From Actinocatenispora thailandica (GTDB taxonomy: Bacteria > Actinomycetota > Actinomycetes > Mycobacteriales > Micromonosporaceae), in assembly GCF_016865425.1 (NCBI RefSeq), contig NZ_AP023355.1:1486198-1550197 (forward strand): DNA of 64,000 bases. The letters run 5' to 3'. A program made the position numbers and the translations under genes. The stretch's first letter is position 1, and each line of letters starts with the position of its first letter. The notes under the pieces were generated by a model. The model was not told the DNA's origin, did not search any database, and saw nothing but the letters and a program-made list of their open reading frames with translations. Positions 1 to 64,000 of this stretch are shown one piece after another.

Positions 1-426
1 ACGCGTGGTGCTTGATTCCCGAGAAGCGCTCCAGCTCCCAGTAGTGGAGAAGACTGACCTGCGAACCACTCTTCCGCCACAACGAGATGTTGTTGTCATG
101 GCGAGTCCAAGAGTTGTTGAGAAAAGGCATTCCCGGTTCGGTAAGATAAGTCGACAAGTAGTGTCCGTCTGGCATGGCACGCACTCTGCCCACACGCCCT
201 CCACTCAGTGTGCTGGCCGCTCGGGGTCAGCTGTCGCACCACCAGCCGAGCTGGCGAGTTCCCTTTCCCTTCTCGTGCTGAAAAGGGCCCGCTTCAGGAG
301 TCGAGATCAGTTGAACGCGGCCGTCGACCGTCTTGCCCGAGGTTAGGCTAGACACCTCGACCGAACGCAACAACCGCTTCCACACCGGAAGCGGTTGTCA
401 AGACGCCACGGAGCTACCGCAGCGCC
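1..426. other. left flank without a recognisable gene
   Basis: An open frame runs from 5 to 346 on the plus strand, but its predicted protein has no motif I recognise and its composition is not convincing. The only clear structure is the hairpin at 370-398. The ISAs1-type terminal repeat begins at 427. Confidence 0.4.
370..398. terminator. perfect 12-bp hairpin, terminator-like
   Basis: The arms ACAACCGCTTCC and GGAAGCGGTTGT are perfectly complementary around a 5-base loop. No T tract follows, as is common for actinobacterial terminators. Nearly the same stem recurs at 22760-22786 after the RNA methyltransferase gene, which supports a terminator role. Confidence 0.55.
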
Positions 427-1520
427 CAGGGCGGCGTCAAAGTCGTGATGTGATGGCGTGACCTAGGTTTTGGTGGGGCGCTGGGGCTGGTGGGCGGGCA
501 CGGCGTGGCTGTGGTGATGATCAAGATGCGTAGTCAAGATCGTCACGAGAGCTGGTGCCGTGCCTGCGTTGTCATCATCGCTTGCGCCCTGCCCGTCCCC
601 TGATCCGGGTGCCGCTGTCGACGCCACCGGCAAGGGTGGTGGGTCGCCGCTTCCAAGCTCGGTGGTGGAGCTGCTGGGGCGGGTGGCTGATCCGCGGAAG
701 CGTCGCGGTGTGCGGCATCGGGTGGGCGCGGTGCTGGCGGTGGCGTTGGCGGCGACGGTGGCCGGCGCGCGCTCGTTTGCCGGGATCGCCGAGTAGGCTG
801 CCGACGCCCCGGCCGAGGTGTTGGCTGTGCTGCGAGTACAGCGGCGGCCGCGATCGGCGGCGACGATCCGGCGGGTTTCGAGCCTGCTGGGCGCTGATGT
901 GTTCGGCGCGTGGATGTGGGCGCATGTCAGCACGATCGCTGGCCGTCGGGTGATCGCCTTCGACGGCAAGACACTACGCGGGGCGCGCGATGCGGCGGGG
1001 AATCTGGTGCATCTGCTGTCCGGGCTGTGCCAGACCACGGTGTCGTCCTCGCGCAGGTCGCGGTTGGCGCGAAGACGAACGAGATCCCCATGCTGGCAAA
1101 GCTTCTGGACCTGCTCGATGTTGATGGGGCCGTGGTCACCGCGGATGCGATGCAACTGCCAGCGCGCCACCGTGCAGGCGATCACTGATCGTGGCGGTCA
1201 CTACATCCTGACGATCAAAAACAACCAGCCGAATCTACGTCGGCGGGTCAAAGCGTTGCCCTGGAAGGACATCCCAAGCCTGGCCATCTCCCGCGAGGCC
1301 GGGCATGGCCGCCGCGAGACCCGCACGCTGAAGGCCACCGCGCTCGCCCACGGGATCGGCTTTCCCGGCGCCGTCTAGGTACTACGCCTGATCCAACCGG
1401 CAGCTTGCGGGGCAACGGCAGACGCAGTACCGAGACCGTCTACGCGGTCACCAGCTTGTCGGCCGCCGACGCCTCGCCCGAGCAGCTCGCCGCATGGCTG
1501 CGTGGGCATTGGACGATCGG

Positions 1521-1595
1521 TCGGGTAGCCGGGGCGCATTGCTGTGCCCCGGCCCCCTCAGAACCGTGCGTGCGGCTTGTCACCGCACACGGCTC
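1521..1595 (-). ncRNA. group II intron domains V and VI
   Basis: Read on the minus strand, 1595-1561 forms the 34-35 nt domain V hairpin beginning GAGCCGTGTGCGG and ending GCACGGTTC. It is followed by the domain VI stem CCGGGGC...GCCCCGG with an internal adenosine that could be the branch point, then the 3' end CTACCCGAC. The structure looks intact by eye although the maturase gene is broken. Confidence 0.75.
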
Positions 1596-1835
1596 AAGCA
1601 AGCCCCGAGGGCGTCGCGGCCGATGGTGTCGGGTTCCTGCCTGCCGCGCGCCGGTGTAGGCGGCGGTGGCAGATGGTGTGCACGAGGCGTGTTGGGTTCT
1701 CGTCCGGCGTGCCGCCTCGCCCGTGGTGGGTGAGATGGTCGACGGCGATCGCTCGTTTGGCGATACTCAGCCACAACCGTTCCCACGCGTCTGGTGACTG
1801 CGGGGGTTGGTCGGGGGTGTCCCTATGGGGTTTTG

Positions 1836-3053
1836 TCAAACAGCGGCCGGCTGTGGGACGGGCCGGGGTTGGTAGGGCTTGCGGTCGCGGAGCATGGCGA
1901 ACAGCACGTCGCAGCGGCGGCGGGCGAGGCAGATGAGGGCGGCGTTGTGTTTTTGCCTTCCGCTCTCTTGCGGTCGTAGTAGGCGCGGCTGGTGGGGTCG
2001 GACAGGGACGCGAACGCGGCGAGGAACAACGCGCGTTTGAGGTGTTTGTTGCCGCCCTTGGGTGGATGCTCGCCCCGGATGGAGCTGCCGGAGCGGCGGG
2101 TGACCGGTGCCAGGCCGGCGTAGGCGGCCAGGTGCGCGGCGGTCGCGAACGCCGCGCCGTCACCGACTTCGATCAGGATGCGGGCGCAGGTCCTGACCCC
2201 GATGCCGGGCATCGAGATCAGGACCTCGGCAAGAGGGTGGGCATCAAGTACCTGTTCGACCTCGACGGCCACCTGGGCGCGCTGGTCGAGTACCTGTCGC
2301 AGCGAGACGGCCAGACGCGGCAGGACCGTCTCGGCGGCCTTGGCGCCTGGGACGGTGACGGTTTGGGCGGCCAGGGCGGCGAGAATCTGCTCAACGAGTT
2401 GGTCGCCGATGCGTGGGGCGTGTTGCGGGCGACGGTGGTCAGTCTGCGGCGGCCGGCCGCGGCCAGCCCGATCGGTCCGCCGAAGCGCGTCAACAGCTCC
2501 AGCACGGCCGGATGCGCCACCTTCGGACCGAGCACGGTTTCCAGGGCGGGGTGGATGCTGGTGAGCAGACCCCGGATCCGGTTGGCCAGCGAGTGGCCCC
2601 GCCGGCCAGGTCGTCGTCGAAGCCGACCAGTACCTCCAACTCGGCCAGGGTCTCCTCGCCGGTGTCGACACGGCGCAGCGTGTGCGGCAGAGTCCGTGCC
2701 GCGTCAGCGATCACGAAGGCGTCACGGGCGTCGGTCTTGGCGTTGCCGGGGTGCAGGTCGGCGATACGGCGTATCGCCAGCCCGGGCAGGTAGGCCACCT
2801 GGTGCCCACACGAGCGTGCGACCGCGACCGGCAGGGCACCGATCGAGGCCGGCTGGTCGACCACGACCAGGACACTGCCGTGCCGGGCAAGCTTGTCGAA
2901 CACCTCGCGCAGCCGGGTCTCGGTGTTGGGCAGCGGCGCATCATGCACCTGGCGCCCGTCAGGGGCCAGGCCGGTCGCGTGATGCTCGCTTTTGCCAACG
3001 TCCGGGCCTAGGAACACGCTGTAGTCGCCGGGCACGTGTCGCCTCCTCGTCAC
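1836..3053 (-). pseudogene. IS110-family DEDD transposase, three frame breaks
   Basis: The N-terminal RuvC-like domain shows FLGPDVGKSEHHATG (first acidic residue), then VVVDQPASIGALPVA and GNAKTDARDAFVIAD. The C-terminal Transposase_20 domain shows ISMPGIGVRTCARIL, AHLAAYAGLAPV and GGNKHLKRALF. The reading frame changes near 2600, near 2425 and near 1968. Reading across the last break gives a natural end with a stop at 1836-1838. Normal length would be about 400 residues. The breaks suggest an inactive copy unless they are sequencing errors in GC-rich DNA. Confidence 0.8.
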
Positions 3054-3267
3054 GGTCGGGCTCGGTCGAGTGTCCAGGCGTCGGACTGTCGGCAGCCACG
3101 TTACGAAGAGACCAACCCATCGGGCGGCCGTGTCCCTATCAGCGATCCGCCGACGCCACCCGACCCGGCGACAACGCCCCCCGGATCATGCCCCGACAGG
3201 GGCAATCAGTCACACCGAGCCGGGCGACCGAGCGTCCCCAGCTGGAACACGAGAAAGGTAACGGAGT
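3054..3267 (-). ncRNA. non-coding IS110 end, possible bridge RNA locus
   Basis: IS110-group elements encode a structured bridge RNA in the non-coding end upstream of the transposase. Here about 210 bp lie between the transposase start (3053) and the element edge, the expected place and size. I did not fold the sequence, so the RNA itself is inference. Confidence 0.35.
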
Positions 3268-5870
3268 GAGTAGGTGTTCCCCGCGGAGTGGGCAGCGGCC
3301 GTCCTGCTTGGCGAGCAGGCGCAGGTTGTAGCGGTCCAGCGGGGGCGGCACCTTGCGTCGCCGCGCGGCCCAGTATCCGGCCAGGTCGGGGTCATCGGGC
3401 GATGCCCCGCCGGCGACCAGTTGGTGTCGGACGATGTTCGTCCAGGAGAACTTGACCGGGAAGGGAACGTCGCCGTGGTCGTTGAGGACCCGGTCGCGGG
3501 CGCCGAACACCCACCGGTCGTTCCTGAACTTGTTGAACCGGCCGAAGTAGCGGCGTGTGATCCACTTCTTCGGCTTGTTGGGATGGCTGCGGCGCGCCCA
3601 TCGGTAGGTGAGCCACCACATGTGGTTGTCCAAGTCGCTGAAGATCTTGCTGGACACCACCCCGCGGTAGTAGGCGGCCCAGCCCCGGATCATCGGGGTC
3701 AGCCTGGCAATCAGTGCCACCGAGTTCGAGCCGCGCATGCTGCGCACCTCGTCAGCGAGCCTTCTTCGGATACGCCTGACCGCGTCCCGGCTGGGTTTGA
3801 TCAGCAGCTTGCCGCGTTGGCGCCCGCGCTGGTAACGGCGCAGGTTGAACCCGAGGAAGTAGAAGCCGTCTTCGAGGTAGACGATACGCGTCTTGTCCTC
3901 GTTGAAGACCAGACCCCGCAGGGCCAGCCAGCCGGATAGCTGCGCCTTGACCTGCTCGGCCTGCTGCCTGGAGTAGCAGCAAGCGACCATGTCATCGGCA
4001 TACCGGGCCAGGATCGGGGTGCCGTCCGCCTTCCCGGCGTTGACGCCGGTCTTCCCGTAGCGGACACCCGCGGCCTCTTCCAGGCCATGCAGCGCCACGT
4101 TCATCAACAGCGGGCTGATCACGCCGCCCTTCGGCGAGCCCGCCTCGGTCGGTGTGAACACTTCCGCCTCAACCACTCCGGCTTTCAGTCACCGCCGGAT
4201 CAGGCCCCTGGCTGGGAACGACCCGAGCGCCTCGTGGAGTCGGGAATGGTCGATGTTGTCGAACGCGGCGGACAGATCAGCGTCCAGGATCCACACTCTG
4301 CGGGTTCGTGACCCGTTGAGGATCGTATAGGGGAGGCCGATCGCGTCCGCGCAGCTTCGCCCAGGCCGGAACCCATATGAGCGGGGTTCGAACCGGGCTT
4401 CCCACTCCGGCTCCAACGCGTTACGCACCCGCGCGTGATGGCACCGGTCCATGGTCGCGGGAATACCGAGTGGCTGCTGCTTGCCGTCGGCCTTGGGGAC
4501 GAACACACGCCGGACCGGCAGCAGTTTCCCACGAGCCGCGCGTCCGGTGCACCCGCACCGCCACGTCCGCCCGCCAAGATGCAGACAGCGCAACCGCACC
4601 GTCGACCCCCGCCGTCCGACGCCCGACATTGCGTTGAGTGACCTGGCGGACGCTGACCAACGTGTTCGACCAGGACCTCAACATCATCTTCTGCAATGAC
4701 CGGACCATGGCCCAGTCGCTGTTCCGCGTCGCCTTGAAGATCCTTCGCCGCAGCCTGGCTACGTTGTCCTCGTGGGCGCGCCAGTCCACGGCTTCCCAGC
4801 CGTTGGCGTCCCGGTCGGTGGTGTCTTCGGGTCCGTTCACCGTGATGGTGTCCAACATGCCCCTCGGTTCGGCCAGGCCATGGCCTCGGTGTTCAAAGGC
4901 TCACCTGCCCACGTCAGCGCTCTTTCGAGCCCGACCGTCTGGTCAGCATCCGGCCGGTTCCCCACAGCGGCCGCCTAGAGCAGCAGCCATCCATCGCAAG
5001 TCCCGTCGCCTTTCAGCCACCGGCATCCGCTTCTTGGGCATCCTTCTCCCGCCGAGGGCTTCCGCCCCTCTTACGATCGGCCTACCAGACCGCCAGCCAC
5101 ATCAGCCAGCCTGGACCCCGACGGGGTTTCCACGTTCCGCGCACACGAGATACGACCGGGAAGGGCCCCCTCTACCCGAGACCAGCGGTGTTCCCACGAC
5201 CGGTAGTTCTTCGCGGTCGCCGCTTGCCGCCTCCACCAACGGCCGGGCCCTATCACCCGGGTACTCGTCTCGTCGCCCGAGCTTGTAGTGACGAGGCATC
5301 GACAGGAGTTCACTCACGTTCGCCCGTCCGGCCTTCCCCTCGCCCGGTTGCTCCCCTGGACGAAACAGGGGCCCTTGGGCTTCTTCTCCGGGCTTCGCAC
5401 CCCCACCAGGCAAGACCTGTGGGCGCACGCCGAGGCGGGGACTGACCCGAACACTGGTCAGGAACTACACACCCGGCATCGTCGGCCTCCAATCTGCAAG
5501 TTCACTCGCAATGCGCGACATCGTGTCGCACAAAACAGGCTGCACTGGGTGCGCGATGTCGACTACGACGAGGACCGCTGGCCGCCATCTGCGACACCGC
5601 CATCAGCCTGCTCCGCCTCGCCGGCCACACCAACATCGCCGCCCCCAAGCGACACCGTGCCCGGGACTTCCAACGCCCCATCGAACTGCTCCTGACGTGC
5701 TGAAACACAACTTTGACGCAGCCCTGATGGTCGCACCACCGCCGAAGACAGCGACATCCTTACGAAGGGCTCGCCATCGACACTTGACCATCACAACAGC
5801 GTGTGGCAGCCTCAAATCCGGGACTGCGCCGCAGCAGTTCGGCATCAGAATCTGCACTGGAGCTTCAAAC

Positions 5871-6632
5871 GTGACCCCTGACGTGTTGCGCGGTCATAGC
5901 CAAATTCAGGTCGAGCCGGCTGGCAACGAAAGAGCTCGCCGCATCGTCGCCCAAATTCGGGGAATGCTGAAGTCGACCCGAGAAATGCTCGACGAGGTTG
6001 GCAGTCTTGCCGATGCGGTGTTCGTGGTCCGACGCTCCGATGTAACTCAAAAGGCCATTCATGAAACGTTGAAATCCTATAAGGAATTGGAACACGATCA
6101 GTTCAATATCCGCCAGGACGCGGCCGAGTCACATCTGCGGACGTTGCGCCGCGCCGGCGAATTGCTCATGGCCTGCGCCAAGCACCGCGGCGGCAGGCCG
6201 GCAACCCCTTCCATCGTGGAAAGGGTTGACCATCAACCTCCCACGCTCCGGCAGCTAGGGATAAGCGTGCAAGAATCACATCGCTGGCAACGGATCGCAC
6301 GCATCCCGGACGAGCAGTTCGAGGAGTTCATCTACACATATCGAAACCTCCGCCGAGAACTCACCGTGACGGCGGCGCTCGCGTTGTCGAGGCCGGTCGA
6401 CCCCGACACGAGCGCCGAGCGCGACGGTGTCGACAAGCTGGGCGCCGACAGAGGAGCGACCGCTCGGGGTGAATACCTGCGAAGCCGGCAGTACCTCGCC
6501 TCCTTGATCTCGGTGGATCCGCGCGCACTCGCGGCAGACCTGAAAATCGCTGAACGCCGGCAAGCACTGGCCGAGTTCAACCAGATCCAGCAGTGGACAA
6601 TCGCATTCACCACCGCGCTGAAGCGAGCATGA
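5871..6632 (+). CDS. hypothetical protein, DNA-metabolism-like helical repeat
   Basis: This is a 253-residue frame. The GTG at 5871 is chosen because upstream codons are ISAs1 remnants; the start is uncertain. The protein is charged and helical. Its central part, RRAGELLMACAKHRGGRP, then LRQLGISVQESHRWQRIA and IPDEQFEEFI, follows a pattern I associate with phage or plasmid proteins of the 'methyltransferase-adjacent/DUF3102-like' kind that place an RGGRP linker before a helix-turn-helix-like 'LGIS...S.RWQ.IA' segment. No enzymatic motif is visible. It lies between the mobile-element nest and the biosynthetic cluster and is probably not part of the latter. Function unknown. Confidence 0.6.
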   Translation: MTPDVLRGHSQIQVEPAGNERARRIVAQIRGMLKSTREMLDEVGSLADAVFVVRRSDVTQKAIHETLKSYKELEHDQFNIRQDAAESHLRTLRRAGELLMACAKHRGGRPATPSIVERVDHQPPTLRQLGISVQESHRWQRIARIPDEQFEEFIYTYRNLRRELTVTAALALSRPVDPDTSAERDGVDKLGADRGATARGEYLRSRQYLASLISVDPRALAADLKIAERRQALAEFNQIQQWTIAFTTALKRA

Positions 6633-6801
6633 TTCTATGACTGGCAGCGTGCTCGGCGCAGCATTGGCTGTGGTGCGTTCGCCTCGACGGATTACCCGTG
6701 TTGGGTGTACCAATCTTCTTCCGACCGATACACGCGGCTGCCCTGGCATCTCTCGCGCATAGGGCGACGGGCGGGCGTTGATCGAAGATGGAGGTAGAGC
6801 T

Positions 6802-7776
6802 GTGGCTCGCTTGCTGCTTGGAAACGGGACCACCACAATCTCGTTGTTCGACGCGGCCGGATCCGCCGGCGACGCGACCGGTGAGATAGCTACCCGCGAC
6901 GTCGCGGCGGACGTGGAGAAGGCTCTCACAACGCATGGCGCCGCTCTGCTGCGAGGATTCGGAGTGGACTCTCCGACCGAGCTCAAGTCAGTCGCGCGCC
7001 TCGTCGGCGGCCCGCTCTACGCCCATAACCAGGAGCACGACCCGGTAACCGCGGACGGCATGGTACAGACACCGGTGTTCTATCCGCCGGACCGCAAGCT
7101 GCTGTGGCACAACGAAAACTCGTTCAACCTGACCTGGCCGTTGCGTCTGCTGTTCTGCTGCGTGACGGCGCCGGACGAGGGTGGTGAGACACCCGTGGCG
7201 GACAGTCGGTCGGTGCTACGGCAGCTCGACAAGTCTATTGTCGTCAGATTCACCGAACGCGGGGTTCGCTACGTCCGCAACTACAACGACGGTGTGGGGT
7301 TGGACTGGCGCAAGATCTTCGGGACCGACGACCGCGCGGAGGTGGAGCGCCGGTGCGCGGCGGAACGGATGGAATGCTCCTGGTCGGCGGACGGGACGCT
7401 GCGCACTCTCGCGACGCGGCCGGCGGTGGTGCGCCATCCAGTGACGGGTGAGCTCTCCTGGTTCAACCAGGCGCAGCACTGGCATCCATCGTGCCTTGAC
7501 GCGGAGACACGTGAAGCCCTCCTGTCCCTGTATGACCGGGCGGACCTACCGCGGGACTGCCAGTACGGCGACGGGTCCCCGATCGAGGACTCGGTGATGG
7601 CCGAGATCCTCGCGGTGTATGAGGGGCTCGAGTACGCATTCCAGTGGCGGGTCGGTGACGTCCTGGCGATTGACAACGTGCTGATCGCCCACGCACGTAA
7701 CCCCTACAGCGGACCCCGTCGGCTGCTGGTGGCCCTGGCCGACATGCGCGGGTTCGACGAGGCGCGGGAGAGCTAG
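6802..7776 (+). CDS. TauD/TfdA-family Fe(II)/2-oxoglutarate dioxygenase, SyrP-like
   Basis: The protein has 324 residues. The GTG start at 6802 is chosen because GGAGG sits 8 bases upstream (6790-6794). The iron-binding facial triad is visible: His103 and Glu105 in WHNENS, and a distal His297 in IAHARNPYSGPRR, whose arginines (about 299-307) would bind 2-oxoglutarate. TauD/SyrP relatives in NRPS clusters hydroxylate carrier-bound or free amino acids, classically the beta carbon of Asp. The gene stops 3 bases before an A-T-E protein whose adenylation code looks Asn-like, so beta-hydroxylation of Asn (or Asp) is the natural inference. Family assignment is strong; substrate is inferred. Confidence 0.85.
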   Translation: MARLLLGNGTTTISLFDAAGSAGDATGEIATRDVAADVEKALTTHGAALLRGFGVDSPTELKSVARLVGGPLYAHNQEHDPVTADGMVQTPVFYPPDRKLLWHNENSFNLTWPLRLLFCCVTAPDEGGETPVADSRSVLRQLDKSIVVRFTERGVRYVRNYNDGVGLDWRKIFGTDDRAEVERRCAAERMECSWSADGTLRTLATRPAVVRHPVTGELSWFNQAQHWHPSCLDAETREALLSLYDRADLPRDCQYGDGSPIEDSVMAEILAVYEGLEYAFQWRVGDVLAIDNVLIAHARNPYSGPRRLLVALADMRGFDEARES

Positions 7777-7779
7777 CGA

Positions 7780-10700
7780 ATGCCTTTGCTGCACAAGCTC
7801 GTGGCCGAAGCGGCGCGGCGCCAGCCGGACGCTACGGCGGTTGTCGATGGAGCCCAGAAGCTGACGTTCGGCGAGATGGAAGGCGCGGCAGCGTCCGTCG
7901 CGGCCGGTCTCCGCACCCTTGGCGTGCGTCGCGGGGATCGCGTCGTGGTTGCCATGCGGCGCGGCATCAACGTGGTTCCGGTGCTGCTCGGGATCCTGAA
8001 GACGGGAGCCGGGTTCGTCCCTCACGACGTCGACACCCCCACACCTCGTTTGGAGTTGGTGGCGACGGACGCCGGCGCCCCTGTTGTCATCACGGAGCCG
8101 GACCTGCTGGCGCGGTGGTCGGGTGCGGTGCAGCGGGTCCGGTTCACTGACGTGACGCAACTTCTTGGGACACCGGCCGATTGCGCGACCGTGGATGCCG
8201 GCCAGTTGACGGGGGCGGACCTCGCCTACGTCCTGTACACGTCCGGTTCCACCGGCCGGCCGAAGGGCGTGGCGATCAGCCACGACGGCATCACCAACTA
8301 CCTCGCCTGGGCGGTCGAGTTCTACGACATGGCGTCGGGGACCGGCGCGCCGCTGTTCACTTCGATCGCCTTCGACCTGACGCTCACCAGCCTGTTTGGG
8401 CCGCTTCTGGCCGGCCGGGCGGTGACCGTCGTGCCCGAGGCGGAAGCGTTGCCGGCCCTCGCCGAACTCCTGTGCGCCGGGCCGGACTTCAGCTTCATCA
8501 AGCTGACGCCGCAGCATCTCGATCTGCTGGTCGAGCTGATCGATTCGCGCGTCGATCAGGCCGTCCGGTGCGTCATCGTCGGTGGAGACGCGCTCCACAC
8601 GAGCTCGGTTCGCCGGTGGCTGGAGCGGGCGCACAGCTCGGTCGTCAACGAGTACGGTCCCACCGAGACAGTCGTCGGTTGTGTCGTTCATCGCGTGCCG
8701 CCGACCGGTCCGGTTGCCGCCCACGGACCGGTGCCGATCGGCAAGCCGGTCGCCCGGGCCGGCGCCTACGTGCTGGGGCCCGGGCTGGAGCCGGTGCCGA
8801 CCGGTGAGGTGGGTGAGCTGTATGTGGGAGGCGTCTGCGCCACCGGTTGGTACCTCGATCAGCCGGCGCTGACCGCGCAACGGTTTCTCCCCGACCCGTT
8901 CGGTCCTCCGGGCGGTCGCATGTACCGCACTGGCGACCGCGTACGCACAGCGATGGACGGTCAGCTCGTGTACTTGGGTCGGGTCGACCACCAGGTCAAG
9001 GTACGCGGGCATCGGGTGGAGCCAGCGGAGGTGCAGGCCGTGCTGCGATCCCATCCGCTAGTCTCGGAGGCGATCGTGTTGGCGCGGACCGCCGCGACGG
9101 GCCGTGGCAACAGCGGCGGAGTCGAGCTCGTAGCGGCAGTCGTCGGAGAGGCACGACCCGACGGGCTCGGGGACTGGCTGCGCGAACGGCTCCCCGAGTG
9201 GATGGTTCCCGCGCGAATCGTGCCGGTCGACGGCCTGCCGCTGACCGGCAACGGCAAGGTCGACCGCGCGGCGGTGTTGGAGCTCGCCGCCCGTAGCCTG
9301 GACGGTGACGCAAGCGCAGTCGTCGGCGTAACGAAGCGCGGCGGTCCGTCCAATGAGCCACGTTATCCACGGGAAGCGCTGCTCGCCGGTCTCATGTCTG
9401 AGGTGCTCAACCGCGACCAGGTCGACCCGGACGACAGCTTCTACGGTCTTGGCGGAGACTCCATCCATGCCATCCGACTCGTCGCGCGCGCCCGCAAGGC
9501 GGGTCTGGGAATCACTGTCCGGGACGTAGTCGACAACCCTACCCCCGCCCGACTGGCCGCAGTCGCCGTTGCGGCCAGGTCCGGTCAGATCGCGAGCTCG
9601 GCCGCGGCGGGCACCGGTCCGGTGCCGTTGACCCCGATCCAACAGTGGTTCTTCGAGTTGGATCTGGCCGAGCCCGGGTACTGGAACCAGTCGGTGCTGC
9701 TGGATCTGCCGCCCGGCACCGACGCGGCCGCGATGGAATGCGCGGTGACTCACGTCACGGCCGTACATGACGCCCTTCGCCTGCGGTTCGAGCGGACCGC
9801 GGACGGATGGACGCAACAACTGTCGTCCGGACCCGCTCGCGTGGCGTTCTCGGTCGTCGACCTGTCCGATGTCGATGTGAAGGGTCGGGAGGCGGCCTTC
9901 GCCGGTTCCGTCGCTGCGGCGCACGCCGCCCTTGGTCTGCGCGACGGTCCGCTGCTGCGGGCGGTGCTGGTGCGTGGTAGCGGGCCGGACGCCGATCGGC
10001 TGCTGCTCGTGGCGCACCACCTCGTCGTCGACACGGTTTCCTGGCAGATCCTCGTCGACGATCTCGAGCAGATGTACGACCAGGCTCGTCGTGGGCTGGG
10101 GCCGGAAATGCCGGCGCCGGCCAACCAGTTCACGACCTGGGCACGCGCCTGCGCCGACGTCGGTGCGCGTGTGGACGTGATGACCCCGGCGGTGCGGTGG
10201 AGAGAGTCGATGCCGACCGGCACGGCCGGGGTGCCCCGGGACGATCCCACCGCCGTCAACGACCTCGCCGGCCGCGCCGAGTTCAATGCCACGTTGCCGG
10301 CGGAGCGCGTCGACATGCTGGTGGGCGCCATCGGCGAGTCCGGCCTGCGGCTGCCGGAGTTGCTGCTCGGTTCGTTCGTCGCGGCACTGTGCGCAGTGCT
10401 CGGTGGTCCACCGCCCATGGTCCATGTGGAGGGGCACGGTCGGGAGGATCTCGGCTTGGAGCTCGATGTCACTCGCACGGTGGGCTGGTTCACCTCGTTG
10501 TACCCGGTGCATCTGGGCGACGACCGGGAGCCGGCGGCCCTGGTATGGGCGGCCAGGGAAGCCATTCGCAGCGCGCCGATGTCCGGCCTCGGCTACGGAT
10601 TGGCTCGGTATGTGGGCAGGGCGCCAGAGCTCGTCGCGGATCCGGTGCCCGAACTGCTGTTCAACTATCTGGGACGGTCCGAGGCGTTGGTCAACCGCGC

Positions 10701-11001
10701 GATGGGTTGGCGGTTGTCGGACGCGAGCTCTGGTCCACCTACCGGAAAGCTCGGAGTCCGACCGTACTTGTTGGAATACCACCCGAGAATCGTGTCAGGC
10801 ACGCTGCGTTCGACCGTCGTGTACCACGCCGACTGTCACCGCCGGTCCACTGTGGAGTCCATAGCCACTGGCATTCACGATCTGTTGAGCCAGCCGGAGC
10901 TGCTCGCCAAGCCGCCGGACACGATCCGGTACGCGGATGCGGGCCTGACGACCGACGAGCTCGAACGGATCCTCGCCCGATACGACAGGCGGTCGACATG
11001 A
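7780..11001 (+). CDS. NRPS A-T-E initiation module, Asn-like specificity
   Basis: The protein has 1073 residues and no condensation domain, so it is a likely starter. The adenylation domain (1-500) shows A3 LYTSGSTGRPKG near 152, A5 NEYGPTETV near 290, A7 YRTGDR and A10 GNGKVDR near 490. Aligning by eye to GrsA-Phe gives the binding-pocket code D-L-T-K-I-G-E-V-G-K, one residue from the known Asn code DLTKLGEVGK. The thiolation domain has GGDSIHA near 557; the GGDS form is typical before epimerases. The C-terminal E domain has HHLVVDTVSW near 746, EGHGRE and the VGWFTSLYPV motif. Predicted output is D-Asn on the carrier, possibly beta-hydroxylated. It overlaps the next gene by ATGA. Confidence 0.93.
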   Translation: MPLLHKLVAEAARRQPDATAVVDGAQKLTFGEMEGAAASVAAGLRTLGVRRGDRVVVAMRRGINVVPVLLGILKTGAGFVPHDVDTPTPRLELVATDAGAPVVITEPDLLARWSGAVQRVRFTDVTQLLGTPADCATVDAGQLTGADLAYVLYTSGSTGRPKGVAISHDGITNYLAWAVEFYDMASGTGAPLFTSIAFDLTLTSLFGPLLAGRAVTVVPEAEALPALAELLCAGPDFSFIKLTPQHLDLLVELIDSRVDQAVRCVIVGGDALHTSSVRRWLERAHSSVVNEYGPTETVVGCVVHRVPPTGPVAAHGPVPIGKPVARAGAYVLGPGLEPVPTGEVGELYVGGVCATGWYLDQPALTAQRFLPDPFGPPGGRMYRTGDRVRTAMDGQLVYLGRVDHQVKVRGHRVEPAEVQAVLRSHPLVSEAIVLARTAATGRGNSGGVELVAAVVGEARPDGLGDWLRERLPEWMVPARIVPVDGLPLTGNGKVDRAAVLELAARSLDGDASAVVGVTKRGGPSNEPRYPREALLAGLMSEVLNRDQVDPDDSFYGLGGDSIHAIRLVARARKAGLGITVRDVVDNPTPARLAAVAVAARSGQIASSAAAGTGPVPLTPIQQWFFELDLAEPGYWNQSVLLDLPPGTDAAAMECAVTHVTAVHDALRLRFERTADGWTQQLSSGPARVAFSVVDLSDVDVKGREAAFAGSVAAAHAALGLRDGPLLRAVLVRGSGPDADRLLLVAHHLVVDTVSWQILVDDLEQMYDQARRGLGPEMPAPANQFTTWARACADVGARVDVMTPAVRWRESMPTGTAGVPRDDPTAVNDLAGRAEFNATLPAERVDMLVGAIGESGLRLPELLLGSFVAALCAVLGGPPPMVHVEGHGREDLGLELDVTRTVGWFTSLYPVHLGDDREPAALVWAAREAIRSAPMSGLGYGLARYVGRAPELVADPVPELLFNYLGRSEALVNRAMGWRLSDASSGPPTGKLGVRPYLLEYHPRIVSGTLRSTVVYHADCHRRSTVESIATGIHDLLSQPELLAKPPDTIRYADAGLTTDELERILARYDRRST

Positions 11002-14000
11002 GCGAAGTCGAGGACATCTACCCGGTGACGCCGATGCAGGCGGGGCTGGTCTTTCACTGCGTCGCGGAGAACCAGCGGGGCCTGTACGTCGTGCAGATGC
11101 GGTTCGATCTCGTCGGTCCGCTCGACGCCGAGGCTCTTCGCACGTCCTGGCGGGCGACCGTCGCACGGCACGAGGCGCTGCGGACGGCGGTGATCTGGGA
11201 TGGCGTGACCCGTCCGGTGCAGGCGGTCCTCCGAACGGTGGAGCTGCCCTTCATCACGCACGACCTCCGCGGCGTCGACGCGGCTGCGCAGCCCGACAGC
11301 GTCGCGGATATCATGCGAGCCGACCGGATGCACGGCTACGACCTCGCCGAAGCACCGCTCATGCGGGTGCTGCTGGTCCGCATGTCCGAGGAACGGCACC
11401 TGATGGTGTGGAGCCACCACCATGTGATCCTCGACGGCTGGTCGGCCGCCCTGGTCTCGGATGAGGTGCTCGACCGGTATGCGCGAATCGTGCGCGGCGA
11501 GCCAGAGGCGGTTCAGCCGCTGGCGCCGTCGTTTCGCGAGTACGTGTCGTGGCAGGCTCGGCGGACGGAGCCGGACGACGATGAGTTCTGGTCGCGCGAG
11601 CTGCGTGGGTACGGGACGCCGGTGCACCTCGATCTCGACCGGCCGACGGCAACGGTGTCCGAGCCTGACTGGTGCGACCGTGAGCTGATTGTTGCGCCCG
11701 GCCGGCTGGACGCGTGGCGTGCGGCCGCTCGCCGCAACGGAGTGACCCTCTCCACGGTGCTGCAGGCCGGTTGGGCGGTCCTGCTCGCCCGTCACGATTC
11801 GCAGGCGCCGCACGAGGTTGTCTATGGCGTGGTGACCGCCGTGCGGGACCACGAGCGCCCGGGCGGGGACCGGATGGTCGGACTGTGCGTGAACACCCTG
11901 CCGATGCGCATAAGCCTGGCGCGCGAGCAATCTTGCCAAGCGTGGCTGCGCAGCATCCAGCAGACCCAGGCCCGGACGGCTCAGCACGACGCCGTGAACG
12001 TCGCTCGGTTCCGCGAGTGGACGCAGTTGCCGGCGGGCGAGCAGCTCTTCCGGTACATCCTCGCGATCGAGAACTATCCACAGGGGACACTCGCGGCCGA
12101 TACGGGCGTTGCCGGGGTGGACGTGCGTTATCTCGGCGTCCACGAGGCGACGAACTACGCCCTGACCGCCGGGATGCCGGTCGGCGCACAGCCGAGGCTC
12201 AAGCTCAGCGCGGACGCTCGTCGGATCCCACGGGCGCACCTTGACGGCCTACTGCGGGCTTGGGCTGCGATCCTCGACCGGCTGGCCTCCCCGGACTGTG
12301 CCACGGTGGGCGCCGTCCTCGCCGACGTGGGCAGCCGTACGCCTTCGTCCCGACCGGCGGTGCGCCCGACTCCGGCGCCGGTCGACGCTACGGGCGGTAC
12401 GGTCCTCGACCGATTCGCCGCCCAGGTGGCGCGCCAGCCCGATGCTCCGGCGGTGCTTTATGGCGAAGACACCCATACCTACCGCGAACTGGACGCCCGC
12501 TCCCTTGCCCTGGCCCGCCGGCTGGTCGCGCTCGGCGCGCGGCCGGGCGAGTGTGTCGGCCTTGTCTCGGGGCGCTCGGCGGCCCTGGTCGTGGCGGTTC
12601 TGGGAATCCTGCGGGCGGGCTGCGCCTATGTGCCACTCGACCCGACGCATCCGGTCGCGCGCCACCGGTTCATCGCGCAGGACGCCGGCGTCCGACTAGT
12701 GGTCGTCGACTCTCCGGAGCGGCCGATCGACGGAATCGACGGGCGGGTGGTGGCCGTCGACGACGACGCGGCCGGGGCCGACCAGAACGCCGCGCTGCCG
12801 CCGGTCGCGGAGGGTCAGCTCGCTTACGTCATCTACACCTCTGGCTCTACGGGTACGCCAAAGGGAGTGCTGATCGATCACGGCAATGTGGCGGCGATGC
12901 TGGACTCAACCTACCGCCACGGGCAGTTCGACGAGCGTGATGTCTGGACGATGTGCCATTCGTATGCGTTCGACTTTTCGGTCTTCGAGCTGTGGGGCGC
13001 GCTCGCGTACGGCGGTCGCTTGCTGGTGGTGCCCGCGGAGATCAGTCGGGCTCCCGACGCGCTGCACGAGCTCGTCCGGGCGCAAGGGGTCACCGTGTTC
13101 TGCCAGACGCCATCGGCCTTCGGCGGGTTCATCACGGCGGACGCCCGGTCCGCGAGCGGTGTTGGAGAGGCGTTGCGGTTGGTGCTCTTTGGCGGGGAGG
13201 ACCTCGGAACCATCGGCCTGGGCAGTTGGCTTTGCCGGTACGGGGAGCGGCGACCCCGGTTGGTGAACCTCTACGGCATCACGGAGACAACAGTGCACAC
13301 CACCTGGCACGAGGTGACCGGCGATACGCTGTCCACCAGCGGGACGACCAGCCGGATCGGCGCGGAACTCGACGGCTGGTCCGTCCGCCTGCTCGACCCG
13401 GCGCTGCGCTCCGTTCCGGACAACGTCGCCGGTGAGATCTTTGTGGGCGGAGCCGGCCTGGCTCACGGGTATGTGGGCCAGGCCGGGCTGACAGCGCAAC
13501 GGTTCGTGCCGGACCCGACCACACCCGGCGCACGGCTGTACCGGTCGGGCGACCGTGCCCGCCGGCTGGCTGACGGAACCCTGGAGTATGTGGGTCGTGC
13601 CGATGCGCAGGTGAAAATCCGGGGGATCCGCATCGAGCCGGGCGAGGTGGAGTCGGTTCTGGCCAAACATCCGGCAGTCGAGCGGTGCGTCGTGGTCGCG
13701 CGCCGGTTCGGGCCGCAGGACCTGCGGCTGGTCGCATTCGTGGTAGCCGCCGGTGGTCCGTCGGCGAACGACGCGGACGAGGCGGAACTGCGGGCATTCA
13801 TCCAGGATCGGTTGCCGGCGGCGATGGTACCGTCGATGGTCGTCGCGGTGCCGAGTCTGCCGCTGACCCCGAGCGGGAAGGTCGATCGGGGAGCGCTGCG
13901 GGACGTCGAGCTGCCGTCAGCCGGTCGGTTCGAGGGCACCCCGGCACGCACGCCTACCGAACGTGCAGTCGCTGCTGCCTGGCGGTCCGTGCTCGGCGCC

Positions 14001-14276
14001 GCACACGTGGGCGTGGAAGACAACTTCTTCGACGTTGGTGGGCATTCACTGCTGATGTTCGCCCTGCTGCAGAATCTGCGGGGTGCCGGCTGGTCCTGGC
14101 TGTCCATGGTGGAGCTTTTCGCCAACCCCACCGTGGCGGCCCAAGCAACGCTGATAGACGCCGCTGGCAGTGCACGCTCCGGCGGGCTGGCCGGACAGCA
14201 GATCGATGAGGAGCGCGGTGACGCTCGCACGAGCGCGCTGCTCAACCTACGCGCGCAGCGGGAGGGTCGGCGATGA
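10998..14276 (+). CDS. NRPS C-A-T module, substrate not assigned
   Basis: The protein has 1092 residues. The ATG at 10998 overlaps the upstream stop (ATGA) and the protein then opens with the C-domain start IYPVTPMQAGL. The C domain (1-430) has HHHVILDGWS near 140 and follows an E-terminated protein, so a D-donor (DCL) type is expected. The A domain (455-960) has YTSGSTGTPKG near 613, NLYGITETTVH near 756 and PSGKVDR near 958. The code read by eye is about D-F-F-C-L-G-L-V-H-K. It does not match a code I know, although Asp235 implies an alpha-amino acid. The T domain has DVGGHSLL near 1012. It overlaps the PKS gene by ATGA. Confidence 0.92.
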   Translation: MSEVEDIYPVTPMQAGLVFHCVAENQRGLYVVQMRFDLVGPLDAEALRTSWRATVARHEALRTAVIWDGVTRPVQAVLRTVELPFITHDLRGVDAAAQPDSVADIMRADRMHGYDLAEAPLMRVLLVRMSEERHLMVWSHHHVILDGWSAALVSDEVLDRYARIVRGEPEAVQPLAPSFREYVSWQARRTEPDDDEFWSRELRGYGTPVHLDLDRPTATVSEPDWCDRELIVAPGRLDAWRAAARRNGVTLSTVLQAGWAVLLARHDSQAPHEVVYGVVTAVRDHERPGGDRMVGLCVNTLPMRISLAREQSCQAWLRSIQQTQARTAQHDAVNVARFREWTQLPAGEQLFRYILAIENYPQGTLAADTGVAGVDVRYLGVHEATNYALTAGMPVGAQPRLKLSADARRIPRAHLDGLLRAWAAILDRLASPDCATVGAVLADVGSRTPSSRPAVRPTPAPVDATGGTVLDRFAAQVARQPDAPAVLYGEDTHTYRELDARSLALARRLVALGARPGECVGLVSGRSAALVVAVLGILRAGCAYVPLDPTHPVARHRFIAQDAGVRLVVVDSPERPIDGIDGRVVAVDDDAAGADQNAALPPVAEGQLAYVIYTSGSTGTPKGVLIDHGNVAAMLDSTYRHGQFDERDVWTMCHSYAFDFSVFELWGALAYGGRLLVVPAEISRAPDALHELVRAQGVTVFCQTPSAFGGFITADARSASGVGEALRLVLFGGEDLGTIGLGSWLCRYGERRPRLVNLYGITETTVHTTWHEVTGDTLSTSGTTSRIGAELDGWSVRLLDPALRSVPDNVAGEIFVGGAGLAHGYVGQAGLTAQRFVPDPTTPGARLYRSGDRARRLADGTLEYVGRADAQVKIRGIRIEPGEVESVLAKHPAVERCVVVARRFGPQDLRLVAFVVAAGGPSANDADEAELRAFIQDRLPAAMVPSMVVAVPSLPLTPSGKVDRGALRDVELPSAGRFEGTPARTPTERAVAAAWRSVLGAAHVGVEDNFFDVGGHSLLMFALLQNLRGAGWSWLSMVELFANPTVAAQATLIDAAGSARSGGLAGQQIDEERGDARTSALLNLRAQREGRR

Positions 14277-17200
14277 CCAGCAATGACATCGCGGTCATAG
14301 CGATGGCCGGGCGGTTCCCAGGTGCCCGCAGCGTCGCCGAGCTGTGGCGCGCGCTGCGCGACGGCAGGGAACTGATCAGCCGCTTCAGCCGCGAGGAACT
14401 TATTGCCGCGGGTGTTCCGGCCGCCGATGTTGACCGCCCCGACTACGTTCCGGCCAGGGGCGTCCTGCCGGAGGCCGACCTGTTCGACGCAGAACTCTTC
14501 GGGTACAGCCCACGTGAGGCGGAGCTGATCGATCCGCAGCAGCGGCTGTTTCTGGAGTGCGCCTGGGAAGCGGCCGAGGAGGCGGGCTTTGTCCTGGGGG
14601 AGGGCTGCGGTCGGGTCGGCGTGTTCGCTGCGGCCCCGGCGTCGACGTATCCGGCGGCCCGCAGCACCGAGCAGCCGCTGCTCGCACAGGTCGGAAACGA
14701 CGTCGACTTCCTGGCCTCGCGCGTGTCGTACAAGCTCAACCTGAGCGGGCCGAGCGTGGTCATCTCCTCGGCCTGCTCGTCCTCCCTCGTGGCCGTGCAC
14801 CTGGCCGCTCAGAGCTTGCTGACCGGCGAGGTGGACCTCGCCCTGGCCGGTGGCGCGTCGGTTCGGTTCCCGCAGGTGCGGGGGTACCGGTGGGCACCCG
14901 GAAGCATTCTGTCCCCCGACGGACACTGCCGTTCGTTCGGAACCGGCGCCGAGGGCACGGTCGAGGCGAACGGGGTGGCCGTGGTGCTGCTCAAGCGGCT
15001 GGACCGGGCGCTCGTCGATGGTAATCCCATCCATGCGGTGATCAAGGGATCGGCCATCGGCAACGACGCGGCCGACCGGGTGGGCTTCACGGCGCCCGGC
15101 TTGCGGGGGCAGATCGACGTCATGCGGGAGGCGCTCGCCTTGGCCGGCGTGGACCCGCGGACAGTCGGCTACGTCGAGGCGCATGGAACCGCAACCAACC
15201 TTGGCGATCCGATCGAGATTCGCGCGCTGGCCACCGTGTACGGGTTGCCGGACCGGAAGGAGCCGTGTGCGATCGGTTCGCTCAAGTCCAACCTCGGTCA
15301 CCTCAACCATGTCGCCGGACTGGCCGGCCTCGTCAAGGCTGTGCTGTGCCTGAAACATCGTCACCTGGCGGCGTCGCTGCACGCCGCGCCGGTCCACCCC
15401 GACCTCGACCTGGCCGGCGGTGCGTTGCGGATCCAGACGGAGGCGACGGACTGGGATTGGCCAGGCCCCCGACGTGCGGCGGTCAGCTCGTTCGGCATGG
15501 GCGGCACGAACGTGCACGTCGTTCTGGAGGAGCCGCCTGCCTCTGCGACGAGCGATCCCGGGGAGCCGGCCGACCGCGAGGCGTACCCCCTGCTCGTGTC
15601 CGCGCGTACGGGCGCGGCGCTCGCGGAGGCCACCGCCCGCCTGGGTGAGTGGCTTCGGGATCGGCCATCGCAGCCCTTGGACGCGGTCGCGTGGACCCTG
15701 CAGCGCGGGCGTCGATACTTTCGGCACCGGGCCGTGGTCGTTGCCCGTGATGCGAACGAGGCCGCCGGCGCGTTGCTGGGCGAGCGTGGCGGCGCGATCC
15801 GCGCGGTCGAGCAGGACGGGGTCGATCGGCCGGTGGCGTTTCTGTTTCCTGGGCAGGGCGCGCAGTACCTGGGCATGGGGCGGCACCTCTACCGTGTCAA
15901 CGAAGTGTTCCGTGAGCATTTGGACGAGTGCGCTCGCCTGCTCGACGGTCAACTCGACGGAGCCGATCTGCGTGAGGTGATTTTCGGGGAAGCGCAACCG
16001 ACTCACGACCTGAACGAAACCTGGCTGACCCAGCCCGCGTTGTTTGCCGTGGAATACTCGCTGGCGTCGTCGTTCATTCACCTGGGCATCGAGCCGTCGG
16101 CCATGCTCGGGAACAGCGTCGGTGGGTACGTCGCGGCCTGCCTCTGCGGCGTGTTTTCGTTGCCGTCCGCGCTGGACCTGGTCGCCGCCCGTGGTCGGCT
16201 CATGCAGCAAGCACCGGTTGGTGCCATGCTCGCGATCGGCGCCGGTGAGGACGACGTCACGCGCCGGCTGCGTGGGTACCCGTCACTGGCGCTCAGCGCG
16301 GTGAACGCACCCGACCAGTGCGTGGTGGGCGGCGACGTGGCCGCCGTCGAGGCGCTGAGGCAGGAGTTGGCCTCGGCCGCCGTGCCGGTCACCCGGCTGC
16401 GGGTAAACCGCGCCTTCCACACCCCGGCGGTACAACCGCTCCTCGAGGACTTCGCGGCGGCACTCAAGCCGATCGAATTCGCTCTCGCGACCGGCCCGTT
16501 CGTTTCCGACCTCACCGGCAACTGGGCGTCGGCGGAGGAGGTTGCGTCGGTGGATTACTGGGTGCGGCACCTGTGCGAGCCCACCCGGTTCGGCGCCGGC
16601 ATCGCGATGTTGCGCCAGGACCTCGATCCCGTGTTCCTTGAGGTCGGCCCGGGTCGGGTCGGGGTCGCTCTCGCCGCCGCGCAGGGCGCGCAGGACACCG
16701 TATGGGGGCTCGTTGATAACGCCGAGAACGCGGTCGCGCAAACGCTCGGCAACCTCTGGCTGGCCGGTGTCCGGGTGGACTGGGCCCGCGGCTGGACGCG
16801 TCACCGACCGCGCACCGTCGTCCTACCCACCTACCCGTTCCAACGGCGACGCCATTGGTGGGCTACGTCGGCGGATGGTAACGCCACTGCCGCCGGCCGG
16901 GAGTCCGAACGCGGCGGGACTGATCGCTGGTTCTCCCAGGCGGTCTGGCGCGAGCAGCCGCGCTCACCGGTTCGAGTGGAAAGGGCGTTGGGCGACACCG
17001 AACCGCGCTGGGTGCTGGTCGGCGGCGGGGCCGACGCGGCGGAGGAACTGGCGAGCGTCCTGCGGGCGGCGCACCGGGAAGTCGACAGGATTCCAGCAGA
17101 CGCCGCCGATCCCGGGGCGTACCGGAGGCTCGCGGCGCGCATCGCCCGGGCTGACGTACGAACGCGGGTCGTGCGGCTATCGGACCCCGAACCGGCGCAG

Positions 17201-18706
17201 CCCGGCGGCGGTCCCGCCGCCGCGGTGGCGGAAGCGACGGCCGCATACGGTGACCTGGCGCTTCTCGTTCGCTCGCTCGCCGAAGCGAATGCGGCGGAGC
17301 GGATACGTGTATCGGTGGTAACTGGCCCAGTCTGTCCGGTCGGCGGCGACGAGCGGTTGGCGCCGTCCTCCGCCGCTGTCGCGGGCGTCATCACGGTGGT
17401 GTCGCAGGAATTCCCCGGAATCCTCAGCGATCACGTGGAAGTGCACGGCACGCCGGCTTCCGCCCTGGCCCACGAGCTCGCCGGGCCCGCCGGTGCGCGG
17501 GTCGCGCTGCGCGGTCACCGTCGTTTCGTTCGGTCCGCGGCCTCCCTCGATCTCGCAGCCACCGACCTCCCCGAATGCCGGTTGCGGCACGGCGGGCTGT
17601 ACGTGGTGACTGGCGGCCTCGGCCGACTCGGGCTCCTGCTGGCGCGCTACCTGGGCCGGCAATATGCGGCAAAGCTGCTTCTGGTCGGGCGTCGTCCGGC
17701 CCCCATGCGACACCAGTGGGCCGAGATCGCCGCGGACCCGGCGCACCCGATGTCGACCACCGCGCGCCGTCTTGTCGACGTGGAAGCGGCCGGTGCACAG
17801 GTATTGCCGATCGCAGTCGATGTCGCTGAACCCGATCGGTTGGCGGCGGCGTTGGCCGAAGCAAGCCGGTTCTTCGACCGTCCGGTGCACGGGGTGATCC
17901 ACGCGGCCGCGGTGACTGAGACGGACGCTTTCAAGCTCCTCGCGGACAGCGGTGAGGCCGACGCGGAGCGGCACCTGCGAGCCAAGCTCGGCGGGGTGCG
18001 CGCACTGAGAACGGCGTTGGCCGCGCACGAGCCGGACTTCGTCCTGGCCTTCTCCTCGCTCGCCACGCTGCTCGGCGGGCTTGGGTTCGGCAGCTACGCG
18101 GCGGCCAACGCCTGCCTCGAGGCGGAGGTGCGGCTCGCCGCACGCAGCCGGCCAGGCGCCTGGTCGGTGGTGAACTTCGACGGTTGGGAGGATCCAGATG
18201 AAGGCCGTGGATCGGCGTACCGATCGGCACAGCGTGATGCCCGGTTGATCCGCGAAGAAGACGCCGACGACGTGTTCGATCGCGTTTTCCGGCTCCTCGA
18301 TCTGGAGCAGGTGTATGTGTCCGTCACGGATCTGGCCGACCGGCTCGAAAGGGCGCCACATCCCGCCACAGATGAGCATGCCGTGGCGCAGGCCGAAGCC
18401 TCGCCCATCGTGTCCGCCCGCCACCCGCGGCCGGAGCTCAGTACGCGCTACCGAGCTCCGTCGGACGCGCTGGAGGAGGCGATGGTTGACATCTGGCAGG
18501 ATCTCGTTGGCATCGAGTCGATCGGTGTCGACGACGACTTCTTCGAGCTCGGCGGCCATTCACTGCTCGCGATGCAACTTGTCGCTCGGTTGCGCGACGG
18601 CTTCGACCTCGATGTCCCGCTGCTGACAGTGTTCGAGGCGCCGACGGTCGGGCGGCTGTGCTCGGAGATGGAATCGCTGTTCAGGCGGGAAGGGGCATCA
18701 CCGTGA
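14273..18706 (+). CDS. type I PKS module KS-AT-KR-ACP
   Basis: The protein has 1477 residues. The KS (1-430) has active-site Cys in SACSSSLVAVH near 167, His in EAHGTATN near 303 and His in SNLGHLNHVAG near 341. The AT (525-840) has FPGQGAQYLGMG and a catalytic serine in GNSVGG near 611, where GHSxGE is usual. It also has NRAFH near 712, the HAFH-type signature of malonyl selectivity. The KR (1090-1370) has GGLGRLGLL near 1113, FSSLATLLGG and the catalytic YAAAN near 1274; no LDD motif is seen. The ACP has LGGHSLLAMQL near 1425. No DH or ER is present, so one malonate unit ends as a beta-hydroxyl. Confidence 0.93.
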   Translation: MTSNDIAVIAMAGRFPGARSVAELWRALRDGRELISRFSREELIAAGVPAADVDRPDYVPARGVLPEADLFDAELFGYSPREAELIDPQQRLFLECAWEAAEEAGFVLGEGCGRVGVFAAAPASTYPAARSTEQPLLAQVGNDVDFLASRVSYKLNLSGPSVVISSACSSSLVAVHLAAQSLLTGEVDLALAGGASVRFPQVRGYRWAPGSILSPDGHCRSFGTGAEGTVEANGVAVVLLKRLDRALVDGNPIHAVIKGSAIGNDAADRVGFTAPGLRGQIDVMREALALAGVDPRTVGYVEAHGTATNLGDPIEIRALATVYGLPDRKEPCAIGSLKSNLGHLNHVAGLAGLVKAVLCLKHRHLAASLHAAPVHPDLDLAGGALRIQTEATDWDWPGPRRAAVSSFGMGGTNVHVVLEEPPASATSDPGEPADREAYPLLVSARTGAALAEATARLGEWLRDRPSQPLDAVAWTLQRGRRYFRHRAVVVARDANEAAGALLGERGGAIRAVEQDGVDRPVAFLFPGQGAQYLGMGRHLYRVNEVFREHLDECARLLDGQLDGADLREVIFGEAQPTHDLNETWLTQPALFAVEYSLASSFIHLGIEPSAMLGNSVGGYVAACLCGVFSLPSALDLVAARGRLMQQAPVGAMLAIGAGEDDVTRRLRGYPSLALSAVNAPDQCVVGGDVAAVEALRQELASAAVPVTRLRVNRAFHTPAVQPLLEDFAAALKPIEFALATGPFVSDLTGNWASAEEVASVDYWVRHLCEPTRFGAGIAMLRQDLDPVFLEVGPGRVGVALAAAQGAQDTVWGLVDNAENAVAQTLGNLWLAGVRVDWARGWTRHRPRTVVLPTYPFQRRRHWWATSADGNATAAGRESERGGTDRWFSQAVWREQPRSPVRVERALGDTEPRWVLVGGGADAAEELASVLRAAHREVDRIPADAADPGAYRRLAARIARADVRTRVVRLSDPEPAQPGGGPAAAVAEATAAYGDLALLVRSLAEANAAERIRVSVVTGPVCPVGGDERLAPSSAAVAGVITVVSQEFPGILSDHVEVHGTPASALAHELAGPAGARVALRGHRRFVRSAASLDLAATDLPECRLRHGGLYVVTGGLGRLGLLLARYLGRQYAAKLLLVGRRPAPMRHQWAEIAADPAHPMSTTARRLVDVEAAGAQVLPIAVDVAEPDRLAAALAEASRFFDRPVHGVIHAAAVTETDAFKLLADSGEADAERHLRAKLGGVRALRTALAAHEPDFVLAFSSLATLLGGLGFGSYAAANACLEAEVRLAARSRPGAWSVVNFDGWEDPDEGRGSAYRSAQRDARLIREEDADDVFDRVFRLLDLEQVYVSVTDLADRLERAPHPATDEHAVAQAEASPIVSARHPRPELSTRYRAPSDALEEAMVDIWQDLVGIESIGVDDDFFELGGHSLLAMQLVARLRDGFDLDVPLLTVFEAPTVGRLCSEMESLFRREGASP

Positions 18707-19521
18707 TAGATGTCGTCATCATGTGCGGCGGCCGAGGCACGCGGCTCAAGCCTGCCACCGAGACCCAACCCAAGTCCCTGCTGCAGGTCGGCGACCGGCC
18801 GATGATCGACCATCTGATCGGGCATTTCCTCGGGTACGGCTGCCGCAGGTTCGTCATGTGCCTGGGCTACCGCGCCGAAGCCATCCGGGCTCACTTCCAA
18901 GCCCGCGCCGGCAGTAGCCCGGTCGTCCGGTCCGATCGGGCAGTGCAGATGGCCGTCGCCGACGGTGTTCCGTTCACCGTCGTGCTCGCGGACACCGGTC
19001 TGGACACTCCGACGGGCGGACGCCTCAAGCGCGCAGAGCCGTACATCGGCAGCGACTCGTTCATCGTCGCGTACGGGGACGTGCTCAGTGATGTTGACCT
19101 GACGGAGCTGCACGGGTTTCACACGCGCCAGCGCCGCCTGGCGACCGTGACCGCCGCTCGTCCGACGTCACCGTTCGGTCACCTCGTCATGGGAGACGAC
19201 GACGCGGTATCGGCGTTCCTCGAAAAGCCTAAGCTCAACGAGTGGGTGAATATCGGCTTCGCGGTGCTCGAGCGTCGCGTGCTGCACCGACTCAGCGTCA
19301 ACTCACCACAGCTGGAGGCGGGTTTATTGCCGGAAGTGGCAGCGGAGGGCCAGCTTTCGGCGTTCCGGCATCATGGCATGTTCGAGCCGATGGACAGCTA
19401 TGCTGACTACACGCGTCTCAACGAGATGTGCCGGCGCGGTGAGCTGGATCTGTTCAAGGGGCCGACAGTGACGGCCGGGCAGCAGTGGCAACCGTCGTCG
19501 GCCGGACTACGCGGCGCGTAG
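18703..19521 (+). CDS. sugar-1-phosphate cytidylyltransferase, RfbF-like
   Basis: The protein has 272 residues. The GTG at 18703 overlaps the PKS stop codon and removes a spurious upstream extension. The nucleotide-binding signature GGRGTRLKP is near residue 8. The rest follows glucose-1-phosphate cytidylyltransferase closely: FVMCLGYRAEAI, DTGLDTPTGGRLKRAEPYI, AYGDVLSDVDL, FGHLVM, FLEKPKLNEWVNIGF and the C-terminal AFRHHGMFEPMDS. The expected reaction is CTP plus glucose-1-phosphate to CDP-glucose. With the RfbH-like gene at 35950 and the SDR at 20453 this points to a CDP-deoxysugar. CTP rather than TTP use is inferred from family resemblance. Confidence 0.8.
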   Translation: MIDVVIMCGGRGTRLKPATETQPKSLLQVGDRPMIDHLIGHFLGYGCRRFVMCLGYRAEAIRAHFQARAGSSPVVRSDRAVQMAVADGVPFTVVLADTGLDTPTGGRLKRAEPYIGSDSFIVAYGDVLSDVDLTELHGFHTRQRRLATVTAARPTSPFGHLVMGDDDAVSAFLEKPKLNEWVNIGFAVLERRVLHRLSVNSPQLEAGLLPEVAAEGQLSAFRHHGMFEPMDSYADYTRLNEMCRRGELDLFKGPTVTAGQQWQPSSAGLRGA

Positions 19522-20397
19522 CCGCCAGATGAAAAACGTCTTCTGTCCGGTGCGCAGGGCCTCGTAGGTGGGCGAACCGGGGGCCGAGAGAAAGTCCCGG
19601 GCAGCGTCGTCTTCGGTACCGAACGACTGTAGCCTTCGTTCGGCGATCCGGCCACACGACGCGAGCACGTTCGCGGTGATGTCGCGGTCGAGTTGCAGCG
19701 CAAGACCTAGCTCACGCAACCCAGCAAGGTGATTATCCAACGTTGCGGTGTCCAGCAGATCGCTGTAGAGAAAGGTGCCGCCGTCGCAGAGCACCCTTCG
19801 TACCTCGGCGTAGAAGCGACGCCTGTCGGGGTAGCAATGCGATGACTCCACGTTGGTGACGACGTCGAACGAGCCGGAGGAAAACGGTAAGCGTTGGGCG
19901 TCGCCGACCGAGAACCCGGCGCGGCGATCCGTGACCGCTCGTCGGCTGAACGCCGCTGCTGCCGGTGACAGATCAATACCGACGGCGATCGCAGGGTTGA
20001 AATAGTTGAGGAGCGCGCTGACCGTCCCACCGCGCCCGGACCCGACGTCGAGCACCCGTCGGCCGTCCATGGTGCAGTCGCCGATGAGCTCCAGTACGAG
20101 CTTGACCGAGGCCCGGTCGAGCGTGTTTCGTGGCAGGTCCACGCATGCGCGGTCGTCCGGGCCGTCCGCGTAACCGAGGTTGAGAAACAGTGCCCATCGG
20201 CCGACCGGTGTGCTGTCCAGACGCGAAGTGACCACGTCGTAGAACGCGCCGGTGCTGTTGTCCCGGGCCATCAGCGGTCCAGGGGACTCGGGTTCGCGAT
20301 GGTCCTGGCCGTCCGGTGCCCGCCTCGACTGCCGCTGCGCCAGTCGCCGCGCGAGGCGGGTGCGCGCCGAGCCGTCTATCGTGTGAGACCCATCCAT
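19507..20397 (-). CDS. class I SAM-dependent methyltransferase
   Basis: The protein has 296 residues. The ATG at 20397 is preferred over the one at 20436 because GAGGTG lies 6 bases upstream. The Rossmann SAM motif is RVLDVGSGRGGTVSALL, followed by the acidic VGIDLSP, SVGDAQRLPFSSGSFD and NVESSHCYPD. The opening FYDVVTSRLDSTPVGRW and LNLGYADG resemble the O/C-methyltransferases found in NRPS-PKS and phthiocerol loci. It is transcribed against its neighbours and its 3' end overlaps the tail of the nucleotidyltransferase gene by 15 bases. The methyl acceptor (sugar or peptide) cannot be told. Confidence 0.8.
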   Translation of the reverse strand: MDGSHTIDGSARTRLARRLAQRQSRRAPDGQDHREPESPGPLMARDNSTGAFYDVVTSRLDSTPVGRWALFLNLGYADGPDDRACVDLPRNTLDRASVKLVLELIGDCTMDGRRVLDVGSGRGGTVSALLNYFNPAIAVGIDLSPAAAAFSRRAVTDRRAGFSVGDAQRLPFSSGSFDVVTNVESSHCYPDRRRFYAEVRRVLCDGGTFLYSDLLDTATLDNHLAGLRELGLALQLDRDITANVLASCGRIAERRLQSFGTEDDAARDFLSAPGSPTYEALRTGQKTFFIWRLRAA

Positions 20398-20452
20398 GTG
20401 TTTCACCTCGGCAAGCACAATCACGTCCGCAGCCATCTATTCTAGGTTGGTG
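20398..20452. promoter_or_regulatory. divergent start region between methyltransferase and SDR genes
   Basis: Only 55 bp separate the two divergent starts. A TAGAAT hexamer on the minus strand (20444-20439) fits an actinobacterial -10 box for the methyltransferase gene. No clear -35 is visible, so this is a weak candidate. Confidence 0.3.
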
Positions 20453-21499
20453 ATGGCACCCCAGGACTCGGATTTGCGAATCGTTGTCACTGGCAACCTC
20501 GGCTACGTCGGCAGCGTTCTTACTCCTCGCCTACGGGCGGCCGGTCACGACGTGCTGGGACTGGATGTGGGACTGTTCAAGGACTGCACGCTAGGGCCGG
20601 CGCCCGATGACGGTGGGCGGTGCCTCGACGTGCGCGACGTGACGCCGGCTGATCTCGACGGGGCGGACGTTGTGATCCATCTTGCCGGGCTGAGCAACGA
20701 CCCGCTCGGCGACATTGACCCGGAGTTGACTACCCGGATCAACACTGATGCCACGGTGCGGCTCGCAGAGGCGGCCAAGCGGGCGGGTGTCCGTCGCTTC
20801 TTGTTCTCCTCCTCGTGCTCGATCTACGGAGCGGCCAAACCAGGTCGTCTGCTGGATGAGTGCTCCGAACTGAACCCGCTGTCATGGTATGCCGATTCGA
20901 AGCTGCGGGCGGAAGGTGCGCTCGGCAGCCTCGCGGATGAAACGTTCAGCCCGGTGTTCCTCCGCAGCGGTACCGCATACGGCTACTCGCCGAGGCTGCG
21001 CACCGACCTCGTCATCAACGACCTGACGGCTCAGGCCGTGCTGACCGGAGAGATCACGGTCCGGTCCGATGGCACGGCTTGGCGCCCCTTCGTGCACGTC
21101 GAGGACATCGCGGCAGCTTTCGTGGCCCTGCTGAGGGTTCCGCGAGAGGCCACTCACGCGCGTGCTTTCAACGTCGGGCAGACCGCGGAAAACTATCAGA
21201 TCCGGGATGTGGCCCGGATTGTGGCGGAGGCGGTGCCGGGCAGCCGGATGACCATCGCCGGCACGACGAATCCCGACAGTCGCGACTACCGGGTGTCCTG
21301 CGAGCGCATTACGAGCGAGGTGCCGGCCTTTCGTGCGCGATGGAGCGCCAGAGATGGGATCGAGCAGCTCGTCCGGGGGTACCGCCGATTCGGTATTCGC
21401 CGAGAGGACGCAGAGGGGCCACGTTTTCAACGGCTGAAGCTCATTCGGGCGCTCCAGAACACCGGACGCCTTGACGGGCAGCTTCGTGTGGCAGGCTGA
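20453..21499 (+). CDS. extended SDR, NAD-dependent sugar epimerase/dehydratase
   Basis: The protein has 348 residues. The ATG at 20453 puts the dinucleotide motif VTGNLGYVGS (GxxGxxG) near residue 12. The SDR triad is visible: Ser in FSSSCSIYG near 118 and YADSK (YxxxK) near 145. The NDPLGDIDP and RPFVHVEDIA segments are typical of nucleotide-sugar SDRs found with cytidylyltransferases. A 4,6-dehydratase or a later reductase/epimerase of a CDP-sugar is likely; which one is not resolved by eye. The next gene, panD, starts 18 bases downstream. Confidence 0.8.
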   Translation: MAPQDSDLRIVVTGNLGYVGSVLTPRLRAAGHDVLGLDVGLFKDCTLGPAPDDGGRCLDVRDVTPADLDGADVVIHLAGLSNDPLGDIDPELTTRINTDATVRLAEAAKRAGVRRFLFSSSCSIYGAAKPGRLLDECSELNPLSWYADSKLRAEGALGSLADETFSPVFLRSGTAYGYSPRLRTDLVINDLTAQAVLTGEITVRSDGTAWRPFVHVEDIAAAFVALLRVPREATHARAFNVGQTAENYQIRDVARIVAEAVPGSRMTIAGTTNPDSRDYRVSCERITSEVPAFRARWSARDGIEQLVRGYRRFGIRREDAEGPRFQRLKLIRALQNTGRLDGQLRVAG

Positions 21500-21517
21500 C
21501 CTAACGCGAGGGGATCG

Positions 21518-21889
21518 ATGTACCGGAGCATGCTGAAGTCCAAGATTCATCGCGCCACTGTCACGCAGGCGGACCTCAATTACATCGGTTCCCTGACGGT
21601 TGACGCGGAGCTGATGAAGAAGGCCAATCTCCTGCCCGGCGAACACGTGCACGTCGTGGACGTCACCAACGGGGCCCGGCTGGAGACGTATGTCATCGAG
21701 GGTCAGGCCGGCTCGGGTGTCATCGGCATCAATGGCGCGGCCGCCCACCTGATCAGCCCGGGTGACCTGGTCATCATCATCAGGTATGCGGCAATGCCCG
21801 ACGACGAGGCGCTGTCCTACGCTCCGACCGTCGTCTTCGTGGACGAACGCAACCGGTTGGTGGACCGCTACCAGGCACTCGACCGCTGA
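21518..21889 (+). CDS. panD: aspartate 1-decarboxylase (PanD)
   Basis: At 123 residues the protein has the usual PanD length. It begins [20 protein letters not shown], and the self-processing site is Gly24-Ser25 in NYIGSLTVD, where cleavage makes the pyruvoyl cofactor. It also has [11 protein letters not shown] and VDERN. The enzyme converts L-aspartate to beta-alanine, normally for pantothenate. Here it lies inside the NRPS-PKS cluster with no panB or panC beside it, and the terminal module (27975) has a beta-alanine-like code. A dedicated supply of beta-alanine as a building block is therefore likely. Confidence 0.95.
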
Positions 21890-21935
21890 TCGAGCTGCCG
21901 CCCGGTGCGCGGAGCGACCCGGGGGCGCGGCTACG

Positions 21936-22754
21936 ATGGGCGGAATGCACCTCGAGATCACGAGCCTGAGCAACCCTCGGCTGAAGCAGCTGGTGGCGCT
22001 GCGCCGCCGCCGGGCGCGGGAACGGCTGTCGGTGACCCTGGTGGAAGGGTACGAGGAGCTTGTTCTGGCGTTGGATGCGGGAGTCCGGCCGAAGGAGCTG
22101 TATTTCTGCCCAGAGTTCGGGCGCCATGATCAGGGGGTTGTCGAGCGGGCGACGGCGTCCGGTGCTGAGGTCCTTCGGCTGAGCCGGGCGGCGTTCGAGA
22201 AGGTCGCCTACCGGGAGTCCCCGGACGGCTGGTTGGCGGTGGTCCCGGCTGTGGCGGACGTCCTGACGTCGTTGAGGATCGCGCCGGACTCGCTGTTGCT
22301 GGTGTGCGAAGCGGTCGAGAAGCCCGGGAACATCGGCGCAATCCTCCGTACCGCGGACGCGGCCGGGGTGGCGGCGGTGCTCGCTGCCGACCCGGTCATC
22401 GACTGGGGTAATCCGAATCTCGTTCGGGCCAGCAAGGGCACGATCTTCAGCGTGCCGGTGGCGTCCGGTACCTCCGACGACGTGCTGCGATGGCTGGACG
22501 AGCACGCCGTGCGGTTGGTGGCCACTACACCGGGCACCGACACGGGACTGACCGACGTCGACCTGACCGGTGCGGTGGCGATCGCGGTCGGCTCGGAGAT
22601 GGGGGGCCTCTCTGCCGCCTTCCTTGCGGCCGCCCAGGCTCGCGTCAAGATCCCGATGTTCGGTCGGATCAACTCGCTGAACGTCGCCACGGCCGCTGCC
22701 ATTGCCGTGTACGAGGCGGTACGACAGCGGTCCACGGGCGCTGCCACGATGTGA
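21936..22754 (+). CDS. SpoU/TrmH-family RNA 2'-O-methyltransferase, possible self-resistance
   Basis: The protein has 272 residues from ATG 21936; ATG 21945 is an alternative. The three SpoU motifs are plain: NIGAILRTADAAG near 131, VGSEMGGLS near 218 and NSLNVATAAAIAVYE near 247. The N-terminal part (SLSNPRLKQLVALRRRRAR) is the substrate-binding domain of 23S rRNA 2'-O-methyltransferases. These enzymes form a knotted dimer and methylate ribose. Relatives in antibiotic clusters (TsnR, AviRb) protect the producer's ribosome. Its position in the cluster, followed at once by a terminator hairpin, makes resistance plausible; a housekeeping role is not excluded. Confidence 0.85.
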   Translation: MGGMHLEITSLSNPRLKQLVALRRRRARERLSVTLVEGYEELVLALDAGVRPKELYFCPEFGRHDQGVVERATASGAEVLRLSRAAFEKVAYRESPDGWLAVVPAVADVLTSLRIAPDSLLLVCEAVEKPGNIGAILRTADAAGVAAVLAADPVIDWGNPNLVRASKGTIFSVPVASGTSDDVLRWLDEHAVRLVATTPGTDTGLTDVDLTGAVAIAVGSEMGGLSAAFLAAAQARVKIPMFGRINSLNVATAAAIAVYEAVRQRSTGAATM

Positions 22755-22759
22755 GACGG

Positions 22760-22786
22760 CAACCGCTTCCCGCGTGGAAGCGGTTG
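22760..22786. terminator. hairpin terminator after RNA methyltransferase gene
   Basis: The 11-bp arms CAACCGCTTCC and GGAAGCGGTTG surround a 5-base loop, starting 5 bases after the stop codon. The stem is the same as that at 370-398. Confidence 0.7.
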
Positions 22787-22862
22787 TTGGCCTCCTGCCG
22801 CGATGTTTAGGTTGGCCTTGGCTGAGGGGCGATCGCGTACACGCAGGACTGCAGGAGGACCG

Positions 22863-23090
22863 ATGCTTGACGGACCGGCAGGGGCCACCGGCTTTGACGA
22901 CGAGAGTGGTTGGTTTTTCGTCGTGGTCAACGCGGAGGAGCAGTACTCGATCTGGCCGGGCCAATTGTCGTTGCCTTCGGGATGGCAGGAAGCCGGTCAC
23001 CGGGGCGATCGCGCGTCTTGTTTGGCGTATATCGACGAGGTCTGGACCGATCTGCGTCCACTGAGTTTGCGCCAGCAGATAGCGGATTGA
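22863..23090 (+). CDS. MbtH-like NRPS chaperone
   Basis: The protein has 75 residues, starting at ATG 22863 with AGGAGG just upstream. The MbtH signature is conserved: [19 protein letters not shown] and [17 protein letters not shown], including the paired tryptophans and the DLRP motif. MbtH-like proteins bind adenylation domains and are needed for the solubility or activity of many of them. It lies directly upstream of two large NRPS genes and probably serves their A domains or those upstream. Confidence 0.95.
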
Positions 23091-23108
23091 CCCGAGGAGT
23101 CACCAGGT

Positions 23109-26100
23109 ATGGACACCCACACCGGCGATGTGCGCGCGGCCCTCGCGGAACAGCTGCGGCACGGCCGTGAAGCTCCGGCCGGCCGCGCCGGCGTCGAGTT
23201 CGTGCCAGGCGCGCTGTCGCCGTCCGAGCAACGGATCTGGTTCGTCGACCAAAGCGCCGACACCATGGGTTCGCTGAATACACATCTCGCTCGTCGGCTC
23301 AGCGGCTCGCTCGATGTCGCGGCGTTGCGCGCGAGCATCGAGGTGTTGTGTTCCCGCCACGAGCCGCTGCGGTCGACGTACGCCGAGCACGACGGCGAAC
23401 CGCATCGGGTGCCCTACGACCGGCCGCCGATGTTCGAGGTCCGGGACCTGCGCGGTCGTCCTGAGGATGCGATGGAGCTCGTGTCTGCCGAGGTGCAGCG
23501 TGAGTTCGCACTCGCGTCCGAGCCGCCGCTGCGCACGATGCTGCTCCGCATCGCAGACGACGAACATATCCTGGTGTTCACCGTGCACCACATCGCGTTC
23601 GACGGCACATCGGTCGCTGTGTTGGTCCGGGAGATTCGGGCGCTGTACACGAGGGAACTGCTCCATGTGGAGGCCCAACTGCCGGAGCTCAAGCTGCCGT
23701 ACGCCGAGGTCGTGGCGCAGCAGCGTGAGCGCGGCGAGAACCCGGCGGATGCGGCGTACTGGGGGGAACAGCTCGCGGGTGCACCCGCTCTCACCGCGTT
23801 TCCTGGCGACCGACCCCGTCCAGCGAAGCAGTCCTACCACGGTGCGACCCGGACCTTCACAATCGACGCAGAGACCGCCGCCGGCCTGTCGGATCTCGGT
23901 CGAACCCGGTCGGCAACGCGATTCATGGTGCTGTACGGATCGTTCGCGACGCTCCTCTCCCGGTACGGTGCGGGTGGTGACGTCGTCATCGGCGCGCCAA
24001 TCGCCAACCGGACGGCGTCCGGACTCGACGACCTGATCGGGTGCTTCGTCAACCTGCTCCCGCTGCGTCTGCGGGTGGACATGAGGGAGTCGTTCGAGGA
24101 GCTGTTGGATCGGACCCGCACCATGTGCCTCGACGCGTACGCGCATCAGGCCATCCGCTTCGAGCGACTCGTTAGACTTGCCGGCTTGGAGCGCAGCGCC
24201 GATCGGCACCCGCTGTTCCAGACGATGCTGGTGCTGCAACCCGGAGCAGAAGCGCGTCTCGACCTACCTGGTCTCGCGGAGACCGCGTTGGTGGTGCCGA
24301 CCTCGCACAGCCAACTCGATGTGACGGTGACGGTCATCGAGGAGTCGGCGAGTCTTCATGGTTTCGTCGAGTTCAGCACCGACCTGTTCGATCCGCCCGC
24401 CATCGACCGGTTGATCGGGCATTGGCAGCAGCTGCTGCGTGCGGCGGTCGAGCGACCGACCGTGCCTGTCGGCGAGCTCGCGTTGATGAATGGGTCGGAG
24501 CGTGCCGAGCTAGCCGGTTGGCAGTGCGGCGGCGATGTGCTGCGCGCGCCGGGTGGTCTGCACGAGTTGGTCGCCCGGGAGGCGGCGCGGCGGCCGGACG
24601 CCGTCGCGGTGGTCGCTGCTGACGGCCGTCTCTCGTTCGGGGAACTGGAGCAGCGTGCCGCCGGCATCGCCGGCGCGCTTGCCGATAACGGCGTGAGGCG
24701 TGGTGATGTGGTCGCGGTCGTGCTGGAGCGCTGCACCGACCTGGTAGCCGCGTTGTACGGCGTTCTCAAAGCCGGGGCCGCGTTCCTGCCGATCACGCCG
24801 GGCGAGCCAGCCGAGCGGTCCGCGGCCATGCTCACCGAATCCGCCGCTGTCGCGGTCGTCACGCATACCCGGCATGTCCCAGCCGGTGTGTCGCCCGCCG
24901 CCCTGGTGCTTCTCGACGACCAGTTGTCCCCGCCACCGGCTGACTTCGTGGCGGTGGCGTGTCGTGATGCGGACGCGGCATATGTGCTTTACACCTCCGG
25001 CTCGACCGGCGGTCCGAAGGGCGCGGTCAACACTCATGGCGGCATCGTCAACCGGCTGCTGTGGATGCGCGACACGTACGGCATCGGCGCGGATGATCGC
25101 GTCCTGCACAAAACGCCGATTTCGTTCGACGTCTCGATCTGGGAGGTCTTCCTCCCGTTGATCTGCGGGGCGACCCTGGTGATGGCAAGGCCCGACGGCC
25201 ACCGCGACCCCCAGTACCTGCTGTCATTCATCGCCGAACAGTCGATCACGGTCACCCACTTCGTGCCGTCGATGCTGCGCGAATTCGTGGCTCAACCCGG
25301 ACTTGACCGCTGCGCCGCACTGCGGCAGGTGTTCTGCAGCGGCGAGGTGCTGCCGGCGGACCTGAGCCGGGCTCTGGGCGCCGAGCTGCCGGTGCGGCTG
25401 CACAACCTATACGGCCCGACCGAGGCGGCGATCGACGTGACGGCCTGGGAGTGCGGGCCGCTGGACGGCGCCACGGTGCCCATCGGACGGCCGATAGCGG
25501 GCGTGCGCGCGTTGGTCCTCGACGAACGCATGCGCCCGACGCCGTGTGGCGTCCGTGGCGAGCTGTACCTCGGCGGGGTCGCGTTGGCGCGGGGATACCT
25601 GGGCCTCAGCGGTCTCACCGCGGCCCGGTTTGTGCCGGATCCCGGAGGCAATGGTGAGCGGCTCTACCGGACGGGTGACCGTGCCCGGTGGCGACCGGAC
25701 GGCTCATTGGAGTTCTGCGGTCGACTCGACGATCAGCTCAAGATTCGCGGCGTGCGCATCGAGCCCGTCGAAGTCGAGGCCGTGATCGCCGGATTCGACG
25801 GCGTGGCGGCCTGCGCGGTTGCCGGACGCGCCCTCGACGGCATCGACCGTTTGGTCGCGTTCGTGGTAATGGAGGGCGGCACCTCGGTCGACATCGACGC
25901 GCTGCGCCGTTTCATCCGCGGCCAGTTGCCCGATGGCATGGCACCGTCGGTCTTTTCGACCGTCGCCGCGCTGCCGCTGACGAACAGTGGCAAGCTCGAC
26001 CGTGCGGCGCTGTCCACAATGGAGGTTGCGCCGGTGTCGGCGTCGGGCGACGGCCGGGAGCCGCGCACGGCCACCGAGCGTATTGTCGCCCAGGTGTGGC

Positions 26101-27968
26101 GGGAGGTGCTGCGCGCCCCGGACGTTGGCGTCGACGACAGCTTCTTCGATCTCGGTGGCCACTCGCTGCTGCTGACCGGCGTGCTCGCCAAGCTGCGCGA
26201 ACACTTCCCGCGGGTGCCGCCGGTTCGAGTGTTCTTCGAAGACCCCACGGTGGCGGGACTGGCGCTCGCGATCACCCGGATGATGGCCGACGCGGCGTCT
26301 CCCGACCTCATCCAGCGCCTCCTCAAGGAAGCCGCTGGCGAATCTCCACGTGGCTGCGGTGTCTTACGCGAGCGTCCCGCACCGGTGGTCGACGTCACCG
26401 ACCCGGTCGCGGCGCTGATGAGCGGTGCCGACAGCGCGAACGACAATCCCGGGATCATCACCACGTTCGTCATGCCAACCTGCGACCGGGTCGCCGCTTT
26501 TGAGCGTGGCCTGTCGAGCTACATCGCCAACGCGGAGCGCCACCGTCGTAGCGTCGAGTTTGCCGTCTTGGACAACTCCGCCGAAGCGGTTACCCGTGCA
26601 CGGTACCGCGAACTGCTCTCATCCATGGCCGCGCGCACCGGCCGGACCATCCGGTACGCCGGTTTCGAAGAAAAGCATGCGTGGGCCGAGCGGTTGGCAC
26701 GCGAGACCGATGTGCCCCGCGAGGTGATTGTCCACGCCCTGCTGGGGCATCGGGATGGAACCTTCAGTAACGGCGGCAACGTCAACTCGTGGCTGCTGGA
26801 CACCGTCGGCGAAATGGTTATGTCGGCCGACGACGACACCATTTGCGATCTCTTCATGCCGCCCGGTGCGTCGGCGGATGCCGTCGCCGTTCGGCTAGGT
26901 GTGCCTGACAGCAATTGGGCGTTCGGTTCCCGCGAGGAGATGTTCGCCGCAATCGAGCCGGTCGACGTCGACCTGTTGGCCGCACAGGAGGCGATGCTCG
27001 GGCGGTCGCCAGCGGGATTCGCGGCCGGGCTTCGCGACCGAAACATGCCGATTGAGGTCCAGCGGCTCGACCCGGCTCTGGTCGGCGGCGCGCCCGGTGT
27101 GCATGGCCGCGTCGCGGTCACCGTCCCGAGTCTCGTCGGTGACTGTGGCTGGGCCTCGCCCAGCCCGTACCTGCGTCTTGAAGGTGACAGCTTCACCCGG
27201 CTGACTCGCGACGAGGCGACGTACCGGCAAGCCTGCACGAGCCGACTGAACCTGCGCTTCGTCGACCGGCCGACGTTCGCTGGCCGGGTGGGCAGCTTTA
27301 TGAACACCTTCTACGGCCTGGACAACCGCGACATCGCGATGCCGAACCTGCCGTCGGCACGCGGCAACGACACCGTCAGCGGGGCGACGGCAACGGCGTG
27401 CATGCCTGGCGCGTACTTCGGACACGTGCCGCTGGCCATTCGACACGAGCCGATGGAGAGGCGCAGATTCTGGCCGGGCGAAGTGGTGCGCAGCGCATCC
27501 GGCGTCGACTTCAGCAGTGTCCTCGTCGCGCTGGTGCAGGCATGGGAAGCAGACGACGTCATGCTTACCGACGCGGGTCGGATGCGGGCGCTCGGGCGGC
27601 ACCTGGGTGACCTCGCGCGGTCGCCGGAGCCGGAGTTCCATGCCGAGGTCGAACGTGTGGTCCGCGCGCGGGCCGAGGCGGAGCTCGCCGAGATGGAAAC
27701 GCGCCTGGCCGCCGGCGGACCGCGGTTCTGGACGGCCGACCTGGCCTCGTATCTGAGGGTGCGACGGGAGTCGATGGAGCGGCAGGAGTTCACCGTGCCG
27801 CTCGACCTGCTCGTCGACCATGGGCTGCAGCGCGCCAGAGAGCTGACGCAAGAGTTCGTAGCGCAGTTCGGCGACCTACTCCGTCACTGGCCCGCCCTGG
27901 TCGATGGCGCACGCCGCTTGCGACAGGCAGGCGTGCGGCTCTCGGTCGTGTGCGACGGGGCGGCGTAA
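23109..27968 (+). CDS. NRPS C-A(Ser)-T with fused C-terminal glycosyltransferase-like region
   Basis: The protein has 1619 residues. The C domain (about 30-470) has HHIAFDGTS near 160. The A domain (500-960) has YTSGSTGGPKG near 627, [11 protein letters not shown] near 766 and NSGKLDR near 958. The code read by eye is D-V-W-H-F-S-L-I-D-K, matching serine. The T domain has DLGGHSLL near 1014. A further region of about 500 residues follows instead of TE or E. It opens ITTFVMPTCDRVAAFERGL near 1117, has GNVNSWLLDTVGEMVMSADDDT near 1225-1245 (DxD-type metal site) and a long C-terminal helical part. This resembles GT-A glycosyltransferases. On-line glycosylation of the tethered Ser is inferred. 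Confidence 0.88.
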   Translation: MDTHTGDVRAALAEQLRHGREAPAGRAGVEFVPGALSPSEQRIWFVDQSADTMGSLNTHLARRLSGSLDVAALRASIEVLCSRHEPLRSTYAEHDGEPHRVPYDRPPMFEVRDLRGRPEDAMELVSAEVQREFALASEPPLRTMLLRIADDEHILVFTVHHIAFDGTSVAVLVREIRALYTRELLHVEAQLPELKLPYAEVVAQQRERGENPADAAYWGEQLAGAPALTAFPGDRPRPAKQSYHGATRTFTIDAETAAGLSDLGRTRSATRFMVLYGSFATLLSRYGAGGDVVIGAPIANRTASGLDDLIGCFVNLLPLRLRVDMRESFEELLDRTRTMCLDAYAHQAIRFERLVRLAGLERSADRHPLFQTMLVLQPGAEARLDLPGLAETALVVPTSHSQLDVTVTVIEESASLHGFVEFSTDLFDPPAIDRLIGHWQQLLRAAVERPTVPVGELALMNGSERAELAGWQCGGDVLRAPGGLHELVAREAARRPDAVAVVAADGRLSFGELEQRAAGIAGALADNGVRRGDVVAVVLERCTDLVAALYGVLKAGAAFLPITPGEPAERSAAMLTESAAVAVVTHTRHVPAGVSPAALVLLDDQLSPPPADFVAVACRDADAAYVLYTSGSTGGPKGAVNTHGGIVNRLLWMRDTYGIGADDRVLHKTPISFDVSIWEVFLPLICGATLVMARPDGHRDPQYLLSFIAEQSITVTHFVPSMLREFVAQPGLDRCAALRQVFCSGEVLPADLSRALGAELPVRLHNLYGPTEAAIDVTAWECGPLDGATVPIGRPIAGVRALVLDERMRPTPCGVRGELYLGGVALARGYLGLSGLTAARFVPDPGGNGERLYRTGDRARWRPDGSLEFCGRLDDQLKIRGVRIEPVEVEAVIAGFDGVAACAVAGRALDGIDRLVAFVVMEGGTSVDIDALRRFIRGQLPDGMAPSVFSTVAALPLTNSGKLDRAALSTMEVAPVSASGDGREPRTATERIVAQVWREVLRAPDVGVDDSFFDLGGHSLLLTGVLAKLREHFPRVPPVRVFFEDPTVAGLALAITRMMADAASPDLIQRLLKEAAGESPRGCGVLRERPAPVVDVTDPVAALMSGADSANDNPGIITTFVMPTCDRVAAFERGLSSYIANAERHRRSVEFAVLDNSAEAVTRARYRELLSSMAARTGRTIRYAGFEEKHAWAERLARETDVPREVIVHALLGHRDGTFSNGGNVNSWLLDTVGEMVMSADDDTICDLFMPPGASADAVAVRLGVPDSNWAFGSREEMFAAIEPVDVDLLAAQEAMLGRSPAGFAAGLRDRNMPIEVQRLDPALVGGAPGVHGRVAVTVPSLVGDCGWASPSPYLRLEGDSFTRLTRDEATYRQACTSRLNLRFVDRPTFAGRVGSFMNTFYGLDNRDIAMPNLPSARGNDTVSGATATACMPGAYFGHVPLAIRHEPMERRRFWPGEVVRSASGVDFSSVLVALVQAWEADDVMLTDAGRMRALGRHLGDLARSPEPEFHAEVERVVRARAEAELAEMETRLAAGGPRFWTADLASYLRVRRESMERQEFTVPLDLLVDHGLQRARELTQEFVAQFGDLLRHWPALVDGARRLRQAGVRLSVVCDGAA

Positions 27969-27974
27969 CACACA

Positions 27975-30900
27975 ATGGAGCCGGACGGGATCCGAGCCGA
28001 CCTTCAAAGGCAGCTGTCCGCGCTGACCCCGGTTCAGCGAGCGCGATTCGAAGAACTGCTGGCTTCGCACAATGCGCAGACCGATCGCGTCGATCGACCG
28101 TTGCCAGGGATGGCAGGGGAGTGGACACCGCTGTCCTACCAGCAGGAGCGGATCTGGTACCTCAGTCAGCTCGAATCCGACCTCGGTCAGTTCAACGTCG
28201 TGATGGCTCTGGATCTCCACGGTGTGCTAGACGTGTCCGCGCTCGAACGGGCTCTCGCCGGCTTGGCGTCGCGCCACGACGTTCTGCGTTCCGCCATCCG
28301 GGTCGTTGACGGCGTTGCGATGCAGCAGGCAACCCCGCCCGCGCGGGTGTCGTTGCGTCGGATCGACGCGCGGGGGCGCAGCGGCACGGGAGCCACCGCG
28401 GCCGTCGACCGCGTCACCGTCGAAGAGAAGCACCGACCGTTCGACCTCGGGCGCGGTGCGCTGTTGCGCGCGTGCCTCGTGACGCTGCCCGATGACGGGT
28501 ACACCCTGGTGTTGACGGTGCACCACGTCGCGTTCGATGGCTGGTCGGCCGCAGTCCTCTCCCGGGAGCTCAAGGAATTCTACGGCGCGTACGCGTCGGG
28601 CACCGAGCCGGATCTGCCGCAACTGCCGCTGCGCTACGCCGACTTCGCCGCTTGGCAGCGCCAGAGCGGCGAAGTGACCGCCGACGTCGCGTATTGGCGG
28701 GGACATCTCGACGGAGCACCGCACACCGTCACGTTCCCCGGCGACCGGCCTCGGCCCGCGACTCAAACATTCCGCGGCGAAACAATAACCTTCGTCGTCC
28801 CGTCCGAGGTGGTCACCTCACTCGTCGAGCTCGGGCGATCGGCCGATGCCACGCTGTTCATGGTGCTCTATGCGGCATTGGCCACGCTGATGTCCCGTTA
28901 TGGCGCGGGAACCGACATCGTCATCGGCACACCGGTGGCCAACCGCACCAGACCGGGCCTCGACGACCTCATTGGCTGCTTCATCAACCTGCTGCCGCTG
29001 CGCATCGGTGTGCGCCTGGACGAGACGTTCCGGGACCTGCTTGTGCGGGCGCGCGATGTCTGCCTCGACGCCTACAGCCACCAGGACCTCCCGTACGAGC
29101 GAGTGTTGCGGGAGTTGACGCTCGCCCGGGACCAGTCGCAGTCGCCGCTGTTCCAGGTGATGCTGGTGCTGCACAACGCGCCGGCGCACGCGTTTGGCTT
29201 GGCGGATCTACGGGTCGGCTACCGTGACGTGGCCGGAACCTCTGCTCAGATGGACATCGGCATTGCTGCGGTGCCGCGCGATGGCCGGCTCGAGTGTGCC
29301 GTCGAATTCAGTACCGACCTGTATGACCGGCCGACGGTGGAGCGGATCGTAAAGCACTGGCAACGGCTGTTGGCCGAGATCGCCCGCGACGCCCGGGCGG
29401 TGGTCGGTGACGTACCACTGCTGTCGGCGGATGAGCAACGCGCCTTGCACGAGTGGAGCGCCGGCCCCGCGGCCAGTCCGGACGATCTCGACCTGGTGGG
29501 GCTGTTCCATCGGCGAGTCGCGCTCGAACCGGACGCCACGGCACTGGTGATGGACGATGAACGTTGGTCGTACCTAAGACTGTCGGGGTTGGTCGACGCC
29601 CTCGCCGTCGCCCTGGATGAGCAGGGGGCCGCCGCCGAGAAGGTTGTCGTGCTATGCATTCCCCGCTCGCCGGCGCTGATCGCGGCGGTGCTCGCGGTGC
29701 TGCGCTGCGGCGCCGCGTTTCTCACCGTGGATCCCGCGCTGTCCCCGCAACGGCGTGTCTCCGCGGTCCGGGACAGCAAGGCGCACGTGGTGCTGACCAC
29801 CGCCGCGCTGGCAGACAGATTCTGCGGCCTCGGCGCGGCGCTGATCACCGTGGACGACGTGGACCGCCCGGGCGGCCCCCTGCCGCCGATGCCGGCGCTC
29901 CGGTCCGAGGGGCTCGCCTACGTCATTTACACCTCAGGATCTACCGGCGTGCCGAAAGCGGTCATGGGCACACACCGATCACTGCTCAACCGGCTGCGGT
30001 GGGCATGGCGCGCGTATCCGTTCGACGCGCGGGAAGTCTGCGTGCAGAAGACCGCGGTATCCTTTGTCGACGCGGTGGCCGAGTACCTCGTCGGGCTCCT
30101 CGCCGGCGTGCCGACCGTCATCATCGACGACTCGACGGTCCGCCGGGTGGAACGGTTCGTCGATCGGTTGGCCTCGGCAGGTGTTACCCGTGTCGTGCTC
30201 GTGCCGTCCTTATTGCGGGCGATGCTGGCGATCCCCGATCTGGCGACCCAACTGCCGGCGCTGCGGCTGGCCATGACCAGCGGTGAGGCGATCGAGCGTC
30301 GGCTCGTCACCGAACTGCGCACCAGAATGCCAGCTATGCGGCTCGTGAACCTCTACGGTTCGTCCGAGGTCGGCGCCGACGTGATCGCCTGGGATTGCGT
30401 GGACGAGGCAGCGGGCCCTGTGCCGATCGGTCGACCGATCGACGGTGTCGTCGTCCGCGTCGTCGACGATCGGCTGCGGCTGGTGCCCCCCGGCGTCGTC
30501 GGTGAGGTTCTCGTGGGTGGCGTGGCACTAGCCCGGGGGTACGCGGGACGACCCGGGCTGACGGCGTCGCGGTTCGTGCCCGATCCCTGGGGTAACGGCG
30601 ATCGCCTGTACCGTACCGGCGACCGTGCGCGCTGGCGCCGCCAAGGCGTACTGGAGTTTGCCGGGCGACTCGATGGCCAAGTCAAGATCCGGGGTGCGCG
30701 AATCGAGCTTGGCGAGGTTGAGGCCGCGATCCACCGAGTGCCAGGGGTGACCGGCTGCGCGGTGACAGCGCGCGCGTTCGACGACGACACCCGCCTGGTC
30801 GCGTTCGTCACCGTGGAGCGCGACAGCAAGCTTGACGGACGCGCCCTCCGCGAGGCGGTTCGGTCGCGGCTTCCGGACCTGCTGGTGCCGTCGGTGTTCG

Positions 30901-32480
30901 TGGTGCTCGACGCCCTGCCGACCACGCGGACCGGCAAGGTCGATCGACAGGGGCTGCGCCACTTCGAGGTGCAGCCATCCCAGACGGGACGGGCGCCGGC
31001 AACACCGACCGAGCGGGTGATCGCGCCGGTATGGGCTGAGGTGCTCGGTTTGGCTTCCGTTGGCGCCGACGACAACTTCTTCGACCTGGGCGGCCACTCG
31101 CTCCTGATAACCCGGCTGGCGGCCCGACTGACGGCGGCGTTGGGCCGCGACGTCACCACTCACCTGGTCTTCCACCATCCGAGCGTCGCTCAACTGGCAG
31201 CCGCGCTCGACCGAACCGCAGTGGCGAACGTGCCGGCCGTCGCCGGTGCTCCGCCCATTCGCATCGGCGCGGAGCGGCGGTCCCAGGCCCCGTCCCTACC
31301 GCGCTTTCCGGCAACGGACCTCGTGCGGATGCAACCTGACCGCGCCGACCTCGCAATCGAGGAGGGCCGCGCGCCGGCTCTGGATGCAGCGGCCCTGACC
31401 TACCTCCCTGACTCGTGGATAGCGGCGGGAGTCCTGCGTGACCGGTGCGGCGTCGAATTGCATGACTCCGGGGCTACCCTCGGCAATGTCATAACCACGC
31501 CGGCGGGCCGCATCGGCGTCCTGATCCTGCCATGTAGTGGGAGTCAGCTCTTCATCGACGAGACGGCGGCCGTCGACATGCTCGAATCTGCTATGCGACG
31601 GGCCGACCGGTTGGGCGCTCGTGCCGTCTCGCTGACCGGCCTGCTGCCGTCGGCCAGCCGGTACGGTGCCGCGCTCGCCGAGCGGATGCAGGGCTCATCG
31701 CCGGTCACAATCACCACCGGTCATCCGGTCACCGCCTGCGCCGTCGTGCACACCGTTACCGAGGCCCTGGGTCGAACGGCCCGATCGCTGGAGGACGAAC
31801 GCCTCTGTGCACTCGGTCTCGGCTCGATCGGTACGTCGAGCCTGCGACTGCTGCTCGCGACGCAGCCACACCCGGAGTCGATCATGCTTTGCGATCTGTA
31901 CGGCAAGTACAGCCAGCTGACCGAGTTCGCTGACGAGCTTCGCGAGTGCTTCGACTATCGGGGCGCTCTGCAGCTGTTGCCTTCGGGTGGCATGCTGCCG
32001 GACGAGGCATACGCCGCGACGACCATCATCGGCGCGACGAGCATGCCCGACGTCATCGAGGTGTCCAAGGTGAGACCCGCAACGATCGTGGTTGACGACT
32101 CGTACCCCCACTGCTTCGACGTCGAGGCCGCCAACCAGCGCATGATCGTCGCAGCCGACGCGATGTTCATCGAGGCCGGCATCGTCCGCTCGCCCGTCCC
32201 GCTACCCGAGGATCGATACGTACCGCCGTGGATGTCGAATCTGCCGGGAGTCGAGCACGCGCGCCGCCGCGACCCGAACGAAATCATGGGATGTACGCTC
32301 GCGGCCGGACTGCTAGCCGCCGACACCGGGCTGGCGCCGACCCTGGGTCTACCGGAGCACAAGACCGTGCTCGAGCACTTTGCCGCGCTGGCCGCAGCAG
32401 GCTACGGCGCTGCCCGCCTGCAGTGCGCGGGCGCGCCGGTGCTCAACGGGCTCGTCGAGCGGCTCGGCGCGCGGAGGTAA
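27975..32480 (+). CDS. NRPS C-A(beta-Ala-like)-T with fused acyl-ACP-reductase-like release region
   Basis: The protein has 1501 residues. The C domain has HHVAFDGWS near 183. The A domain has YTSGSTGVPKA near 652, NLYGSSEVGAD near 792 and RTGKVDR near 985. The code is about V-D-A-V-M-S-L-A-D-K. The shifted acidic residue (V235, D236) and the SxADK end match beta-alanine-type codes (VDWVISLADK). The T domain has DLGGHSLL near 1037. The last 370 residues hold GRIGVLILPC, a nucleotide-binding GLGSIG near 1281, GATSMPDVIEVSKVRPATIV, DDSYPHCFDV and EIMGCTLAAG with Cys1440. This order and the cysteine align with cyanobacterial acyl-ACP reductase, so release as an aldehyde is inferred. No TE is present. 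Confidence 0.88.
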   Translation: MEPDGIRADLQRQLSALTPVQRARFEELLASHNAQTDRVDRPLPGMAGEWTPLSYQQERIWYLSQLESDLGQFNVVMALDLHGVLDVSALERALAGLASRHDVLRSAIRVVDGVAMQQATPPARVSLRRIDARGRSGTGATAAVDRVTVEEKHRPFDLGRGALLRACLVTLPDDGYTLVLTVHHVAFDGWSAAVLSRELKEFYGAYASGTEPDLPQLPLRYADFAAWQRQSGEVTADVAYWRGHLDGAPHTVTFPGDRPRPATQTFRGETITFVVPSEVVTSLVELGRSADATLFMVLYAALATLMSRYGAGTDIVIGTPVANRTRPGLDDLIGCFINLLPLRIGVRLDETFRDLLVRARDVCLDAYSHQDLPYERVLRELTLARDQSQSPLFQVMLVLHNAPAHAFGLADLRVGYRDVAGTSAQMDIGIAAVPRDGRLECAVEFSTDLYDRPTVERIVKHWQRLLAEIARDARAVVGDVPLLSADEQRALHEWSAGPAASPDDLDLVGLFHRRVALEPDATALVMDDERWSYLRLSGLVDALAVALDEQGAAAEKVVVLCIPRSPALIAAVLAVLRCGAAFLTVDPALSPQRRVSAVRDSKAHVVLTTAALADRFCGLGAALITVDDVDRPGGPLPPMPALRSEGLAYVIYTSGSTGVPKAVMGTHRSLLNRLRWAWRAYPFDAREVCVQKTAVSFVDAVAEYLVGLLAGVPTVIIDDSTVRRVERFVDRLASAGVTRVVLVPSLLRAMLAIPDLATQLPALRLAMTSGEAIERRLVTELRTRMPAMRLVNLYGSSEVGADVIAWDCVDEAAGPVPIGRPIDGVVVRVVDDRLRLVPPGVVGEVLVGGVALARGYAGRPGLTASRFVPDPWGNGDRLYRTGDRARWRRQGVLEFAGRLDGQVKIRGARIELGEVEAAIHRVPGVTGCAVTARAFDDDTRLVAFVTVERDSKLDGRALREAVRSRLPDLLVPSVFVVLDALPTTRTGKVDRQGLRHFEVQPSQTGRAPATPTERVIAPVWAEVLGLASVGADDNFFDLGGHSLLITRLAARLTAALGRDVTTHLVFHHPSVAQLAAALDRTAVANVPAVAGAPPIRIGAERRSQAPSLPRFPATDLVRMQPDRADLAIEEGRAPALDAAALTYLPDSWIAAGVLRDRCGVELHDSGATLGNVITTPAGRIGVLILPCSGSQLFIDETAAVDMLESAMRRADRLGARAVSLTGLLPSASRYGAALAERMQGSSPVTITTGHPVTACAVVHTVTEALGRTARSLEDERLCALGLGSIGTSSLRLLLATQPHPESIMLCDLYGKYSQLTEFADELRECFDYRGALQLLPSGGMLPDEAYAATTIIGATSMPDVIEVSKVRPATIVVDDSYPHCFDVEAANQRMIVAADAMFIEAGIVRSPVPLPEDRYVPPWMSNLPGVEHARRRDPNEIMGCTLAAGLLAADTGLAPTLGLPEHKTVLEHFAALAAAGYGAARLQCAGAPVLNGLVERLGARR

Positions 32481-32492
32481 CGGAGGTAGCAG

Positions 32493-33818
32493 GTGCAGAT
32501 AGCCATCGTCGGTGCTGGGCTGGCCGGGCTCGCCGCCGCACAACGTCTCGCGGCGGCGGGCATCGACGCCAACGTCTACGAGGCAAAGCCCCATTGGGGC
32601 GGGCACGCACACAGCGATGAGGTCGACGGCTTCTGGTTTGACGAGGGCCCACACGTGTCCTTCACCGGCGACGCGGTGATCCGCGAAATGTTTGAGCGAA
32701 GCTCCGGCGGATCGGGCGAACTGACCGCGTCGATCGGGTGCTACTTTCACGGCCATTGGACGACCCATCCGGTCCAGGTGCACCTGCACGGCCTACCGGC
32801 TGATCTGGTTGCCGACTGCATCCTCGACTTCTTCGCCCCGCGACCGGCACCCACAGAGGCATCGAACTACGCCGAATGGTTGGTCGCCACCTACGGGCGT
32901 ACCTTCGCCGAAACGTTTCCCTACGTCTACACCCGCAAATACTGGACGGTAGAGCCCGCCCAGCTTTCCACCGATTGGATTGGTCCCCGAATGCAGCGAC
33001 CGTCGGCGCGCGAGATGGTCCTTGGCGCGCTGACGCCCGACATGGCCGGGACGTTCCACTACCTCAAGACCTACCGGTATCCGCGCGCCGGTGCGTTCCG
33101 CTCGTACGTCCGGGAACTCGGCGAGAGCGCGAATGTCATCGTCGACAAGGAGGTGTCCATCGTGGACGTGGCCACGCGGAAGCTGCACTTCGCGGACGGT
33201 TCGTGTCAACCGTACGACCAGCTGATCTCGACGATGCCGCTGGACCAGCTCCTGCGCCGCATCGGCGGGGTGCCGGTGCCGGTGCCAGTGCGTCAGGCGA
33301 CCGACGACTTGCTGTGCACCTCCGTCGTGCTGGTCGATATCGGCATCAAACGCGCGGAGGTGACGTCCTACGACTGGCTGTACTTCTACGACGAGGACAT
33401 CTGCATCTCACGCCTGAGCGCGCCGAGCCGCTACGCCGCGTCGATGGCCCCGGCCGGCTGCTCCTCCGTCCAGGCTGAGGTCTATTTCTCGCGGGAGCGT
33501 CCGCTTCGTCAGGACCCCGCGCGCACCGCCGACCGGGTCGTCGGTGAGCTGATCCGGGTCGGCATCCTGCGGGACCAGAGTGAGGTGTTGTTTAGTCGGG
33601 TCCGTGTCATCCCCTACGCCAACGTCGTTGTCAATCAGCGACATGCGTCGGCACTGTCAGTCATCCGGCCGTTTGTCGCTGAGTGTGGCATCACCCTCGC
33701 GGGCCGTTACGGGGAATGGAAATACTACTGGACAGACGACGCCATCCATTCCGGGTGGCGGGCCGCGGCAGGGGTCACCGAGCGGATCACCGCACCGGCC
33801 GTGCCGGACGGTCCCTGA
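32493..33818 (+). CDS. FAD-dependent protein, protoporphyrinogen oxidase/UDP-galactopyranose mutase fold
   Basis: The protein has 441 residues. The GTG start at 32493 is supported by GGAGG a few bases upstream. The N-terminal FAD-binding motif is IVGAGLAGLAAAQRL near residue 4, followed by YEAKPHWGGHAHS and FDEGPHVSF. Conserved YTRKYWTVEPAQLS and WIGPRM lie near 140-165, and a C-terminal GRYGEWKYYWTDDAI closes the fold. Relatives often sit in sugar or polysaccharide loci. It could oxidise or rearrange a nucleotide sugar, or desaturate the peptide. It is 12 bases after the terminal NRPS and 2 bases before a glycosyltransferase, so a sugar role is favoured. Exact reaction unknown. Confidence 0.75.
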   Translation: MQIAIVGAGLAGLAAAQRLAAAGIDANVYEAKPHWGGHAHSDEVDGFWFDEGPHVSFTGDAVIREMFERSSGGSGELTASIGCYFHGHWTTHPVQVHLHGLPADLVADCILDFFAPRPAPTEASNYAEWLVATYGRTFAETFPYVYTRKYWTVEPAQLSTDWIGPRMQRPSAREMVLGALTPDMAGTFHYLKTYRYPRAGAFRSYVRELGESANVIVDKEVSIVDVATRKLHFADGSCQPYDQLISTMPLDQLLRRIGGVPVPVPVRQATDDLLCTSVVLVDIGIKRAEVTSYDWLYFYDEDICISRLSAPSRYAASMAPAGCSSVQAEVYFSRERPLRQDPARTADRVVGELIRVGILRDQSEVLFSRVRVIPYANVVVNQRHASALSVIRPFVAECGITLAGRYGEWKYYWTDDAIHSGWRAAAGVTERITAPAVPDGP

Positions 33819-33819
33819 C

Positions 33820-34995
33820 ATGGCGACGGTTGTCATGGTGGTGACGGGCACGGCGGGTGACGTCCATCCGCTCGTCGCCATCGGCGGAGGTCTGACCGCA
33901 CGTGGACACCGGTGCACGCTGATCAGCCATGCCCCGTACGCCGGGCGCGCGCGTGCGGCGGGCCTCGAGTTCGTGCCGCTCGACACGCCTGAGGAGTACA
34001 AGCGACTGCTGCAGGCCAGTGCGGAACTGGTCACGCGAAATCACGACGCCGACGCCAGGCGCCGCGTTGCCGGTTGGTACCACAACGCGACGCGCGCGAA
34101 ACTCAAGTTCGACGAAGTGACACGGCGGGTGGGCTCCGACGGCTCAGTCGTCATAGCCCGCTATGTCACCGAGACCGACGCCATCAACGCCGCGCAGGCC
34201 GCCGGCGTCGTTGCGGCGTGGTCGCTGGTGTCCCCGCACGCCGTGGACGAGGCACGCGGTATCGACCAGTTGCACGGCGGCGCGTACCTTGACGCCCTGA
34301 ACATCGAACGCCACCGTTTCGGCTTGGCTCCGGTCGACAACTGGCTGTCGTGGGTGGAGGCATCGCCGCGGCTCGGGCTGTGGCCGTACTGGTTTGCCCC
34401 CGATATGGAGAACACACCCGGGTTGTACACCACCGGCTTCCCGGACGATCGCGGTCGGCCGCTGCCAGCGGACATCTGGCAGTTCCTCGGAGACGGCGTT
34501 CCGCCGGTGCTCGTGACGGCCGGCAGCGGGATGATGCTGGCGCCCGGGTTCCATCGCGCGGCCGTCAAGGGCGCTCTATGCGCGGGGTTTCGCGTACTGG
34601 CGGTCGGCGGCGAGCCGGGTCTCATATCGTCTCGGCGGGACAGCAGGGTGGAGCACCGACAGAGCCTGCCGCTCGCTGCCCTGATCCCACATGTGGCGGC
34701 GGTGGTGCATCACGGTGGAATCGGCACGGTTGCCCGCTGCTTCGAGGCCGGGGTGCCGCAACTGGTGCTGGCGCAGGGTGTGGACCGGCCCGACAACGCG
34801 GCACGGGCGCAACGGTTGGGGGTGGCGATTGCCGTGCCGCCCGCGGCATGGCGGCCGGCGGAGGTGACTCAGGGGTTGCGTCGACTGTGCGACGAAACCC
34901 AACACCGGCAGAAGGCCGCCGAATGGGCGGCTGTGATGGGTATGAATAACGGGGTCGCCAGCGCCTGCGACCGGATCGAGGAGCTGCTCAATTGA
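33820..34995 (+). CDS. GT1-family glycosyltransferase (UGT/macrolide type)
   Basis: The protein has 391 residues, starting at ATG 33820, one base after the upstream stop codon. The N-terminal GT-B acceptor domain begins VMVVTGTAGDVHPLVAIGGG with the usual GDVxPLxALA-like signature. The C-terminal nucleotide-sugar domain has VHHGGIGTVARCFEAGVPQL, the PSPG-like motif of antibiotic and sterol glycosyltransferases. It lies between an FAD protein and a methyltransferase, upstream of the RfbH-like gene. It probably transfers the cluster's deoxysugar, and is a second glycosyltransferase beside the one fused to the NRPS. Confidence 0.9.
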   Translation: MATVVMVVTGTAGDVHPLVAIGGGLTARGHRCTLISHAPYAGRARAAGLEFVPLDTPEEYKRLLQASAELVTRNHDADARRRVAGWYHNATRAKLKFDEVTRRVGSDGSVVIARYVTETDAINAAQAAGVVAAWSLVSPHAVDEARGIDQLHGGAYLDALNIERHRFGLAPVDNWLSWVEASPRLGLWPYWFAPDMENTPGLYTTGFPDDRGRPLPADIWQFLGDGVPPVLVTAGSGMMLAPGFHRAAVKGALCAGFRVLAVGGEPGLISSRRDSRVEHRQSLPLAALIPHVAAVVHHGGIGTVARCFEAGVPQLVLAQGVDRPDNAARAQRLGVAIAVPPAAWRPAEVTQGLRRLCDETQHRQKAAEWAAVMGMNNGVASACDRIEELLN

Positions 34996-35915
34996 TGACA
35001 CCGACGGACGACGCGGACTTCGCCGACGAACAGCGACGGGTCCACGCCATCCGCTCGCGCGTGATGGTATTGAGCCCGTCGTTCCACGCCCGCTACCTCG
35101 ACTGGTTCCTGCGGCTCGGTGCTCAGGACATCGGCGACGAGGACGTGCCGGAGGTCCTCGGCGCCAGCGTTGCCGAACTGTCGCGTTTGGACATCGAGCA
35201 CCGATGCGGCCGGATCAGCGCACCGAGCCTCGCGATAGCCCGACAGCAGGTGCGGGACCTCGTCGAGGGTCTGCTGCGCCAGGAGGCCGTGTCGCAGGAG
35301 AACAAGCGGCAGCTCCGCCAGTACATTGTGGAGAGCTTTCCGCTGCGGCTCCTGGACGGTGACGGCAGGTTCAGTCACGATTGGTTCTACTATCACGAAC
35401 CCGTGTGGCGAAAGCACTTCGGCCACCTAGCCGGCGTTGCGGGCCTGCGAATCCTAGAGGTTGGCTGTTTCGAGGGCCGTTCGACGTGCTGGTTGCTGCG
35501 CGAGCTGCTCACCGGCGAGGGCAGCTCCGTGGTGTGCGTCGATCCATTCATCGCCTACGACGGCCAAGAAGGCAACTTCGACTACAACATGCGCGCTACC
35601 GGCCAGGCGCATCGGGTCGTGAAGCTACGGGGACCCTCACAGCAGGTCCTGCAGTTCCTCGACCCCCAGACATTCGACCTGATCTACGTCGACGGTTCAC
35701 ACGCTGGGCTGGACGTCGTACAGGACGCCGCGCTCGCCTGGAAGCTACTGAAGCCGGGTGGCTTCGTCGTCTTCGATGACTACGAGGACGCGCTGTTCCC
35801 GGGCTCGTTCGGTTTTCCCGTCAAACCGGCGGTCGACGCGTTCCTGGCGATGATCTACGGTAGATACGACGTGCTGTTCCGCGACTGGCAACTGGCCGTT
35901 CGCAAGCGCGGGTGA
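34995..35915 (+). CDS. class I SAM methyltransferase (Methyltransf_24 type)
   Basis: The protein has 306 residues. The ATG at 34995 overlaps the preceding TGA. The N-terminal 140 residues are helical and unassigned. The SAM domain follows with RILEVGCFEGRSTCWLL near 152, VVCVDPFIAYD near 178, DLIYVDGSHAGLDVV near 225 and LLKPGGFVVFDDYED near 248. This is the pattern of Methyltransf_24 enzymes, which often O-methylate catechols or sugars with a metal. Translational coupling to the glycosyltransferase suggests the sugar, or the glycosylated product, as the acceptor. Confidence 0.8.
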   Translation: MTPTDDADFADEQRRVHAIRSRVMVLSPSFHARYLDWFLRLGAQDIGDEDVPEVLGASVAELSRLDIEHRCGRISAPSLAIARQQVRDLVEGLLRQEAVSQENKRQLRQYIVESFPLRLLDGDGRFSHDWFYYHEPVWRKHFGHLAGVAGLRILEVGCFEGRSTCWLLRELLTGEGSSVVCVDPFIAYDGQEGNFDYNMRATGQAHRVVKLRGPSQQVLQFLDPQTFDLIYVDGSHAGLDVVQDAALAWKLLKPGGFVVFDDYEDALFPGSFGFPVKPAVDAFLAMIYGRYDVLFRDWQLAVRKRG

Positions 35916-35949
35916 GGGACCAGGATCCGTACACCTAGGAGTGTGATCG

Positions 35950-37692
35950 ATGGCAATATCCATTGCTCCGGGAGCTGTCGTCGCCTGGGAAGCCGAATCG
36001 CCCAGTGATAGGCGACTCGGCGTCGTGCTCGGGGAACTGAGCGAGACAGCCAAGTACGTGGTGGCGTCCGCTTCGTGGGGGATCGGCGGAGACCAGACGG
36101 TCAACATACAAGCAGAAGACTTCGTGCGCCGACCCGTGGACGAAGACGACGACTTGCAGATCTCGCATCTGGATACCTCGACGCTCCCCGCCGACAGCCT
36201 GACCGTGGTGGGCCAGATCAGCGGCCCTGCGTTGTCTCGTGCGCTGCGGGCCAGAATCACCGACACGTCGCGGTGGTTCTACGAGACCTACCACCATCCT
36301 CGCCGTACCGAGGCCAACACCTCCGCGGTCCCCTACTCGGGCCGGGTATTCGACCATCGTGAGCTGGAGTTCGCGGTGGAGGCGTCGCTCGACTTCTGGT
36401 TGACGCTCGGCCGGTTCGGCGAACGGCTGCAGCGCGATCTCGCCCGCTACCTCGGCGTGCGCCGAACGGTCCTGGTCAACTCGGGCTCTTCGGCGAACCT
36501 TCTGGCCGTTTCAGCACTCACCTCGAGCCTGCTCGGCGACCGCGCACTGCGGCCGGGCGATGAGGTGATCACCACGGCCTGCGGGTTTCCCACGACGGTC
36601 AATCCAATTCTGCAGAACGATTGCGTGGCGGTGCTGGTGGATACCGATCCGGGATCGGGGAACGTCGACGTCACCCAACTCGAGGCGGCGCTCACGGAGC
36701 GGACCAAGGCGGTGATTCTTGCCCATGCGCTCGGCAACCCCTTCAACATCGACGCGGTGTTGGATTTCTGCCGGCGGCATGAGCTGTGGCTCGTGGAAGA
36801 CACCTGCGACGCGCTCGGTTCAACCTACCGTTCTCCGGCCGGCCCTGCGCTGGTCGGCAGGTTCGGTGACCTTTCCACGTTGTCGTTCTACCCGGCGCAC
36901 CACATCACTATGGGAGAGGGCGGCGCGGTCAATGTGGTGTCGGATCCGATGTTGGTGCGTGCCGTGGAGAGCCTGCGGGACTGGGGGCGGGACTGCTGGT
37001 GTGACTCGGGGCAGGACAACATCTGCGGCAAGCGCTTCTCCTGGCAACTGGGTGACCTACCCCAAGGCTACGACCACAAGTTTGTGTACAGTCACGTCGG
37101 CTACAATCTCAAGCCAACTGACTGGCAGGCGGCGATTGGTTGTGCACAATTCGAGAAGCTACCGGAGTTCAATCGGCTGCGCCGACGCAACTGGGAGCTG
37201 CTTCGGGAGGCTTTCGGCCGCTACGAAGACCTGTTCGAGCTGCCGTACCCGGAGGACGGGTCCGACCCGAGCTGGTTTGGCTTCAAGGTGCTGCCGAGAC
37301 CGGACGCCCCGTTCGGCCGATCCGAGATAGTCGGCTTCTTCGAGTCGCACCGGGTGCAGACCCGGATGATTTTCGGAGGGAACCTGATTCGGCAGCCCGC
37401 ATACTGGGACCGGGTCCGTGCGGACGGCACGCCGGCGGTGCGGACCGTCGGCCAGATGACGGGGGCTGATCGGATCATGAACTCAGGGTTCTTCATCGGG
37501 GTCTACCCGGGCTTGACCGAGGCCCACATCGAGAGGGTCGGAAACGTACTTGACCAGTTCGTCGATGGCCTGTCCGCAGGCGCGGTTGCTATGCCCGGAG
37601 TCGTTGACCTGCGTCGTGCCGCTCGGGATCTGTCGCCGCGACGACAAGCCGTGCGAGACCTGCGCGAGCAGACGGGACCTTCCCGGTTGTGA
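35950..37692 (+). CDS. RfbH-like PLP/PMP 3-dehydratase (DegT family) with N-terminal extension
   Basis: The protein has 580 residues; RfbH/DdhC proteins are about 437. The catalytic part starts near residue 100. It has NSGSSANLLAVSAL, GDEVITTACGFPTTVNPI, LVEDTCDALGS and SFYPAHHITMGEGG. In that last motif a histidine (317 or 318) occupies the place of the PLP lysine, the mark of CDP-6-deoxy-4-ketoglucose-3-dehydratases rather than aminotransferases. GYNLKPTDWQAAIGCAQ and the C-terminal substrate loop also match. C3 deoxygenation of a CDP-ketosugar is expected, needing a reductase partner that is not evident here. The extra N-terminal 95 residues (GAVVAWEAESPSDRRLGVVL) have no function I recognise. 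It ends the cluster. Confidence 0.85.
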   Translation: MAISIAPGAVVAWEAESPSDRRLGVVLGELSETAKYVVASASWGIGGDQTVNIQAEDFVRRPVDEDDDLQISHLDTSTLPADSLTVVGQISGPALSRALRARITDTSRWFYETYHHPRRTEANTSAVPYSGRVFDHRELEFAVEASLDFWLTLGRFGERLQRDLARYLGVRRTVLVNSGSSANLLAVSALTSSLLGDRALRPGDEVITTACGFPTTVNPILQNDCVAVLVDTDPGSGNVDVTQLEAALTERTKAVILAHALGNPFNIDAVLDFCRRHELWLVEDTCDALGSTYRSPAGPALVGRFGDLSTLSFYPAHHITMGEGGAVNVVSDPMLVRAVESLRDWGRDCWCDSGQDNICGKRFSWQLGDLPQGYDHKFVYSHVGYNLKPTDWQAAIGCAQFEKLPEFNRLRRRNWELLREAFGRYEDLFELPYPEDGSDPSWFGFKVLPRPDAPFGRSEIVGFFESHRVQTRMIFGGNLIRQPAYWDRVRADGTPAVRTVGQMTGADRIMNSGFFIGVYPGLTEAHIERVGNVLDQFVDGLSAGAVAMPGVVDLRRAARDLSPRRQAVRDLREQTGPSRL

Positions 37693-38217
37693 TCGGCTCG
37701 GCGGCCGCACCCGTGCGCCAGGCCCACGGCGATCCGGGCCCGACCACCACGCCGTCCGGTCAGCGACAGAGGCGCGGCCACAGCGATGCGAACTTCCGAT
37801 TGGCCAAGCACCCCCGCTATACCCCGCCACACTGTCCGACATCCACTAAGAAGTGCGTGATTGCCGTGGCGGCAGCGATGCGGGCCGATTCGACCCGGTG
37901 CGCACCCTGACGGTGTTTCGCTGCCGCAGCGCCCAGGGCCACACCGAGATGCGCCGTGGATCGCGTAGCGGGAATGGACGTGTCAGCGACTGTGCTCCTG
38001 ATACCTGTTCGCCAGGGTAAAGCAAAATTCTCGTCATCCCCTGATCAGGCTCGCATGCGCCGTGACGTTCTGACTCGGTTATGGTGCCGGCGCGACGTGA
38101 GTACAGCGTCGGAGGATGTGCTCGAGCCTGATATTGCACCGCAGGATCGGTCATCAAGAGATCCCGTCGCTGTGCTCTTCCCTAGACTTGGCCCTATTGA
38201 GACAAAAGTGAAGGAGA
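37693..38217. other. intergenic boundary between NRPS cluster and sulfonate operon
   Basis: About 525 bp without a convincing gene. GC falls visibly along it. AAGGAG at 38211-38216 serves the next gene. A TAGACT hexamer at 38183-38188 could be a -10 element, but no matching -35 is seen. Confidence 0.5.
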
Positions 38218-39033
38218 ATGCAGTTGCAGTCGACTGAGGACGGCCGAACCCGCCCGGGTTTCCTCGTGCTGCCGGAGCGCTCGGCTAAGCCGCGTGTCTC
38301 TGGCATTACACATGTCCTTGACAAGGGCATGCCGATTCTTATGCTCGAATCCTTCTTGGGGCAGATTGCGCAATATGTCGACTACCTGAAGACTGGCTGG
38401 GGGACTGCCTACGTAGACCCATCGATAACCCAGCGCATCGCGCTGTGCTCCCGGCTAGGTATCAAGACGTGTCTGGGCGGCACACTTTTCGAAATCTGCG
38501 CCGCTCAGGGCAGGCTTGTCGAGTTTTGCCGATGGGCTCAGAAGGTTGGACTCTCGACGCTCGAGGTTTCAAATGGCCTACAACTGATGAGCCAGAAGAC
38601 GAAGAGCACATTGATCCGGAACCTCTCGAAGGACTTCTCGGTCCTCGCTGAAACAGGTGCAAAGTCCGCCGACGTGCACGTCGATCCGGCGCAGTGGGCG
38701 GGCGAGATGGAATCGGATCTCGAATCCGGGGCCGAGCTCGTTATCGCGGAGGGCCGCGAGAGTGGCACGGTAGGGCTGTACCAGAAGAACCAAGCTGTGC
38801 GGTCCGACCTGGTCGAGGCGATCAGCGCCCGGATCCCGCTGAACCGGGTCATCCTCGAAGCGCCTCAGAAGGCCCAGCAACTTTGGCTCATCCAGCACTT
38901 CGGTACCGCAGTGAACCTCGGCAACGTGTCGCTCGAGGAAGTCTTGCCTCTGGAGACCTTGCGGCTGGGGCTGAGGGCGGATACCGCCTTGGGAGCGTCC
39001 GTCTCTCCCGAGTGCGGAACCGTTTTGGCATGA
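38218..39033 (+). CDS. comA: phosphosulfolactate synthase (ComA family)
   Basis: The protein has 271 residues from ATG 38218. AAGGAG ends only 1 base before this ATG, so the in-frame TTG at 38224 (7-base spacing) may be the real start. Family motifs are clear: GITHVLDKGMPI, YVDYLKTGWGTAYVD, KTCLGGTLFEICAAQGRL, LSTLEVSNGLQLM and VILEAPQKAQQLWLI. The enzyme adds sulfite to phosphoenolpyruvate giving (2R)-phospho-3-sulfolactate, the first step of coenzyme M synthesis in many methanogens and in the bacterial route. It heads an operon of lyases, a PLP enzyme and a flavoprotein that fit the remaining steps. Confidence 0.92.
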   Translation: MQLQSTEDGRTRPGFLVLPERSAKPRVSGITHVLDKGMPILMLESFLGQIAQYVDYLKTGWGTAYVDPSITQRIALCSRLGIKTCLGGTLFEICAAQGRLVEFCRWAQKVGLSTLEVSNGLQLMSQKTKSTLIRNLSKDFSVLAETGAKSADVHVDPAQWAGEMESDLESGAELVIAEGRESGTVGLYQKNQAVRSDLVEAISARIPLNRVILEAPQKAQQLWLIQHFGTAVNLGNVSLEEVLPLETLRLGLRADTALGASVSPECGTVLA

Positions 39034-39967
39034 CCGGTCAGCATCGGAAGCAAGCGAACGCGACAAGTAGTCCTTATCGAGGCCTATCCATCCAAGAAGT
39101 CGATATTTCTCTCACTGAGACGTCCATCGAATCCTTCCTCATGGGTCGCGAGGTTTATCGGCGCACTGACTATCTTGTGTTGAAGAATGCCGGTTTAGCA
39201 GCGCTGGTACAGATCGACAAGGAGCCTGGGGCGAGCTCTTCCTACGTGTCGGCTCGTGCTCCGTATTGGCTGCGCCCACTGAGCTGCTGTGGATCGAGTC
39301 GCCGACAACGGACGTCGGCAACGCGACGGCGCTTGCGGATGTGGCGGCTACTCATGCACGGCCAGGCATCACCGCATATGTGGTGCACGGCAAGTTCGAG
39401 CATGTGAACTTCATCTTGTGCCCTGCTCCGTTGCGGATCCAGGTCGCCGAGGTAGTTCCGCCATTCCCGCCGAAGCTGCTCGAAATGGCTAAACAAGCGG
39501 TGGCGTTCGACGAGGATCTGCCGCCGATCGAGCTCAAGCTGGACGCGGTGGACCTCTCTGAGCGGGCGACTTTACACCCCGCCCCTGTTCATCTGCTTCC
39601 ATGTCGAGGTAGCCGCGCAAATCTGGATGGTCTCGTGGAGTACCTCGACACTCGTCCCGCGCAACGGAAGGACTGGTTGTTGGTTGGTTGCGAGCGGTCC
39701 GCACAATTTTACCGACACTTTTATGGCGATGAGCCGGTGAAAATCAATATTTGTCCGCGTGACCGCCTCACTGACCCTTCAAGGCTGACCCTTACCAAAT
39801 GCTGTCTACTCGAGCGCGGCGTCGAAATCGGTGATGGCATGGCGGTCGTGCCTTGGGGAGCCAACCTCGATGAGGTACGCAGCGCGCTGCGGCATCTCGC
39901 GGGCCTCCCACAGCCCGCGACCGCGGTCGTGCGCAAGAGGGGGAGTGATGGGAGCTCATCCGGCTGA
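39030..39967 (+). pseudogene. DUF7714-like protein, single frameshift
   Basis: The frame opens at ATG 39030, overlapping the comA stop. It reads SPYRGLSIQEVDISLTETSI and GREVYRRTDYLVLKNAG up to DKEPG near 39228. There the frame shifts: adding one G to the run at 39226-39230 gives EPGGELFLRVG and continues in the second frame with APTELLWIESPTTDVGN, HGKFEHVNFILCP and CERSAQFYRHFYGDEPVKIN to the stop at 39967. The combined protein would have about 312 residues. I recall this domain beside ComA-type genes in actinobacteria; its reaction is unknown to me. Either a recent mutation or a sequencing error in a G run would explain the break. Confidence 0.7.
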
Positions 39968-41324
39968 CTCATTGCTTTATCGGCACCTATGGAGCACCGA
40001 GGAGATTCATCGATACTTTGATGATAAGGGGCGCATAAAGGTCTGGCTGCAGATTCTCAGCGCGTTGGCATCGGCGCAGTCCGAGGTCGGTATCATTCCC
40101 CACGAGGCAGCCGTAGCAATCGCCGCACACGCTGATGTCGAATTGTTTGACCTAGAGGAAGTGGCTTGCGCAACGCGGGCGACTGGCCACTCAACGTTCG
40201 GGCTTATCCGTAGCTTGCGCTGCGTGCTGCCCGAAGAAGCTGCGGAGTGGGTCTACTACGGGGCCACTGTCCAGGACCTCACGGACACGTGGACCGCACT
40301 GACCGCGCGCTATGTGCTTGACATCGTTGACCGTGACCTCGGGCACCTCCTGGACACGATCGCCGGCCTCGCCATTGCTCATCGAGACACGGTAATGTGC
40401 GGGCGGACTCACGGACAGCCCGGTCTGCCAATCACCTTCGGTTTCAAGGCCGCGGTGTGGGCTTCGGAGCTTTCTCGCCACCGGGAACGGCTCCGCGATA
40501 TCCGGCCTCGCATTGAAGTGGTCCAATTGGGCGGCGCTTTGGGGACGATGGAGTTCTGGATGCCAGAATCCGAGCGACTACTGTCCGCGTTCGCCGCGCG
40601 ACTTGGACTCGGAGTGCCGGATATTCCGTGGATAACGGCTAGGGACGGTGTGGCTGAATTTTTGGGGTTTCTGGGTATGATGAGTTCCACATTGGCCAAA
40701 ATTGGTCAAGAGGTATATGAACTTCAACGGCCAGAAATCGGCGAACTGGCCGAGACTTGGACGCCGGGCCAGGTGGGAAGCATAACCATGCCGCACAAGC
40801 GCAATCCAGAGTTGTCCGAGCACCTGGTTACCCTAGCGAAGGTGATCCGCTCCAACGCGGGTCTGGGGCTGGAAGCCATGGTGCACGAACATGAGCGTGA
40901 CGGCCGGTCCTGGAAGACAGAATGGCTTGCCGTCCCTGAGGCCTGTCTGCTCGCCTGCACCGCGCTTGTCCTCTGCTGCCGTCTGGCCGACGGGCTCCAA
41001 GTGAACGCTGATCGGATGAAAGATAATGTCGATGCCTGCGCCGGCTACCTCATGTCTGAGCCGGTGATGCGCGTCCTCTCTGCCAAGATCGGCAAGCACT
41101 CGGCGCACACGCTGATTTACGAGGCCACGATGAATGGCCGCGCAAATGGTTTGAGCATGCGTGACGCGTTGCTCGCCAATCGAGAGGTGCTCACGCATCT
41201 ATCAGTATCGGAGATCGACGCCAGCCTTGACCTCGACGTTGCCGTCGGCGCCGCCGGCATGTTCGTTGACCGGGTCCTCAAGACATTGGACACCCCGAGG
41301 AGCAAGAATGGCGGCGCAAGGTGA
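39948..41324 (+). CDS. aspartase/fumarase-superfamily lyase, adenylosuccinate-lyase-like
   Basis: The protein has 458 residues. The ATG at 39948 is chosen over upstream in-frame codons that overlap the previous gene too far. Superfamily signature GSITMPHKRNP lies near residue 285, with GRTHGQPGLPITFG near 155 and GATVQDLTDT near 105. These give the three conserved regions of the tetrameric lyases. Purine or arginine genes are absent nearby, and the operon starts with ComA. In the bacterial coenzyme M route a member of this superfamily eliminates phosphate from phosphosulfolactate to give sulfoacrylate; that is the favoured role. It overlaps the next gene. Confidence 0.85.
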   Translation: MGAHPADSLLYRHLWSTEEIHRYFDDKGRIKVWLQILSALASAQSEVGIIPHEAAVAIAAHADVELFDLEEVACATRATGHSTFGLIRSLRCVLPEEAAEWVYYGATVQDLTDTWTALTARYVLDIVDRDLGHLLDTIAGLAIAHRDTVMCGRTHGQPGLPITFGFKAAVWASELSRHRERLRDIRPRIEVVQLGGALGTMEFWMPESERLLSAFAARLGLGVPDIPWITARDGVAEFLGFLGMMSSTLAKIGQEVYELQRPEIGELAETWTPGQVGSITMPHKRNPELSEHLVTLAKVIRSNAGLGLEAMVHEHERDGRSWKTEWLAVPEACLLACTALVLCCRLADGLQVNADRMKDNVDACAGYLMSEPVMRVLSAKIGKHSAHTLIYEATMNGRANGLSMRDALLANREVLTHLSVSEIDASLDLDVAVGAAGMFVDRVLKTLDTPRSKNGGAR

Positions 41325-42301
41325 TGGCGGCGAATGCGCTACGGCGCGTTGAGCTGATCGATGGGCCCACTCCGCTGCAACGCGTACCGCAGCTGTCCAA
41401 TAGGATCGGCGTCGACATATGGTTGAAGAGGGATGATCTCACTGGGACCGGGCTGGGGGGTAACAAGATCAGGGCACTGGAATTCCTGATTGGGGATGCG
41501 CTGGCACGCGACGCGGATTGCCTGATTACTGGAGGGGGACCGCAATCGAACTGGGCGATGCTGGCGGCGCTGGTGGCTCGTCGGTATGGCCTCGATCCAT
41601 ATCTCGTCTACTATGGACTGCCCAGGCGTCCGTCCGGCAATCATGCCTTGGCCGAGCTTGCGGGTGCGGACATCCGCTTTACCGGCAACTTCGAACGTGC
41701 GTCGGTCGATTCGGCGCTTGAGGTGCTGACGGCGCAGCTCAGAGCTGAGGGGCGTCGCCCGTACAACCTGCCACGCGGTGGGGCGACAGCTCTTGGCGCA
41801 GTCGGCTACGCCAAAGCCAATAGCGAACTGGCGGACCAGTTTCGGGAGCGTGACCTTACGCCACAATTCGTCTGGCTCGCCACTGGCTCATGCGGGACGC
41901 AGGCGGGCCTCCTCGCTGGTGCACGATGCTTGGCCGCCACTTATGGGGTGGTCGGGGTCACCGTAAGTCGACCTGCAGCGGAGTGCGCGCACCGGGTGGC
42001 CGTGCTGACCGACGAGGTCACGCAACTGGGATTCCCAGCAAGCCACGGCAAAGACCTTGACGATGTCGTAATCATCGACGGCTATATCGGCCCTGGATAC
42101 GGTCGTGCGTCCGAGGCGGGAGAGCAGGCGACCCGCATCGTAGCCCAGACCACGGGTGTGTTTCTCGACCCTGTGTTTGGCGCCAAGGCCATGGCCGCCC
42201 TGATCGATGCGGCAAGGCGAGGTTCTATCGACGGTCCGGTGGTGTTCTTGGTCACGGGCGGGGCACCAACGTTGTTCGACACATCGGAAGGTCAGATATG
42301 A
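41324..42301 (+). CDS. PLP-dependent enzyme, D-cysteine desulfhydrase/ACC deaminase family
   Basis: The protein has 325 residues from ATG 41324, overlapping the preceding TGA; GTG 41321 is also possible. The PLP lysine lies in GLGGNKIRALEFLIGDA near 49, and the ITGGGPQSNWAML serine/asparagine loop near 70 binds the cofactor and carboxylate. ATGSCGTQAGLLAG near 189 is the phosphate-binding loop, and FLVTGGAPTLF closes the protein. Family members cleave or exchange the beta substituent of cysteine-like substrates. In this operon it fits a thiolation step that moves sulfur from cysteine to the sulfonate. It overlaps the next gene by ATGA. Confidence 0.88.
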   Translation: MAANALRRVELIDGPTPLQRVPQLSNRIGVDIWLKRDDLTGTGLGGNKIRALEFLIGDALARDADCLITGGGPQSNWAMLAALVARRYGLDPYLVYYGLPRRPSGNHALAELAGADIRFTGNFERASVDSALEVLTAQLRAEGRRPYNLPRGGATALGAVGYAKANSELADQFRERDLTPQFVWLATGSCGTQAGLLAGARCLAATYGVVGVTVSRPAAECAHRVAVLTDEVTQLGFPASHGKDLDDVVIIDGYIGPGYGRASEAGEQATRIVAQTTGVFLDPVFGAKAMAALIDAARRGSIDGPVVFLVTGGAPTLFDTSEGQI

Positions 42302-43833
42302 CGACTCCGTTTCCAGCAGGATACTTAGGATCCGAAGCGCGGATCACCAGCGGTCCGGCGCGGACCATGGTTGAGTCTGGATACCGCACGGAGATCGCGG
42401 ATGCGGAACTGCTCCACCACGGACTTGGCATGGCCGACCTCGTCCATCTCCGCGCCCTTCATGAGGCGGGAGTCGTGCCAGACGAAGCCGCGGCGGCCTT
42501 GGCTGAGCAATTACTCCAGATCACCTCCCAACCGGCTTCGGAATTCCCCTACGACCCCTTATATGGCGATGCGTACAACAGCCGAGAGCGAGAACTCGAG
42601 CGACGGCTCGGTGCGGGCGCCGGCTGGCTGCACACCAGTCGGACGCGGCGGGAAGCCGGCCGGATCGCCTTTCGCCTCGCGGTGCGCGACCGCCTGCTTG
42701 ATCTTCACGAGGCCGTGTCTGGATTCGCTGAGGTCTTGAGTGGGCGCGCGAGTGAACAGGCGGAGACCGTCTGGGCGGACAACACCTACCTGCAGCCTGC
42801 GCAGCCGTCTACTTTTGGACACTACCTGGGCGGCTTTGGCGAGGAGTGCGTCCGGCACCTCACGCGGCTCGAGAACGCCTTCGCCCTGATCGACCGCTCG
42901 CCGGCCGGGGCCGGCGGCGTCGGCGGCACCAGGCTCGCCCTCGATCGCGACATCCTCGCCGAACGGCTCGGTTTCGCCGTGCCCGCGGCACACACCCGAG
43001 ACGCGATGTGGGCAATTGACGAATTCATCGAGGTGGCTTTCGCGGCGCTCTGTGCCGTGATCACGGCAGATCGCCTCGCCGAGGACCTGGAGATCTTTAC
43101 GAGTCCTGGTTTCGGCTATGTCGGGCTGGACGCTTCGCTCTGCCGGGCGTCCGTCCTTATGCCTCAGAAACGGAATCCTTACGCCCTCGCCGTCATTCGG
43201 GCTTCGGCGAACACCATGGTCGGCATGCTCACCGGCCTTGTGGCGACGGCCCGTACACCGTCCGCCCGCACCGACAATTGGCTGAATACCTACGGTCAGG
43301 TCGCACAGATTCTTGACACAGCCAACCGGGTAGTCGAGCTTGCCTCCGAAGTCGTGCGGACCTTGCAGATCGACGAGGAGGCGCTGACTCTCGCCGCAGG
43401 GACTAAATTCACAGGCGCTGCAGACCTTGCCGAAGAGCTAGTCCTCAGAAACGGAGTGGACTATCGATCTGCCTATCGAATTGTCGGTCGCGCCGTAGCT
43501 TGCGCGATAGATGAGGACCGCGCGACGATGAGCGAGCTTGACGTCGAGAACGCTGCTGAGCTGATTCTGCGCCGACGGCTTGGGATAGATGCAACCATCC
43601 TTCGTGATGCGCTTGATCCAAGCCACATTGTGGCTACTCGGACCGTTGTCGGAGGCAGTGCGCCGGGACAAGTGAAGGATCATGCATGCGCTCTGCTGGA
43701 GCGGGTGCGGAATGCAAGCGGCTGGCGCGATGACCGGCGTGAGCATATCGCGAGTGTGGAAGAGGAGATAGTTGATGCTGCCGTTGGCCTCACTCGGATC
43801 CGAGCTGGCCACGGAGGCAATGCGCAGCAATGA
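42298..43833 (+). CDS. aspartase/fumarase-superfamily lyase, argininosuccinate-lyase-like
   Basis: The protein has 511 residues, starting in an ATGA overlap. The signature SVLMPQKRNP lies near residue 286, with HTSRTRREAGRIAFR near 107 and YLQPAQPSTFGHYL near 165, which correspond to the conserved regions of argininosuccinate lyase. It is longer than ordinary argininosuccinate lyases by a C-terminal tail of about 50 residues. No arg genes are nearby. Together with the other lyase it suggests two eliminations, one possibly decarboxylative, or a lyase releasing the thiol from a cysteine adduct. The exact step is not resolved. Confidence 0.83.
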   Translation: MTTPFPAGYLGSEARITSGPARTMVESGYRTEIADAELLHHGLGMADLVHLRALHEAGVVPDEAAAALAEQLLQITSQPASEFPYDPLYGDAYNSRERELERRLGAGAGWLHTSRTRREAGRIAFRLAVRDRLLDLHEAVSGFAEVLSGRASEQAETVWADNTYLQPAQPSTFGHYLGGFGEECVRHLTRLENAFALIDRSPAGAGGVGGTRLALDRDILAERLGFAVPAAHTRDAMWAIDEFIEVAFAALCAVITADRLAEDLEIFTSPGFGYVGLDASLCRASVLMPQKRNPYALAVIRASANTMVGMLTGLVATARTPSARTDNWLNTYGQVAQILDTANRVVELASEVVRTLQIDEEALTLAAGTKFTGAADLAEELVLRNGVDYRSAYRIVGRAVACAIDEDRATMSELDVENAAELILRRRLGIDATILRDALDPSHIVATRTVVGGSAPGQVKDHACALLERVRNASGWRDDRREHIASVEEEIVDAAVGLTRIRAGHGGNAQQ

Positions 43834-43910
43834 GGACAGCCCCTCTACAGTGCCCAGAAGTAGCTCACTTGACTGGCTGTGTTTGCCCAACCGCATAACA
43901 AAGGAGCCCT

Positions 43911-44813
43911 GTGAACGACCGTATACCCTACGACGTTGTCATCGTCGGGGCGGGAGCCGCCGGTTTATCCGCCGCCGTGCTGTTGGCGCGAACGAAACAC
44001 CGCATCTTGATTATCTCACTGACCGCTCGGCGCAACTCCACCGCGGAGGTCATCAACAATGTTCCGTATGCGCACGGAACTCGGCCTACAGACGTATTCG
44101 CAAAGATGGAGGCTGACGCCAAACATTACGGTGCCGCCTTCGTATGGGACGCGGTAGACACTGCCCGTGCCAGCGCAGACAGCATCGAACTGGTGACCCG
44201 GGGGGGCGCCAGTTACATCGGCCGGCGCCTGCTCCTCGCCGCCGGTACCGTGAATGAGATGCCATCCTGGGTACCGATGGAAGCGTGGGGAAAAGCGGTG
44301 TTTGACTGCCCGTACTGCCATACTTATGAGCACGACGGCGCTGCTTTCGTATCCGTAGGGACTGGTGAGGAAGCCCTCAAGCACGCGCTCCTGTGCCAGC
44401 AGTACACCAAGGATCTCACGACTCTGGTATCCGACCCCGACGCCGCTCAACATGAATTCGCTGATCGGCTTCGGATGATCGGTTCTAGGGTGTTCGTCGA
44501 CAGTGTCACGTCGGCCACCGTACTCGACTCGGGGAAGCTGCGCCTCCTGACAGCTAAAGGCAGAGAGTTGATAGCCGGGACCGTCGTACTGGACTTCATA
44601 ATCCGACCGAATCAGCTTCTGCCGAGGCAGCTCGGACTTGAGTTGAGCCCAAACGGATATCCACGCGCAACGCCCTTCGGTAAAACCTCCCATCCGCGAG
44701 TCTACAGTGCCGGAAATAACCCTGGCTCGCCGTATTTCATGTGGACGGGCGCGGCCTGCAGTGGAATCAATGCTGCGCGGCAGATCTGTGAGGATATCGC
44801 GTTCGGCGACTGA
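43911..44813 (+). CDS. thioredoxin-reductase-like FAD protein with CPYC motif
   Basis: The protein has 300 residues. The GTG at 43911 has AAGGAG 5 bases upstream. The FAD motif VIVGAGAAGLSAAVLLA is near residue 10. The redox disulfide is FDCPYCHTYEHDG near 136, the CxxC form of both thioredoxin reductases and the dithiol oxidases GliT, HlmI and DepH. VYSAGNNPGSPYFMWTGAACSGINAA closes the FAD fold. The central NADPH-binding part lacks a clean GxGxxG (SVGTGEEALKHALL), which favours an oxidase-type relative. It could reduce a disulfide intermediate to a free thiol or oxidise the thiol product before export. Confidence 0.85.
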   Translation: MNDRIPYDVVIVGAGAAGLSAAVLLARTKHRILIISLTARRNSTAEVINNVPYAHGTRPTDVFAKMEADAKHYGAAFVWDAVDTARASADSIELVTRGGASYIGRRLLLAAGTVNEMPSWVPMEAWGKAVFDCPYCHTYEHDGAAFVSVGTGEEALKHALLCQQYTKDLTTLVSDPDAAQHEFADRLRMIGSRVFVDSVTSATVLDSGKLRLLTAKGRELIAGTVVLDFIIRPNQLLPRQLGLELSPNGYPRATPFGKTSHPRVYSAGNNPGSPYFMWTGAACSGINAARQICEDIAFGD

Positions 44814-44897
44814 TATACGCCGGCTGCTGGATCGATTGATTCGCAGTACCTCGAGAATGGATGGATTTTGGGCGCACGACAACCTCGGCTGGCGGGC

Positions 44898-46730
44898 ATG
44901 ACGAGGCGTCTGTGGCTCTCCATGCGCCTTATCGCCGTGGCGCGTAAGGCAGGCTGGGGCTGGTTCATCGCGCTATGGATTGTCAACCTCGCTCGCATGG
45001 TGTTGCCAACAATCGTCGGATTAGCGATGGGCCTGCTCGTCTCGAGGCTGTTGGCCGATGGCGAAGAGCTGGCGACAGTCTCGGCACTGGTGTCCGCCGC
45101 GTGTGGCTTAATGTTGCTGGCGCACACCACTGAGACTGTCGGTGCGGCGCTCACGTTCAGCGTTTCTCAACGACTAGACGGTTGGCACCAGCATCGCATC
45201 TCACGGCTGGTCGGCGGCCCGCAAGGAATCGGACATCTCGAGGATCCCGCGGTCAGGAACGATCTCGAAGAGGCACTGCTGAAGGGCCTGCCCGGGTGGG
45301 CCTCATACAGCTTCGGCACGGGTGCGACCGGCCAGATCGCCATCAGCGCGCGGACCGTGGGCTCGTGCTTCGCCGCCTTGGTGCTCGGGCGTTTCTCCTG
45401 GCCGCTTGCGATCGGACTACTCGCAGTGACGTTCGTGGTACGAATGTGTGTGCGTCGCGAATGGCTCGGACAGCATGGCGTCGTAAGAAAATTGACGCCG
45501 GTGACACGAAAGGCGCATCGTTGGGCAGATGTGGTCGCCTCGCCCTGGGCGGCCAAGGAATCCCGCATCTTCGGCCTGGGCGACTGGGCGATAGGACGAC
45601 ATCAGCGGCTCATGAGTGGCCGAGTGCTTCATCTGGCGGCGATTCGAGCGCGCGTCCTGCGCAAGACGGCATTCCTGGTCGTTCCGCTTGGCGTGGCGGT
45701 CCTGGCCGGTCTCGGCACCTTGGTGTGGGCCGCGGCCGCCGCGAAGATCACGCCGGGCTCGTTAGCGATCTATCTTGGAGCGTTCTGGGGTGTCGTGGCT
45801 GCAAACGGCATGGATTACGAGGCATTCGACGTTCACTTCGCTGGCCTGCCGACGCTACTGGCCCTCGATCATTTACAATCACGGCTTTCATCGAGCTCGG
45901 AGAGCTCCCTGCACCCGTACCAGGGGTCGACAGCGCCGCCGGTAGTTCGATTTTCCGCGATCAAATTCCACTACCCCGGTGCGAGCCGTCCGGTCCTGGA
46001 CGGATTCGATCTGGAGATCGCAAGCGGAGAGAAGCTCGCAATTGTCGGAATGAACGGCGCCGGCAAGTCAACGATGTTGAAATTGTTGTCCGGCATGTAC
46101 CGTCCGTCGGCTGGCCAGCTCACGATCGATGGCAGGAGCCTCGACGACTATGGTGCGCGCGCCTGGCAGAAGCGCCTGGCAGTCGTCCTGCAAAATTTCG
46201 TACATTACGACCTTTCGCTGCGCGAGAACATTGTGCTTGGTGCTTCACAAGAGTCTGCGCATCCCGGACTGCTCGACATTGTGGCGCGGCAGGCTGGCAT
46301 CGAAGACCTTCTTGGCAGGATGCAACTCGGATGGGATACGCCCTTGTCTGCTCGCTACCAAGGCGGCGTGGAACTTTCGGGAGGGCAATGGCAGCGCATA
46401 GCGCTGGCTCGTGCGCTTTATGCGGTGGCGCGGGGAGCGCAGCTGCTCGTGCTGGACGAGCCGACCGCACACCTTGACGTCCGAGCGGAGTTGGATGTGT
46501 TCTCACGTGTTCTCGACGCGGCCGAGGGGGCAAGCGTCGTATTGATCTCACATCGGCTCTCGTCGGTGCGCAAAGCCGACCGAATCGTTCTCATCGACGA
46601 TGGCAGGGTAGTCGAGGACGGCGGACACGACCAGCTCGTTGCCTTGGGCGGACGGTATGCGAAAATGTTCGCTCTCCAGGCTGACCGGTTCGGCGATCAT
46701 CCTGCTCATGGAGGGGGTGATGCGACATGA
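44898..46730 (+). CDS. ABC half-exporter (TM domain plus ATPase)
   Basis: The protein has 610 residues from ATG 44898; a TTG at 44868 would add ten residues. About six hydrophobic segments fill the first 330 residues. The ATPase has Walker A VGMNGAGKS near 387, signature LSGGQ near 495, Walker B LLVLDEPTAHLD near 520 and the switch SHRLS. The fused layout is that of exporters that work as dimers. The next gene encodes a similar protein with an ATGA overlap, so a heterodimer is likely. Probable cargo is the operon product, or cluster metabolite, or a lipid-linked form. Confidence 0.92.
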   Translation: MTRRLWLSMRLIAVARKAGWGWFIALWIVNLARMVLPTIVGLAMGLLVSRLLADGEELATVSALVSAACGLMLLAHTTETVGAALTFSVSQRLDGWHQHRISRLVGGPQGIGHLEDPAVRNDLEEALLKGLPGWASYSFGTGATGQIAISARTVGSCFAALVLGRFSWPLAIGLLAVTFVVRMCVRREWLGQHGVVRKLTPVTRKAHRWADVVASPWAAKESRIFGLGDWAIGRHQRLMSGRVLHLAAIRARVLRKTAFLVVPLGVAVLAGLGTLVWAAAAAKITPGSLAIYLGAFWGVVAANGMDYEAFDVHFAGLPTLLALDHLQSRLSSSSESSLHPYQGSTAPPVVRFSAIKFHYPGASRPVLDGFDLEIASGEKLAIVGMNGAGKSTMLKLLSGMYRPSAGQLTIDGRSLDDYGARAWQKRLAVVLQNFVHYDLSLRENIVLGASQESAHPGLLDIVARQAGIEDLLGRMQLGWDTPLSARYQGGVELSGGQWQRIALARALYAVARGAQLLVLDEPTAHLDVRAELDVFSRVLDAAEGASVVLISHRLSSVRKADRIVLIDDGRVVEDGGHDQLVALGGRYAKMFALQADRFGDHPAHGGGDAT

Positions 46731-48553
46731 GCCGCGCTTCCATACTCTTGTTCCTCTTCCGGACCGCTTGGCGTGCGCGTCGGCGAGCGGTGGTCGGCTA
46801 TGTGCTACTACTGATCATAGAGATTCCTGCGATTGGCTGCCTGGGCCTGGCATTGCGCGCTCTCATCGTGTCGGCCGCACAGCGGGACCTGTCAAGGTCG
46901 CTCCTTGATGCGGCCGCTGCGGCCCTGTGTTGGACGGTCTCTGCCGTGGGCGGCTCGGCACGAACGAACCTGACCTACCTTCTTGCCGAGTCTGTCAGTG
47001 TGCAACTGGACGGACAGATTCTTGGCCTCATCGCACAATGCGGTGACCTGGAGACCTTGGAATCGCCTGAGTTCACCGACAGGGTTGGGATACTGCGGAG
47101 CGGCGGCGATCTGATCGGCCACTACTCGCTGAGTGTTCTCGACGCCGTTGCCACCGTCTTGCGCTTGGCATTTGTTCTGGTGCTGTTGGCCACGGTCCGA
47201 GCCGAACTGCTGCTCCTCGCCCTGATCTTGGCGCCGGTGCTCTGGCTGCAGCGCAGAGAGCGGCAGCAGGTCATCCGCAGCATGGTTGACACGGTTGAGC
47301 AGACGCGCCTCGCTGACCATCTCTTCCGCCTACACACTGATCCTGCGGCAGCCATGGAAATGCGAATTGCGGATTCCGTCAAAACGCTAATCGACCTCGC
47401 GGACGGCATCTGGCGCAACGTCGTGAGGCGGAAGGATCGCGCGCTATGGCGGTCGGTTATCTTCGACGTTGCCTCCTGGTCAATATTCATTGTTTGCTAC
47501 GGCTCCGCACTGATCTCTGTCGTGCGATCGGGCTCTGTCGGTCAAGCCATGGCCGGAAACATGCTGCTGGTCATTACTCTCATTGCGAATCTAAGAAAAC
47601 AGGCGGAGGACACTGTTCACCAGCTGCATCGGACTGCCGAAGGCGCCCACTTCCTGGATGCTTATCTGGCGCTTCGCAACGATGCCGCCTTGCAACTTGC
47701 GGCGTCGTCGCGGCCGATCCCCTCTTCTCTCACGGATGGCATCGCCTTCCACGGAGTCTCGTTTTCCTACCCACGTGGCGCTGCTCCTGTGTTGTCCGAT
47801 CTGAGCATCCGCCTTCCGGCCGGTTCGACCGTGGCGATCGTAGGAGAGCACGGAGCTGGCAAGACTACGCTGATAAAGCTATTGTGTGGTCTGTATACCC
47901 CGTCGTCGGGCCACATTACGGTAGATGGGCTGCGGCTGGACGAAGTCGGCCATAAACAGTGGCAAGGCAGAATCACGGCGAGCTTCCAGGATTTCGCGAA
48001 ATTTGCATGGCAAGTACGTGAGTCGGCTGGCTGTGGCGATCTGACCAGGCTAGCTGATGATGCGAGGATAACGGAGGCTCTAAACGCCGGAGATGCCTTG
48101 GGGTTCGTCGCGAAGCTGCCGCTGGGCCTCGATACCCCTCTGGACGCCTCCCGCGATGGTGTCGAGTTATCAGGTGGACAGTGGCAGCGCATAGCGCTCA
48201 GCCGCGCGTTCATGCGCACTAGTCCCCTCCTGTTCGTACTCGACGAACCGACGGCGTCCCTGGACGCGCACAGCGAGTATGTCGTCTACCGACGACAAAT
48301 GGTCCATGCACGGAACCTAGCAGAAAAGAACGGTGCGATCACCGTGGTAATCTCCCATAGGTTCTCCACTGTACGCATGGCGGATCTCATCCTTGTACTT
48401 GCGAATGGCGCTGTTTCGGAGGCCGGAAGCCACGCCGAGCTGATGGCGCTAAATGGGGTATACGCTCAGTTGTATGAACTGCAAGCTCAGGGTTATGGGC
48501 AGGATCATCCGGCAGCTCCCCCAGAGGGCGCCGGCCGCTCATCGCTCGTTTGA
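46727..48553 (+). CDS. ABC half-exporter (TM domain plus ATPase), second subunit
   Basis: The protein has 608 residues, starting within the stop of the previous gene. Hydrophobic segments lie near residues 22-45, 60-80, 140-170 and 245-290. The ATPase has Walker A VGEHGAGKT near 380, signature LSGGQ near 483, Walker B LFVLDEPTASLD near 507 and switch SHRFS. It is the partner of the preceding half-transporter and the last gene of the sulfonate operon. Its catalytic motifs look intact, so both ATP sites could be active. Confidence 0.92.
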   Translation: MSRASILLFLFRTAWRARRRAVVGYVLLLIIEIPAIGCLGLALRALIVSAAQRDLSRSLLDAAAAALCWTVSAVGGSARTNLTYLLAESVSVQLDGQILGLIAQCGDLETLESPEFTDRVGILRSGGDLIGHYSLSVLDAVATVLRLAFVLVLLATVRAELLLLALILAPVLWLQRRERQQVIRSMVDTVEQTRLADHLFRLHTDPAAAMEMRIADSVKTLIDLADGIWRNVVRRKDRALWRSVIFDVASWSIFIVCYGSALISVVRSGSVGQAMAGNMLLVITLIANLRKQAEDTVHQLHRTAEGAHFLDAYLALRNDAALQLAASSRPIPSSLTDGIAFHGVSFSYPRGAAPVLSDLSIRLPAGSTVAIVGEHGAGKTTLIKLLCGLYTPSSGHITVDGLRLDEVGHKQWQGRITASFQDFAKFAWQVRESAGCGDLTRLADDARITEALNAGDALGFVAKLPLGLDTPLDASRDGVELSGGQWQRIALSRAFMRTSPLLFVLDEPTASLDAHSEYVVYRRQMVHARNLAEKNGAITVVISHRFSTVRMADLILVLANGAVSEAGSHAELMALNGVYAQLYELQAQGYGQDHPAAPPEGAGRSSLV

Positions 48554-48841
48554 CGCGGCAGAGGGTACGATGAAACTCTGGGCGTTGAGGTGTTGCGCTG
48601 GTGAAGCAGTCGGCGCACTGCACGAATGGGCCGTCGGGAATCTTCAAGGACCCATACAGAAGGTCGTCTTCGGAAACGCTGCTCGCGCCACGCGATCGGT
48701 TTTCGGTTGGTATGCCATGATCCTCGCGCGGCGACAGTGACATCCCGACCTTCCCAGATCCTCAAAATACTGTCCAGCACGGACAACAGCGTCCGGGATC
48801 AGGATCAAACAGACTGGTAACGACACACCGCGAATTCGCCA
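48554..48841. other. intergenic stretch, nothing recognised
   Basis: About 290 bp between the exporter gene and the IS256 remnant. I see no gene, hairpin or repeat that I can support. Confidence 0.4.
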
Positions 48842-48994
48842 GCGGAGTCCGAGCAGGCGGCACTCAAGGTGCTCTACCTCGTTGTCAAACAGAAGCGTCG
48901 CGCCGGCCAGAACCTGACCGGCCGGATCAACGGCTAGCGACAGGCCCTCAACGCCTTCGCCATCATGTTCGCCGACCGGATCACCAACCAGTAA
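48842..48994 (+). pseudogene. IS256-family transposase, C-terminal remnant
   Basis: Fifty codons read ESEQAALKVLYLVVKQKRR, then TGRINGW-like sequence with an amber codon in place of the Trp, then QALNAFAIMFADRITNQ and a stop at 48992-48994. This is the characteristic C-terminus of IS256-type transposases. The remainder of the element is missing. Confidence 0.6.
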
Positions 48995-49082
48995 CCACCA
49001 TCGATCACGTCAGAGGCTCATACAAAAAGGATCTGACAGCCCCGCCCGTGGATTCAGGCTACGAGGGTCCGGCATTAGGTGT

Positions 49083-49640
49083 TTACTCGAGACGCCGGGT
49101 GGTGGGGTGGTTGTCGCAGCGGTTGAGCGGCGTCGCGCTGCTGATGAGCAGACGTAGCACCACGATGGCGGTGGAGAGGTAGAGGTACATGGTCTGGCTG
49201 TACTGTCGGTTGGCCGCAGCTTGCTGAAGCCGTTCATCCACGGGTGCCCGCGTTCGACCACCCAGCGTGTCCGGCCTGGATTGGGGTGGCAGGCCCTCGC
49301 GGACGATCTCGCCGGTGAGGTCGCTTGGCAAGGGCGGTACGAGGGTTTGTCGCCGCCCCGGCCCAGACTGACGTTGACCTGCTCGGGGTAGGTCGCCGAC
49401 GTACTTGTGGGCGGCTCCCAGGGTGGGCACTAGCAGCGGGGAATCGTGGCGGTTAGCTCCGGCAGCCATGACTGTTAGCAGGACACCACGCGCCTCCGCG
49501 AGCACCGAGCGTTTCAGGCCCCGTTTGCCGCGGTCCACCGGAGTGCGCCCGGCGGCTTGCCCGCCACCCTTTGGTGATGCAGCCATCCACGGGCAACTCG
49601 CCCAGTTCCGCGCCGATCATGCTGTCGTAGGTCTGCAGGG
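49083..49640 (-). pseudogene. IS5-family-type DDE transposase remnant
   Basis: Read on the minus strand, GKRGLKRSVLAEARGVLL and AGANRHDSPLLVPTL (about 49530-49430) match the central DDE part. A frame-shifted VVERGHPWMNGFSKLR (about 49260) and the terminal MYLYLSTAIVVLRLLI...PTTRRLE (to 49083) match the C-terminal part. Several frame changes and no recognisable N-terminus show a decayed copy. Confidence 0.65.
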
Positions 49641-49680
49641 GCTGTAGAAACCTTCGGTCACCGATACCTGTGGATCACTG

Positions 49681-50907
49681 TCAGAGGCGTATTCCGAGTA
49701 GTGCGTCCACCGCATCCGTTACCAGAGCGGGTGCCGTCACGTCAGTACCGTCGCTGGCCGCCCACCTGTCGACCGCCGCCAAGGCCCCGGGTGTATCCAG
49801 GTCGGCGGACAGCCGCTCCCGCAGCGCGCGTAGTAGCTCCTCCCCGGGCGGCCCGGCTGACCGGCGTACCGCGGCGCGCCACCGCGCCAGTCGCTCCGCT
49901 GCTGCGGCCAGCACCGGCTCGGTCCACGGCCGGTCGGTGCGGTAGTGCCCAGCCAAGAGCCCCAGCCGTACCGCCATCGAGTCCACTCCCACGGCCCGTA
50001 GCCTCGACAGAAGGACCAGGTTGCCCTTGGACTTGGACATCTTCTCGCCGTCCAGTCCAATCATCCCGCAGTGCACGTAGTGCTTCGCGAACGGCCGCTC
50101 GCCGGTGATCGCCTCGATGTGCGCTGCGGAGAAATCATGGTGCGGGAAGATCAGGTCACTGCCGCCACCCTGTACGTCGACCGTGGAACCCAGCCAGCGC
50201 AGCGCGATCGCCGCACACTCGATGTGCCAGCCTGGGCGGCCAGCACCTAGCGGCGAGGGCCAGCTCGGCTGGCCAGCATACTGGCTGTCGCGCCACAGCA
50301 GAGGGTCCAGAGGGTCCCGCTTGCCGGCGCGGTCCGGGTCACCGCCGCATTCCGCGTTCAGCGAAAGCATGGTAGCTCGGTCATACCCGGACTGGTACCC
50401 AAAGTACTTGGCGGCCCGAGTGTCGAAGTAAACATCGTTGGTGTCATCCCCTAGCCGGTACGCCGCGCCCTGCGCGACCAGCCGCTCGACCAGCTCCACC
50501 ACCTCGGGGATGGCCTCGACCGCGCCCAGGTAGTGCTCCGGCGGCAGGATCCGCAGCGTCTCCATGTCGGTGCGGAACAGCGCGATCTCCCGCTCGGCCA
50601 GAGCGGTCCACTCCTCACCGTCCCTCGCCGCGCGCGCCAGCAGCCCATCATCCACGTCGGTCACGTTCTGTACGTACTGCACGACCTGCCCTGTATCGAG
50701 CCATAGTCGATTAATCAGGTCGAACGTGATCATCGTGGCGGCATGTCCCAGATGCGTCGCGTCGTAGGGGGTGATGCCGCACACGTACAGCCGGGGCGGG
50801 GTCGCCGGCTTGCTCGGCCGCACCGTCCGGGTGGCCGTGTCGAACAGGGCAAGGGGCACCGCAGCGCCGGGCAGCCGTGGCACGACGGGCGCCGACCAGG
50901 AATCCAT
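49681..50907 (-). CDS. mshC: cysteine:glucosaminyl-inositol ligase MshC (mycothiol synthesis)
   Basis: The protein has 408 residues, close to the usual 412. MshC is a cysteinyl-tRNA-synthetase relative that joins cysteine to GlcN-Ins using ATP, the third enzymatic step to mycothiol. Visible are the opening [11 protein letters not shown], the HIGH-type site THLGHAAT near 52, the zinc-binding Cys of [10 protein letters not shown] near 43, and KMSKSKGN near 287. It lacks the anticodon-binding C-terminal domain of CysS, which separates the two. It stands alone between insertion-sequence remnants. A single genomic mshC would make it housekeeping; a paralogue would tie it to the nearby thiol chemistry. 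Confidence 0.92.
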
Positions 50908-51027
50908 GGCGCCAGGCTAACAAGATCGAACACGACCACCGATGGCGGCCTCTGGCCGGCTCTGCTGGGTGGTGGAACGCGGCATGTCCTGGCTGGTCAC
51001 CTACCCGCGACCTGGTTCGCCGCTAAG

Positions 51028-51663
51028 GGGTCCTAACAGAATCGGGTGAGGCGGCGGTAGGTGATGATGCAGGTGGCCAGGCCGAGGAACGCTTCGTGGA
51101 TGTCGGCCCGGTGTTCCCAGCGGGTGCGTAGCCGCCGGAAGCCGTGCAATGACACGGCCAGCGGGATGCCGTTCGCGTCGGTGATCACGTGGTGTTTCGA
51201 GCCCGGCCTGGCACGGTCGACCGGACTCGGACCGCTTTTGGGCACTTCCGCAGGGCCCGCACATGCGTCCCGTCGATCACCGCCCGCGAAAATCCAGCGC
51301 ACCGGCACCTCGTAGCTCGCCCAGGAGCAGCTCATGCAGACCACGCCAGACCCCGGCGTCGTTCCACTCGGCCAGTCGACGCCAGCAGGTCATCCCCGAA
51401 CCGAACCCCAACTCCTGCGGCAGAAACTCCCACTGGACCCCCGTGTGCGGCACGAACAAGATCCCGCACAGCACCTTCCGGTCGGCTACCCGCGGCCGGC
51501 CACGCCCACCCGGCCGACGCCGCGGCGCCGGCAGCAACGGCTCAACACGCTCCCACAACCGGTCAGAGACGATCCACGGCGGCTGTTCACCCCTACGCAC
51601 ACGACAGTCCTACCGGCCAAGATCAACAACGGTCAAGAGCCAAGATCAATTTTGTTAGGACTT
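51028..51663 (-). mobile_element. IS5-family element, internally deleted
   Basis: Terminal repeats are visible: GTCCTAACAGAAT at 51030-51042 against the reverse complement of 51649-51661 (GTCCTAACAAAAT). The same CTAAG flanks both ends (51023-51027 and 51664-51668) as a probable target duplication. At 636 bp it is shorter than a complete element. Confidence 0.75.
51033..51600 (-). pseudogene. IS5-family transposase with internal deletion
   Basis: The N-terminal half (51600 down) reads PPWIVSDRLWERVEPLLP and MTCWRRLAEWNDAGVW. After the usual frame change it continues SPVDRARPGSKHHVITDANG. It then jumps from LAVSL directly to GFRRLRTRWEHRADIHEAF, losing the middle catalytic block. It ends at about 51033 with TCIITYRRLTRFC. 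The deletion makes it inactive. Confidence 0.75.
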
Positions 51664-51681
51664 CTAAGGAGGCGGCGGGGA

Positions 51682-52033
51682 TTACGCGGTCTGTTCGAGG
51701 CTGATGGGCTTGTCTTGTACTGATTCAGCGATGAGGTGGGGGTGGATCAGGTAGTTCCACTCGCCGTGGAAGGCATACCGCTGCAACGGAACCGTCGTCA
51801 TCTGCGCGTTGCTGATCTTGACACCGGTGGGGTAGGTTCCCGTGTCCAGCACGGCCTCCACACTCAGCCTGGTGCTGGTTGTGGTAGTCGCGATAGTCTC
51901 CACGATGGTCTGGTAGTCGGTCAGCGGCCGGCCCCGCCAGTTGATCGAGATGAACGAAAACAGCCGGTGTTCGACCTTGTTCCACTTCGATGTTCCGGGC
52001 GGAAAGTGACACAATGAGCTCTTTTCATCTGCG
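51682..52033 (-). pseudogene. ISAzo13-family transposase, C-terminal fragment
   Basis: From about 52020 the minus strand reads LCHFPPGTSKWNKVEHRLFS, then INWRGRPLTDYQTIVE and LDTGTYPTGVKISNAQ, ending HGEWNYLIHP and a stop near 51682. This is the conserved C-terminal third of ISAzo13-type transposases. The upstream two thirds are missing. Confidence 0.7.
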
Positions 52034-52108
52034 TGGGAATGTGTTGCGCCACAGGGGATCGAGACGTTTTCGTGACCGAGGGTGGCGTGTTGGAGCCTGG
52101 GATGTAGC

Positions 52109-52166
52109 GAAGCCCTTGCTCTGACGGCGATCGACCAAGATCCGCACGTCGGAAAGCAAGGGCTTC
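52109..52166. repeat. 12-bp inverted repeat upstream of a transposase start
   Basis: GAAGCCCTTGCT (52109-52120) is perfectly complementary to AGCAAGGGCTTC (52155-52166), with the ATG of the next frame 4 bases later. It may be the terminal region of the element or a hairpin over the ribosome-binding site. Confidence 0.5.
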
Positions 52167-52169
52167 TGC

Positions 52170-52591
52170 ATGTTGTTCTACCGTGCCGCGCTGCCGTTGT
52201 CACGCCAGACCGTGACCCTCGTGTCTGGGCTGATCCGAGCTCGCCGGCGAGAACTCGGCTCGCCGTGGCTGGCGCTCAACGCGGGACAGCAGGCGCTGCT
52301 GGTGCTGGTGTACCTGCGTCAGGGCGAACCGTTCGCACAGGTCGGGGCAGGGTTCGCAGTGTCAACGACCACCTGCTGGCGCTACGTCAACGAGACCGTC
52401 GAGTTGCTGGCCGATCGGGCGCCGAAGCTTCGCGCCGCGTTGCGGCGCGCTCGCCGTGACGGGGCAGCCTTCGTGATCATCGACGGCACCCTGGTCCCGA
52501 TCGACCGGGTAGCGGCTGACCGGCCGTTCTACTCCGGCAAGCACCGGATGCACGGGATGAACCTACAGGTGGTCTCCACCCCGACGGCACC
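52170..52591 (+). pseudogene. transposase with DDE_Tnp_4-like domain, truncated
   Basis: The frame starts MLFYRAALPLSRQTVTLVSG. It has a helix-turn-helix part LLVLVYLRQGEPFAQVGAGF with VSTTTCWRYV, and the first catalytic Asp in AAFVIIDGTLVPIDRV, with YSGKHRMHGMNLQVV following. It stops being homologous at about 52590, where a phosphotransferase frame begins, so the second half and its catalytic residues are lost. Confidence 0.7.
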
Positions 52592-53480
52592 ATGTCGACG
52601 TCGAAGATGCATCCGGATGAGGCCGACATCGATGGGTCGCTGGTCGCCCGGTTGCTCGCGAAGCAGTTCCCGCAGTGGGCTGACCTGTCCCTCGTCAAGG
52701 TTGCGTCGGCTGGCACCGACAACGCGATCTACCGCTTGGGCGACGACATGGCCGTGCGCGTCTACCCGGAGCCGCCGAGATGGTGGGTAAGGAGCAGTGT
52801 TGGTTGCCGAAGCTTGCTCCACTTCTGTCGCTGGCGGTGCCTGTGCCGCTGGGCACAGGCACGCCCGACGACCGGTTTCCCTACCCCTGGTCGGTGTATC
52901 GGTGGCTGGGCGGCGAGGACCTCGCCCACCATGCCACTGTCGACCTGGATGACTTAGCCGTCCAACTCGGGCGGTTCCTCACCGCGCTTCAGCGAGTCGA
53001 CGCCACCGACGGGCCGCTGTCGACTCGGGCCACGCCAGTCAACACCCGCGACAACGAAGCCGTCCGATCCACTATTGATCACCTCGCCGCCTCCGGTGTC
53101 CTTGACGCCGGCCTGGCGACCGCGGTGTGGGAGGCGGCGTTGGCGGCTCCAGCATGGGGCGGCTCGCCGCTGTGGATCCACGGCGACCCGTTTCCCTCGA
53201 ACCTGCTCGCGACGCACGGCCGGCTGACCGGCGTCATCGACTTCGGACTCCTCGGGTTGGGTGATCCGGCCTGCGACATGCTGCCGCATGGACCCAGCTG
53301 ACTGCCAGCACCCGTGAGCGTTTCGCGCCGAAGCTGGCGTCGACGACGCCACCTGGGTGCGGGGACGCGGTTGGGCGTTGAGCGCCGGGCTTGGGGCGGT
53401 ACGCGTCTACCGAGTCACCAACCCGGTTCTTGCGGCAGCCGGCCAGCATGCCATCGCCGAGACCATCACCTACTACCAGA
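52592..53480 (+). pseudogene. aminoglycoside-phosphotransferase-family protein, broken
   Basis: The frame begins at ATG 52592 and reads KQFPQWADLSLVKVASAGTD, NAIYRLGDDMAVRVYP. It shifts near 52780 to the frame with PYPWSVYRWLGGEDLAHHAT, then the catalytic SPLWIHGDPFPSNLLAT (Brenner's motif) and IDFGLLGLGDPACDMLP, where the normal WxLL continuation is lost near 53295. Further pieces (WALSAGLGAV-like and AETITYYQNT) follow to about 53480. APH-family kinases phosphorylate aminoglycosides, homoserine or sugars. At least two frame breaks make this copy inactive. Its start coincides with the end of transposase homology, so the join is a recombination scar. Confidence 0.75.
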
Positions 53481-53665
53481 ACACGTGCTGGCGCGACCGA
53501 TACCGGCGATCCCACGCACCCTGAAAGTCCCCGCTTCATGTCTCAGGCCCAAGCCGTGCTTGCCAACGAGGCGACGTGGCGGCCGTAACCGAGCTACACG
53601 GCTTGCCTGATGGGCATCGGCCGGCATCGTGGAAGCCGGCTCGGCGGTAGGCGGGGCGCGCGGTT

Positions 53666-53686
53666 CCGGACCGAATTACGGTCCGG
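53666..53686 (-). terminator. hairpin downstream of the hypothetical gene
   Basis: Arms CCGGACCG and CGGTCCGG surround a 5-base AT-rich loop. It lies 13 bases beyond the stop of the minus-strand gene at 53699. Confidence 0.5.
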
Positions 53687-53698
53687 GACTGCAGCGAG

Positions 53699-54175
53699 CT
53701 ACCGGCGATGGGCGGGGCGGGAGGCGTCGAACGTGCGGATGCGATCCACATAGCGGGCCAGCTCGGCGGCCACATCCTCGGCGGTGACGTCGTCTCCGTC
53801 GGTGTCAACCCCGTACTGGATGAAGAAGTACTCGGGCCGGTCCTCGACCATCTTCGCGTGGGTGCCCAGCACGCCGCTCGGCTCCTGGTACAGAGAGGTG
53901 ACGGTCCCGTTCGGCCACCGCAGCTCCCACCGCAGGTAGTCGCGGTTGCTCTTGCGTTTCGGGTCGCGGGAGACTGGGTTGTACCCGGTGAATCCGTTGT
54001 TGCGCAACGCAGTCACGACACCGTCAACATGTTTGCGGGCTGGTTCTGCGGTACGGCGCTCCAGGTTGGCGATGTCGGCGTCGGTGGCCGGAGCAGGCTG
54101 CGCGCCGCTGGGCCGGCCGATGGCCGCGGTGACTTCCTCGACGTCGCGGTCGCTGTAGGCCACCCGGATCGTCAT
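53699..54175 (-). CDS. hypothetical protein
   Basis: The protein has 158 residues if it starts at the ATG at 54175 (MTIRVAYSDRDVEEV); a longer frame reaches into the neighbouring IS3 element. The C-terminal half, NPVSRDPKRKSNRDYLRWEL then WPNGTVTSLYQEPSGVLG and YFFIQYGVDTDGDDVTAEDV, looks like a compact alpha-beta domain of unknown function. No catalytic motif is visible. The IS3 left end is only about 20 bp upstream, so the native promoter has been displaced or replaced. Confidence 0.55.
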   Translation of the reverse strand: MTIRVAYSDRDVEEVTAAIGRPSGAQPAPATDADIANLERRTAEPARKHVDGVVTALRNNGFTGYNPVSRDPKRKSNRDYLRWELRWPNGTVTSLYQEPSGVLGTHAKMVEDRPEYFFIQYGVDTDGDDVTAEDVAAELARYVDRIRTFDASRPAHRR

Positions 54176-54224
54176 CCGCGACGGGACTGCCCCGAGTTTG
54201 TTTGACACTCGGGGTTGGCGGGTG

Positions 54225-55115
54225 TCAGGCCGCGTGTGTGGTGGTGTAGATGGTCTCAAACTCGATCGGGGTCAGTCGTCCGAGGCGGGTTTGACGGCGA
54301 CGCCGGTGATAGGTGGCTTCGATCCAGGTGACGATCGCGAGCTTCAGCTGGTGGCGGGTGGTCCAGCGGCGGCGGTTGAGGACGTTCTTTTGCAGCAGGG
54401 CGAAGAACGATTCCATGGCGGCGTTGTCGCCGCAGGCACCGACCCGTCCCATCGATCCGGTCAGCCCGGCCTGGTGCAGTGTGGTGACGTATTTCCGGGA
54501 CCGGAATTGGCTGCCCCGGTCGGAATGTACGATCGTGCCACCTGGTTCGCGCACCGCGACGGCGTGCTGCAGCGCGGCGACGGCCAGGTCAGAGGTCATC
54601 CGGGAGTCGATGGAGTAGCCGACGATCCGGTTGGACCACAGGTCCTTGATCGCGCACAGATACAGCTTGCCTTCGGCGGTGGGGTGTTCGGTGATGTCGG
54701 TCAACCACACCCTGTTCGGTGCCGAGGCGGTGAAGTTCCGGCCACCTCCAGGACGCTTGAGCAGATCGTCATGCACCGGTGGCCCCGGCCTACGGCCCAG
54801 CTCCCGCTTGCGGGAGTGAGTCGAGAAGATCCGCTGGTCGCGGCACAGCCGCCAGACCCGGTTGTCGGAGGCGTGGTGGCCGGCGGCACGTAGTTCGTCG
54901 GCAACCAGCCGGTATCCGAACTCCGGATCGTCGGCATGGGCATCGATCGCGGCGTTGGTCAGATACGCATCCTGCACGTCGCGCTGGGACACCGGCTCGG
55001 CCAGCCACTGGTAGTAGGCCTGCCGGGAGAAGCCCAGCACCCGACACGTCACCGCGACCGGCACCCGGACAGGGGCGTCGGCCGCGGCCAGGTCACGGAC
55101 GAGCGGGTAGGTCAT
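54225..55115 (-). CDS. IS3-family transposase OrfB (integrase core)
   Basis: The protein has 296 residues. After an HTH_21-like N-terminal part (HADDPEFGYRLVADELRA) the rve integrase domain shows the first Asp in NRVWLTDITEHPTAEGK and the second in TIVHSDRGSQFRS. The Glu lies in CGDNAAMESFFALLQKN, with the conserved YHRRRRQTRLG end. The full DDE set is present. It overlaps orfA by ATGA, consistent with coupling or frameshifting to an OrfAB fusion transposase. Confidence 0.93.
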   Translation of the reverse strand: MTYPLVRDLAAADAPVRVPVAVTCRVLGFSRQAYYQWLAEPVSQRDVQDAYLTNAAIDAHADDPEFGYRLVADELRAAGHHASDNRVWRLCRDQRIFSTHSRKRELGRRPGPPVHDDLLKRPGGGRNFTASAPNRVWLTDITEHPTAEGKLYLCAIKDLWSNRIVGYSIDSRMTSDLAVAALQHAVAVREPGGTIVHSDRGSQFRSRKYVTTLHQAGLTGSMGRVGACGDNAAMESFFALLQKNVLNRRRWTTRHQLKLAIVTWIEATYHRRRRQTRLGRLTPIEFETIYTTTHAA

Positions 55116-55405
55116 TTTGGGTTGATGTCCCGGGCCAGATAGGCAGCGGCCCGGCGCAGGACCTCGTTTTCCTGCTCCAACAGCCGGATCCGCTTCTTCG
55201 CCTCACGCAGCTGTTCGGACTCCTCGCGGGTCACTCCCGGACGTTGGCCGTCTTCCACGTCCGCGGCACGCAGCCAGTTGGACAAGCACGACTCGGAGAT
55301 CCCGAAGTCTTTCGCGATCTGCGTCAACGGCGCGCCGCCGGCACGGGCGACGGCGACCACATTGTCCCGAAACTCACGGGGATAGGGCTTGGGCACAGCA
55401 AACAT
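55112..55405 (-). CDS. IS3-family transposase OrfA
   Basis: The protein has 97 residues. An HTH domain (YPREFRDNVVAVARAGGAPL, then IAKDFGISESCLSNWLRAAD) is followed by a leucine-zipper-like coil (LREAKKRIRLLEQENEVLRR). It binds the element's ends and precedes orfB. Length and layout are normal for the family. Confidence 0.92.
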   Translation of the reverse strand: MFAVPKPYPREFRDNVVAVARAGGAPLTQIAKDFGISESCLSNWLRAADVEDGQRPGVTREESEQLREAKKRIRLLEQENEVLRRAAAYLARDINPK

Positions 55406-55598
55406 CCTTCCAGCAAGGCCAGCAGCCTCACAGATCAGGTGTCAACCAAACCCTGGGCAGTCCCGAGTGCTCGGACCGTGGGCTGGTGTGGTGTGGCGTC
55501 GGTTGTGTACTGCGCGGCCTGGCCGGGGCCGGATCCGCACAACGGCGGTCAGTCGGCCGTCGACACCGGCAGCGCGCAGATGTCCGGTGCTGCGTGAA

Positions 55599-55690
55599 CG
55601 TTCCGGAGCAGATCGGCCCTCGGCGGCGCATCGTTCCGGAGCAGATCCGCTGGGCGGATAGCGGAAACGGTTTGTTCCGGAACAGTTCCG
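55599..55690. repeat. repeated GTTCCGGA motifs
   Basis: CGTTCCGGAGCAGATC occurs at 55599-55614 and 55632-55647 (33-bp period). GTTCCGGA occurs twice more at about 55674 and 55685, one as GTTCCGGAAC. They lie just upstream of a small open frame and could be operator or iteron sites. Confidence 0.5.
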
Positions 55691-55703
55691 GAGAACGAGA
55701 CCG

Positions 55704-55874
55704 GTGAGCTTGGCCGAGGCGTCGGTGGCTGGCGGGCCGAGCCGGGGGAAGAGGGCTGTGACGGTGGACCGGGAGCGGCCCGCTGAGCCAGATCAGATGG
55801 GGGCAGTGGTCTGGGCGTTGTTGCTGCTCATCCCTAACTGCATCGTTGGATCGTTCAAAACTGCAGCAGTGTGA
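55704..55874 (+). CDS. small hypothetical protein with one membrane segment
   Basis: Fifty-six codons run from GTG 55704 with GGAG about 10 bases upstream. The N-terminal part is polar, and the C-terminal part (MGAVVWALLLLIPNCIVG) is a likely membrane helix. Position after the GTTCCGGA repeats and before a truncated ATPase is reminiscent of small transfer or plasmid genes, but there is no homology I can name. Confidence 0.3.
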   Translation: MSLAEASVAGGPSRGKRAVTVDRERPAEPDQMGAVVWALLLLIPNCIVGSFKTAAV

Positions 55875-56049
55875 GCCGTCTCACGGGAGGATCACCCATC
55901 CGTGGCTGGGTAGCAGGCCGCCCGAACCTTTCACGACGCGTTGGAACTTGACTCACCGGTCTTGGCGCACCGGCGTGCCGGTCGACCGGATCGGCACGAC
56001 CGCGATCACCGCCCGGCCCAGAGCCGCCCGGCACCGTGTCCTCCGGCGG

Positions 56050-56582
56050 TCACCTCCGCGCCCGGGCCAACACCTCGTCGGTGGTCAGCGTGCTGCGTGG
56101 ATGGTGGCTCAGGCACATCGGTACCCGTATCCTGCGCGGGCTGGAACCCTCGGAAGCCAGATAGAACTCGCCGCTGCGGAGCCGGGAGACGTCCTCGACG
56201 TCGTCGCCCTTCGCCCGCGCCATCTCCCTTGCCGCCTCGACCTGGGTCGGGTTGTTGAGCAACCCGTAGACCTGGGTGGCGCAGTTACCCGAGACCCGGT
56301 TGTGCAGGCCCTTCGGCGCCTGGGTGGCGACGACCAGGCTCAGCCCGTACTTGCGCGCCTGGGACGCGAGCGCCAACGTGCTCTGGGTGCAGGCGGTCAT
56401 GCCGCCGGAAGGTGCAAGCGTGTGTGCCTCGTCCAACACCAGCAGGCCGAGCAGCGGTCGGTCGGTGGCCGGATTCTTCTTGATCCAGGCGAACAACGCC
56501 ATCTGTAGCTGGTTGACGAACCCCTGGCGTGCCTCCTCCGCGGGCATGCCGATGAAGCTGATCACCGAGACCCGGGCCCGTT
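56050..56582 (-). pseudogene. HerA/DUF87-type ATPase, C-terminal fragment cut by IS21
   Basis: The visible frame reads RVSVISFIGMPAEEARQGF, VNQLQMALFAWIKKNPA, then Walker B LLVLDEAHTLAPSGG, LVVATQAPKGLHNRVSGNCA (the sensor region) and LRSGEFYLAS, ending ARR. This is the last third of a HerA-like AAA ATPase, the kind found in DNA translocation and mobile-element maintenance. The Walker A half is missing because IS21 begins at 56583; I did not find the other half on the far side of IS21. Confidence 0.8.
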
Positions 56583-56695
56583 TGTGTCAATGGCCAGTTG
56601 TTTTCCCCGGTGGCGGCCAGTTGTTGCATGCGCTGGCGGCCGGATGTCGGTCCCCGTTGGCGGCCAGATAGCTCCCCGCCGTTGAGGTGGTGCGG

Positions 56696-57487
56696 TTACT
56701 TCAGTGGCGTGACTCCCTTGCCGGTGGTGGCTTCGGTGAGCCGGAAGCTGTCACCTTGGGTGACGACGACGTGGGCGTGGTGCAGGAGCCGGTCGACTGT
56801 GGCGGTCGCGAGGGTTTTGGGCATGATCTCGTCGAACCCGGACGGGTGCAGGTTGGAGCTGACTGCCAGGGAGCGTCGTTCGTAGGCGGCGTCGACCAGC
56901 CGGTAGAAGCCCTCGGCGGCGTCGGGTGAGACGGGTAGTAGTCCGATGTCGTCGATGATGATCAGGTCGGATCGGACGAGTCGGGCCATCGCGCGGGCCA
57001 GGGAGTCGTCGGCGCGGTGGCGGCGGACCAGGGCGCCGAGGTCTTCGATGGTGAACCAGGCCACGGACATGCCTGCCTCGACGGCGGCTTGTCCGAGCGC
57101 TTCGGCGAAGTGGGACTTGCCGGTTCCGGACGGTCCGCAGACGCAGAGGTTTTCTGTGCGTTGCACCCATTCCAGGGTTTTGAGCGCGTCCTGGGTGGGC
57201 CGTGGGATCGAGGAGGCGGTCTCGTCCCAGTCGCCGAAGGTCTTGCCGGCGGGGAACCCGGCCCGTTTGCGGCGGGTGCGCAGGTTCGCCTGATCACGGC
57301 CGGCGGCTTCCTCGGCCAGCAGCACTCGGACGACCTCGGCGGGGTCCCAGCGTTGCGCCTTCGCGGTGGGGATCAGATCGGTCAGAGCTCGGCGCAGGTG
57401 GGGCAGTTTGAGCCGGCGGGTCAGCCCGATGGCTTCGGACATCGGGTCGCCGGTGGTGCCGGTGATGGCGCGGATCGGGGTGGTCAT
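56696..57487 (-). CDS. istB: IS21 helper ATPase IstB
   Basis: The protein has 263 residues. The AAA+ core has Walker A CVCGPSGTGKSHFAEALG near 116, Walker B LIIIDDIGLLP near 180 and a sensor SNLHPSGFDEI near 222. The N-terminal helices (LTRRLKLPHLRRAL) mediate assembly. IstB selects the target and activates IstA. It follows istA with one-base contact and appears intact. Confidence 0.93.
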   Translation of the reverse strand: MTTPIRAITGTTGDPMSEAIGLTRRLKLPHLRRALTDLIPTAKAQRWDPAEVVRVLLAEEAAGRDQANLRTRRKRAGFPAGKTFGDWDETASSIPRPTQDALKTLEWVQRTENLCVCGPSGTGKSHFAEALGQAAVEAGMSVAWFTIEDLGALVRRHRADDSLARAMARLVRSDLIIIDDIGLLPVSPDAAEGFYRLVDAAYERRSLAVSSNLHPSGFDEIMPKTLATATVDRLLHHAHVVVTQGDSFRLTEATTGKGVTPLK

Positions 57488-58993
57488 CAGTGCTGTTCTC
57501 CTTGCGGGGTAAGGCCAAAACGGTTCCAGGCGGAGGTGCCAGGTTGCAGGCTGTGGGCCTCGCTGGCGCGGGAGGGTTCGGCCGCGGCGCGGCCGTGCTG
57601 GTGGGTCAGGATCGAGATCAGGTCGTCGTCGGCGAAGCGGCCGGCGATCGCCGCAGGGCCCAGCGCTTGGTCGACTTCGGCCATGCTGTGCAGCTTGGCC
57701 AAAGCGACGGCTTCGGCCATCTTCGAGGCGAGGCGCCGGGTGCCGGCTTCAGCGGCCTCGACCAGCCACGCGGCGGCACCCGGCCCGATCGTCAGAAACG
57801 CAGCTTCCTCGGCGGTGGTGGCCTTCGGGACGCGCTGGTCGGTGTGCTCGGGCCGCGGCGGGTAGTGCTCAGGCTGGATCGACGGGCTGCCAGGAGCCGA
57901 ACGCGTGTGTCGAGCGACCTCGGCCGGGCCGTGTTCGCCGACGGCGGTGACGATCAGCTCGTCGCCGCCGAATCGGGCCCACACCCTGGTGTCGACCAGC
58001 TCGTGCGGCACCGAGTAGCGCACGCCTTCCACCGAGATCGTGCAGTCCCATCTGACACGTCGGGTGGTGCCGAACGCGACGGTAAACGGCTTGTCCGGCA
58101 ACCGATGCAGCCGCCCTCGTTCCTCGGCCAACGCATCAACCGGCCGTCGGCGAGACTCGCGATGCACGCGGGTGTTGACCTGTTCGCAAAACTCGCGGCA
58201 CGCGGCCTCCACCTGGCCGAACGTCTTGTAAGCCGGCAGCAGGTTCGCCGCCGTGGGCACCACATCGGCCTTCGCGATCCGCACGGTCGCTTCGCTGCCG
58301 CCCTTGGTCTCGGGGTCGGCCGGCAGACAGGTCCGGATGGTCATCCCGTAGTGCCGGCCCACCTCGACGATGTCGGCGTTGCGGACCGCGACCCCGGCGA
58401 CGTGCTCGACGGTGACGGTTTTCTCGTTGTCGGTCAACGCATACGTCGGCACGCCACCGATGCGCCGTAGCGTCGCGTCCAGACACGACACGATCGTCGG
58501 CAACGTCTTGTCGAACACCTCCAATCACCACCCGGAAGCGGGACCAGGCCAGCCACGCGCACCACAACGCCGTCCGCCGACCGCCGATCCGGGGACCTTC
58601 GCCCCAGTCCCACTGCAACCACAGGCCCGGCTCGACGATCCAGGGCCGATACACGCGGTGGAACCCGGCCCGCATCCGCGCCTTCACCTGCGCCACCGCC
58701 CGCCGGGTCGTGCGCTGCCCGCCGCCGAAGCCCATCGCGACGATCCGGCGATGCACCACATCAGCCCGCACCCGGCCTCGTGAGGCGGCCACGAGCTCTT
58801 CGATCTTGTCCAGGTACTCATCGATCGGCCGGGCCCGATGCTGCCGCTCCACCGGTCGGCCACCATCAGCCCGCAACTTCACATACCGGGCGACGGTGTG
58901 GTGATCGCACCCCGCCAACTCGGCCGCCGCACGGTAACTCCCCGTAGCGTCGAACGCTTCCAGAATCTCCACGATCTCCCCGCTGCGCTTCAC
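57487..58993 (-). pseudogene. istA: IS21 transposase IstA with one frameshift
   Basis: The N-terminal part (58993 to about 58525) has the HTH GSYRAAAELAGCDHHTVARY and the first catalytic block LWLQWDWGEGPRI. At about 58522 the frame shifts by one base between SRFRVVI and VFDKTLPTIVSCLD. The rest follows in the second frame: GVPTYALTDNEKTV (second Asp), DPETKGGSEATVRIAK (Glu region) and the Mu-type C-terminal part to 57487. Total would be about 500 residues. The break probably inactivates the element unless it is a sequencing error. Confidence 0.82.
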
Positions 58994-59143
58994 ACCGACC
59001 AGCCTCGCCGGCCGGCAACTGTCCAGGTCCGGGGAGGTATCTGGCCGTGACCGGGGACAACACTGGCCACGAAATGCTCAACAAATGGCCGCCTACGGGG
59101 AGTATGCGCTGGCCGCGCTCACGTTTGCCCGGTGACGGGGTAA

Positions 59144-60017
59144 GAGATCAGTTCAGAATGAGTTTGCGGAGGCAGATGATTGAGCAGGCGATGCCGAGGA
59201 GCGCTTCATGGATGTCGGCTCGGCGTTCGTAGCGGATGCGCAGGCGTTTGAAGGCGTGGAGTCAGGCGAAGGTGTGTTCGACGGGCCAGCGTATGACGCC
59301 GAGGCCGGTACCGTGAGCGGTGCGGCGTCGGGCGATGACCGGTGTGATGCCGCGAGCGCGGACCATTCGGCGGTACTTGTCGTGGTCGTAGCCGCGGTCG
59401 GCGTACAGGTGTGGTGGTCTGCGCCATGGGCGGCCGACCACGCCGCGGATCGGTGGAATGGCGTCGATCAGGGGGATCAGTTTGGGTGACGTCGTTGCGG
59501 TGTCCGCCGGTGAGTGATCGCCAGCGGGATGCCCGCGCCGTCGGTGATCACATGATGTTTGGACCCGCCCTTGCGGCGGTCGACTGGACTGGGGCCGGTC
59601 AGATCCCCTTTTTCAACGCCCGCAGGTGCGAGGAATCGACGAGGGTCACCGACAGATCCAGCAGACCGGCGGTCCGCAGTTCGGCCAGCAGGTTCTCGTG
59701 CAGCGTCTGCCAGACCCCGGCCTGCTGCCACTCGGCCAACCGCCGCCAACACGTCGCACCCGAGGCGCCGAAGAGCCTGGTCGGAACCCGATTCCAGCCG
59801 ACCCCGGTGCGCGCTACCCACAGGATCGTCTCCAGCACGGCCCGATCAGCGACCCGCCGACGTCCCGGATACCGGAAACGCCGTTGACGCACCGGGGTCA
59901 GCGGCTCCAGCCGAGCCCACAACGCGTCGGTGAGTACCTCATCCTGCACACCGGAAGCCCTCGAACAGCCTGCAGCGCAATCAAAGCCGACCCGCCGACT
60001 CATTCTGAACTGATCTC
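59144..60017 (-). mobile_element. IS5-family (IS427-like) element, decayed
   Basis: A perfect 20-bp terminal inverted repeat GAGATCAGTTCAGAATGAGT lies at 59144-59163 and reversed at 59998-60017. Both ends are flanked by TAA (59141-59143 and 60018-60020), a TNA target duplication as expected for this group. The length of 874 bp is normal. Confidence 0.85.
59149..59970 (-). pseudogene. IS5-family transposase, decayed
   Basis: The N-terminal frame reads DEVLTDALWARLEPLTPVRQ and GATCWRRLAEWQQAGVWQTL, and has the first catalytic Asp in VTLVDSSHLRALKKG. The next frame continues TGPSPVDRRKGGSKHHVITD with GIPLAI. The C-terminal frame contains VEHTFA then an opal codon where Trp is expected, and HAFKRLRIRYERRADIHEAL, ending at 59149. 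Frame changes near 59610 and 59500 and the stop show an inactive copy, although the element's ends are perfect, which suggests recent decay. Confidence 0.78.
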
Positions 60018-60508
60018 TAAGGGGAATCGTCGATGCAACCCGGGGCGCCGCGCGCCCGGAGCGCCCGGCATCTCGGCCCGATCCGCCGTGCCGCAAGCGA
60101 AACCGGCTTCCGTGCGGGGTGCGCCGGACGTCCTCGGATCCGCAACGCCGCTGCCGGTCGGGCGCCGGAGTGGCGGCGCCGCGGCCGGATCGGAGCGGCA
60201 TCGTATTCGGTGCCGGCAATGACGGTGGACGTTCGAGCTGGCCTTTGGGGTTGCCCGGATTCATGTGAGATGCCTCTCAAGGGCCACGGTTGAGGTCTGT
60301 CGCGGCCGCTCACTAGCATTGTGCCGAATATCGACGTTCGTAACTGGAAAGCTCGGTTTGGTCTCCTGCCACGAGCGGGACAGAACCGTATCGGGGGTGG
60401 CACAGGTGATCGCGCGGGCGTCGGTCGCCCGGCAGCGGCCGGGGATGAATCGGGCCGGTTGTCGGCCAGTTTGGCCGGCAGCGTTTCCGGCTGCGAGGGG
60501 GCTTCTCT
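60018..60508. other. leader region of the second NRPS cluster
   Basis: About 490 bp between the IS5 element and hmaS. No gene is supported. The only signal is the promoter-like pair at 60290-60319. Confidence 0.4.
60290..60319 (+). promoter_or_regulatory. candidate promoter for hmaS operon
   Basis: TTGAGG (60290-60295) and TAGCAT (60314-60319) are separated by 18 bases, close to the actinobacterial vegetative consensus TTGACN-18-TAGRRT. They lie about 190 bp upstream of the hmaS start. Confidence 0.4.
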
Positions 60509-61543
60509 GTGGGCGAGGGTGACGACGGGTTCGCGAAGCTCGGTCTCGGGCCGACGACGTTCTTCGTGGTGAACCTGGACGCGAAGATCGCGGAGCTTGT
60601 CGACGGTTACGGGTTTCGATCGACCGCGCGGTCGATCTCGGACGGTGGTGGCCGGAGCCGTCAGGCGGTGCTGCGCAAGTCGAGCATCGAGCTGCGCCTG
60701 GTCGAGGGGTTGGACCCGGAGCATCCGGCCCGGGCGTACGTGGAGCGGCACGGCGACGGCGTGGCCGACATTGCGCTCAGCGTGCCGGATGTCGCGCGTG
60801 CGTTCGCCGGCGCGGTGCGGCGCGGCGCGTCGCCGGTGGCGCCGCCAGCGGTGCGGGACGGCGTGCAGACCGCCTCGGTCGGCGGTTTCGGCGACGTGAC
60901 GCACACGTTCGTTCCGCTGGACGCTGTCCGGACCGCCGATCCGGACGAGGACGGGCCGCGGCTCGGCCGAATCGATCATTTCGCCGTATGCGTCGAGGCT
61001 GGTCAGCTCGATCTGACCGTGGATTTCTACGTGCGGGTTCTTGATTTTCGCTCGATCTTCTCGGAGCGGATCGTGGTCGGTGGCCAGGCAATGCTCTCGA
61101 CGGTCGTGCAGAGCGCGGCCGGCACGGTGACGTTCACGATCATCGCTCCGGACCCGTCCCGTGATCCGGGCCAGATCGACGATTTCCTCAAGAACCACGA
61201 CGGTGCCGGCGTGCAGCACATCGCCTTCACCGCAGGCGACATTGTCATCACGGTGCGCGAGGCGCAGCGAAGGGGTGTCGAGTTTCTCGGCACCCCCGCC
61301 GCCTACTACCGGCTGCTGACCGACCACATCACCCTGGCGCGGCATTCCACCGACGAGCTGCGTGACACGAATGTGCTGGCCGACGAGGACGAGCACGGTC
61401 AGCTCTTTCAGATCTTCACGCGTTCGGTCCACCCGCGCGGCACATTCTTCTTCGAGCTCATCGAGCGGTTCGGCGCCCGGACGTTCGGCAGCGGCAACAT
61501 CACCGCGCTGTACGAGGCGGTCGAGGCACAGCGGTCGCCGTGA
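60509..61543 (+). CDS. hmaS: 4-hydroxymandelate synthase (HmaS)
   Basis: The protein has 344 residues from GTG 60509 (GAGGGGG 8 bases upstream). It has two vicinal-oxygen-chelate domains with the iron ligands in [15 protein letters not shown] (His, near 153), [12 protein letters not shown] (His, near 233) and [16 protein letters not shown] (Glu, near 316). Text and length follow HmaS of glycopeptide clusters ([58 protein letters not shown]) better than housekeeping HPPD, which is about 40 residues longer. HmaS turns 4-hydroxyphenylpyruvate into 4-hydroxymandelate on the way to 4-hydroxyphenylglycine, a non-ribosomal building block. It overlaps the NRPS start (GTGA). Confidence 0.87.
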
Positions 61544-64000
61544 CACCGACGCTGGCCACGCTTGTCGAGGCGCAGGCGGCGGCGAGCCCGGACGCGTGCG
61601 CCGTGGTGGCGGGCGGCGAGCGCCTGTCCTACCGGCAGCTCAACGCCCACGCGAACCGGCTGGCCCGGCTGCTCATCGGCCTCGGCGTGGGGCCGGAGGA
61701 CCGGGTGGCGCTGCTGCTGGAGCGCTCGGCCGACCTGGTCGTGTCGGTGCTCGGGGTGCTCAAGTCCGGCGCGGCGTACGTGCCGGTCGAGCCGGACCAC
61801 CCGCCGGCGCGGATCCGGTCACTGCTCGCCGGGGCCGACGTGGCGGTGGTGGTCACCGAGCGGGCGTTGGCGGCGACGGTGCCGGACGGGTACCGCGTCG
61901 TCGTGTGCGACGACCCGCAGACGCGTCGGCGGCTGGATGCCGGACCCGGCCACGACGTGACGGACGCCGAGCGGAGCTCGCCGCTGCGCCCGGAGCACCC
62001 GGCGTACGTCATCCACACGTCCGGCTCGACCGGCGCGCCGAAGGGCGTCGTGCTGCCGCACCGGGGCGTGCTCAACCGGCTGACCTGGATGATCGAGCGG
62101 TACGGGTTCTCCGCGGCGGACCGGTTCCTGCAGAAGACGCCGTACGGGTTCGACGTGTCGGTGTGGGAGCTGCTCGCGCCGCTCGCGTGCGGGGCGCGGC
62201 TGGTGGTCGCGCATCCCGGCGGCCACCGGGACCCCGGCTACCTGACCGAGCTGATCGAGACCGAGCGCGTCACCGTGGTGCACTTCGTGCCGTCGATGCT
62301 GCATGCGTTCGTGCGCCACGGATCGGACGGGCGGCCCGGCCCGCACCGGCTGGGTGACCTGCGCGCGGTGTTCGCCAGCGGCGAGGCGTTGACCGCCGAC
62401 CTGCGGGATCGGTTCTTCGCCACGTACGAGGCCGGCCTGCACAACCTGTACGGGCCGACCGAGGCGTCGATCGACGTGACAGCCTGGCGGTGCGACGCGG
62501 CCGAGGGTGCGGCCGACCCGCCGATCGGTGAGCCGATCACCGGCATCCGGGCGTACGTGCTGGGCGACCGGCTGCGCCCGGTCCCGGACGGCGTCGCGGG
62601 CGAGCTGTACCTGGCCGGCGTCGGGTTGGCGCGCGGCTACCTCGGGCGGCCGGGGCTCAGCGCCGGCCGGTTCGTCGCCTGCCCGTGGGGCAGCGGCGAG
62701 CGGATGTACCGCACTGGCGACCGGGCGCGGCGGCGGGCCGGCGGCCCCCTGGAATACCTGGGACGCACCGACGACCAGGTGAAGATCCGCGGCTTCCGGG
62801 TCGAGCCGGGCGAGATCGAGGCGGCTCTGGCGGCGTGCGACGGCGTCGGCCGGGCCGCGGTCCTGCTGCGCGAGGACCGGCCGGGCGAGCGCCGGCTCGT
62901 CGGGTACGTGACCGCCGACGGCGCGACCGCGCCCGACCCGGCGGCGCTGACCGAGCGGCTGCGCCTGGTCCTGCCCGAACCCCTGGTTCCGGCCGCGGTC
63001 CTGGTGCTGGCCGCGTTCCCGGTCACCGGCAACGGCAAGCTGGATAGCGGCGCGCTGCCCGCACCGGACTTCGCCGCCCGGGTCGGCGCGGCGGCCCCGA
63101 CCGGCACCCGGGAGCAAATCCTGGGCCGGGTCGCCGCCGAGGTGCTGCGCCTGGACCGGGTCGGCACGCACGACGACCTGCTGTCGCTGGGTGCCGACAG
63201 CATCGGCCTGCTGGAGATCCTGGCCCGGGCGCGCCGGGCGGGCCTGGTCGTCCCGGTCGGCGCGGCGCTCGCGACGCCGACCGTCGCCGGGCTGGCGGCC
63301 GCCGCGGCACCGGCGGACGGGGCCGACCACGACGCGGCCGACGACGTGCCGACCGGGCCGTTCCCGCCGACCCCGACGATGCGGTGGCTGCTCGACGACA
63401 TCGGCGGGCCGGTCGAGCGATTCCACCAATCGCTGCTCGTGTGGGTGCCGGCCGAGGCATGCGAGGTGGACCTGGCCGCGGCCGTACGCGCGCTGCTGGA
63501 CCGGCACGACGCGCTGCGGCTGAGGCTCACCCGCGTCGGCGGGGACTGGCGGGCGACGGTCGGCGCGCCCGGCACCGGGGAGGCGCCGGACCTGCTGACC
63601 CGGGTCGATCTGGCCGGGCTCGACGAGCCGCAGCGCGCGGAGCAGATCGCGCGGGCCACCAGGGCGGCCGTGGCCCGGCTCGATCCGGCCACCGGCGCGA
63701 TGCTGCGCGCGGTGTGGTTCGACGCCGGACCGCGCGAGCCGGGCCGGCTCGCGCTCGTCGCCCACCACCTGGTCGTGGACGGTGTGTCGTGGCGGATCCT
63801 GCGCGACGACCTGCCCGAGGCGTGGCGGGCGGCCCGGGCCGGCCGGCCGTGGCGGCGCCCGGCGGGCGGCACGTCGTTCCGGCGCTTTGCCGGTCTGCTC
63901 GCCGGGCGGGCGGCGCGGCGCGCAGCGGAGCTGCCGGCGTGGACGGGGATGCTGCGCGCACCGGATCCGCCGCTGACCCGCCGCCCCCTGGACCCGGCCA
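61540..64000 (+). CDS. NRPS A(Ser)-T-E protein, continues beyond window
   Basis: Starts at GTG 61540 overlapping the hmaS stop; open to the window end (820 codons). It opens directly with the A domain, so it is a starter. Motifs are [11 protein letters not shown] near 158, [11 protein letters not shown] near 305, YRTGDRARR near 389 and GNGKLDS near 497. The code by eye is D-V-W-H-F-S-L-I-D-K, serine. The T domain has [11 protein letters not shown] near 551. An E-type domain follows, with [13 protein letters not shown] near 742. Predicted product is carrier-bound D-Ser. With hmaS upstream, later modules beyond the window probably use 4-hydroxyphenylglycine. GC is even higher than in the first cluster. 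Confidence 0.9.

Follow-up and report, generated by a model that had tools for sequence, protein, structure and literature searches.

A predicted coenzyme M operon next to an NRPS-PKS cluster in Actinocatenispora thailandica

Described coenzyme M operons and the present locus

Coenzyme M (CoM) is a small sulfur cofactor otherwise linked to methane and alkene metabolism, and to our knowledge it is known only from archaea with alkyl-CoM reductase and from bacteria that use alkenes or epoxides. The bacterial route to CoM was, according to PMC12068725, determined in Xanthobacter, and departs from the archaeal routes after the ComA step. Set 1 of the xcb genes of Xanthobacter autotrophicus Py2 (Xaut_4872-4875) comprises ComA, ASL-type, ADSL-type and ACC-deaminase-type genes, preceded by a split and unannotated XcbA reading and with a 2-hydroxypropyl-CoM lyase gene nearby. 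On plasmid pNOCA01 of Nocardioides sp. JS614 (NOCA_RS00675-00655) the operon lies with alkene-type genes, its neighbours in the stretch compared being a CoA-transferase, an SDR, a CoA-disulfide-reductase-like gene and an EtnE-like match (46%). The CoM operons of Mycolicibacterium chubuense NBB4 (pMYCCH.01 and pMYCCH.02) and M. vinylchloridicum belong, according to PMC8727900, to vinyl chloride/ethene clusters, unlike the operon studied here.

The window analysed is a stretch of 64,000 nucleotides of the A. thailandica genome (C1:1486198-1550197), in which ORF calls and Pfam matches place ComA, XcbA (DUF7714), XcbD, XcbE and XcbC at 38218-43833 (Table 1). The gene types of this operon are those of Xanthobacter set 1, and xcbA is split in both, but the gene order differs and identity is 34-49%. 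With JS614, by comparison, all five genes agree in order and orientation at 52-62% identity, and the NBB4 and M. vinylchloridicum operons also have the window's gene order and are among its nearest rows in a tree of four enzymes (see below). A tblastn search of plasmids with ComA returned 25 records, headed by JS614 and the two NBB4 plasmids (55-57% identity). Unlike the JS614 plasmid, the window carries NRPS-PKS genes, an HlmI/DepH-like flavoprotein and exporters, and no EtnE was found in the A. thailandica genome. Adjacent genes of the block overlap or are spaced by 54-77 bp, and this tight spacing extends past XcbC and the flavoprotein through both exporters, to 48553. All genes named in the sequence-only reading of this DNA are thus present in the order it gave, with two ABC exporters downstream.

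Table 1. Coordinates of features in the window, with the matches on which the predicted assignments are based
Feature	Position	Strand	Evidence
comA / xcbB, (R)-phosphosulfolactate synthase (PEP + sulfite)	38218..39033	+	PF02679 260.5 bits, cut-off 25.2
xcbA (DUF7714), N-terminal part, first frame	39030..39235	+	PF24830 29.4 bits, cut-off 25, on piece 39042-39266; tblastn piece 39057-39221
xcbA (DUF7714), C-terminal part, second frame	39236..39967	+	NF052538 CoM_XcbA_fam 305.5 bits, cut-off 150; tblastn piece 39236-39931
xcbD, adenylosuccinate-lyase-type (Lyase_1 + ADSL_C)	39945..41324	+	NF052536 731.8 bits, cut-off 600
xcbE, D-cysteine-desulfhydrase-type PLP enzyme (PALP)	41321..42301	+	best NCBIfam match NF052537, 328.8 bits, below cut-off 450
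xcbC, argininosuccinate-lyase-type (Lyase_1 + ASL_C2), predicted phosphosulfolactate phosphate elimination (family knowledge)	42298..43833	+	best NCBIfam match NF052535, 420.8 bits, below cut-off 575
TrxR-like CPYC flavoprotein, HlmI/DepH kind (dithiol oxidase-like)	43911..44813	+	Pyr_redox_2; PDB sequences 4ntd E 3e-28, DepH 4nte E 9e-27
ABC exporter, permease-ATPase half 1	44868..46730	+	PF00005; MsbA-like, below cut-off
ABC exporter, permease-ATPase half 2	46727..48553	+	PF00005; MsbA-like, below cut-off
Second mycothiol ligase MshC	49681..50907	-	TIGR03447 623.9 bits, cut-off 485.1; 70% identity to C1:3519657 copy
NRPS-PKS-glycosyltransferase cluster	6778..37692	.	domain and family matches

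Operon enzymes and the split xcbA

The best NCBIfam matches of four window proteins are CoM_XcbA_fam, CoM_syn_XcbD, CoM_syn_XcbE and CoM_syn_XcbC; XcbA and XcbD score above their cut-offs, and XcbC and XcbE below theirs. Among the operons compared, the latter two cut-offs are passed only by Xanthobacter (782.9 for XcbC, 525.3 for XcbE), and the remaining controls, at 377.7 (JS614), 399.1 (NBB4) and 418.6 (Methylocystis) for XcbC and at 314.8 (JS614) and 310.4 (NBB4) for XcbE, lie below the window's own scores; JS614 does so for XcbD as well (695.2). Against the archaeal equivalog TIGR03849, ComA scores 226.8, below the cut-off of 280. ComA, XcbD, XcbE and XcbC are all full length and retain 226 of 228 conserved columns, a column being counted as conserved when at least 95% of relatives make the identical choice (39/39 in ComA, 82/83 in XcbD, 39/39 in XcbE and 66/67 in XcbC). 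A 50-row lyase tree places one of the window's lyases with XcbC and the other with XcbD. Each group is set off from the remaining rows by a branch of support 99 (the program gave a long-branch warning), and the ArgH, PurB and FumC of the same genome lie outside both. On this placement we reject the reading of the two lyases as purine or arginine enzymes, and the sequence-only reading is not refuted.

Scanning GTDB genomes with an alignment of DUF7714 gave 108 relatives, 80 of which were kept as loci; 39 of these are at least 20 kb long, and the remainder includes many short contigs. ComA and XcbD each occur in 71 of the 80, XcbC in 66 and XcbE in 61, and all four are found together in 55 (32 of the 39 longer loci). 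The one-strand order ComA-XcbA-XcbD-XcbE-XcbC recurs in 38 of the 80 loci, which excludes chance, and is also shown by the annotated regions of JS614, NBB4 and Methylocystis iwaonis, with XcbA listed as hypothetical. When the four enzymes were concatenated in a 58-row tree, a quick search made without bootstrap and accompanied by long-branch warnings, the window fell within sets of 7, 9 and 23 rows of actinobacterial operons (SH-aLRT 95, 96 and 99, respectively). The family matches, the gene order and the identity to JS614 and NBB4 agree with the earlier assignment of these genes to the bacterial CoM pathway, and we conclude that 38218-43833 is very probably a bacterial CoM operon of the type found in actinobacterial alkene oxidisers. 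Our confidence that this predicted operon yields CoM is only moderate, because xcbA is split.

The DUF7714-like gene was recognised correctly as to family in the sequence-only reading, which missed that it is spread over two different frames. The break falls within 39222-39235, where the sequence includes a short G run. XcbA is the sole broken member of the operon, and a search of the genome for a second copy found none. Of 86 loci examined, 84 show XcbA as one continuous match; only the window and Xanthobacter set 1 do not. The gene now named XcbA by NCBIfam is taken to correspond to xcbF1 of PMC8727900, described there as hypothetical but conserved, 308 residues long and lying between xcbB1 and xcbE1.

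Flavoprotein, exporters and the surrounding island

The product of the gene that follows xcbC is an FAD-binding, TrxR-like sequence with a CPYC motif. Its nearest solved chains are 4ntd, which carries the name 'thioredoxin reductase' in its PDB listing and is presumably HlmI, and DepH (4nte, 4jn9), although the likeness is remote (about 100 bits) and GliT (4ntc) ranks eighth, after ordinary thioredoxin reductases. The motif is shared with 4ntd and DepH. HlmI (holomycin), DepH (romidepsin) and GliT (gliotoxin) are described in PMC3826145 and PMC5721475 as FAD-dependent dithiol oxidases of natural-product pathways; a dithiol substrate of the window flavoprotein is only putative. A CoA-disulfide-reductase-like protein lies beside the CoM operon in 24 of 29 loci compared, but the window flavoprotein belongs to a different family and was rejected as its counterpart; the best match in the genome to the JS614 CoA-disulfide-reductase-like protein is partial, at 33%. 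When 354 genomes of the family were searched at E <= 1e-60, a single further genome proved to encode a related flavoprotein (48% identity), adjoined by two ABC relatives and lying among ATP-grasp and adenylation genes. No close XcbD was found in that genome, the best match being 36%. Since the set occurs there without CoM genes nearby, the flavoprotein and exporters look like an export or thiol module that is independent of CoM. None of the 80 related CoM loci contained, at E 1e-8, a homologue of the flavoprotein, of the exporter membrane halves or of the KS; an NRPS match (25%) and a DegT match, both weak, occurred in one locus each. With only 39 loci of at least 20 kb, unlike neighbours farther out would escape notice.

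The NRPS-PKS cluster upstream encodes a TauD-like protein, A-T-C and C-A-T proteins, a KS-AT-KR-ACP protein, sugar genes, a SpoU/TsnR-like rRNA methylase and MbtH, together with one C-A-T protein bearing an unknown tail and another bearing a reductase-like tail, an amine oxidase-like protein, a GT, methyltransferases and an RfbH-like protein. For the C-terminal domain of the last NRPS, the only solved relatives found bear the label 'amino acid adenylation domain protein'. Reading the NRPS codes by eye revealed no Cys-activating module, and there is therefore no obvious point of thiol attachment. A second NRPS cluster starts near the end of the window and continues outside it.

The third-position GC content (GC3) is 0.68-0.75 in the five readings of the CoM block and 0.67-0.70 in the flavoprotein and exporter genes, as against 0.76-0.83 in 14 genes of the NRPS block and a mean of 0.90 (lowest 0.73) among 21 genes from four stretches elsewhere in the genome. 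As the genes of the island lie below this mean, the cluster looks foreign. The CoM, flavoprotein and exporter genes are alike in composition and stand apart as a unit (0.67-0.75 overall); the break in composition between this unit and the NRPS block suggests different histories, such that their adjacency may be accidental, and makes a tie to the NRPS product tentative. The proposal in the sequence-only reading that CoM is incorporated into that product or acts as its partner is likewise tentative, given this difference in codon composition and the occurrence elsewhere of the flavoprotein and ABC-ABC set without CoM genes nearby. Mycothiol is a hallmark of actinomycetes, and the mycothiol ligase genes of this genome accord with such an origin. 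A thiol-based role would suit the second MshC, yet it has a composition (GC3 0.82) and strand of its own, and may or may not be part of the island's function.

A whole-genome search with the Xanthobacter 2-hydroxypropyl-CoM lyase (EaCoMT/EtnE) as query found no epoxyalkane:CoM transferase, as had been guessed from the window; the best match, partial and of 31% identity (E 2.9e-10), lies in a frame recognised by eye as the methionine synthase MetE. As a positive control, 8 of 19 other genomes with CoM genes matched the query at E <= 1e-30 (best E values 3.9e-33 to 1.4e-201), the weakest match, in L041, having 31% identity. The 11 genomes without a match are all Pseudonocardia; a twelfth Pseudonocardia (L021), whose CoM operon is nearer the window's, does have one. 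For 16 of the 22 other rows of the 23-row set in the four-enzyme tree, EtnE was matched either in the locus or in the genome, in one case weakly.

Possible uses of CoM at the locus

We hypothesize, with a probability of about 0.55, that a mobile island for specialised metabolism has acquired the CoM operon together with the flavoprotein and the exporter pair, and that it did so in a host whose genome yielded no CoM-dependent alkene pathway. With enzyme identities resting on sequence and the reactions of ComA and XcbC taken from family knowledge, ComA would join sulfite and PEP to give phosphosulfolactate, from which XcbC would eliminate phosphate to give sulfoacrylate. The NCBIfam name of NF052536, '3-sulfopropionylcysteine synthase XcbD', suggests that XcbD would then add cysteine or another co-substrate, after which XcbA and XcbE, judging by their names, would finish decarboxylation and C-S cleavage to give 2-mercaptoethanesulfonate. 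Mycothiol and ergothioneine are carrier or protective thiols in other pathways. As the usual CoM-using enzyme was not found, CoM may be a building block, a helper or a protective thiol, and we infer that it could serve the exported product as building block, sulfur donor, or protective or carrier thiol, the HlmI/DepH-like flavoprotein perhaps performing a thiol or disulfide step prior to export. The narrower idea that CoM is dedicated to one of these roles, such that the product of the NRPS-PKS-glycoside island carries 2-mercaptoethanesulfonate or is shuttled or protected by it, with participation of the HlmI/DepH-like enzyme and the second MshC, is tentative.

Recruitment into specialised metabolism is in our view the best explanation, with two live rivals. 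One, which we consider rather doubtful, is a self-contained thiol unit, in which CoM from the operon, or adducts of it, would be oxidised and exported through the flavoprotein and exporters independently of the NRPS-PKS product, both blocks being cargo of mobile DNA. The common GC3 of the CoM, flavoprotein and ABC genes, the gap of 525 bp that separates them from the NRPS block and the IS5-like fragment after the exporters would fit this explanation. However, peptide-type clusters typically carry an HlmI/DepH-like enzyme and paired exporters, the nearest relative of the flavoprotein/ABC set has ATP-grasp and adenylation genes around it and no CoM genes, and the likely genes picked between 20396 and 48553 share one strand throughout. 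The other, in which a horizontally acquired CoM operon is losing its function, is unlikely but agrees with the split xcbA, with the failure to find EtnE or another CoM-using enzyme in the genome and with the mobile elements that flank the island on both sides. A generally poor assembly is argued against by two NRPS frames of ~18-19 kb that are unbroken in the same assembly, yet xcbA is broken beside a short run of G, a context prone to sequencing slips, the other four enzymes are full length with their conserved columns nearly all retained, and xcbA is split in Xanthobacter Py2 set 1 too, though the plasmid concerned holds additional XcbA places.

That XcbA alone is broken, in a family otherwise almost always found as a single unbroken match, could also mean that the route stops or branches for want of a working XcbA, and that a different thiol-sulfonate, for example a carboxylated cysteine adduct, is the wanted product. 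We think this improbable: the effect of losing XcbA is not predictable from present knowledge of its role, and the argument vanishes if the break is a sequencing error. Alkene or epoxide catabolism, with a CoM transferase elsewhere in the genome, might be expected from the nearest relatives of the operon, which serve or accompany such pathways, but we reject it as close to refuted, since the whole genome, a single contig of 7.43 Mb with a completeness of 96.6%, offers nothing beyond the partial MetE-like match, far from the E values of the matching controls.

In the literature searched, no report was found of a CoM operon within such a flavoprotein/exporter/NRPS-PKS cluster. If recruitment into specialised metabolism is correct, the presence of a CoM operon in an antibiotic-type island, when the search of the genome gave no CoM transferase, would represent another kind of CoM use, and would hint at sulfonated or CoM-conjugated natural products that could be searched for by their sulfonate signature. 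The 11 Pseudonocardia genomes that have CoM operons and no CoM transferase match likewise suggest that the use of CoM in actinomycetes may be broader than alkene oxidation.

Clues to the product of the NRPS-PKS cluster

The NRPS-PKS cluster of the island contains a SpoU-type methylase gene related to the NshR/TsnR 23S rRNA methylases (its scores lie under the cut-offs for these); the cluster's product may act on the ribosome. Within the sugar genes of the window (see table), a glucose-1-phosphate cytidylyltransferase-like gene and an epimerase gene occur together with one for an RfbH-like 3-dehydratase, which suggests a 3-deoxy or 3,6-dideoxy sugar. One NRPS C-terminal domain, which by eye resembles acyl-ACP reductases, has solved relatives (9e4x/9e4s), and its relatives in nine other genomes lie inside large frames of 2077–4025 residues. 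For the last ~560 residues of a further NRPS (23109–27968) Pfam returned no family; by eye, this tail looks like a glycosyltransferase-type domain.

Features in the window, with strand where recorded
Feature	Position	Strand	Remark
Group II intron reverse transcriptase	3139–4176	-	
Sugar genes, in the order listed: glucose-1-phosphate cytidylyltransferase-like; epimerase; RfbH-like 3-dehydratase	18658–19521, 20396–21499, 35950–37692		First, score under cut-off; third, score over cut-off
SpoU-type methylase	21762–22754		
NRPS tail	26286–27968		
NRPS C-terminal domain	31215–32477		
IS5-like fragment	49083–49586	-	Weak
MshC, second copy	49681–50907	-	
Integrase-core transposase	54225–55115	-	
Mu-type transposase C-terminal gene	57487–58524	-	
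Glyoxalase/4-hydroxyphenylpyruvate-dioxygenase-like gene	60509		

Surroundings of the island

Mobile-element genes are found on both flanks of the island. The window also carries a second MshC (mycothiol ligase) gene, which shares 70 % identity with the copy elsewhere in the genome (C1:3519657) and has a GC3 of 0.82 as against 0.92 in that copy; it might serve as a resistant target copy, or else in thiol supply. Directly past the island lies another NRPS cluster, running from position 60509 of the window onward and through the adjoining stretches L112–L113 (G000:C1:1550100–1589900). Its GC3 is higher (0.92–0.95), and its frames of 6362 and 5932 residues are minimum lengths, both being cut by the ends of the stretches examined.

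The XcbA (DUF7714) family and ComA within a longer protein

Five cysteines (C190, C219, C240, C256 and C257) are invariant across 59 XcbA/DUF7714 sequences. The predicted structure is a confident model with no clear match in the PDB; the relative to which the cysteine and model results are tied is L019:9770–10693. In Xanthobacter Py2 an unannotated XcbA reading, split between frames, lies upstream of xcbB1 (L004:9026–9942), and the plasmid holds three XcbA and three ComA places. A DUF7714 match was also present in one of 14 control genomes, that of Methanosarcina acetivorans. On a Legionella lytica plasmid (L006:4640–9511), ComA forms the end part of a 970-residue protein, whose gene has those of a 2-phosphosulfolactate phosphatase and of an aminotransferase as neighbours; within the L006 stretch, none of XcbA, XcbC, XcbD and XcbE gave a match.

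Pseudonocardia operons beside Lar genes

In a Pseudonocardia clade, LarE-LarB-LarC (nickel-pincer nucleotide) genes adjoin the coenzyme M (CoM) operons (L059:5191–17520, L055:5342–18257), LarC being called from NCBIfam and LarE and LarB assigned by eye from Pfam matches. The same operons are neighboured by genes for an OsmC-like protein, for another that is weakly DsrE-like, and for a flavoprotein resembling CoA-disulfide reductase. Eight of 15 CoM loci of this Pseudonocardia type have the LarC cluster, as against none of 14 loci of the EtnE (epoxyalkane:CoM transferase) type, and no EtnE match was found in the 11 genomes tested of this Pseudonocardia kind. It is possible that these Lar-neighboured operons represent a further use of CoM.
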